A DNA stretch of 34,268 nucleotides from Flavobacteriales bacterium (GTDB taxonomy: Bacteria > Bacteroidota > Bacteroidia > Flavobacteriales > UBA7312). Numbering within the stretch: position 1 is the first letter of the stretch; every line of letters begins with the position of its first letter. A program made the translations under genes and the position numbers. Below the pieces are notes generated by a model. The model was not told the DNA's origin. It was given only the letters and a program-made list of their open reading frames with translations, and made no database searches. Positions 1 to 34,268 of the stretch are shown piece by piece. Location: the NCBI GenBank assembly GCA_002715345.1, contig PAYR01000036.1:1-34268 (forward strand), given 5' to 3'.

Positions 1-85
1 CTGGAATAATAATTCCAGAAGCAGTAGTGGTTTCAGCGGCTGCTGGTTCTACCAATACTCTATCTGCTAAAGGTTTAATGTTCAT
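1..85 (-). CDS. groES: GroES co-chaperonin, N-terminal 28 codons (cut by window edge)
   Basis: This is the start of a minus-strand gene that runs off the left edge. Translation from the ATG at 85 gives a protein beginning MNIKPLADRVLVEP and continuing to an Ala/Glu/Thr segment and SGIIIP. This is the classic start of the 10-kDa chaperonin: beta-strand KPLxDRVLV, then the beginning of the mobile loop that contacts GroEL. GroES caps the GroEL folding chamber in the cytoplasm. It is the last gene of the miaB-to-secG gene row, but the gap to secG is about 130 bp, so it probably has its own promoter. groEL would be expected just outside the window. Confidence 0.93.
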   Translation of the reverse strand, partial: MNIKPLADRVLVEPAAAETTTASGIIIP

Positions 86-112
86 ATTGTTTATTTAAAT
101 TTTTAAAAACTA

Positions 113-149
113 AAATACTTTTAGGCACAAACTGTGCCAAAAAGTATTT
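113..149 (-). promoter_or_regulatory. Long inverted repeat upstream of groES; possible sigma-54 promoter or secG terminator
   Basis: Two 16-bp arms (113-128 and 134-149) pair at 15 of 16 positions around a 5-nt spacer. Read on the minus strand toward groES, the inner part gives TGGCAC-N5-GTGC, that is GG-N10-GC. This is the -24/-12 spacing of sigma-54 promoters (consensus TGGCAC-N5-TTGC) with one mismatch. The implied start would lie near 113, about 28 nt before the groES ATG. The same hairpin followed by a T-rich stretch on the minus strand could instead end secG transcription. No CIRCE element (TTAGCACTC-N9-GAGTGCTAA) is present. The repeat itself is certain; its function is inferred. Confidence 0.55.
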
Positions 150-188
150 AGGATTATTGTTCTGCCGAAATTTCAGTTTTTTGCTAAC

Positions 189-209
189 ATTGACATAAAG
201 TATGTCAAT
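189..209. repeat. Short perfect inverted repeat just after secG
   Basis: Perfect 9-bp arms ATTGACATA and TATGTCAAT flank a 3-nt spacer, starting 5 bp past the secG stop codon. There is no T-run after it on the minus strand, so it does not look like a normal intrinsic terminator. It could be a 3' stabilising hairpin or a protein-binding site. Confidence 0.5.
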
Positions 210-214
210 TATTC

Positions 215-547
215 TTATTCTACCGGTGCAGGAGCAGGTAGGTTAGTTGGTATTGTTTGAGTTGGTATTGGTGTTTCGTCTAATTGTTCTTGAATAGCTG
301 AGTTATTTATACCTCCATCTTCTGATCTTGGTATAGCAAAGTTGGAAAGTAGGGATAATACCAAAAGGGCAATAGCTAAATACCAAGTGGCTTTTTCTAA
401 AAAGTCGGCTGTTTTCTTAACGCCCATTACTTGATTTCCTCCTCCAAAAGTAGCAGACAGGCCTCCTCCTTTTGGGTTTTGCACTAATACTACTAACACC
501 AATAAAATACAGGTGATGACGATTAGGATGGCAAAAATTGTATACAT
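215..547 (-). CDS. secG: Preprotein translocase subunit SecG
   Basis: SecG is the small accessory subunit of the SecYEG inner-membrane channel that helps SecA-driven export. The 110-residue protein has the family layout: a first membrane helix at about residues 3-22, the conserved loop with QNPKGGGLSATFGG, and a second helix at about 54-71. It ends in a Pro/Thr-rich polar tail, a common variable end in Bacteroidota SecG. The ATG start at 547 lies 1 bp after the stop of the upstream TPR gene, so the two are almost certainly co-transcribed. Confidence 0.95.
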   Translation of the reverse strand: MYTIFAILIVITCILLVLVVLVQNPKGGGLSATFGGGNQVMGVKKTADFLEKATWYLAIALLVLSLLSNFAIPRSEDGGINNSAIQEQLDETPIPTQTIPTNLPAPAPVE

Positions 548-548
548 C

Positions 549-1265
549 TTATTTGTCTTTTAATAGTTTATTTATCAATTCAATTTGGCCTGCAAAGAAA
601 GAACTTTTTTCCGGATATTTCAAAGAAAGCTTTTGGTAGGCTAATTTAGCTTTCTCGTAATGCTCTTGCTCTAGGTAAACACGCGCTAATGTTTCGGTTA
701 CGAAAGTCATTTGATCTTCCACACTTTTTTTAGCTTTGTTGATAGGCGAGAAAAATTCTTCCTTTTTGGTTTTAGGTCTGTCTTTGGCAACAAACTGTTC
801 TATTAAGTCGAGTTTGTTATCAAGTGATTGGTCTTGTCTAGAAGCTTCTTCTTTTCTTTTAATAGTTTTGGCTTGCGATAGTTTTAGCCATTCGCTGAAA
901 GAGTGTTTCTCTTCGGTGTCAAATTGTAATGGTTGCCCAATCCTTAACAGCTCTTTTGTTTCTTCTTTCTTAGCAACAACAATTGTTTCCTCTTTTTTGA
1001 TAATAGGTTTTTGTTGATGTCTTTTGTCTTTTTCTGTAATTAGGTAGAAGAGTTGTTGTCTGTCTCCTACGAAAGCAGCGGCATACTTAAGTTGTTTGTT
1101 AAACTGTATGCTGTCTTCGTTATGTAAGGATTTTAGGAACAGTAATTGACTGCTTTGGCAATAAGGATGCTCTTTGGTTAACTGAAGTAGTTCTTCACTT
1201 TCTTTGCCGCCTAAATTTTGTGGATTGCGCATCCACTGATGATATGTTTCTTTTGTGATTACCAA
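549..1265 (-). CDS. Tetratricopeptide-repeat protein of the lptE-secG operon
   Basis: A 238-residue protein without signal peptide or membrane helix, so probably cytoplasmic. The N-terminal third carries a pattern I recall from Bacteroidota proteins in this position: a Tyr/Trp-rich start, then HPYCQSSQLLFLKSLH and an LKYAAAF..DRQQLFYLI stretch. The middle (about 85-170) is Lys/Glu-rich and probably disordered. The C-terminus (about 187-232) looks like one or two TPR helices (ARVYLEQEHYEKAKLAYQKL..KYPEK). The start is read as TTG at 1265, overlapping the lptE stop by 7 bp; the next in-frame ATG would remove 11 residues that fit the family. Its function is unknown. Placement between lptE and secG suggests an envelope-related role, which is inference only. 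Confidence 0.8.
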   Translation of the reverse strand: MVITKETYHQWMRNPQNLGGKESEELLQLTKEHPYCQSSQLLFLKSLHNEDSIQFNKQLKYAAAFVGDRQQLFYLITEKDKRHQQKPIIKKEETIVVAKKEETKELLRIGQPLQFDTEEKHSFSEWLKLSQAKTIKRKEEASRQDQSLDNKLDLIEQFVAKDRPKTKKEEFFSPINKAKKSVEDQMTFVTETLARVYLEQEHYEKAKLAYQKLSLKYPEKSSFFAGQIELINKLLKDK

Positions 1266-1759
1266 TTGGCAACGGCTTTATTGAATATATTTTCTGAAAG
1301 AACCTCTACTATTTGGTCAATCAATTCTGTTTCTAGACTAGAAAGTTCTTGCGAGCTGTCAAAATCAGCATAGTGGGAAAATGATTGTGAGTAGTTTTGA
1401 TTTTCATCCAAAGTATTGGTGAAGGTCACATTTACGCTAATTGTTAGTCTGTTTTGAGCAGCTTTTTCATTCGCTTGAATAGCAATTGGTTTTACTTTGT
1501 ATCCGGTAATTTCTCCTTCGAATTGTAAATCTCCACTAGCATCCGTTAGGTTTAAGTTTGTTTGAGAAATAAATTGGTCTTTCAGGCTTTCAGTCATACT
1601 ATTGCTTAGGATGGGTTGCACCATGGAAGCGTTGTTTTGGAAGTAGCCAATAGAAACTGTTTCTGCATCAGGAGAAATAGATGCTCCGGTAAAGGAATAT
1701 ACGCCACACGCACCTATTAAAATACTTGAAAAAATAAATATGCCTACCTTTTTTATCAC
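1259..1759 (-). CDS. lptE: LPS-assembly lipoprotein LptE
   Basis: LptE plugs the LptD beta-barrel and helps insert lipopolysaccharide into the outer membrane. The 166-residue protein begins with a lipoprotein signal peptide ending in LIGAC, giving a lipidated Cys18. It then shows the Bacteroidota LptE pattern GVYSFTGASI near the N-terminus, and alternating beta-strand and helix segments. The start is a GTG at 1759 forming a GTGA overlap with the TGA stop of the sigma-54 activator; this start gives a textbook lipoprotein signal. The identification rests on overall pattern, size and the lptE/TPR/secG gene order typical of Bacteroidota, since LptE is poorly conserved. Confidence 0.85.
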   Translation of the reverse strand: MIKKVGIFIFSSILIGACGVYSFTGASISPDAETVSIGYFQNNASMVQPILSNSMTESLKDQFISQTNLNLTDASGDLQFEGEITGYKVKPIAIQANEKAAQNRLTISVNVTFTNTLDENQNYSQSFSHYADFDSSQELSSLETELIDQIVEVLSENIFNKAVANW

Positions 1760-2931
1760 AGTTTATATTCTTTAATTTTTCGGTACAGTGTTCTTTCAGA
1801 AATTCCTAGTTCATCGGCTGCATCCTTTCTTCTTCCGCTGTGTCTTTCGAGAGCTTTTTGAATTAAAATCTTTTCATGACCCTGTAAGGTCATGATCGAT
1901 TCTTTTATTTCATGAGTAGGTGCGCTAATTACGATAGAAGGATTTTCTTCTAACTCTTCATACACACTTTGTGCGATAGCTTCGTTCTCTTTCGAAATAG
2001 ACTGATTTCCATTCATTAAATCAGCGGTTACTTTTTTCAAGTCGTTGAGGTCATTTTTCATATCGAACAAGACTTTGTAGAGAATTTCTCTTTCTGAGAA
2101 GTCGCCTTCTTTTTGTTCCTCATTAAAAATTACAGGAACATTGCTTTTAACTTTTGGTAGGTAGCCTTGTAATTTTTTTGCAGAAACACTTCTGTTTTGC
2201 TCAACCGCAGAAATTTGTTCCGCAATGTTTTTGAGCTGCCTGATGTTTCCAGGCCAAGGGTGGTTGAGTAATAAATCGATTGCATCTTCCTCAAGACGAA
2301 TAGAGGGGATACTGTATTTGTCGGCAAAGTCAGCTGCAAATTTTCTGAAAAGCAAATGTGTGTCTTCTCTTCTCTCGCGTAATGGAGGAATGGTGATATG
2401 AATCGTGTTGAGTCGGTAGTATAAATCTTCCCTGAATTTCCCTTTTTGAATTGCTTTATCAAGGTTTACATTGGTTGCGGCTACTATTCGAACATCTGTT
2501 CTTTGCGATTCGCTTGAGCCTACTTTCATAAACTCACCAGTTTCTAAAACACGCAGTAATCTCACCTGCGTGCTCAGTGGTAATTCGCCCACCTCATCCA
2601 AGAAAATGGTGCCGCCATCTGCCACTTCAAAATATCCTTTTCTATTGTCGTTAGCTCCAGTAAAAGCCCCTTTTTCATGTCCGAATAATTCGCTATCGAT
2701 TGTTCCTTCTGGAATAGCGCCACAGTTTACGGCAATGTAATTTTCATGCTTTCGCTGACTCGTATGATGGATGATTTTAGGCATTGCTTCTTTACCTGTT
2801 CCGCTTTCCCCTGTAATGAGTACAGAAATGTCGGTAGGCGCTACTTGAAGTGCTACTTCAATCGCTCTGTCTAGTTTAGGAGAGTTTCCTAAAATTCCAA
2901 ATCGTTGTTTTATGTCATTGTGTTTAATCAT
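1756..2931 (-). CDS. Sigma-54-dependent transcriptional activator (AAA+ / Fis-type HTH, no sensor domain)
   Basis: A 391-residue enhancer-binding protein that would use ATP hydrolysis to open sigma-54 (RpoN) promoters. The AAA+ domain starts almost at the N-terminus: Walker A GESGTGKE at 41-48, the sigma-54-contacting GAFTGA loop at 88-93, Walker B FLDE at 110-113, then the [11 protein letters not shown] sensor-2 region around 223-233. A spacer of about 120 residues leads to a Fis-type helix-turn-helix (about 355-391, ending [14 protein letters not shown]). There is no receiver, GAF or PAS domain, so its activity must be set by level, partner or small molecule. The ATG at 2931 overlaps the miaB stop as ATGA. 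A longer reading from 2973 would extend 46 bp into miaB and is unlikely. Confidence 0.93.
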
Positions 2932-4370
2932 GCTAAGCCAATTGCTTTTCCTTTCAGTGTAGCGGAAGTACATTCATACACTTCTACATTTATATATTGT
3001 CCTGCCTCAAATTTTTCTCTAGGGAAAACAACAACTGTATTTTGAGTATTTCTTCCAAACAGCTCTTGGTCTGATTTTTTTGAAACACCTTCTACCAAAA
3101 TTTTATGCACCTTTCCAACATGTTCTTGATTTCGGAAATGTGAATGTTGCATTTGTAAATCGATTATTTCTTTCAGTCTTCTTTTCTTTACAATATCCGG
3201 TATATCATCATTTAATTTTCTTTGCGCTTGTGTATTTGGGCGTTCTGAATAGTTGAACATGAATCCGAAATCGTATTTCACATATTCCATCAAGCTCAAG
3301 GTGTCTTGATGTTCTTTTTCTGTTTCGGTGCAAAATCCAGAAATAATATCCATAGAAATTCCACAATCAGGAATAATTCTTTTAATAGCATCCACTCTAT
3401 CGATATACCATTCTCTAGTATATCCTCTATTCATCAGTTCTAGTATTCTACTGTTCCCAGATTGAACAGGAAGGTGAATATAGTTGCAAATATTTTCGTG
3501 CTTTGCCATGATGTGTAGTACATCATCCGTCATATCTTTTGGATGTGAAGTAGAAAAACGAATTCTTAATTCAGGACTCACTTGAGCTACAACATCTAGT
3601 AGTTGAGCAAAATTTACACTCTTTGCTTGTTCTTCAGGACTTAGTTTTTTAAAGTCTTTTTTTAGTCCTCCTCCAGACCAGAGGTAGGAGTCAACATTTT
3701 GTCCCAATAGTGTTACTTCTTTGTAGCCGTCTGCAACCAATTGTTGGCATTCCTTTACAATTGATTCAGGATCTCTACTTCTTTCTCTACCTCTAGTAAA
3801 AGGTACTACGCAGAACGAGCACATGTTGTCGCATCCGCGCATGATAGAGACAAAAGCAGTGATTCCGTTTCCTCCCAACCGAACAGGACTGATTTCAGCA
3901 TATGTTTCTTCTTTAGAAAGAATAACATTTACAGCTTTTCTACCTATGTCAACATCTCCAATTAAATTAGGTAAATCTCTGTAGGCATCAGGTCCGACAA
4001 CAATGTCAACTAATTTTTCTTCTTCTAGGAATTTTTCTTTTAAGCGTTCGGCCATACAGCCTAAAACACCCACTACCATTCTTGGGTTTTGTTTTTTCTT
4101 TATTGCATTGTAAACTTTCAAACGATTTCGAACAGTTTGTTCTGCTTTTTCTCTGATGGAGCAGGTGTTTACAAAAACAACGTCTGCTTCCTCAATGTTA
4201 GGTGTTGTTGAAAACCCCTCATCAGTCAAGATAGAAGCAACAATTTCGCTGTCCGAAAAATTCATTTGACAGCCGTAACTTTCAATATACATTTTTCTTC
4301 CGCTTTTTGATGCGTTGATTAGCTCTAGAGCTTCTCCTTGTCTTCCTTCTTCAATTACTTTTTCTTCCAT
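2928..4370 (-). CDS. miaB: tRNA-2-methylthio-N6-isopentenyladenosine-37 synthase MiaB
   Basis: MiaB is a radical-SAM methylthiotransferase that adds a methylthio group to i6A37 in tRNAs reading UNN codons. Numbered from the ATG at 4370 (480 residues), the N-terminal domain has the cluster cysteines C34 (in SYGCQMN), C70 and C105. The radical-SAM motif [10 protein letters not shown] supplies C180, C184 and C187, followed by [11 protein letters not shown], the MiaB signature. The C-terminal TRAM domain ends in GKAIGLA. An in-frame TTG at 4376 would add only two residues; ATG is preferred. It is the first gene of the minus-strand operon, behind a good Bacteroidota promoter. Confidence 0.97.
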
Positions 4371-4403
4371 GTTCAACTAATGTTGCTGCAACCTTTTGGT
4401 TCA

Positions 4404-4434
4404 CAAAAATACAAAACTCTTGAAAAACTGACAA
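4404..4434 (-). promoter_or_regulatory. Primary-sigma promoter of the miaB operon
   Basis: Read on the minus strand: TTG at 4434-4432, a 20-bp spacer, then TATTTTTG at 4411-4404. This matches the Bacteroidota consensus TTG-N17-23-TAnnTTTG. Transcription would start about 20-30 nt before the miaB ATG at 4370. It probably drives miaB through secG. Confidence 0.72.
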
Positions 4435-4442
4435 TTTGGCAG
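4428..4442. promoter_or_regulatory. Imperfect inverted repeat over the miaB -33 element
   Basis: CTGACA and TGGCAG (one mismatch to perfect symmetry) are separated by 3 nt and cover the -33 TTG of the miaB promoter. The placement would suit a repressor site. The arms are short, so chance is possible. Confidence 0.3.
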
Positions 4443-4465
4443 AAATTATTTTTTTTAAAAAAACA

Positions 4466-4485
4466 TTATATTATATATAATATAA
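4466..4485. repeat. Perfect 20-bp AT-only palindrome in the miaB/topA divergent gap
   Basis: Positions 4466-4485 read identically on both strands and consist only of A and T, just after an oligo-T/oligo-A block (about 4446-4463). The divergent gap (4371-4578) otherwise holds the miaB promoter and a weak topA promoter candidate (TTTG at 4538-4541, TATATTAG at 4565-4572). Such AT-rich palindromes can melt or extrude when DNA is supercoiled, which is notable next to a topoisomerase gene, but low complexity makes it weak evidence. Confidence 0.5.
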
Positions 4486-4578
4486 GTGCTTTTGAGCCAT
4501 GTCAGTCGTTTGGAACTTAGCGAAATTCTTGTTTTTCTTTGCAACTGAAATAAGTTTTAGATACTATATTAGTGTGAA

Positions 4579-6888
4579 ATGGCGAAGAATTTAGTGATAG
4601 TGGAGTCTCCTGCAAAAGCAAAAACTATTGAAGGTTTTTTAGGAAAAGATTTTTTGGTTAAATCCAGTATTGGACATATTCGTGATTTACCTAGAAAGGG
4701 CGGAATGGCTATCGATATTGAGAATGGTTTTCAGCCAAATTATGAGATTTCTCCAGATAAAAAGCAGGTAGTTGCGGAATTGGATAAGCTATCGAAAAAA
4801 GCAGAGATGATTTGGTTAGCAACTGATGAGGATCGTGAGGGAGAAGCAATTGCTTGGCATTTAACGCAGGCATTGAATTTAGATGAGTCGAAAACGAAAA
4901 GAATTGTTTTTCATGAAATTACAAAAACAGCAATTACTAAAGCTGTAGAGAATCCTAGAAATATAGATTACCAACTGGTAAGTGCGCAGCAGGCGCGTAG
5001 GGTTTTAGATCGTTTGGTTGGTTTTGAATTGTCGCCAGTCTTATGGAGAAAAATTAAACAGGGATTATCTGCTGGTCGTGTGCAGTCGGTAGCAGTTCGT
5101 TTGATTGTTGAGAGGGAGCGTGATATTCAAAACTTTGTAAGCACTTCATCTTACCGAGTTACAGCTCACTTTTTCAACAAGGAGCAAAAAGTATTTAATA
5201 CAGAACTTCCTGTTCGTTTCAAAACGAAGGAAGAAGCAACAACTTTTTTGAATGATTGTGTTTCTTCCGATTTTTCGATTGCGTCTTTAGATAAGAAGCC
5301 AGCTAAAAAATCGCCAGCAGCACCTTTTACCACCTCTACCTTGCAGCAAGAAGCGTCAAGAAAATTAGGCTTTACTGTAGGGCAAACAATGAATGTAGCG
5401 CAGAAGCTGTATGAGGCTGGTAAGATTACTTACATGAGAACGGATAGCACAAACCTTTCGGAAGATGCTATGAAGGCTGCGAAAGAGCAGATTACAACAG
5501 TTTATGGCGCTGAGTTTTCAAATCCGAGAAAGTATACCAAGAAATCAAAAGGTGCTCAAGAAGCACACGAAGCTATTCGTCCAACTTATATGCAAAATGC
5601 AACGATTGATGGAGAACGAAATCATCAGCGTTTGTATGATTTAATTTGGAAAAGAACACTAGCCTCTCAAATGGCAGATGCTCAATTAGAGCGTACTACA
5701 GCAGAAATTAACATTTCTAACAGAGATGAAAAGTTAGTAGCGAAAGGAGAGATGGTAAAGTTTGAAGGATTTTTGAAAGTTTACCTTGAAGGATCTGATG
5801 AAGAAGAAGAGCAAAAAGGCATGCTTCCTAAACTAGAAGAAGGAGATGCAGTAAGCATGCAAGAAATCCAAGCTATTGAGCGATTTGCAAAGCCAAAAGC
5901 TCGCTTTACCGAAGCAAGTTTGGTAAAGAAGTTAGAGGAGTTGGGGATTGGTCGTCCATCTACCTATGCAGCAACAATCACAACGGTGCAAAACAGAGGG
6001 TATGTGGAAAAAGGTCAGCGCGAAGGAGTAGAACGCCAATACCATGCTTTAAGCTTGAAAGAAGGAAAAGTTGCAGAGGAAATCAAAACAGAAAAAACGG
6101 GTGCTGATAAATCGAAGTTAATCCCGACAGATATCGGAATGGTTGTAACAGACTTTTTGATGGAGCATTTTAAGCAAGTAATGGATTATAGTTTTACTGC
6201 GGATGTGGAAAAAGAGTTTGATGAAATTGCAAAGGGAGATAAGAAGTGGAATGAAATGATAGGGCAATTTTATGGAGATTTTCATAGTCGAGTAGAAGAA
6301 GTTGCTGAAACTTCCGAGAGAGCAAAAGGAGAGCGTTTGTTAGGACAAGATCCAGGAACAGGTGAAAATATTTACGTGAGGATTGGTCGTTTTGGTCCGA
6401 TGGCTCAAATTGGGGAGGCTAGTGATGAAAAAAAACCAAGATTTGCTTCTTTATTAGCAGGTCAAAGTATTCAGAGCATTACTTTGGAGGAAACATTGGA
6501 ATTGTTTAAGCTTCCTAGATTGATTGGAGAATTTGAAGGAGAAGAAGTAGTGGCTGCGATTGGTCGTTTTGGCCCATATTTGAGACATAAAGGAAAATTT
6601 GTTTCTTTGAAAAAAGCAGAAGGAGATGAACCGTTAACAATTGAAATAGCGCGAGCTGTTGAGGTGATTGAGGCGCATCGACAAGCAGAAAGAGATAGAA
6701 TCATCAATCGTTTTGAGGGAGAGCCTTTGGTACAAGTACTCAATGGACGTTACGGTCCATTTATTCAGATTGGAGAGGGTGCTCGTAAGAATAAGCAGAA
6801 TGTTAAAATCCCTAAAGGAACAGAACCGAAATCACTAACTCGTGATATGTGTTTGGAGTTGGCTGAGCAACAAAAGAAGAAAAAGTAA
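4579..6888 (+). CDS. topA: DNA topoisomerase I (type IA)
   Basis: TopA relaxes negative supercoils by single-strand cleavage and passage. The 769-residue protein opens with the TOPRIM domain: KNLVIVESPAKAKTI (catalytic Glu9) and ATDEDREGEAIAWH with acidic residues D83, D85 and E87. The active-site tyrosine is Y285 in GKITYMRTDSTNLS. GIGRPSTYA and the PTDIG region mark the rest of the catalytic core. The C-terminal part (from about 590) has three RxGRFGP-type TOPRIM_C repeats, the last being GRYGPFIQIGE, and no four-Cys zinc fingers; it ends in a basic Lys tail. This arrangement is common in Bacteroidota. The arginase-like gene begins 1 bp after its stop. Confidence 0.98.
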   Translation: MAKNLVIVESPAKAKTIEGFLGKDFLVKSSIGHIRDLPRKGGMAIDIENGFQPNYEISPDKKQVVAELDKLSKKAEMIWLATDEDREGEAIAWHLTQALNLDESKTKRIVFHEITKTAITKAVENPRNIDYQLVSAQQARRVLDRLVGFELSPVLWRKIKQGLSAGRVQSVAVRLIVERERDIQNFVSTSSYRVTAHFFNKEQKVFNTELPVRFKTKEEATTFLNDCVSSDFSIASLDKKPAKKSPAAPFTTSTLQQEASRKLGFTVGQTMNVAQKLYEAGKITYMRTDSTNLSEDAMKAAKEQITTVYGAEFSNPRKYTKKSKGAQEAHEAIRPTYMQNATIDGERNHQRLYDLIWKRTLASQMADAQLERTTAEINISNRDEKLVAKGEMVKFEGFLKVYLEGSDEEEEQKGMLPKLEEGDAVSMQEIQAIERFAKPKARFTEASLVKKLEELGIGRPSTYAATITTVQNRGYVEKGQREGVERQYHALSLKEGKVAEEIKTEKTGADKSKLIPTDIGMVVTDFLMEHFKQVMDYSFTADVEKEFDEIAKGDKKWNEMIGQFYGDFHSRVEEVAETSERAKGERLLGQDPGTGENIYVRIGRFGPMAQIGEASDEKKPRFASLLAGQSIQSITLEETLELFKLPRLIGEFEGEEVVAAIGRFGPYLRHKGKFVSLKKAEGDEPLTIEIARAVEVIEAHRQAERDRIINRFEGEPLVQVLNGRYGPFIQIGEGARKNKQNVKIPKGTEPKSLTRDMCLELAEQQKKKK

Positions 6889-6889
6889 T

Positions 6890-8044
6890 ATGGAATTCGA
6901 ATTCAGTTTCAAACCAGTAAATCATAAGAAATCTGATTATTCATCTAATCAGTTAGGTGGTTTTGTAGAGGTTTATACTGAAGGTAGTTTTCCAGATTTA
7001 ACGGAAGCGGATGTTGTACTGATTGGTGTTCCTGAATTTAGAGGTACTGCGACCAGTGGTGATGCAAGTTCTTTAGGTAAAATTCGAAAAGAATACTATA
7101 AACTCTTTAGAGGAACAGAGCGTTTAAGGATAGCCGATTTAGGGGATGTTCTGATTGGGGAGAAAACAACGGATACTTTTCATTTGTTAGCAGAGGTATT
7201 GCAAGAGTGTGAGCGAAGAGGTTTATTTGCTTTGATTATTGGTGGTGGACAAGATGCGACTTTTGCACAATACCGATCTTGTGTGCAACTGCAGAAGATG
7301 GTCAATTTGGTGAGTGTGGATGCTCGTTTCGATTTAGGTTTGGATATGGACGATTTAAATGCGAACTCTTACCTCTCTAAAGTAATTCAGGATGAGCCGA
7401 ATTTCTTGTTCAATTTTAGCAATATTGGATATCAGTCTTTTTTGGTTCCACAGGAAGGAATTTCTTTGATAGATAAGCTTTATTTTGATGCGCACAGGTT
7501 AGGTAATGTTCGTGCTGAAATTGAAGAGGTTGAACCGGTTTTAAGAAATGCAGATATTCTGTCTGTAGATATGAGTTGTGTGCGTTTATCTGATGCTCCA
7601 ACAAATGTTGCAGGTTCTCCGAATGGATTTTCTGGAGAGGAGATTTGTAAAATTATGCGCTATGCAGGATTGAGTGGTCGTTTAAGTTCCTTAGGGGTGT
7701 ATGAATACGAATTTTCTAGAGATCTTAATGAACAAACCGCCAAGCTGATAGCGCAAATGATGTGGTATTTTTTAGAAGGATATTTTCATCGAATGAAGCG
7801 CTTAACCCCTAATGAGGAAGATTTTGTGAAATATCATGTGTCTATGCGTGATGGTGAATTTGATGCAGTTTTCTATAAAAACAAACAACTCGATAAATGG
7901 TGGATGGAAATTCCATTAGTTGGTGAGCAAGCGGAACAGTTTAAAGATCATTATTTTATTCCTTGTTCCTGTCAAGATTACCAGTTTGCTAGCCAAGGAG
8001 AGCTTCCTGATAGATGGTGGAAAGCCTTCCAAAAGATGAACTAA
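6890..8044 (+). CDS. Arginase/formimidoylglutamase-fold protein with degraded metal site
   Basis: A 384-residue member of the arginase/agmatinase/formimidoylglutamase (ureohydrolase) superfamily: IGVPEFRGTATSGDASSLGKIR, then IIGGGQDAT, VSVDARFDLG and LSVDMSCVRLSDAP align with the family's GGxH, DAHxD and DxDxxDP motifs. The metal ligands are altered: the GGGH His is Gln121, the DAH His is Arg146, and the second Asp of DxD is Ser229, while D144, D148 and D227 remain. A two-manganese centre therefore seems unlikely, suggesting a pseudoenzyme or binding protein. The C-terminus is unusually Trp/Tyr-rich. The ATG at 6890 follows the topA stop by 1 bp; an earlier in-frame start would overlap topA by 47 bp. 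Automatic annotation would probably call it formimidoylglutamase. Confidence 0.85.
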   Translation: MEFEFSFKPVNHKKSDYSSNQLGGFVEVYTEGSFPDLTEADVVLIGVPEFRGTATSGDASSLGKIRKEYYKLFRGTERLRIADLGDVLIGEKTTDTFHLLAEVLQECERRGLFALIIGGGQDATFAQYRSCVQLQKMVNLVSVDARFDLGLDMDDLNANSYLSKVIQDEPNFLFNFSNIGYQSFLVPQEGISLIDKLYFDAHRLGNVRAEIEEVEPVLRNADILSVDMSCVRLSDAPTNVAGSPNGFSGEEICKIMRYAGLSGRLSSLGVYEYEFSRDLNEQTAKLIAQMMWYFLEGYFHRMKRLTPNEEDFVKYHVSMRDGEFDAVFYKNKQLDKWWMEIPLVGEQAEQFKDHYFIPCSCQDYQFASQGELPDRWWKAFQKMN

Positions 8045-8052
8045 CTCTCTGA

Positions 8053-8079
8053 ATAGCACCGAATTGCTATCTAGTTTTT
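8053..8079 (+). terminator. Weak hairpin with T-run after the arginase-like gene
   Basis: ATAGCA and TGCTAT (6-bp stem, 6-nt loop) are followed after CTAG by five T. This may partly end topA/arginase-fold transcription before porP. The stem is short and the T-run offset, so it would be a leaky terminator at best. Confidence 0.35.
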
Positions 8080-8156
8080 CTCCTAAAGAAATTTTAATTA
8101 TTTTAGCGCACAAATATCCCTAAAGAGGGGAGTGGTAAATGTGGAATAATTCATTT

Positions 8157-9056
8157 ATGAAAAAATACTCGATACTGATTGCATTCGCGTTTTTCGGGCT
8201 TGCAGCCAATGCGCAGCAAGATCCCCAATTCAGTCAAAATATGTTTAATCATCATTCAATTAACCCAGGTTATGTTGGGAGTAATGATGCTATTTGTGCA
8301 ACAGCTTTGCATAGATCGCAATGGATGGGTTTTGAAGGCGCGCCCACAACTATGAATTTAAGCGTTGAAGGGAGTGTTCCAATGTTGAGTGGTGGTTTAG
8401 GCCTGAACATCTTGACAGATAAAATAGCGTCTAATGAATTTTTAGGATTAGATCTTTCTTACGCATACAGAACATCTGTAGTGGGAGGTGATTTAGGGAT
8501 TGGTGCTTCTGTTGGATTTTTACAGGATGGCGTGGAAGGAACTCAGTATAATCCTGAAAGTGCTGGAGATCCTACCATACCTGGAGATGAAAAAGGGTCT
8601 GGTTTTGATTTCGGATTGGGTTTGTTTTTCAAATCTGAAACTGTAGAGATAGGTATTTCTACAACACATTTAAATCAAGCCGTAATCACAACATCTCAAG
8701 ACATCTTGAGTTTAAATAGACACTATTATTTATCAGCATTGTATAAATATCAAATGAATGATGTGTTTATGTTGAAGCCATCATTATTTGTTAAAAATGA
8801 TGGAGTGACTACACAAATGGACCTAAATACTATGATTGAATACAATAATCGTTTTTGGGGAGGCGTTAGTTACAGGGTGGATGATGCTATGATTGCAATG
8901 CTGGGAATGCATATAAACGAGAGTTTGAAGTTTGGATTTGCTTATGATATTCCTACTTCTCAAATCGCACAAGGTAGTATGGAGTTTATGCTTTCATATT
9001 GCTTCAAGGTTGATTATACTAGCGTAACAAAAGGGTTTAAGAATCCGAAATTTTAA
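8157..9056 (+). CDS. porP: PorP/SprF-family type IX secretion outer-membrane protein
   Basis: A 299-residue precursor with a Sec signal peptide (MKKYSILIAF..AANA, cleavage before QQDPQFSQ). The mature start QQDPQFSQNMFNHHSINPGYVGSN is the hallmark of the PorP/SprF family, followed by alternating strands of an outer-membrane beta-barrel and a typical end (FGFAYDIPTSQI..GSMEFMLSYCF). In the T9SS, PorP/SprF-type proteins link surface adhesins or the PorKN ring to the outer membrane. The position directly before gldKLMN equals porP in the porPKLMN operon of Porphyromonas. The start at 8157 is chosen because it begins a clean signal peptide; an ATG at 8139 would add six residues (MWNNSF). Confidence 0.9.
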   Translation: MKKYSILIAFAFFGLAANAQQDPQFSQNMFNHHSINPGYVGSNDAICATALHRSQWMGFEGAPTTMNLSVEGSVPMLSGGLGLNILTDKIASNEFLGLDLSYAYRTSVVGGDLGIGASVGFLQDGVEGTQYNPESAGDPTIPGDEKGSGFDFGLGLFFKSETVEIGISTTHLNQAVITTSQDILSLNRHYYLSALYKYQMNDVFMLKPSLFVKNDGVTTQMDLNTMIEYNNRFWGGVSYRVDDAMIAMLGMHINESLKFGFAYDIPTSQIAQGSMEFMLSYCFKVDYTSVTKGFKNPKF

Positions 9057-9063
9057 TTTTCAT

Positions 9064-9071
9064 TAACTTTG
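9064..9071 (+). promoter_or_regulatory. Candidate -7 element upstream of gldK
   Basis: TAACTTTG matches the Bacteroidota -7 consensus TAnnTTTG and lies 57 bp before the gldK ATG. No convincing TTG is seen at the -33 distance. The leader also carries a small AAGCT-GAAA-AGCTT hairpin (9095-9108). It could give gldK extra expression separate from porP. Confidence 0.4.
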
Positions 9072-9128
9072 CGGTTTTATTAAAAAAAGAAAACAAGCTG
9101 AAAAGCTTAAAAATATATTTGAGGAACT

Positions 9129-10430
9129 ATGAGAAATTTATTCATTTTAGGATTTGCAATTGCGCTTCTTAGTAGTTGTGGTAGTTCAGGTAACGGAGAG
9201 CTAATAGGGGTTCAGAACAGACCAATTTGGAATCCAACCGATCCTTATGGAATGGTTTACATCCAACAGGGAAGTTTTAACATGGGTCCTGGTGATCAGG
9301 ATGTTCCTTACGGGCATGTTTCTACTTCAAAAACAGTTTCTGTAGCAGCATTTTATATGGATGAAACAGAAGTTACTAATAATGAGTATCGTCAGTTTGT
9401 AAACTGGGTGCGAGATTCTATCGCTCGAATTATATTGGGAGAGATGGGTATTCCTGGTTATGAACTAAAAGAGGAAGATGATTATGGTAATTATATTCAA
9501 CCTCCAAGAATTAATTGGGATAAGCCAATTCGTTGGAAAGATCAAGAAGTGCTAGAAACTTTAGAACAAGAAGGTATGTATCTTCCTCAAAATGAACGTT
9601 TTTATTCAAGAAGAGAGTTTGATTCAAGGATTTTTAACTTTGAATATGAAACTCAAGCGATTAAAGATGCAGCTAGAAAAAGTAATCGAGAACAAGGAAA
9701 GAAAGATAGGTCAGTCTTTATTGATAAAGTTAAGATAAACATATACCCTGATACATTGGTTTGGACGCATGATTACGCTTATTCTTACAATGATCCATGG
9801 ACAAGAAATTATTTTCACCACCCAGCGTTTGATGAATATCCTGTAGTTGGAATAAATTGGAAGCAGGCTGTTGCTTTTTCTAAGTGGAGAACGATGATTT
9901 TAGATAAGTACTTGCTTGAAAGAGATGAGCCTTTACACGATGAGTTCCGTCTTCCTACAGAAACAGAATGGGAGTATGCTGCTAGAGGAGGGTATGATTT
10001 AGCTCCTTACCCATGGGGTGGTCCTTATACTACAAATGAAAAAGGTTGTTTCTTGGCTAATTTTAAGCCGAGAAGAGGTAATTATACAGCTGATGGTGGA
10101 GTTAGAACAGTTAAAGTAGCCTCTTATAATCCAAATAATTATGGCTTGTATGATATGGCAGGAAATGTCTCTGAATGGACAGATAATGCATATGATGAAT
10201 CTGCATTTAGCTTTGCGCATGATATGAATATGGATTTTAAGTATGATGCTGATGAGAACGATCCAGATATACTTAAGCGAAAGGTTATCAGAGGCGGTTC
10301 TTGGAAGGATATCTCATACTATATGCAGACAGGTACTAGAGATTATGAATATCAAGATACAGCAAAATCATATATAGGATTTAGAAATGTTATTTCATTC
10401 CTAGGAAGAGATAAAGTAGACTTTAGGTAA
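9129..10430 (+). CDS. gldK: Gliding motility / type IX secretion lipoprotein GldK
   Basis: GldK (PorK) is an outer-membrane lipoprotein that with GldN/PorN forms the large periplasmic ring of the T9SS. The 433-residue protein starts with a lipoprotein signal ending LLSSC (lipidated Cys17). The rest is a formylglycine-generating-enzyme/sulfatase-modifying fold: GMVYIQQGSFNMG at 41-53, FYMDETEVTNNEYRQF at 75-90, LPTETEWEYAARGG at 275-288, GLYDMAGNVSEW at 339-350 and RGGSWKD at 388-394. An insertion (about 95-230) carries the GldK-specific charged segment. It lies 72 bp after porP and 59 bp before gldL. Confidence 0.96.
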   Translation: MRNLFILGFAIALLSSCGSSGNGELIGVQNRPIWNPTDPYGMVYIQQGSFNMGPGDQDVPYGHVSTSKTVSVAAFYMDETEVTNNEYRQFVNWVRDSIARIILGEMGIPGYELKEEDDYGNYIQPPRINWDKPIRWKDQEVLETLEQEGMYLPQNERFYSRREFDSRIFNFEYETQAIKDAARKSNREQGKKDRSVFIDKVKINIYPDTLVWTHDYAYSYNDPWTRNYFHHPAFDEYPVVGINWKQAVAFSKWRTMILDKYLLERDEPLHDEFRLPTETEWEYAARGGYDLAPYPWGGPYTTNEKGCFLANFKPRRGNYTADGGVRTVKVASYNPNNYGLYDMAGNVSEWTDNAYDESAFSFAHDMNMDFKYDADENDPDILKRKVIRGGSWKDISYYMQTGTRDYEYQDTAKSYIGFRNVISFLGRDKVDFR

Positions 10431-10489
10431 TAAAGAAAAGTTATTAAATACAAATTTTCACAACAGACACAAATTCAAAACAATAAATT

Positions 10490-11104
10490 ATGGCATTAAT
10501 CGATCCAAATTCTAAGAAATTCAAAAACTTTATGGCAAAGCTGTATGGTTGGGGTGCAGCAATTGTAATTTTAGGAGCGTCATTTAAGTTGATGAACTGG
10601 CCAGGTGCTGGTGCAATGCTTACTGTTGGTCTAGGTACAGAAGCAATTATTTTCTTCTTTTCTGCCTTTGAAAAGCCGCATGAAGAGCCAGATTGGAGTT
10701 TGGTATATCCAGAGTTAGCGTATATGAAAGATCCAAACGATATGTCAAATTCAAAAACACCTGTTCAGGAGTTAGATAATATGTTGCAAAACGCAAATGT
10801 TGACCAAGCTTTAATTACTAGGTTAGGAGATAATCTTAGAGCTTTTAATGAAACTGTAGAAGGGGTAAGTAAGTCAATGGATGCTGTTGCTGCAAGTGGA
10901 GATTATAGTGATCAAATGAGAGAGGCAGCAAGAAAACTAGCAGAGATGAATACATATTACGATTTACAATTAAAGACTATGCAAAATATGGGCAATTCTG
11001 TTGGTGATACTGAAAAGTTCCAACAAGAGATTGCAATGTTAGGTGAGAATTTAGCAGCGCTTAATAAGATGTATGGAAATATGCTAAATGCAATGAATAA
11101 ATAA
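10490..11104 (+). CDS. gldL: Type IX secretion motor subunit GldL
   Basis: GldL (PorL) forms the pentameric cytoplasmic-membrane stator around the GldM dimer and uses the proton gradient to drive T9SS and gliding. The 204-residue protein has two membrane helices (about 20-35 and 40-59) joined by MNWPGAGA, then FEKPHEEPDWSLVYPELA and a long helical cytoplasmic tail. Charged residues in or next to the membrane (K33, E51, E61) line up, by alignment from memory, with the functionally important Lys27, Glu49 and Glu59 of Flavobacterium johnsoniae GldL. The gldM start follows its stop by 35 bp. Confidence 0.95.
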   Translation: MALIDPNSKKFKNFMAKLYGWGAAIVILGASFKLMNWPGAGAMLTVGLGTEAIIFFFSAFEKPHEEPDWSLVYPELAYMKDPNDMSNSKTPVQELDNMLQNANVDQALITRLGDNLRAFNETVEGVSKSMDAVAASGDYSDQMREAARKLAEMNTYYDLQLKTMQNMGNSVGDTEKFQQEIAMLGENLAALNKMYGNMLNAMNK

Positions 11105-11139
11105 TTAAACAACAGTTTGTTTATTAACAATTAAGATTC

Positions 11140-12810
11140 ATGGCTGGAAATAAATTATCACCAAGACAAAAAATGATAGGCATGATGTATTTAGTGCTAA
11201 CAGCTCTGTTAGCACTAAATGTATCGAAGACCGTTTTGGATGCATTTGCGAAGATTAATGGAAGCTTATATACAACTTCAATTAATTTTTCTAATAAAAA
11301 CAATGAAGTTTATGCTCAGTTTGAGAATGCAGCTAAAACAAACCCAAGTAAGGCAGGTCCTTGGAGAGATAAGGCATATTCTGTGAAGGAAAGTGCAGAT
11401 GCAATTGTGTTTGATATTCAAAGATTAAAGTACGAGCTAGTTGCTGCTGGTGACGGAAAGGTTAGTCTTTCAATTAATGGGCAAGAAGTAATTAAAGAAA
11501 AAGGAACAACTTTTGATCAATTGTCTAAAACTGAAAAATTTGCTTCATTCTATGAAGTGAATATGAAGAAGGATAGAAATAAATCTTGGGAAATTATGGG
11601 ATATGATGGAGGTAAAGATCAGGGTACTCCTATGGTGCAAGATTTAACAGATTTTAAATCTCTTTTAGTCTCTTACACGACCAACAATCTTTCTATCTCA
11701 AGTTCATTAGAAACTACTTTTGATTTCTCTGATGTAGAGAAAAAGAAAGGGGAAGGAAAAGATACTTGGCTTGAATCGAATTTTAAAGATATGCCTTTAA
11801 TCGCAGCTGTTACTATTTTATCTAAAATTCAAGCAGATGTGCGTAATGCAGAGGCAGATGTGATTAATTTTTTAAAGCAGGAAATTGATGCAACATCTTT
11901 GAAGTTTACTGGAGCAGAAGCTATTCAAATAGCACCTTCTAATTATATTTTTTTAGGAGATACATTTAAAGCAGATGTTTTTATTGCTGCAAAGGATTCA
12001 ACACAAAACCCTACTATATACTTAGGTGATTATGAATTAGGAGAAGATGGTCAGTATACAATGGTTGGAGACTATGATACTATACCTGTAAATGGAGGTA
12101 AGGGAAAATATGCTATCAAAACACGTGCCGAAGGGTATAAGAAATGGGGTGGATTGATTGCTATGAAAACAGATGCTGGAACTCAGATGTACCCTTTTAA
12201 CGGAGAATATCAAGTTGCAAAACAGAGTTTAGTTGTTTCGCCAACTAAAATGAATGTTTTATATATTTTGGGAGATCAAATTGGTAATCCAGTTGATATT
12301 TCAGTTCCTGGAGTTCCTAAAGATAAGTTAATAGCTTATTGTGATAATGGTAAAGTCGTAAAGAAAGGGTCTTCATGGGAAATTTTTCCTACCAAAGTAG
12401 GAAAGGCCAATATTTCTGTTTCTGCAGACATAGATGGTGAGAGAAGGTCAATGGGTAAAATGGAGTTTAGAGTTAAAAGAGTACCCTCTCCTGTGGCAGA
12501 TTTTAATGCGAAGTTAAAAAATGGAAAAATAAAGAAAAATGTGTTGCTAGGTAATTCGACAAAATTAATAGCTTACATGGAGGATTTTGACTTTGATCTT
12601 AAATATAAAGTTGTTGGATTTACATTAGGGGCAACTTATAATGGTTTTTTTCAACCCTATACTACTAAGGGAGCAAGGTTAGATGATAATATGAAAAACT
12701 TAATAAAGAATTTACCGAAAGGATCACAAATTGTGATTTCTAATATTATGGCTAAAGGACCCGACGGAAGACAAGAAAACTTAGGTGCTTTAGCTATAAC
12801 AATGAATTAA
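11140..12810 (+). CDS. gldM: Type IX secretion motor/shaft protein GldM
   Basis: GldM (PorM) is a single-pass inner-membrane protein whose dimer sits in the GldL pentamer and reaches through the periplasm to the GldKN ring. The 556-residue protein begins MAGNKLSPRQKMIGMMYLVLTALLALNVS, the invariant GldM start: a short cytoplasmic end and a membrane helix at about 12-28. A long helical first periplasmic domain and beta-rich domains (SVPGVPKDKL, RVKRVPSPVADF) follow, ending in the conserved KGPDGRQENLGALAI. It is somewhat longer than the roughly 515 residues I recall for other GldM. Codons 17-27 contain a perfect long inverted repeat, listed separately. Confidence 0.96.
   Translation: MAGNKLSPRQKMIGMMYLVLTALLALNVSKTVLDAFAKINGSLYTTSINFSNKNNEVYAQFENAAKTNPSKAGPWRDKAYSVKESADAIVFDIQRLKYELVAAGDGKVSLSINGQEVIKEKGTTFDQLSKTEKFASFYEVNMKKDRNKSWEIMGYDGGKDQGTPMVQDLTDFKSLLVSYTTNNLSISSSLETTFDFSDVEKKKGEGKDTWLESNFKDMPLIAAVTILSKIQADVRNAEADVINFLKQEIDATSLKFTGAEAIQIAPSNYIFLGDTFKADVFIAAKDSTQNPTIYLGDYELGEDGQYTMVGDYDTIPVNGGKGKYAIKTRAEGYKKWGGLIAMKTDAGTQMYPFNGEYQVAKQSLVVSPTKMNVLYILGDQIGNPVDISVPGVPKDKLIAYCDNGKVVKKGSSWEIFPTKVGKANISVSADIDGERRSMGKMEFRVKRVPSPVADFNAKLKNGKIKKNVLLGNSTKLIAYMEDFDFDLKYKVVGFTLGATYNGFFQPYTTKGARLDDNMKNLIKNLPKGSQIVISNIMAKGPDGRQENLGALAITMN
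11189..11220. repeat. Perfect 15-bp-arm palindrome inside the start of gldM
   Basis: Arms at 11189-11203 (ATTTAGTGCTAACAG) and 11206-11220 (its exact complement) flank a 2-nt CT spacer. In RNA the outer bases add two G-U, three Watson-Crick and one further G-U pair, giving a stem of about 21 bp. It covers the codons for Y17 to N27 in the GldM membrane helix, about 50 nt after the start codon. The leucines here use tta, cta, ctg, tta and cta, a mixed set that completes the pairing. Confidence 0.85.
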
Positions 12811-12828
12811 CTTTAAAACCGAAAGATT

Positions 12829-13680
12829 ATGAAAAGGTTTTTATTACTTATATTATCTGTTTCATTTAGCACCCTGCTAATGGGGCAAGATATATTAGAT
12901 GGAGCATACAAGAAAGATATTCGAGATGGTGGTAGAGACAGGTTGATACAACCTTATCATCATGTTAGAGAAGCTGATGTTATGTGGTCAACAAAAATTT
13001 GGAGAGAAATCGACTTGCGAGAGAAGATGAATCAAGTTTTTTATTACCCTGTAAAGCCAATAGATGACAGAAAGAGTTTAATAGATGTATTGATGGATGC
13101 AATTCAATTAGGTGAGATAACTGCTTATGGTAATGCAATTTTTGATGATGAATGGAATTTTCCAATGTCTGATGGTGACGTAGAAATGATAGGTATAGTG
13201 GGTCCCAAGACAGATACTACATGGATGTGGGATGATGAAATAGAAGCGGAGGTTATGCAAATTAATGAAAATGAATTTGATAGAACTTCAGTGAAAAAGT
13301 ATCATATTAAAGAGGAATGGTATTTTGATAAACAAAGATCTGTAATGGATGTGAGAATTATTGGAATCTGCCCTGTTCAAGAGCAATTTGATGATGATAA
13401 TAATTTCTTAGGTTTTACTCCTCTATTTTGGGTGTACTATCCTCAAGCTAGAAGTGTTCTTTCAAAAGCAGAAGTATTTAATAGAAGAAAAAATGATGCT
13501 GCAAGAATGACTTATGATGATATCTTTCATAAACGATTCTTTAATAGTTTCATAACAAAGGAATCTAATAATAAAGATAGACATATTTCCACTTATAAGG
13601 CGGGCTTAGATGCATTGTTAGAGGCAGAGAGAATAAAAGATGAGATATTCAACTTAGAACATGATCTTTGGGAATATTAA
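12829..13680 (+). CDS. gldN: Type IX secretion ring protein GldN
   Basis: GldN (PorN) is the periplasmic partner of GldK in the T9SS ring. The 283-residue precursor has a Sec signal peptide (MKRFLLLILSVSFSTLLMGQ). The mature part shows the GldN pattern: ADVMWSTKIWREIDLREKMNQVFYYP, RKSLIDVLMDAIQLGEITAYG, then KEEWYFDKQRSVMDVRIIGICPV and PLFWVYYPQAR. The end is helical. It begins 18 bp after gldM and is the last gene of the porP-gldKLMN operon, with a strong terminator 20 bp beyond its stop. Confidence 0.96.
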   Translation: MKRFLLLILSVSFSTLLMGQDILDGAYKKDIRDGGRDRLIQPYHHVREADVMWSTKIWREIDLREKMNQVFYYPVKPIDDRKSLIDVLMDAIQLGEITAYGNAIFDDEWNFPMSDGDVEMIGIVGPKTDTTWMWDDEIEAEVMQINENEFDRTSVKKYHIKEEWYFDKQRSVMDVRIIGICPVQEQFDDDNNFLGFTPLFWVYYPQARSVLSKAEVFNRRKNDAARMTYDDIFHKRFFNSFITKESNNKDRHISTYKAGLDALLEAERIKDEIFNLEHDLWEY

Positions 13681-13699
13681 TGATTATTTTAGGTATTTG

Positions 13700-13729
13700 A
13701 AAAAAGCCCTCGATTTCGAGGGCTTTTTT
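13700..13729 (+). terminator. Strong intrinsic terminator after gldN
   Basis: A6-GCCCTCG, a 4-nt ATTT loop and CGAGGGC-T6 form a 13-bp perfect stem with the T-run inside it. The flanking A6/T6 make it usable in both directions. It cleanly separates the T9SS operon from the polysaccharide operon. Confidence 0.93.
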
Positions 13730-13768
13730 GTTTATATAAAATTCAACTTTAATAATGACTATTTGTTG

Positions 13769-13776
13769 TATTTTTG
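13769..13776 (+). promoter_or_regulatory. Candidate promoter (-7 element) of the polysaccharide operon
   Basis: TATTTTTG is an exact match to TAnnTTTG and lies 19 bp before the first ATG of the polysaccharide operon (13796), so the leader would be very short. The -33 region has no clear TTG. No other promoter candidate fits between the terminator and the gene. Confidence 0.6.
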
Positions 13777-13795
13777 CATTTATTAAAGAGGTTTC

Positions 13796-15061
13796 ATGAA
13801 AGATAAGATAGCAGTAATAGGATTGGGGTATGTTGGTATTCCTTTAGCTGTTGAGTTTGGTAAGAAGTTTGCTACTATAGGATTTGACATCAATCCTGAA
13901 CGAATTAATGAGTTAAAGGAAGGATTTGATCGAACTTTAGAAATGTCATTTGAAGATTTAGAATCAGCAACTAATCTTTCTTTCACTACTTCAGCCAAAG
14001 AACTAGCGGATTGTAATATTTACATCATTACAGTTCCTACACCCATAAACAATAAAAACTTACCAGACTTAACACCACTTCGTAAATCAAGCGAGGCAAT
14101 TGGTAATGTGCTGTCCAAAGGAGATATAGTTATATATGAGTCGACCGTTTATCCTGGTGTTACAGAAGAAGAATGTGTGCCTATATTAGAGGAAGTGTCA
14201 GGTTTGAAGTTTAATGAAGATTTTTTCTGTGGATATAGTCCTGAAAGAATTAATCCCGGAGATAAAGAAAGAACCCTGACTAAGATTTTAAAAATTACGA
14301 GTGGTTCCACACCTGAAATAGCGCAAAGAGTGGATGGGCTTTATAAATCAATTATCACAGCAGGAACCCACTTAGCTCCATCTATCAAAGTAGCAGAGGC
14401 AGCTAAGGTAATCGAGAATACACAGCGTGATGTAAATATTGCATTGGTTAATGAGTTGGCTTTAATTTTTGACACTATGGGAATTTCATCTCAAGATGTC
14501 TTAGAAGCAGCAGGAACTAAATGGAATTTCTTGAAATTTAAGCCTGGTTTAGTAGGTGGACACTGTATAGGTGTAGACCCTTACTATCTTACTTACAAAG
14601 CCGAGAAAATGGGGTATAAACCAAACCTTATTTTATCATCTAGGCAAATCAACAACGGTATGTCAGCTTATGTGGCTAAAAAAACTATCCGTTTATTAGT
14701 AGAAGAGGATAAAAATATCAAAGATGCCAATGTTCTTATTATGGGTCTTACTTTCAAGGAGAATTGTCCAGATATTAGAAACACAAAGGTTGTTGATATT
14801 ATTGAAGAGTTGAAAGATTTTGGGTGCCAAGTAGATGTGTATGATCCATGGGTTGATAAAGAAGAAGAAAAAAAAACCTATAAGCATGGTTTGATTGATA
14901 ACCCATTTCAATCAAATAAAAAATACGCAGCTGTAGTTGTTGCCGTAGCACATAATCAGTTTGTAGAGTTAACAGAGGAAGATTTTGTTTCTATCTCTGA
15001 TGGAAGCCCAATAGTGATTGATATTAAAGGAATTGTAGATAATCCAAGTTGGAGGTTGTAA
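13796..15061 (+). CDS. wbpA: Nucleotide-sugar 6-dehydrogenase, WbpA/TviB type (UDP-GlcNAc to UDP-GlcNAcA)
   Basis: A 421-residue NAD-dependent UDP-sugar dehydrogenase. The N-terminal Rossmann motif is IAVIGLGYVGIPLAVEF. ITVPTPIN, ESTVYPGVTEE and GYSPERINPGDKE are typical of the WbpA/TviB (UDP-N-acetylhexosamine) branch rather than UDP-glucose dehydrogenase. Catalytic Cys257 is in LVGGHCIGVDPYYL. The C-terminal domain has MGLTFKENCPDIRNTKV. It should oxidise UDP-GlcNAc C6 to the uronic acid, the first Wbp step. The three following genes supply the next steps, which fixes the likely substrate. A run of nine A (14868-14876) lies within the gene. Its stop overlaps the next ATG by one base. Confidence 0.9.
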   Translation: MKDKIAVIGLGYVGIPLAVEFGKKFATIGFDINPERINELKEGFDRTLEMSFEDLESATNLSFTTSAKELADCNIYIITVPTPINNKNLPDLTPLRKSSEAIGNVLSKGDIVIYESTVYPGVTEEECVPILEEVSGLKFNEDFFCGYSPERINPGDKERTLTKILKITSGSTPEIAQRVDGLYKSIITAGTHLAPSIKVAEAAKVIENTQRDVNIALVNELALIFDTMGISSQDVLEAAGTKWNFLKFKPGLVGGHCIGVDPYYLTYKAEKMGYKPNLILSSRQINNGMSAYVAKKTIRLLVEEDKNIKDANVLIMGLTFKENCPDIRNTKVVDIIEELKDFGCQVDVYDPWVDKEEEKKTYKHGLIDNPFQSNKKYAAVVVAVAHNQFVELTEEDFVSISDGSPIVIDIKGIVDNPSWRL

Positions 15062-16005
15062 TGAAGAAGTTTGCACTTATAGGCGCGGCAGGATACATTT
15101 CGCCAAGACACATGAAGGCGATTAAAGAGACCAATAATAATTTGGTTGCTGCGTTAGATCGTTTTGATAGTGTAGGAATTATTGACAGCCATTTTCCAGA
15201 GGCGGATTTTTTTATAGAGCCAGAGCGTTTTGATAGACATTTGTCTAAACTAAGTACAAATGGTAAAGGAGTTGATTACGTAAGTATTTGTTCTCCAAAC
15301 TATTTGCATGATGCACACATACGATTAGGATTGCGTAATGGTGCAGATGCTATTTGCGAAAAACCATTGGTGCTAAACCCATGGAATATTGATGCGCTAG
15401 CTGATATTGAAAAGGAAACAGGAGGTAAGATTAACAATATCCTTCAGTTGCGTTTACATCCTTCTATTATTGCTTTGAAGAAAAAAGTAGAGGAAGAGTC
15501 TGCTGATAAAATATATGATATAGACCTAAGCTATTTAACGAGTAGAGGTAAATGGTATCATATTTCATGGAAAGGAGATTATGAGAAGTCTGGTGGGATT
15601 GCAACGAATATTGGAATTCATTTTTACGACATGTTGACTTGGATTTTTGGGTCTGTAAAAGAAAATGTAACACACCTATTAGAAGAAGACAGAGCTGCTG
15701 GATTTTTACAGTTAAAGAGAGCTAGGGTTCGTTGGTTTTTAAGTGTCAATTATGATTTAATTCCCGAGCACATCAAGGCAATAGGTCAGCGTACTTATCG
15801 TTCTATTACTGTGGAAGGAGAAGAGATAGAGTTTAGTGGTGGTTTTACAGATTTACATACACGCAGTTACGAAGAAATTCTTGCAGGAAATGGTTTTGGA
15901 TTACAAGAAGCAAAGCCATCCATTGAAATTGTGCACGAGATAAGAAATGCTACTCCACAAGGTTTAAAAGGAGATTACCATCCATTTTGTAAAAACAATG
16001 GCTGA
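15061..16005 (+). CDS. wbpB: Gfo/Idh/MocA oxidoreductase, WbpB type
   Basis: WbpB oxidises C3 of UDP-GlcNAcA to the 3-keto sugar. The 314-residue protein has a Rossmann start (FALIGAAGYISPRHMKAI), the CSPNYLHDAHI segment, the EKP motif at 100-102 (ICEKPLVLNPWN), and a conserved GGIATNIGIHFYDML with His187 in the expected catalytic position. Its length matches known WbpB proteins (about 316). The ATG at 15061 shares a base with the upstream TAA (TAATG); an earlier in-frame start at 15049 would add four residues. The order wbpA-wbpB-wbpD-wbpE forms a complete pathway. Confidence 0.9.
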   Translation: MKKFALIGAAGYISPRHMKAIKETNNNLVAALDRFDSVGIIDSHFPEADFFIEPERFDRHLSKLSTNGKGVDYVSICSPNYLHDAHIRLGLRNGADAICEKPLVLNPWNIDALADIEKETGGKINNILQLRLHPSIIALKKKVEEESADKIYDIDLSYLTSRGKWYHISWKGDYEKSGGIATNIGIHFYDMLTWIFGSVKENVTHLLEEDRAAGFLQLKRARVRWFLSVNYDLIPEHIKAIGQRTYRSITVEGEEIEFSGGFTDLHTRSYEEILAGNGFGLQEAKPSIEIVHEIRNATPQGLKGDYHPFCKNNG

Positions 16006-16573
16006 TTTTTTTGTTCATAACACATCCGTTGTGGATGAGAATGTTCAGATTGGGAGAGGAACCAAAATCTGGCATTTTTCTCATGTGCTTTCTAACTCCA
16101 CAATAGGTAGTAATTGTTCGTTTGGTCAAAACTGTGTGGTTGGTCCCAATGTAACAATAGGAAATGGTGTCAAGGTTCAAAACAATATATCCATTTATGA
16201 TGGAGTAGAGGTAGAGGATGATGTGTTTTTAGGACCTTCTATGGTTTTTACCAATGTAGTAAATCCAAGAAGTTTCATTATTCGCAAAGAAGAGTTTAAG
16301 AAGACATTACTTAAGAAAGGATGTTCAGTTGGAGCAAATGCAACAATTGTTTGTGGTATAACCATTGGTAAGTTTGCTTTAGTTGGTGCAGGCAGTGTGG
16401 TAACGAAAGATGTGAAGCCATTTGAAATGGTGTATGGTGTTCCATCCAAGCATCAAGGATGGGTGAGTAAAGCAGGACATACCTTACAATTTAACGAAGA
16501 AGGATTAGCTGTTGATGATTTTGACGGAACAACTTACCGATTAGACAATAACACTGTTACACAAATTCAATGA
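15998..16573 (+). CDS. wbpD: UDP-amino-sugar N-acetyltransferase, WbpD type (left-handed beta-helix)
   Basis: A 191-residue hexapeptide-repeat acetyltransferase that should acetylate the 3-amino group of the WbpE product, giving UDP-GlcNAc(3NAc)A. Repeats begin near residue 10 (VVDENVQIGRGTKIWHFSHV) and run through IGSNCSFGQNCVVGPNVTIGNG to ATIVCGITIGKFALVGAGSVVTKDV. FTNVVNPRS is the usual WbpD-family loop and GVPSKHQGWVSKAG the family end. It would act as a trimer with acetyl-CoA. It overlaps wbpB by 8 bp and wbpE by 4 bp (ATGA). Confidence 0.92.
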   Translation: MADFFVHNTSVVDENVQIGRGTKIWHFSHVLSNSTIGSNCSFGQNCVVGPNVTIGNGVKVQNNISIYDGVEVEDDVFLGPSMVFTNVVNPRSFIIRKEEFKKTLLKKGCSVGANATIVCGITIGKFALVGAGSVVTKDVKPFEMVYGVPSKHQGWVSKAGHTLQFNEEGLAVDDFDGTTYRLDNNTVTQIQ

Positions 16574-17661
16574 AAATTCCATTCATAGATTTACAAGCGC
16601 AGTATCAAGCGTATAAGCTGGAAATTAATGAAGCTATTCAAAATGTGTTGAATTATTCTCAATATATTATGGGGCCTGAAGTAAAGAAATTAGAAGATGG
16701 ATTAGCTGCCTATACAGGATCAAAGCATGCTATTGCATGCAGTAGTGGGACGGATGCACTTCTAATAGTTCTAATGGCAATGGATATTCAGCCTGGAGAC
16801 GAAGTGATTACTACACCCTTCACTTTTATAGCCACTACAGAAGTAGTTAGTTTGCTTGGTGCTATTCCTGTTTTTGTTGATGTTGAGCCAGATACACTCA
16901 ATATTGATGCAAGTAAAATAGAAGAAAAAATTACAGCTAAAACTAAGGCTATTATCCCTGTTTCCTTATATGGTCAAGTGGCAGATATGGATGAAATCAA
17001 TGCAATAGCATCTAAGCATAATTTGATTGTAATTGAAGATGGAGCACAAAGTTTTGGAGCGACATATAAAGGTAAAAAGAGTTGTAATCTAAGCGACTTC
17101 GGCTGTACAAGTTTTTTTCCATCAAAACCTTTAGGTTGTTATGGAGATGGAGGTGCATTATTCACTAATGATGATGCCTTAGCTGAAAAATCACGAATGA
17201 TATTAGCGCATGGATCCAGAGTTCGTTATCAGCATGAATTAGTTGGTATTAACGGTCGTATAGATGCTATACAGGCAGCTATTTTAAATGTGAAGCTAAA
17301 GTACTTTGCTAATGAAGTAGCTGATAGAGAAAGTATAGGACAGCAATATATCGATATGCTAGAGTGTTCTGATTTAACAACTCCGTTTGTGAAGACAGAT
17401 AGAAACAGTGTGTTTGCTCAGTTTACTGTCCGTTCGTCCGATAGAAAGTCGATGATTGAACAATTAAATGCCTCTGGAATCCCTACAGCAATACATTATC
17501 CTCAACCATTACATTTGCAAAAATGTTATGAAAGTTTAGGTTATAAAGTGGGTGATTTCCCAATTGCGGAAAAAGCAGCAAAAGAAGTCTTTTCACTTCC
17601 TATGAGTCCATTTCTTACTAAAGAGCAACAGCAACAAGTGGTTGAATCAATTCTATCCTAA
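16570..17661 (+). CDS. wbpE: PLP-dependent sugar aminotransferase, WbpE type (DegT/DnrJ/EryC1)
   Basis: WbpE transfers an amino group from glutamate to C3 of UDP-3-keto-GlcNAcA. The 363-residue DegT-family protein has IPFIDLQAQYQAYK at the start, SSGTDALLIVLMAM, the PLP Asp in IEDGAQSFGA, and the Schiff-base Lys186 in FFPSKPLGCYGDGGA. YQHELVGINGRIDAIQAAIL and a C-terminal IHYPQPLH match WbpE-type enzymes. In P. gingivalis the equivalent is PorR, needed for A-LPS and for anchoring T9SS cargo (established knowledge, recalled). A 21-bp gap to the next gene is the largest in this operon. Confidence 0.93.
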   Translation: MKIPFIDLQAQYQAYKLEINEAIQNVLNYSQYIMGPEVKKLEDGLAAYTGSKHAIACSSGTDALLIVLMAMDIQPGDEVITTPFTFIATTEVVSLLGAIPVFVDVEPDTLNIDASKIEEKITAKTKAIIPVSLYGQVADMDEINAIASKHNLIVIEDGAQSFGATYKGKKSCNLSDFGCTSFFPSKPLGCYGDGGALFTNDDALAEKSRMILAHGSRVRYQHELVGINGRIDAIQAAILNVKLKYFANEVADRESIGQQYIDMLECSDLTTPFVKTDRNSVFAQFTVRSSDRKSMIEQLNASGIPTAIHYPQPLHLQKCYESLGYKVGDFPIAEKAAKEVFSLPMSPFLTKEQQQQVVESILS

Positions 17662-17682
17662 TAGCCAATATGCAGTGTTTGT

Positions 17683-18957
17683 ATGTCTTTTAAATTTCCT
17701 AAAATATTTAAAGACAGTGCATTCTTACGTAATGTAATGACTCTCATGACGGGGTCCTTTATTGCTCAAAGTATTCCAATAGCTATTACTCCTATCCTAA
17801 CGCGCTTATATACTCCAGAGGAGTTTGGTGTATTGGCATTGTTTGTAACGATTAGCACCATCCTTTCGGTGTTGGTTACCGCTCGTTATGAACAAGCTAT
17901 CTTACTTCCAGAAAAAGAAGTAGAGGCGATACATATTACTAAACTATGTCTTGCTATTGCAGTAATAATGTCTGTAGGGTTTCTAATTTTCATCATGCTC
18001 TTTCACGATTGGATAGTTAGCTTTTTTAATGAGCCAGCCTTGTCTTTTTGGCTCTATTTTATTCCTGTAGTCACTTTGTCAGTAGGAGTATTTAATGGAT
18101 TGAATTATTATTATGTGCGTCAGAAAAATTTTAAGTTTATAGCCTCCTCTGAGGTTTATAAGTCTAGTGCTTTAGGAACTTTACAGTTAGTGTTAGGTTT
18201 GTTGAAAGAGGGTGTGCTAGGATTACTGCTTGGAAAAATTGTTTCCATGCTTGTTGCTCCTATTTATTTATGTCGAAAGACTAAATTTTTTATAGGTTTT
18301 TTTTCAGTTCCAGACTTGAAAAAAGTTGCTAAACGCTACATTGGATTTCCAAAATACATCATGTGGGGAGGTTTTTTTAATACTCTAGCCAACTACGCTA
18401 CGCAATTACTAATCCCTGTCTTTTACTCCACTAATTTACTGGGTTTTTTCGCCTTGGTATATCGGGTGTTGGGCGCTCCATTTACGTTTATCAGTCATTC
18501 CGTGGGCCAAGTTTTTATTGAAGAAGCCGTAAGAGAAAAAAGAGCAAATGGACATGCTAAGGTAATTGTTAAGAAAGTGTTTTGGCAATTGACAGTTTTA
18601 TCTGCTGTAGGGTTTGGAGGATCCTATCTCTTTTTAGAAGAGTTATTTGCAGTTGTGTTTGGAGAAGAATGGAGAGTGGCAGGAATATATGCCCAATACC
18701 TGTTGCCCCTTTTTATGATTAAGTTCATTGTCTCTCCATTAACCAATATACATGCTGTTTTTGAAGCCTTAAAACTTTCTTTTATTTTACAATTGATTAT
18801 GTTGGCTTTATCGATTTCTTGTATACTATATGCTCATTTTTTAGCCATTGAATTTGACAAGTTTTTAATGCTGTTTAGCGGAGTGCTATCTTTGTTCTAT
18901 CTTGTGCGTCTATATATTATTTGGAAGATTGCTAACAACCATCTAGTTGAGAAATGA
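17683..18957 (+). CDS. Polysaccharide flippase, Wzx/PST family (first of two)
   Basis: A 424-residue integral membrane protein with about 12 predicted helices, of the oligosaccharide flippase (MATE/Wzx) superfamily. The N-terminal ALL..GSFIAQSIPIAITPILTRLYTPEEFGVLALF pattern is the usual Wzx start, with an Arg/Glu-bearing second helix (TARYEQAILLP) often seen in LPS-type members. It would move undecaprenyl-diphosphate-linked units across the inner membrane. It overlaps the second flippase gene by 4 bp. Confidence 0.88.
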   Translation: MSFKFPKIFKDSAFLRNVMTLMTGSFIAQSIPIAITPILTRLYTPEEFGVLALFVTISTILSVLVTARYEQAILLPEKEVEAIHITKLCLAIAVIMSVGFLIFIMLFHDWIVSFFNEPALSFWLYFIPVVTLSVGVFNGLNYYYVRQKNFKFIASSEVYKSSALGTLQLVLGLLKEGVLGLLLGKIVSMLVAPIYLCRKTKFFIGFFSVPDLKKVAKRYIGFPKYIMWGGFFNTLANYATQLLIPVFYSTNLLGFFALVYRVLGAPFTFISHSVGQVFIEEAVREKRANGHAKVIVKKVFWQLTVLSAVGFGGSYLFLEELFAVVFGEEWRVAGIYAQYLLPLFMIKFIVSPLTNIHAVFEALKLSFILQLIMLALSISCILYAHFLAIEFDKFLMLFSGVLSLFYLVRLYIIWKIANNHLVEK

Positions 18958-20279
18958 AAAAGTCAGTAGTTTATAATTCTATTCTTACTGTAATTCGGCA
19001 TTTGCTAGGATCACTAATAGGTGTTGTGGCAATAATCATTATAGCTCGTGTACTTGGGAAAGAAGGACAGGGTGAATATACATTAGCAATATTATTACCA
19101 ACTATTTTGTATACTATGTTGAATGGAGGAATCTCTACTGCAACGGTCTATTTTTTAGGGCAACGAAAATATAATCTAGAGGAGGTGTATTCTACTAATT
19201 TCATTTCTTCATTAGCACTTAGTTTAGTGTCTTTTATTGTTGGATTATTTATTGTGTTCTTTTATAAAGATTTCTTTTTTAAAGGAATACCTCAACAACT
19301 CTTACTCTATTCAATGTTGGTATTACCTTTATTGTACTTGCAAAAAAACCTTCAAACAATATTTCAAGCCAAAGAGGATTTTGAAAGGTTTAATTTTATA
19401 GTAATTCTTAATCAATTTGGTCTCCTTTTATTTTCTGTCTTGTTTGTTTGGGGCTTAGAATTAGGAGTGCTCGGTGCTGTTTTAAGCTTTGGGTTTTCTC
19501 AATTACTTATGCTTTTTGTCTCTGTACGCTTACTACGAAAAGAATATTCTTTATTTATTCCTAAATCATTTTCTTATGATTATTTAAAGGAAGGTTTTCT
19601 GTATGGTATAAAAGGACATGTGAGTAACGTATTGTCCTTTGTTAATTATAGAATTGATATGTTTTTGCTAGCATTTTTCCTAGATAATATTGCAGTAGGG
19701 GTATATTCAATTGCCGTTACACTGGTAGAGCGAGTTTGGCTTGTTTCTCATGCAGTATCTTCCGTTCTGTTTGCAAGAGTAGCGAATCTATCTTCAGATG
19801 AAGAACGAAATAAATTTACCTCCATTGCTTCAAGAAACACCTTATTTATAACAGCCTTGACAGGTTTAGTTCTGTTAATTTTAGGTAAATGGATAGTATT
19901 AATACTCTTTGGTTTAGAATATGAATCTAGTGTAAAGCCATTTTTATGGATGCTCCCTGGAGTTGTCCTTTTTTCATTGGGGCGTATCATTGCTAATGAT
20001 TTTTCAGGACGAGGAAGGCCAGAAATTAACACTTATGTTGCTCTTGCAGTAGCAGCAACTAATTTAGGATTAAACTTTATTCTTATTCCAATATTTGGAA
20101 TCATAGGTGCTGCCATGGCAACATCAGCTTCTTATATGCTAGATGCAGTTTTAAAAAGTGTAATATTTGCATTACAAAACAAAGTATCTTTCTTGGACTT
20201 AGTCCTAATCAAGGGAAACGACCTATTGTTGTATAAAACAAAATGGTTAGAGTTAAAACAAAAGGCTTTTAAAAGATGA
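18954..20279 (+). CDS. Polysaccharide flippase, Wzx/PST family (second of two)
   Basis: A 441-residue membrane protein with about 12 helices and the flippase start NSILTVIRHLLGSLIGVVAIIIIARVLGKEGQGEYTLA. The middle GHVSNVLSFVNYRIDMFLLAFFLDNIAVGVYSIAV and the C-terminal FSGRGRPEINTYVALAVAATNLGLNFILIPIFGIIGAA are also characteristic. It is clearly different in sequence from the flippase just upstream, so it is not a recent duplication. Its ATG overlaps the upstream stop (ATGA), and its own stop overlaps the next start in the same way. The substrate is unknown. Confidence 0.88.
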   Translation: MKKSVVYNSILTVIRHLLGSLIGVVAIIIIARVLGKEGQGEYTLAILLPTILYTMLNGGISTATVYFLGQRKYNLEEVYSTNFISSLALSLVSFIVGLFIVFFYKDFFFKGIPQQLLLYSMLVLPLLYLQKNLQTIFQAKEDFERFNFIVILNQFGLLLFSVLFVWGLELGVLGAVLSFGFSQLLMLFVSVRLLRKEYSLFIPKSFSYDYLKEGFLYGIKGHVSNVLSFVNYRIDMFLLAFFLDNIAVGVYSIAVTLVERVWLVSHAVSSVLFARVANLSSDEERNKFTSIASRNTLFITALTGLVLLILGKWIVLILFGLEYESSVKPFLWMLPGVVLFSLGRIIANDFSGRGRPEINTYVALAVAATNLGLNFILIPIFGIIGAAMATSASYMLDAVLKSVIFALQNKVSFLDLVLIKGNDLLLYKTKWLELKQKAFKR

Positions 20280-21886
20280 ATTATTCTGTAGAAAATGGTT
20301 TTGACTTTTCAGGAATGGATTTGGTTTCGCTTGGAGCTACAAAAGCATATTTTTTAGGATTTCCTATAAAGTTAGGTTACGAGTTAGGGAATGATTCTGT
20401 TTTGGAAATTTTAAAAGAATATCAGGATGGAAACCTTGATTTTTCATCCATATATGGGCATTTTCATATTTGCATTATAAACACCGATAAAGAAGAGAAG
20501 TTAATTTTTTCTGACAATTCTGGTATTTGTAAAATTTATTATGATTCAAAAAAATCGTTAATATCATCTTCGTTATTGAGTTTGCTTCAGTCAAATAATG
20601 AGTATCAGCTTTGTCCAGAGGGAGTGGCTGAGTTTTTGAAGTTTGGTGCTGTTTACTTTGATAAGACTGTTATAGATGATGTTCAAGTCTTGCCTAGAAC
20701 TAAAGTTGTTCAAATATGTCAATCAAAAGTAGTTTTGCAAGACAAAAAATTACCTCCTATTACTGATTGCCCTGATTTTACCTTCCAAGATTTTTTTCAA
20801 CAGCTTTTGCCTTCGTTGGAGAAAAAGAAAATATCGTTAGATATTACAGGAGGTTCAGACTCAAGGATGCTTGTTGCTTTGTTTAAAAATGCAAATCAAC
20901 AATTTGAGTTATCAATCACAGGAGAGGAAACAAGTCAAGATGTTAAAATTGCTCGAGAGATAGCCGAAAAGATTAGGCATCCATTTTATTTAACAAAACA
21001 TAAAGGAAGTAATGTTGCTGATGCTGAACTGAAATATTTGTGTCGCTTGTCTGATGGAATGTTAGATTTAAGTGTTTATCATAGACTTAGTCAATATTAC
21101 CAAGAGAGAAAAAGAAGAAGTGTGGAGTTGCAGGTTTCCGGTGCTGGAGGGGAGTTGTACAAAGATTTTTGGTGGCTTCAAGATTTTCCTTTTTATAATA
21201 AAAAAACAGCTAATCTGTCAAGGCTGTATGATATGCGAATTGCTCCATTGTCATTAAATGAGCGTATATTTACTATGCAATATCGTGAAATGCTAAGAGG
21301 ATTAAAAGAACGAACAATTTCAAAATTCAGGGAAAAATTTGTTTCAGAAACTAATACACAGACATATGATCAAATATATTATGAATATAAAATGGTTGCT
21401 TCAGCAGGAACATTAATCAATATAGCGAATAAGAGTTTGTTGACTTACTCTCCTTTATTGGAATATGATTTGTTTAGGATAGGGTATAATATGCCTAGGT
21501 TTAGTCGATTTTTTAATCTGTTTCAAAGAAAAATTATTTCTAAAAATAGACCATTAATTGCTAGAATAAAAACGACCGATGGACATGGTTTGTCTGCAAA
21601 TGTCTTTTTAATATTTAAAGATGTAATTACCTATTTTATTGATAAATTTAAAAGGGTAATTAAGTTTATTTTAAAAAAAATTTTGAAAAAGACCTATTTT
21701 CAAGAATCTCCTGTAGATAAAGAGATTTATAATCAGATACGAAAATCGAAAACATTTACCACTTCAGTTGCTTCCTTAAAGTCTAGTGGTGTGCTTGATA
21801 AAGATTTAAAGGTAGGAGAGATTCCCGATATGCTCGTAGGGAAAATTTGTTCTTTGGGATATTTAACACATAATTATATTAAGTGA
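20276..21886 (+). CDS. Asparagine-synthase-like protein lacking the glutaminase Cys
   Basis: A 536-residue protein related to asparagine synthase B. The N-terminal 160 residues resemble a class II glutamine amidotransferase domain (SSSLLSLLQ, CPEGVAEFLKFGAVYFDKTVIDDVQVLP) but start MNYS, so the nucleophilic Cys2 is missing. The synthetase half keeps an ATP-pyrophosphatase loop LDITGGSDSR (188-197) and SGAGGELYKD (288-297), which corresponds to the SGEGGDE motif. Such proteins in O-antigen loci (for example WbpS) are thought to amidate uronic acids. Here the likely substrate class would be the diacetamido uronic acid made by the Wbp enzymes; this is inference. The C-terminal 130 residues are Lys-rich and not recognised. 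Confidence 0.82.
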   Translation: MNYSVENGFDFSGMDLVSLGATKAYFLGFPIKLGYELGNDSVLEILKEYQDGNLDFSSIYGHFHICIINTDKEEKLIFSDNSGICKIYYDSKKSLISSSLLSLLQSNNEYQLCPEGVAEFLKFGAVYFDKTVIDDVQVLPRTKVVQICQSKVVLQDKKLPPITDCPDFTFQDFFQQLLPSLEKKKISLDITGGSDSRMLVALFKNANQQFELSITGEETSQDVKIAREIAEKIRHPFYLTKHKGSNVADAELKYLCRLSDGMLDLSVYHRLSQYYQERKRRSVELQVSGAGGELYKDFWWLQDFPFYNKKTANLSRLYDMRIAPLSLNERIFTMQYREMLRGLKERTISKFREKFVSETNTQTYDQIYYEYKMVASAGTLINIANKSLLTYSPLLEYDLFRIGYNMPRFSRFFNLFQRKIISKNRPLIARIKTTDGHGLSANVFLIFKDVITYFIDKFKRVIKFILKKILKKTYFQESPVDKEIYNQIRKSKTFTTSVASLKSSGVLDKDLKVGEIPDMLVGKICSLGYLTHNYIK

Positions 21887-23010
21887 TGTTGGTATTTGTT
21901 CTACCTTCTTGGTATAAAACTACATATAACCCTCTGAATGCCGTTTTCTTCCAAGAGCAAGCTGTTGCACTAAAGAAGCAAGGGGTGTCTGTTGTAGTTA
22001 TTGCTCCAGCCTTAATTTCATTAAAAGAAATTATAAAAGCAAGAAAGTTGGATTTTGGATTGAGGAAAAATATACATAATGAAATTGAAGAATATGTTTA
22101 TCAAATTCCACGGATTCCTTTTTTTGATAGGATTAATTATTTAATGCGAACAATGATAGGAAAGAACTTGTTGAAAACAGCCATAAAAGAACAGGGTTTG
22201 CCAGATGTTTCACATGTTCATTCGTATAAAAATGGTGGGTTGGCAATTTGGTTGAAAAAAGTGTTCAAGGTTCCTTATATTATTACTGAACATAACTCAG
22301 AATTTTTAAGGAATAAAATATCCATCTTTCACAAACAAAAGGCAAAAGAATCTTTTTGTAATAGTGCTGCTAATATTGCTGTTAGTTCAGTACTTGCAAC
22401 TAATTTAAAGAGAAGATTTTTTAGAGATTTTTTGGTCATCCCAAATATTGTAGATGTAGCCTTCTTTCATCCTAAGAAGAGTGAAAAATCCATTTATACT
22501 TTTATAAATGTGGCGCATCTCAATAAAAATAAAAACCAAGCAATGCTAATCAGAGCGTTTGAGAAGCACCACCAAGCATTTCCTAACACACGATTACTTA
22601 TTCTAGGTGGAGGAGAGGAAGAAGCAAACTTACAGGCATTAGTGAGCCGTTTGGGTTTAGCTGAGAGTGTGCGTTTGTTTGGTTATGCTACCCGGGAAGA
22701 GGTGAGGGCTGCCATGCAAAGTAGCGATTGCTTCGTACTTCCGAGTATAGTAGAAACATTTGGGGTAGTATTGATTGAAGCAATGGCGTGTGGCTTGCCT
22801 GTTTTGGCATCTAAGTGTGGAGGACCAGAGTCTATTGTGACAGCGCAGACTGGACTATTATTTGAAAATAATGAAACAGCAATGTTAGAGGCAATGGGAG
22901 CGGTTCTAAAACAAAACTATTCCTCATCAAAAATTAGAAAACATGTTGAGGATACCTATTCAGAAGCAGCTGTTGCGAAGCAAATCATTAATGTATTAAA
23001 GAGTGCCTAA
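21886..23010 (+). CDS. Glycosyltransferase family 4
   Basis: A 374-residue retaining GT-B glycosyltransferase. The N-terminus (VFVLPSWYKTTYNPLNAVFFQEQAVALKKQG) is typical of polysaccharide-locus GT4. The C-terminal domain has FINVAHLNKNKNQAMLIRAF, LLILGGGEEE, and the E-x7-E motif in ETFGVVLIEAMACGLPVLASKCGG. It adds one sugar of the repeat unit at the cytoplasmic face; donor and acceptor cannot be read from sequence. The ATG at 21886 shares its A with the upstream TGA; a GTG three bases earlier is possible but less likely. Confidence 0.92.
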   Translation: MLVFVLPSWYKTTYNPLNAVFFQEQAVALKKQGVSVVVIAPALISLKEIIKARKLDFGLRKNIHNEIEEYVYQIPRIPFFDRINYLMRTMIGKNLLKTAIKEQGLPDVSHVHSYKNGGLAIWLKKVFKVPYIITEHNSEFLRNKISIFHKQKAKESFCNSAANIAVSSVLATNLKRRFFRDFLVIPNIVDVAFFHPKKSEKSIYTFINVAHLNKNKNQAMLIRAFEKHHQAFPNTRLLILGGGEEEANLQALVSRLGLAESVRLFGYATREEVRAAMQSSDCFVLPSIVETFGVVLIEAMACGLPVLASKCGGPESIVTAQTGLLFENNETAMLEAMGAVLKQNYSSSKIRKHVEDTYSEAAVAKQIINVLKSA

Positions 23011-24208
23011 AGAAAGATTTGTTGAAAAGTTGGTTTTGTTAATCGTTGTTTCATCGGTATTTTTTCCAGGTGTAATGATCAATGATTTTTCTATTAGGAT
23101 TGATGATTTCTTAGTGTTCGTTTCTTTTCCAATTCTCTTTTTTTTGAAAAAAAGTGTTTCCAATAGTAAGGTGAGTATTCGGTTTTTATTGGTAATAGTA
23201 TCATTGATATTTTCTACTTTCTTTGGCTATATGATGTTAGGTGTTCCAGTCTCAATTAGGGATTTCAATGAATTGATTCGTTTATCGAAACCCTTATTAT
23301 TACTCATTATAATTCATTATTGTGACAAGGATTTTTTGAAGGTTCACTTGATAAAGTTTTTCCAATTTGGAACAATTGTAATTTTTGCCTTTGCTTTTTT
23401 GGAGTTTTTTAATGTTTTAGGATTTCGAAAGGTACTGTCCTTACTTTACTCAAATGAGAGATATTTATTTGATGGAAATTATAGGATACTACTAACTTCC
23501 GCAAATCCAAATGTTGCTGCGGCTATAGTGCTTTACTTCATACTTTATCAATTGACTTCATTTATTCTAAATAGGAATAAGATGATTCCCTTTTTTTTGA
23601 TGATGCTTCTTTTGTTGGTGTTGCTGATGACCTCTTCGAGGACAATACTCTTGGCTTTTGTGCTTGTGTTTGGTTTAGGTATGTTGGGATTGCTTAAAAC
23701 ACAAAAATTACTATCAATTGTTGTATTTGTATTAGTTGGTGGCTTTACGGTAGGTTTGGTACAATATTTTAGTTATTTATCCATTGGTTTTGAGACATTT
23801 GCTTCTGGAAACAATGGCTCGATGTTGATAAGGTATCAAAACTGGGAAGAAGCGATTCTCTTATTTAAAGAGTCTCCTGTTTTTGGTTGGGGCCCAGCAA
23901 AAGCGATGCATGAAACTGTGGTGGATGGTGAACACTTCCTTTTGTTAAGGCGGTTTGGAATCATTGGATATTCACTCATCATTTTATTGTTGTCTAGTGG
24001 AATCTCTTTGTTTTTTAAGAGTAAGAAAGTTCTTCTTGATACACTAGATCAGAAGATCGTGTATATCTCATTTTATTCTATTTTCGGTATTTTGGTACTC
24101 ATGGTAACCAATAATTTCTTTTCTAGTTATCAATTAATGTTATTGTATGTGCTGATTTTATCCATAGCCGAACATAAAGTTAATTTAGCAAAGCGTAAAA
24201 GTGTATAA
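23003..24208 (+). CDS. O-antigen polymerase/ligase family membrane protein (Wzy/WaaL type, first of two)
   Basis: A 401-residue protein with about 10-11 membrane helices. Polar landmarks match the Wzy/WaaL superfamily: TSANPN at 165-170, SSRTILLA at 211-218, RYQNWEEAILLFKESPVFGWGPAKAMHE around 277-304, and a following HFLLLRRFGIIGY. The GWG...H loop is the large periplasmic loop of polymerases and ligases. It either polymerises repeat units or ligates the glycan to lipid A core. The start is a GTG at 23003, overlapping the upstream gene by 8 bp; no ATG occurs nearby in frame. Confidence 0.85.
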   Translation: MPKERFVEKLVLLIVVSSVFFPGVMINDFSIRIDDFLVFVSFPILFFLKKSVSNSKVSIRFLLVIVSLIFSTFFGYMMLGVPVSIRDFNELIRLSKPLLLLIIIHYCDKDFLKVHLIKFFQFGTIVIFAFAFLEFFNVLGFRKVLSLLYSNERYLFDGNYRILLTSANPNVAAAIVLYFILYQLTSFILNRNKMIPFFLMMLLLLVLLMTSSRTILLAFVLVFGLGMLGLLKTQKLLSIVVFVLVGGFTVGLVQYFSYLSIGFETFASGNNGSMLIRYQNWEEAILLFKESPVFGWGPAKAMHETVVDGEHFLLLRRFGIIGYSLIILLLSSGISLFFKSKKVLLDTLDQKIVYISFYSIFGILVLMVTNNFFSSYQLMLLYVLILSIAEHKVNLAKRKSV

Positions 24209-25424
24209 ATTCTTTTTCCTCATACTATTAACGGCAATATTTCTCCTAAATTCTTTTGGTTTTGGACCTAATATTTATCCCTTACGGCTTGTCCTACCTT
24301 TCTCTGCATTAGTGGTAGGTTTGTTGTTTTTTCAAAAAGTCATAATAGAGCAAAAAAAAGTGACGCTCTCGCCATTACTTTTAGTTACAGGATTGTTCTT
24401 TGCTTACATGTTTTTGCATACTTTTTTGGTAACTGGCTATAGAGCCTTTTTTCTTGATGTCAATTACGCAACAGCAGATGTTTTAAATTATGCATTGTTA
24501 GCTGTTTTGGTGATGACCATATTTTTCTACGCCCTGCTTGATAGGGCTAAGATGTTGCGCTTCTCATATGGGGTGGTTCGTTTTTTTTATGTATCCTATG
24601 CTCTTTTTGCTGTTTATGAAATAGCTACAGGGAATCATTTACCGAGCTCCAATCTGTATGATGCTCCTAGTTGGATGCGATATGTGCCAACAGCTGTATA
24701 TTTTAATTCCAATGATTTTGCAGCCATTTTCACATTGATGTTCCTTTTTCTTTTTACAGACTTCCAGTCTTCAAGAAAATTATATGCTAGATTAGGGATG
24801 GCTGCTTGTATCATTTTACATATTTTTATACTTTACAAATCACAAAGTAGATTAAGTTTTTTGCTGTTTGGAGGTTTTCTATTGTATCAATACCCAAAAA
24901 GACTTTCAGCATTACTATTCTTAAGTTTTCTACTATTCTTCTTTATTGGATGGTTTGGCGAGACTTCATGGTATATGCAGACACTGGATAGCCTCGCAAA
25001 ATTAAAACAAGACTTGAGCTTTGAGGAACGCAATTCAACAGTTGTTAGGCTATATTTGTATAAACACGCTTTGCTGTCGGTTGTTCCAAGTAGTGGGATG
25101 GGTTTTGGTATTAATGCTTCAGCAAATTATTACCAGTCCATTATGGACCCCAACCTTTTTCATATTACCAATCCACATTCATATATTTTTGAGTTGTTGA
25201 TTAATAGTGGAGTAGTAGTAACCCTCTTTTATCTCTTTTTAAACGGGTATTTAATGGTTAAAAATTGGATGCTACACAACTACAATCTAGTCATACAGTT
25301 AATAATTTATAATTTACTACTGTTTTCTTCCAGCTCTTCCTTATTTTTATGGCCAATTTATCTGTTCTTCTTAATTTACATCGTTGCAACAGTAGAGCAT
25401 GAGGAGAAGGAAATTAAAAATTAA
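24201..25424 (+). CDS. O-antigen polymerase/ligase family membrane protein (Wzy/WaaL type, second of two)
   Basis: A 407-residue protein with about 10-11 helices and the same superfamily landmarks: FNSNDFAAIF at 168-177, SQSRLSFLLF at 214-223, ERNSTVVRLYLYKHAL around 276-291, GMGFGINA at 299-306 and NPHSYIFELLINSGVV at 324-339. Sequence differs clearly from the preceding protein, so one may be the polymerase and the other the ligase or a second polymerase. It starts with GTG at 24201, again with an 8-bp overlap, mirroring the junction upstream. Confidence 0.85.
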   Translation: MYKFFFLILLTAIFLLNSFGFGPNIYPLRLVLPFSALVVGLLFFQKVIIEQKKVTLSPLLLVTGLFFAYMFLHTFLVTGYRAFFLDVNYATADVLNYALLAVLVMTIFFYALLDRAKMLRFSYGVVRFFYVSYALFAVYEIATGNHLPSSNLYDAPSWMRYVPTAVYFNSNDFAAIFTLMFLFLFTDFQSSRKLYARLGMAACIILHIFILYKSQSRLSFLLFGGFLLYQYPKRLSALLFLSFLLFFFIGWFGETSWYMQTLDSLAKLKQDLSFEERNSTVVRLYLYKHALLSVVPSSGMGFGINASANYYQSIMDPNLFHITNPHSYIFELLINSGVVVTLFYLFLNGYLMVKNWMLHNYNLVIQLIIYNLLLFSSSSSLFLWPIYLFFLIYIVATVEHEEKEIKN

Positions 25425-25434
25425 ATAAAAGCAT

Positions 25435-26283
25435 ATGGAATTAGCAGCATTACTCAAGTCAGTTTATTCTTTCATTCAAAGGCAATGGAAGTTTATGGGA
25501 CTATTCCTACTGATAGGAGTGGTTTTTGGATTGACATATAATCATCTTAAAACCCCTTATTTTGAGACTTCAGCAATTACCACATCTGGACTCTCCTATT
25601 TTGAAGGAATAGTAGATCCGGCCGAATTGGAATATCCTATTATCGATCAAAAAATAGCCGTTGATATGGTAAATGCTTTAGGGGAAATAGTGCAGTCGAA
25701 TGAATATGAGCTTTTTGCTCGAGTAATAGGTGTTTCGGTAGAGGTAGCGAAAACTGTTAAATGGATAGAGGCGGAGCAGTTGTATGAATTAGATTTAGAA
25801 AATAGAAGGCAAAAGCAGTCGCAGTTTAAAATTACCATTCGTGTGCTAGATAATCAGTCTATTAAAATAGTGCAAGAGGGATTAATCAATTACTTTAATA
25901 AAAACCTTTATTCCAATAAAAACTACTCGCTATTTACAAAGCAAACACCGGAGTTAATTGCCTATTTGAATCAGGAAATTTCAGATGTGAAAGAATATCG
26001 ATCACTTCTGAAAAATAAGTCCAACGTAGAGTTAAGCTCTGTATCTATTGCCAATGACGATAGCGAACTTATGCAAAACGAAATAGTACAGTTGTTTGAG
26101 CGTAAGCAAGATTTGGAACGCGATTTAGAATTGCTTAAGCCAATATCATTTGTTTCCAACTTCCCAGTATATAAACAGCCTAAGAGTCGCCTTTTAGTAC
26201 GACTTGGAATCTTTATATGTTTTTTCTTATTTATGGGATTTGTTTTGGCTATTTTTAGAGAAGTTAAGAAGCTAGCTTCCTAA
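25435..26283 (+). CDS. Wzz-like chain-length determinant (polysaccharide co-polymerase)
   Basis: A 282-residue protein with the PCP topology: a membrane helix at about 18-35, a periplasmic domain with helices and a coiled-coil stretch (about 185-235), and a second helix at about 254-273 preceded by VYKQPKSR. There is no Wzc-type kinase domain, fitting an LPS/O-antigen type regulator of chain length. Similarity is by topology more than by strong motifs. It lies 10 bp after the second Wzy-type gene, and its TAA shares a base with the next ATG. Confidence 0.75.
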   Translation: MELAALLKSVYSFIQRQWKFMGLFLLIGVVFGLTYNHLKTPYFETSAITTSGLSYFEGIVDPAELEYPIIDQKIAVDMVNALGEIVQSNEYELFARVIGVSVEVAKTVKWIEAEQLYELDLENRRQKQSQFKITIRVLDNQSIKIVQEGLINYFNKNLYSNKNYSLFTKQTPELIAYLNQEISDVKEYRSLLKNKSNVELSSVSIANDDSELMQNEIVQLFERKQDLERDLELLKPISFVSNFPVYKQPKSRLLVRLGIFICFFLFMGFVLAIFREVKKLAS

Positions 26284-27380
26284 TGAAAGTATGTCATTTA
26301 ACATCTGCACATCAGCGGAATGATACGCGTATCTTTTTAAAAGAATGTATTAGTTTGGCAAAAGCTGAGTTTGAAGTGAGCCTAGTTGTGTCAGACGGTA
26401 TGGGTGATACTAAATGTAAGGGAGTGTCTGTTTTTGATGTAGGAAAAACTAAGGGCGGTCGATTGTCTCGCTTTTTCTCTACAACCCAAAAAGTATATGA
26501 GAAAGCGGTGGAGTTAGATGCTGATGTGTATCATTTTCACGATCCTGAACTAATGTTTTATGCCTATAGGTTGAAGCGATTAGGAAAGAAAGTGATTTAT
26601 GATGTGCATGAGGACTTACCGAGACAATTGATGAGCAAGCCTTATCTTAGTTATATAACAAAAAAGGTATTACCTTTTTTGTTAGAACGAATAGAAAACT
26701 TTTTAGCTGCTCGTTTTGATTTAGTGATTACGGCTACTCCTTTTATTAGAGATCGTTTTTTAAAAATCAACAAAAATACCATTGATGTAAATAACTACCC
26801 CTTGCTCGAAGAGTTACACAGTGCAGACCATTATATACAAAAGAAAAATCAGATATGTTATTTAGGGGGGATTACAGCTATTCGAGGAATTGAAGCATTA
26901 GTAAAAGCCTGTGAGCTGATTGATGGCGAATTGGTTTTAGCAGGAAAGTTTAATTCTAGAGAATTGGAGGAAAAGGTGAGAAGCCTTCCCGGATGGAAAA
27001 AAGTAAAATTCCTTGGCTTTATAAATAGAGAGGAAGCACGAAAGATATTGGCTGAATCAAAAGCGGGTGTAGTAACCTTCTTACCAGAGCCAAATCATAT
27101 TAATGCTCAGCCCAATAAAATGTTTGAATATATGTCTGCTTCTCTACCTGTCATTGCCTCTCATTTTACATTATGGAAATCAATAATAGAAGACAATGAT
27201 TGTGGTATTTGTGTGAATCCTGCTAGTCCCAAAGAACTTGCACAAGCAATGAACACTTTGCTTAACAAGCATACAAAGGGATTGTCTTATGGGAAAAACG
27301 GTAGACAAGCAGTAGAAAATCAGTTCAATTGGGCTGTGGAAGAAAAGAAGTTTATAAGTCAGTATCATAAATTAGCATGA
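26283..27380 (+). CDS. Glycosyltransferase family 4
   Basis: A 365-residue GT-B glycosyltransferase. MKVCHLTSAHQRNDTRIFLKEC, DADVYHFHDPELM and VIYDVHEDLPRQ are typical of a GT4 subgroup found in Bacteroidota O-antigen clusters. The C-terminal domain has ICYLGGITAIRGIEALVKAC and PNKMFEYMSASLPVIAS. Donor and acceptor cannot be read. An almost perfect 29-bp palindrome lies inside its coding region (26656-26684). It overlaps the next gene by 4 bp (ATGA). Confidence 0.9.
   Translation: MKVCHLTSAHQRNDTRIFLKECISLAKAEFEVSLVVSDGMGDTKCKGVSVFDVGKTKGGRLSRFFSTTQKVYEKAVELDADVYHFHDPELMFYAYRLKRLGKKVIYDVHEDLPRQLMSKPYLSYITKKVLPFLLERIENFLAARFDLVITATPFIRDRFLKINKNTIDVNNYPLLEELHSADHYIQKKNQICYLGGITAIRGIEALVKACELIDGELVLAGKFNSRELEEKVRSLPGWKKVKFLGFINREEARKILAESKAGVVTFLPEPNHINAQPNKMFEYMSASLPVIASHFTLWKSIIEDNDCGICVNPASPKELAQAMNTLLNKHTKGLSYGKNGRQAVENQFNWAVEEKKFISQYHKLA
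26656..26684. repeat. Perfect 14-bp-arm palindrome within a glycosyltransferase gene
   Basis: Arms 26656-26669 (TAACAAAAAAGGTA) and 26671-26684 are exact complements around a single T. With its A6/T6 it resembles an intrinsic terminator, but the core is only GGTA/TACC. It encodes a Lys-Lys-Val-Leu-Pro-Phe-Leu-Leu stretch of the GT4 protein. Confidence 0.8.
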
Positions 27381-28438
27381 AAGTATTAACAGTAGTAGGA
27401 GCAAGGCCACAATTCATTAAAGCGGCAGCAGTAAGTAGGGCTTTTCAAGAGCAAGAAGGTATTGAAGAAGTGATTGTTCATACAGGGCAACATTTTGATG
27501 CCAATATGAGTGATGTCTTTTTTGAGGAATTAAAAATACCGTTACCTCATTATAATTTGGCCATCAATAGTTTAGGTCATGGAGCAATGACAGGTCGAAT
27601 GCTAGAAGGGATAGAAGAAATTATTCTGAAAGAAAAGCCAGACTGGGTCCTAGTATACGGAGATACTAATTCTACTATTGCCGGAGCATTAGCGGCTAAA
27701 AAATTGCATGTAAAAGTGGCGCATGTAGAAGCAGGCTTGCGTAGTTTCAATATTAAAATGCCAGAAGAAGTTAACCGTGTTTTAACAGATAGAATTAGTA
27801 ATGTGGTTTTTTGCCCTACCAACGAGGCCGTTTCTAATTTAGCCAATGAAGGCTTTGAAAATTTACCCGTTCATATAGTAAAAAATGGGGATGTGATGCA
27901 AGATGCTGCTTTGTTCTATGTAAATTTAGCAAAAAAACCAACTTTTAAACTGCCTACAGACTATGTGTTGATGACAATGCATAGAGCAGAAAATACAGAT
28001 GATTTAGATCGGTTAAAATCGATTATACAGTCAATCAATGAAATTAATCAACACACAGCTGTTGTTTGGCTGATACACCCAAGAACGAAGAAAATCATTG
28101 AGCGTGAAAATGTTGCAGTAGATTTTAAGGTAGTAGATCCAGTGGGGTATTTAGAAATGATTTACTTACTGAAGAATTGTAGTTTGGTAATGACTGATAG
28201 TGGAGGTTTGCAAAAAGAAGCATTCTTTTTCGAGAAAAACTGTGTTACTTTAAGGGATGAAACAGAGTGGGTGGAGCTTGTTGAGAATGATTACAATATA
28301 TTAGTAGGCGCAAATAAAGAGGCTATTTTATCAGCATTTCATGAGATGTCTCACAAAAAGAATGATTTTAGTCTTGATTTGTATGGGAAAGGTACAGCAT
28401 CTTTTATAATTGCTAAAACACTTTTGAATGAATGTTAG
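27377..28438 (+). CDS. wecB: Non-hydrolysing UDP-N-acetylglucosamine 2-epimerase family (WecB/WbpI)
   Basis: A 353-residue epimerase. Landmarks: VVGARPQFIKAAAVS with Arg10 and Lys15, HTGQHFD, VYGDTNST with Asp94, HVEAGLRSFNIKMPEEVNR with Glu116 and Glu128, the catalytic His in MTMHRAEN, and TDSGGLQKEAFF. The short SFNIKMPEE loop (instead of the longer TGDLYSPWPEE of enterobacterial WecB) resembles my recollection of WbpI/WlbD enzymes. Those act on UDP-GlcNAc(3NAc)A to give UDP-ManNAc(3NAc)A. Since wbpA-B-D-E are in the same operon, WbpI is a good alternative call. Confidence 0.9.
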   Translation: MKVLTVVGARPQFIKAAAVSRAFQEQEGIEEVIVHTGQHFDANMSDVFFEELKIPLPHYNLAINSLGHGAMTGRMLEGIEEIILKEKPDWVLVYGDTNSTIAGALAAKKLHVKVAHVEAGLRSFNIKMPEEVNRVLTDRISNVVFCPTNEAVSNLANEGFENLPVHIVKNGDVMQDAALFYVNLAKKPTFKLPTDYVLMTMHRAENTDDLDRLKSIIQSINEINQHTAVVWLIHPRTKKIIERENVAVDFKVVDPVGYLEMIYLLKNCSLVMTDSGGLQKEAFFFEKNCVTLRDETEWVELVENDYNILVGANKEAILSAFHEMSHKKNDFSLDLYGKGTASFIIAKTLLNEC

Positions 28439-29747
28439 TGTAATTGGATCGGGTTATGTGGGCTTAGTAGCAGCCGCTTGTTTTGCAGAAATGGGAAACA
28501 AAGTGGTGTGTGTAGATACTGATGTAGCTAAGATTGAACGACTCAAGGAAGGAGTCTTGCCCATTTATGAACCCTCCTTAGCTACTTTGGTGATAGAAAA
28601 CCAAAAAAAGGAAAGCCTCTATTTCACAACGAATATTGAAGAGGCATTGTTAGAATCGGAAGTAGTGTTTATTGCTGTAGGAACACCCATGGGTGAAGAC
28701 GGTAGCGCTGATCTGCAATATGTGCTACAGGTCGCTAAACAGATTGGTAAATACATGCATCAGCCACTTATAGTAGCTAACAAATCGACTGTTCCAGTAG
28801 GAACTGCGGATAAAGTTGGCATTGTGATCAAGGAAACTCTTGAAGAAAGAGAAGTGCAGATAGAATTTGATGTCGTTAGTAATCCAGAATTCTTAAAAGA
28901 AGGAGCAGCAGTAGATGATTTTATGCGGCCAGATCGAGTAGTTGTTGGAGCAGCAAATAAAGAGAGTTTGCAGCAAATGAAACAACTGTATGCTCCATTT
29001 ACTTTTAATCAAGATCGTTTTATTGGAATGGATATTCGTTCAGCTGAGATGACAAAGTACGCTGCCAATGCCATGCTTGCTACAAAGATTAGTTTCATTA
29101 ATGAAATGGCCAATATATGTGAGCGCTTGGGGGCTGATGTCAATCAAGTCCGATTAGGAATTGGTAGCGATCGTAGAATTGGATATCAGTTTATCTATCC
29201 AGGCTGTGGATACGGAGGTAGTTGTTTCCCAAAAGATGTACAAGCATTGATTAACATCGCTCAAGAGCATGGATACACGCCAGAGCTAATTTCTGCAGTA
29301 GAACGAGTGAATGATGCACAAAAGAAGGTGTTGTCAGAAAAAATTATAGAAGCATTTGGGCCTGATTTGTCTGATAAAGTTTTTGCTGTTTGGGGACTTT
29401 CATTTAAGCCTGGAACAGATGATATGCGGGAGGCATCATCTATCTTATTGATTAAAGAAATAGTAGCTAGAGGAGGGAAAGTTCAGGTTTATGACCCTAA
29501 AGCCATGGAAGAAGCGAAATTTTATCTTAAAGGTATACCGGTTACTTATTGTTCCGATAAATACGAAGCTTCAAATGGGGCGCACGCCTGCATACTCGTT
29601 ACAGAGTGGAAAGAGTTTAGAAGTCCTGACTTTAAAAAGATGATATCGCTGATGACAGGAAATGTGTTTATTGATGGTCGTAACCAGTATGATCGTACAA
29701 GCATGGAAAATCAGGGTTTTCTTTATAAGCAAATTGGAGTTAAATAA
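28428..29747 (+). CDS. ugd: UDP-glucose 6-dehydrogenase
   Basis: A 439-residue UDP-glucose dehydrogenase making UDP-glucuronic acid. It has the branch-specific pattern MNVSVIGSGYVGLVAAACFAE, VGTPMGEDGSADL, SNPEFLKEGAAVDDFMRPDRVVVG, and the active-site Cys266 in YPGCGYGGSCFPKD, followed by FAVWGLSFKPGTDDMREAS. These features separate it from the WbpA-type dehydrogenase that begins the operon. It overlaps the epimerase gene by 11 bp. The product suggests the glycan also contains GlcA or a sugar derived from it. Confidence 0.95.
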   Translation: MNVSVIGSGYVGLVAAACFAEMGNKVVCVDTDVAKIERLKEGVLPIYEPSLATLVIENQKKESLYFTTNIEEALLESEVVFIAVGTPMGEDGSADLQYVLQVAKQIGKYMHQPLIVANKSTVPVGTADKVGIVIKETLEEREVQIEFDVVSNPEFLKEGAAVDDFMRPDRVVVGAANKESLQQMKQLYAPFTFNQDRFIGMDIRSAEMTKYAANAMLATKISFINEMANICERLGADVNQVRLGIGSDRRIGYQFIYPGCGYGGSCFPKDVQALINIAQEHGYTPELISAVERVNDAQKKVLSEKIIEAFGPDLSDKVFAVWGLSFKPGTDDMREASSILLIKEIVARGGKVQVYDPKAMEEAKFYLKGIPVTYCSDKYEASNGAHACILVTEWKEFRSPDFKKMISLMTGNVFIDGRNQYDRTSMENQGFLYKQIGVK

Positions 29748-29753
29748 TACAAT

Positions 29754-30944
29754 ATGAATTCCAAAGTTGTTTGGATAATCAATCAGTATGGAGGTTCCCG
29801 TTTACACGGTATGACTTTCAGAAGCTATTATTTAGCGAAAGAGTTTGTTAAAAAGCATAAAGTTTATCTTTTTTCAGCTTCCTATTCCCATGTAATGTCT
29901 AACCCCCCAGTTATAAGCGGGAACTTAACACGAGAAGATATTGATGGAATCTCCTATGCATGGCTTAAAGTAGCGAAGTACGAAGGGTCTAAAAGCATGG
30001 GGCGTATATGGAGTATGTTAGTTTTTTTATTCCGATTGTTTACCGTTAGGGTGTCCACATTTCAAAAGCCAGATGTAATTATCGTGTCATCAATATCACC
30101 CTTTCCAATTATAAAAGCTTTCTTTTGGGCAAGGAGATATAAGGCAAAGTTAATTTTTGAAGTTCGAGATATATGGCCGTTATCCATTATAGAGTTAGGT
30201 GGATTATCTAAATATCATCCGTTTGTTATATTGTTACAATGGGTAGAAAATTTTGCTTATCGAGTTTCAGATTATGTAGTGTCGGTACTACCTAAAGCTC
30301 TAGATCATATGCAAGATCACGGCTTGTCCAAAGATCGCTTTGTCTATATTCCAAACGGAATAGAAATATCAGAAATGGAGCAGGTTGAATCCCCTGAAAG
30401 GACAGCGTTTGTTGTAGGATACGCTGGAACAATTGGTGTTGCTAATGCTATGCACTATCTTATAGAAGCTGCAGATCTGCTAAAAGATTATCCTATAAAG
30501 TTTAGTCTTTTGGGAAATGGTCCAGACAAAAAAGCATTGAAAGAATTAGTACTTCAAAAATCTTTGGAAAATATTCAGTTTTATGACGCAGTGCCTAAAG
30601 CTGAAGTGCCACTATTTCTTTCAAATGTAGATGTTTTATATATTGGTTGGCATCATTCAGAATTGTATCGATTTGGCATTTCAGCCAATAAGATTTTTGA
30701 TTATTTGTTGGCAAAAAAACCCATTGTACATTCCGTTAATGCAGGTAACGACCCAGTGCAAGAAGCTAAAGCAGGAATTTCTGTTGCCCCAGAGAATCCA
30801 CAACAAATAGCTGATGCTATAGTGCAATTGTATCAGATGTCGATTGCAGAAAGAAAACAGATGGGAGAAAATGGAAGAAAGTATGTGGAAGAACATCATT
30901 CATATGAAAAGTTAGCAGCAAGCTATGAGCGATTATTTAATTAG
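29754..30944 (+). CDS. Glycosyltransferase family 4 (WbuB-like)
   Basis: A 396-residue GT-B glycosyltransferase. The start VVWIINQYGGSRLHGMTFRSYYLAKEF, the VSSISPFPIIKAFFWARRYKAKLIFEVRDIWPLSI segment, and VGYAGTIGVANAMHYLIEAA with ANKIFDYLLAKKPIV are typical of the WbuB-like GT4 group, often annotated as aminosugar transferases. The substrate is not certain. Its C-terminal 20 bp overlap the start of the WecA/WbpL-type gene. Confidence 0.9.
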   Translation: MNSKVVWIINQYGGSRLHGMTFRSYYLAKEFVKKHKVYLFSASYSHVMSNPPVISGNLTREDIDGISYAWLKVAKYEGSKSMGRIWSMLVFLFRLFTVRVSTFQKPDVIIVSSISPFPIIKAFFWARRYKAKLIFEVRDIWPLSIIELGGLSKYHPFVILLQWVENFAYRVSDYVVSVLPKALDHMQDHGLSKDRFVYIPNGIEISEMEQVESPERTAFVVGYAGTIGVANAMHYLIEAADLLKDYPIKFSLLGNGPDKKALKELVLQKSLENIQFYDAVPKAEVPLFLSNVDVLYIGWHHSELYRFGISANKIFDYLLAKKPIVHSVNAGNDPVQEAKAGISVAPENPQQIADAIVQLYQMSIAERKQMGENGRKYVEEHHSYEKLAASYERLFN

Positions 30945-31860
30945 TTTTTGTGTCCTTATAGGATTAATTTTGCTATACTTAAAACTGGCTAAAAAGTACA
31001 GTATTTTGGATGTGCCTAACCATAGGTCATCGCATATGAATGCTACCGTTAGAGGTGGTGGAATTATATTTCCAATTGCGTTGTTGTTGACTTATTTTTT
31101 GTTTGATTTTCAGTATACATGGTTTGTAGTTTCTGTTTTTATTTTAAGCTTAGTGAGTTTTTTGGATGACTTGTACTCTTTATCTAGATTGCTTCGTTTT
31201 TTTGTTCAGTTTTTAGCAGTTTTTTTATTGCTTGTTGAATTGAATTTGATTCAATCCTTTATGCTTTTCCCTTTTCTGATATTTTCACTAGTTGGAGGCT
31301 TGAATGCATTTAATTTTATGGATGGTGTAAATGGAATAACAGCTTTGTACAGTATTGTGGCATTATCAACTCTATGGCTAATAAATACACAAGTCTCTTT
31401 TATAGAAGCTAACTATATTCTATTCCCGCTAATGTCTGTTGTAGCTTTTTCGTTATTCAATGTTCGTAAGCGTGCTCTTTGTTTTGCTGGCGATGTGGGA
31501 AGTATTTCCATCGCAGCCATTATTTTGTTTTTGTTGTTTAAACTCGTGATACATACGCAAGATTACTTTTACTTCCTTCTTTTGTTAGTTTATGCATTAG
31601 ATTCGGGCGTCACAATCTTGAAAAGAAAATTTAGAGGAGAAAATATTTTTAAGCCACATCGAGAACATTTATATCAACAATTGGTTCATAAAAAGAAGTG
31701 GTCACATTTACAAGTGTCTTTTCTTTTCGCAATAGTGCAATTACTTATAAATAGCAGTTTATTATTTGAAAGAAGTACATTTTGGATCATGCTTACGGTT
31801 ATTCTTGTAATGTTTTCTTATATTTTTGCACTTAATCATATTCAAAAGAGTGAAAAGTAA
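30925..31860 (+). CDS. Undecaprenyl-phosphate glycosyl-1-phosphate transferase, WecA/WbpL type
   Basis: A 311-residue polytopic protein of the MraY/WecA superfamily that would start the repeat unit by moving a sugar-1-phosphate onto undecaprenyl phosphate. Landmarks: PNHRSSHMNATVRGGG near the start, the Asp pair D81-D82 in SFLDDLYSLS, NAFNFMDGVNGI at 127-138, CFAGDVGSIS with D190, and the HREH motif (245-248) in KPHREHLYQQL. The short size and motifs fit the WbpL branch, whose donors are 6-deoxy-aminosugars or GlcNAc. That fits the WbpM-type dehydratase encoded next. Confidence 0.92.
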   Translation: MSDYLISFCVLIGLILLYLKLAKKYSILDVPNHRSSHMNATVRGGGIIFPIALLLTYFLFDFQYTWFVVSVFILSLVSFLDDLYSLSRLLRFFVQFLAVFLLLVELNLIQSFMLFPFLIFSLVGGLNAFNFMDGVNGITALYSIVALSTLWLINTQVSFIEANYILFPLMSVVAFSLFNVRKRALCFAGDVGSISIAAIILFLLFKLVIHTQDYFYFLLLLVYALDSGVTILKRKFRGENIFKPHREHLYQQLVHKKKWSHLQVSFLFAIVQLLINSSLLFERSTFWIMLTVILVMFSYIFALNHIQKSEK

Positions 31861-33709
31861 ACTGCTTAATCTGCCAAGGCTTTATAAGCAACTTATCATG
31901 CTTACCATTGATGAGTTAATGCTGTTGTTTGCGATATGGGTTTCATTTGCATTAAGGTTAGGTGAGCCCTGGCCTATAGAGTATATGAAACCTAATTGGT
32001 GGCTCTTTTTATTGATACCAGCTATAGCTATTCCGCTATTTATAAAGTTAGGTTTGTATCGAGCCGTTCTTCAATATATGGGAATAAAGGTGTTCACAAC
32101 CTCTTTTCAAGCCATTACTATTACTAGTTTGATAGTTGGATTTGTGATGATGATGTTTAGAGAGGCTGACTTACCTCGATCGGTCATTTTTATTTTTTGG
32201 TTTGTCTCGAATACATTAGTTATAACAAGTAGGTTTTTATTTAAAGGGATTTTATACTCTTGGGATAATTTCGTGAATGACCGTAAAGCAGTAATCATAT
32301 ATGGTGCTGGTAGAGCAGGAGCACAGTTGATTGAAAGTTTGCGTAAAAGTCATGATTATGCACCGGTAGCATTTGTTGATGATGATCAATCTAAAGAAGG
32401 TACGATTATCAACTATACACAAGTGTATAGTTTTAAAGACTTGAGAAATATTATTAAAAAACGTAAGGCAAAGGTTTTACTGTTGGCAATTCCATCTATG
32501 TCTGAAGTCAAAAAGAGAGAATTGCTAAAAAAACTTTCCAAATATCCAATTGAGGTAAAAGTGTTGCCCAGCATATCTTCTATTGTAAAAGGAGAAGTAT
32601 CCATTGAATCCATCAAAAAAGTTAAGGTTGAAGATATTTTAGGCCGCCATGCTGTAGAGCCAAAAAAATCTTTGTTGAAGAAAAATATCTCTGGAAAAAA
32701 TGTAATGATTACAGGAGCAGGAGGAAGTATTGGGTCAGAGTTATGCAGGCAGGTTTTAGACCTGAGCCCTAAAAAAGTAATCTTATTTGAGCATTCGGAG
32801 TTTAACTTATACTCTATTCATCAAGAACTTTCTAAAAGTAGAAAACGCGCACAAATTATTCCTGTTTTAGCGGATGTGACGAATGCAAAAAAAGTATCTA
32901 AGATTATTCAGGAGGAAGGTGTTCACACTATTTATCATGCAGCAGCCTACAAACATGTCCCAATGGTAGAGATGAATGCTGTGGAAGGTGTGTATAATAA
33001 TGCTGTTGGAACATATAATGTAGCAATTGCAGCTCAGAACAATGATGTGGAAAATCTTGTGCTTATCAGTACTGATAAGGCGGTAAGACCAACGAATGTT
33101 ATGGGTGCATCCAAGCGTTTTTCTGAACTTGTATTACAAGGATTACACAAGAAAAATAGCAGTAATACATGTTTCAGCATGGTTCGTTTTGGAAATGTAC
33201 TGGATTCTGCAGGTTCTGTTGTGCCACTTTTTCGTTCTCAAATTCAAAATGGTGGCCCGGTAACGGTTACGCATAGAGATGTTACTCGATATTTTATGTC
33301 AATTCCAGAAGCTGTTCAATTGGTTCTTCAGGCTGGAGCAATGGCAAAAGGAGGAGATGTATTTGTGTTAGATATGGGAGAACCGATAAGGATTTTAGAT
33401 TTAGCTTATCGAATGGTGCATTTAAGTGGATTAACTCCAATTGATGAAGAAAATCCAGATGGAGATATTAAGATTAAAGTGACTGGCTTGAGGCCTGGAG
33501 AGAAACTGTATGAAGAGTTGTTGATTGGAGATGACGTAGTGCAGTCAAACCATCCAAGAATTATGCAAGCTAAAGAGGTAGATTTAGAATGGGCGGAGGT
33601 TGAAAAGTCTATCAAATTAATCCAAAAAGCGCATGAAGAACATGATGAGAAATCTGTTAGGTCACTGTTATTAAAAAATGTAGATGGATATAAACCCTCA
33701 GATCACTAG
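31850..33709 (+). CDS. UDP-GlcNAc C4/C6 dehydratase, WbpM/PglF/CapD type membrane protein
   Basis: A 619-residue inner-membrane enzyme that makes UDP-4-keto-6-deoxy-GlcNAc, the precursor of QuiNAc, FucNAc or bacillosamine. Four membrane helices occupy about residues 15-135. A first Rossmann-like domain follows (YGAGRAGAQ at 151-159), then the catalytic SDR domain: TGAGGSIGSELC at 288-299 and STDKAV at 407-412. M418 and K422 give the MxxxK pattern where most SDRs have YxxxK, a hallmark of WbpM. FGNVLDSAGSVVPLF and GLRPGEKLYEELL complete the family pattern. The start is taken as GTG at 31850 (11-bp overlap); a TTG at 31826 would add eight residues. A 10-bp-arm palindrome lies at 32411-32432. 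Confidence 0.93.
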   Translation: MKSKLLNLPRLYKQLIMLTIDELMLLFAIWVSFALRLGEPWPIEYMKPNWWLFLLIPAIAIPLFIKLGLYRAVLQYMGIKVFTTSFQAITITSLIVGFVMMMFREADLPRSVIFIFWFVSNTLVITSRFLFKGILYSWDNFVNDRKAVIIYGAGRAGAQLIESLRKSHDYAPVAFVDDDQSKEGTIINYTQVYSFKDLRNIIKKRKAKVLLLAIPSMSEVKKRELLKKLSKYPIEVKVLPSISSIVKGEVSIESIKKVKVEDILGRHAVEPKKSLLKKNISGKNVMITGAGGSIGSELCRQVLDLSPKKVILFEHSEFNLYSIHQELSKSRKRAQIIPVLADVTNAKKVSKIIQEEGVHTIYHAAAYKHVPMVEMNAVEGVYNNAVGTYNVAIAAQNNDVENLVLISTDKAVRPTNVMGASKRFSELVLQGLHKKNSSNTCFSMVRFGNVLDSAGSVVPLFRSQIQNGGPVTVTHRDVTRYFMSIPEAVQLVLQAGAMAKGGDVFVLDMGEPIRILDLAYRMVHLSGLTPIDEENPDGDIKIKVTGLRPGEKLYEELLIGDDVVQSNHPRIMQAKEVDLEWAEVEKSIKLIQKAHEEHDEKSVRSLLLKNVDGYKPSDH

Positions 33710-33712
33710 GGT

Positions 33713-34268
33713 ATGAGAATTGCTATTTTTGGAACAAGAGGGATACCTAACAGATATGGGGGGTTTGAACAGTTTGCTGAGTATTTAGCTGTTGGCTTAG
33801 TAGAAAGAGGACATCAAGTAGTCGTTTATAATTCGCACACGCACCCCTATCAAAAAAAAACTTTTAAAGGTGTTAGTATTCATCATCAATATGATCCTGA
33901 AAATTGGATGGGTACTTTTGGCCAGTTTTTGTATGATTTAAATTGTATTCTAGATACTAGAAAGCATAATTTCGATATTGTTCTTCAATTAGGCTATGCG
34001 AGTAGTTCTATTTGGAATCCTTTATTGAAAAAAACAACCACCATTGTTACAAACATGGATGGATTGGAATGGAAAAGGAATAAGTATAATAGAGCTGTAC
34101 AAGCATTCTTGAAAGTAGCAGAGTCGCTTACTATTAAATTTAATCAACATTTTGTTGCTGATTCAATAGGAATACAATCTTATTTACAAAAGAAATACAA
34201 AGTAAAATCACATTTCATACCCTACGGAGCACATTCGATTAAGAATCCTGATTTAGCTATTCTTAAAA
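33713..34268 (+). CDS. Glycosyltransferase family 4 with DUF1972 N-terminus (cut by window edge)
   Basis: An open reading frame of 185 codons from ATG 33713 runs off the right edge without a stop. It begins MRIAIFGTRGIPNRYGGFEQ, continues FAEYLAVGLVERGHQVVVYNSHTHPY, and has VTNMDGLEWKRNKYN and FVADSIGIQSYLQKKY. This is the DUF1972-type GT4 N-terminal domain found in rhamnosyltransferase-like enzymes such as WchF. The nucleotide-sugar-binding C-terminal half lies outside the window. It starts 3 bp after the WbpM-type gene and carries a run of nine A at 33852-33860. Confidence 0.9.
   Translation, partial: MRIAIFGTRGIPNRYGGFEQFAEYLAVGLVERGHQVVVYNSHTHPYQKKTFKGVSIHHQYDPENWMGTFGQFLYDLNCILDTRKHNFDIVLQLGYASSSIWNPLLKKTTTIVTNMDGLEWKRNKYNRAVQAFLKVAESLTIKFNQHFVADSIGIQSYLQKKYKVKSHFIPYGAHSIKNPDLAILK

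Follow-up and report, generated by a model that had tools for sequence, protein, structure and literature searches.

Does a protein that keeps the arginase fold but only half of the metal ligands still work as a hydrolase, and, if not, does its position between topA and a set of T9SS genes indicate what else it does? This question is raised by ARGL, a gene in a 34,268-nucleotide contig of a Flavobacteriales bacterium (PAYR01000036.1; the window hereafter means this whole stretch of DNA). An earlier note, made from the sequence alone, placed ARGL between topA, from which 1 bp separates it, and the downstream genes porP-gldKLMN, and both placements hold: the topA stop codon ends at 6888 and the ARGL ATG begins at 6890, and NCBIfam HMMs confirm the neighbours, with TopA, PorP, GldK, GldL, GldM and GldN each scoring above the curated cut-off (Table 1).

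Table 1. The ARGL locus in window coordinates, with the domains, metal-ligand positions and neighbours of the gene; rows are those of the family alignment
Feature	Position	Strand	Remarks
topA, DNA topoisomerase I	4579..6888	+	TIGR01051, 705 bits; upstream neighbour in conserved array
ARGL, arginase-fold pseudo-ureohydrolase (very probable)	6890..8044	+	384 aa; ATG 6890, stop ends 8044
Arginase-fold domain, about residues 12-305	6923..7804	+	VIA-align match
Gln121, replaces GGGH His	7250..7252	+	CAA; Q 105, H 12, N 7 of 129 rows
Asp144, ligand retained	7319..7321	+	122 of 129 rows
Arg146, replaces DAH His	7325..7327	+	CGT; 18 different residues in 129 rows, H in 4
Asp148, ligand retained	7331..7333	+	111 of 129 rows, N in 11
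Asp227, ligand retained	7568..7570	+	123 of 129 rows
Ser229, replaces second Asp of DxD	7574..7576	+	AGT; S 71, G 21, N 10, T 7, A 6, D 5 of 129 rows
C-terminal domain, residues 306-384	7805..8041	+	four strands, two helices; almost exclusive to the ARGL family
porP/sprF family gene	8139..9056	+	TIGR03519, 231.8 bits
gldK, gldL, gldM, gldN (T9SS motor and ring)	9129..13680	+	TIGR03525, TIGR03513, TIGR03517 and TIGR03523, over cut-off

The arginase fold proposed for ARGL is borne out by both sequence and structure comparison. ARGL matches the Pfam Arginase model PF00491 at an E value of 7.4e-17 (62.2 bits, cut-off 22), and for its AlphaFold2 model (pLDDT 88.3, pTM 0.90) the best VIA-align match is T. 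cruzi formiminoglutamase, at Z 35.0 over 275-276 residues with an rmsd of 2.1, spanning ARGL residues 17-302. The top matches (4myn, 4mxr_A and 2a0m) are tied, and metformin hydrolase chains are also found among the top matches. The best NCBIfam model, formimidoylglutamase TIGR01227, gives 69.7 bits against a cut-off of 229.15, and the earlier warning that a formimidoylglutamase label would be misleading was sound. HutG, the formimidoylglutamase of this model (structures 3m1r, 4mxr and 1xfk), is the nearest fold to ARGL, and its model is matched by 20 of the 20 ARGL family members that were scanned, but ARGL differs from it in the replacement of two His ligands and one Asp ligand and in an additional 80-residue C-terminal domain. 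A name borrowed from a relative such as formimidoylglutamase or agmatinase would imply a part in the breakdown of histidine or arginine, which is not expected of ARGL.

Of the six ligands that make up a binuclear centre, 2 His and 4 Asp, the window copy has three, and the codons confirm Gln121, Arg146 and Ser229 at the other three positions. To say that the protein has lost its metal ligands, as the earlier note did, overstates this pattern: three of six are gone, but Asp144, Asp148 and Asp227 mostly stay. In the arginase site nomenclature, this would amount to loss of the B site, while part of the A site may persist. Across 129 aligned rows from many families (L145-L148, gapped in the N-terminal half, were kept and counted as gaps), none has all six ligands; the best count among the 128 family rows is four of six, and the sole row with five, L160, is an extra-class ureohydrolase without the C-terminal domain. 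His146 occurs in four rows and Asp229 in five (L160 in both), never alongside the full set, and neither is found in the 30 first-fetched loci of the order, window copy included, of which three have His121. In the 129 rows, Gln121 is mostly kept, position 229 is mostly S, G or N, and position 146 is freely variable. Glu272 is kept in 102 of the 129 rows and is N or G in 25. In the most degenerate members, family f6 (L141-L143), positions 144, 148 and 227 are replaced too, and the gene is kept.

To place these changes in the family, we compared 47 members with 21 canonical ureohydrolases, which FastTree separates by a split with local support of 1.000. Residues H146, D229, S158, G159 and E272 are each present in 21 of 21 comparison ureohydrolases and are relaxed in the ARGL family, whereas F199, E215, P216, R219 and W292 are found in 47 of 47 family members and are not conserved in the comparison set, whose sequences contribute no more than 2 residues to the C-terminal columns. 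The dN/dS of ARGL is 0.083 between the window genome and a congener and 0.054-0.100 in three other pairs. Selection for a probably non-hydrolytic role, as argued earlier, is supported by these values (0.05-0.10) and by the finding of no relatives with intact ligands among the aligned family rows. The values, together with the open frame, also rule out a pseudogene or frameshift. Since every relative examined has an incomplete ligand set and purifying selection acts on the gene, the loss is not due to chance or sequencing error, and the low dN/dS and the new invariant residues indicate that loss of the metal centre was followed by new constraint, not decay. ARGL is very probably a true pseudo-ureohydrolase, and the ARGL family is one well-separated, ancient, class-wide family of probable arginase-fold pseudoenzymes with a private domain. 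From the well-supported split and the shared loss, we infer that the binuclear centre disappeared, in a single origin, from an ancestor resembling formimidoylglutamase or agmatinase before the Bacteroidia diversified. The C-terminal beta domain was gained, and new invariant residues arose in both domains.

The C-terminal domain on its own is predicted to fold (pLDDT 90.1, pTM 0.78) into four strands and two larger helices. Of 119 Bacteroidia genomes, 113 have it, as a rule in a single copy that lies within ARGL; two additional matches are weak (E 3.1e-4 and 0.0097), and in G014 (family f6) the domain was missed by the domain profile. Conserved Arg, Lys and Trp are abundant in the domain, its most conserved positions in the 129 rows include W337 (128), F328 (127), C359 (127), Y364 (126) and W338 (124), and its dN/dS is 0.021-0.053 over four genome pairs. 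Searches with the domain gave nothing at E 0.001 with Foldseek against the PDB (best E 2.8), a best Z of 4.3 with VIA-align, a best E of 0.5 in a viral library, a best E of 0.036 in Pfam, in one of 20 members, and a best E of 0.27 against PDB sequences. With no significant Pfam, PDB-sequence, viral or fold match in these searches, no known identity was found for the domain, which does not imply that its fold is novel. Weak phage matches were to gp84 (PDB) and the Pam3 gp18 Pfam model.

We then looked at how widely ARGL occurs. It is present in 234 of 246 Bacteroidia genomes at E 1e-20 and in 139 of 199 genomes of the order around G281, where 40 genomes missing from the match list were counted as negative and one match (G712) covers profile positions 175-387 only. 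Matches were obtained in 45 of 60 relatives, a few of the weakest being canonical paralogues. In a phylum sample, 147 of 296 genomes match at a loose threshold, and the matches outside the class are weaker (best 157 bits) and end before the C-terminal domain. Contigs of named genomes contain at least 585 relatives, of which 80 were kept. We found no description of the family, its domain or its near-universality in the open-licence literature searched. The Bacteroidia are a major component of the microbial communities of gut, ocean and soil, and ARGL is retained in nearly every lineage sampled.

Linkage to the neighbours was determined in two sets of loci, from which those with short flanks were excluded (2 and 22): 38 usable of 40 family-representative loci (L161-L200, about one per family, taken from listed matches with coordinates, with remote families under-sampled) and 58 usable of 80 contig-scan loci, the 80 being those kept of at least 585. 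L057, L066 and L073 are absent from the neighbour ORF map. Among the family-representative loci, 22 have both topA and porP/gldK, 3 topA only, 2 T9SS only and 11 neither; among the contig-scan loci (80 of at least 585 kept), the corresponding numbers are 25, 20, 0 and 13. Directly upstream, topA is found in 25 of 38 and 45 of 58 loci, and porP or gldK is found directly downstream in 24 of 38 and 25 of 58, the second set again representing 80 of at least 585. When broken arrays are pooled, including the contig-scan loci (80 of at least 585 kept), ARGL stays with topA 23 times and with T9SS genes twice (binomial p 2e-5, kinship ignored). The gap between topA and ARGL is 30 bp or less in 16 of the 27 loci with TopA first upstream (median 20), and these short gaps suggest that topA and ARGL probably share a transcript in many lineages.

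To relate ARGL to the T9SS at the genome level, we used SprA as a proxy in the class and order samples, which overlap in some genomes. In the class sample, 231 genomes have both SprA and ARGL, 8 SprA only, 3 ARGL only and 4 neither (Fisher p 1.1e-4); in the order sample, the numbers are 138, 51, 1 and 9 (Fisher p 1.0e-4). SprA is also found in 52 of the 60 nearest relatives. The association is real at the genome level and is shaped by kinship. An accessory factor of the T9SS or gliding, such as a cytoplasmic protein that regulates the GldL-GldM motor, would be consistent with it, as ARGL is missing from 4 of 7 (class) and 9 of 10 (order) SprA-negative genomes, and would also fit the porP/gldK linkage and the second T9SS neighbourhood in family f19 (L145, L146 and L148). 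The Fisher tests, however, ignore kinship, and the exceptions run in both directions. ARGL is missing from 8 of 239 and 51 of 189 SprA-positive genomes, all 8 of the former also having GldN, which means that T9SS genes are kept without ARGL, and SprA-positive members of f25, f119 and f199 lack ARGL too, so that its loss there may precede T9SS loss. Conversely, G519 has an intact ARGL in a 397-codon frame and no SprA, GldN, PorU or GldL. The presence and absence of ARGL in SprA-positive and SprA-negative genomes, together with the array breakpoints, rule out a core part of the T9SS and speak against the specific T9SS role suggested by the earlier note; the co-occurrence that the note proposed to look for stands as a genome-level association but not as a rule. 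We consider an accessory role unlikely. The most persistent neighbour is topA: the short gaps, the persistence of the topA-ARGL pair where T9SS genes have left, the conserved Arg, Lys and Trp of the C-terminal domain and, in 12 loci, a downstream ruvC-like gene on the other strand could all point to a protein that acts together with TopA or elsewhere in DNA metabolism and binds nucleic acid through its C-terminal domain. Yet the adjacency, from which a topA-related role is possible, may reflect mere ancestry of an old array, the WGR-domain rows in the VIA-align search are background (Z under 3), and 24 of the 96 usable loci (contig-scan loci from 80 of at least 585 included) have neither neighbour; we regard such a DNA-binding partner of TopA as quite improbable.

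The remaining alternatives concern catalysis, in ARGL itself or in a partner. If ARGL were a one-metal or metal-free hydrolase or lyase that uses Asp144, Asp148, Asp227 and Gln121, this would explain why 81 to 95% of the rows retain these residues (129 rows), and the relaxation of 146 and 229 agrees with an A site that stayed and a B site that was lost. Ser158-Gly159 is relaxed, however, Glu272 is often replaced and family f6 changed 144, 148 and 227 yet kept the gene, which makes an enzyme of this sort doubtful. Pseudoenzymes on this fold are a known kind. Hai et al. in 2015 reportedly described TbARG, a Trypanosoma brucei arginase-like protein without a binuclear manganese cluster, and a 2022 study is said, by its title, to concern bacterial sequence divergence in which arginase function was lost and a fused protein in some species. 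TbARG and ARGL both have an arginase fold that evolved without the binuclear cluster, but TbARG is eukaryotic, whereas the ARGL family is near-universal in a bacterial class and has a private additional domain; the fused arginase-like protein belongs, by title, to some species only, whereas ARGL is class-wide. In its kept fold, lost binuclear ligands and conserved gene, ARGL resembles pseudoenzymes of the TbARG and MetCb kind. The functions of arginase-fold proteins without a binuclear cluster are termed elusive in PMC11271267, where MetCb is described as a metal-free arginase-family subunit that acts together with its active paralogue MetCa, with three to five changed ligands in its clade. 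Like MetCb, ARGL is a probable bacterial arginase-fold pseudoenzyme with several of the six ligands changed, and by analogy it could be a catalytically inactive subunit that binds an active enzyme of the arginase family and keeps it stable. This functional precedent is compatible with 54 of 59 genomes, which have either several PF00491 matches or one whose identity with ARGL was not established. In the other five (G019, G151, G190, G312 and G519), however, the sole PF00491 match (E 1e-5 or better) lies inside ARGL, and the model therefore cannot hold throughout. Moreover, MetCb is encoded beside MetCa (PMC11271267), whereas no canonical paralogue was noticed adjoining ARGL among the clustered neighbours. 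These five genomes rule out an obligate MetCb-like partner as a general model; ARGL is not in general a partner subunit of an active arginase, and we consider such pairing very unlikely.

We favour the reading that ARGL is a non-hydrolytic cytoplasmic adaptor or ligand sensor and not a core part of the T9SS, to which we assign a probability of about 0.7, and which can overlap with a T9SS or a topA/DNA partner. The half-kept pocket (Asp144, Asp148, Asp227 and often Glu272) may hold one metal ion or a guanidino or amidino compound, and the new conserved surface and the C-terminal domain would contact a partner. Some observations sit less easily with an adaptor or sensor: the three Asp and mostly Glu272 are kept, and a Q, N or H residue at 121 might coordinate metal, which would leave room for an enzyme with one metal and another chemistry; some rows keep His at 121 (12) or at 146 (4); a sensor predicts conservation of the pocket, yet 146 varies freely and 25 rows have N or G at 272; and no one neighbour was seen to indicate the same pathway across all orders. 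In a bolder form, ARGL would have been a non-catalytic sensor of guanidino, amidino or polyamine-type compounds since the root of the Bacteroidia, with the C-terminal domain signalling to an envelope (T9SS/gliding) or DNA-topology partner. We hold this form to be rather unlikely; if true, the class would be defined by a regulatory protein, ARGL, whose additional domain has a fold that has not yet been described. For work on the T9SS, effort can be saved by knowing that ARGL can outlast the system and can be lost where the system stays.

Several further observations were made on the T9SS genes and on the surroundings of ARGL. G389 has PorU but no SprA or GldL, and its assembly is thus probably incomplete, while G061 lacks SprA and PorU and keeps GldL and GldN. 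In family f17 (G133, G190, G174 and G151), SprA and GldL are over cut-off and no PorU sortase is, and the T9SS there may use another or no sortase. Family f9 (G017, G030 and G041) has small genomes in which ARGL is missing and SprA is diverged, with a best piece of 531-546 bits versus more than 2000 in most others.

In family f19, ARGL lies beside murF and gldJ (L145, 685-8467; L148, 8651-11538; L146 likewise), and in L145 porP and porU are also beside these genes (HMM check; GldJ was also HMM-checked in L148). A murF-like gene is the convergent neighbour of ARGL in L190 (4467-5771, family f102). The 12 loci with the ruvC-like gene as the next downstream are L036, L037, L049, L052, L059, L062, L070, L088, L094, L099, L101 and L102, the identification being HMM-confirmed for L036 only. 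By eye, a deoxyhypusine-synthase-like gene is one upstream of ARGL in L084, L089, L098 and L110 (few related loci), and a peptidylarginine-/agmatine-deiminase-like secreted protein is one downstream in L079, L089 and L098, so a polyamine or arginine context is possible there. In the window itself, a surface-glycan cluster (13796-33709, ORFs named by eye) follows directly after gldN on the same strand and includes UDP-sugar dehydrogenases, two tandem flippase-like proteins, O-antigen-ligase-like membrane proteins, glycosyltransferases and an epimerase.
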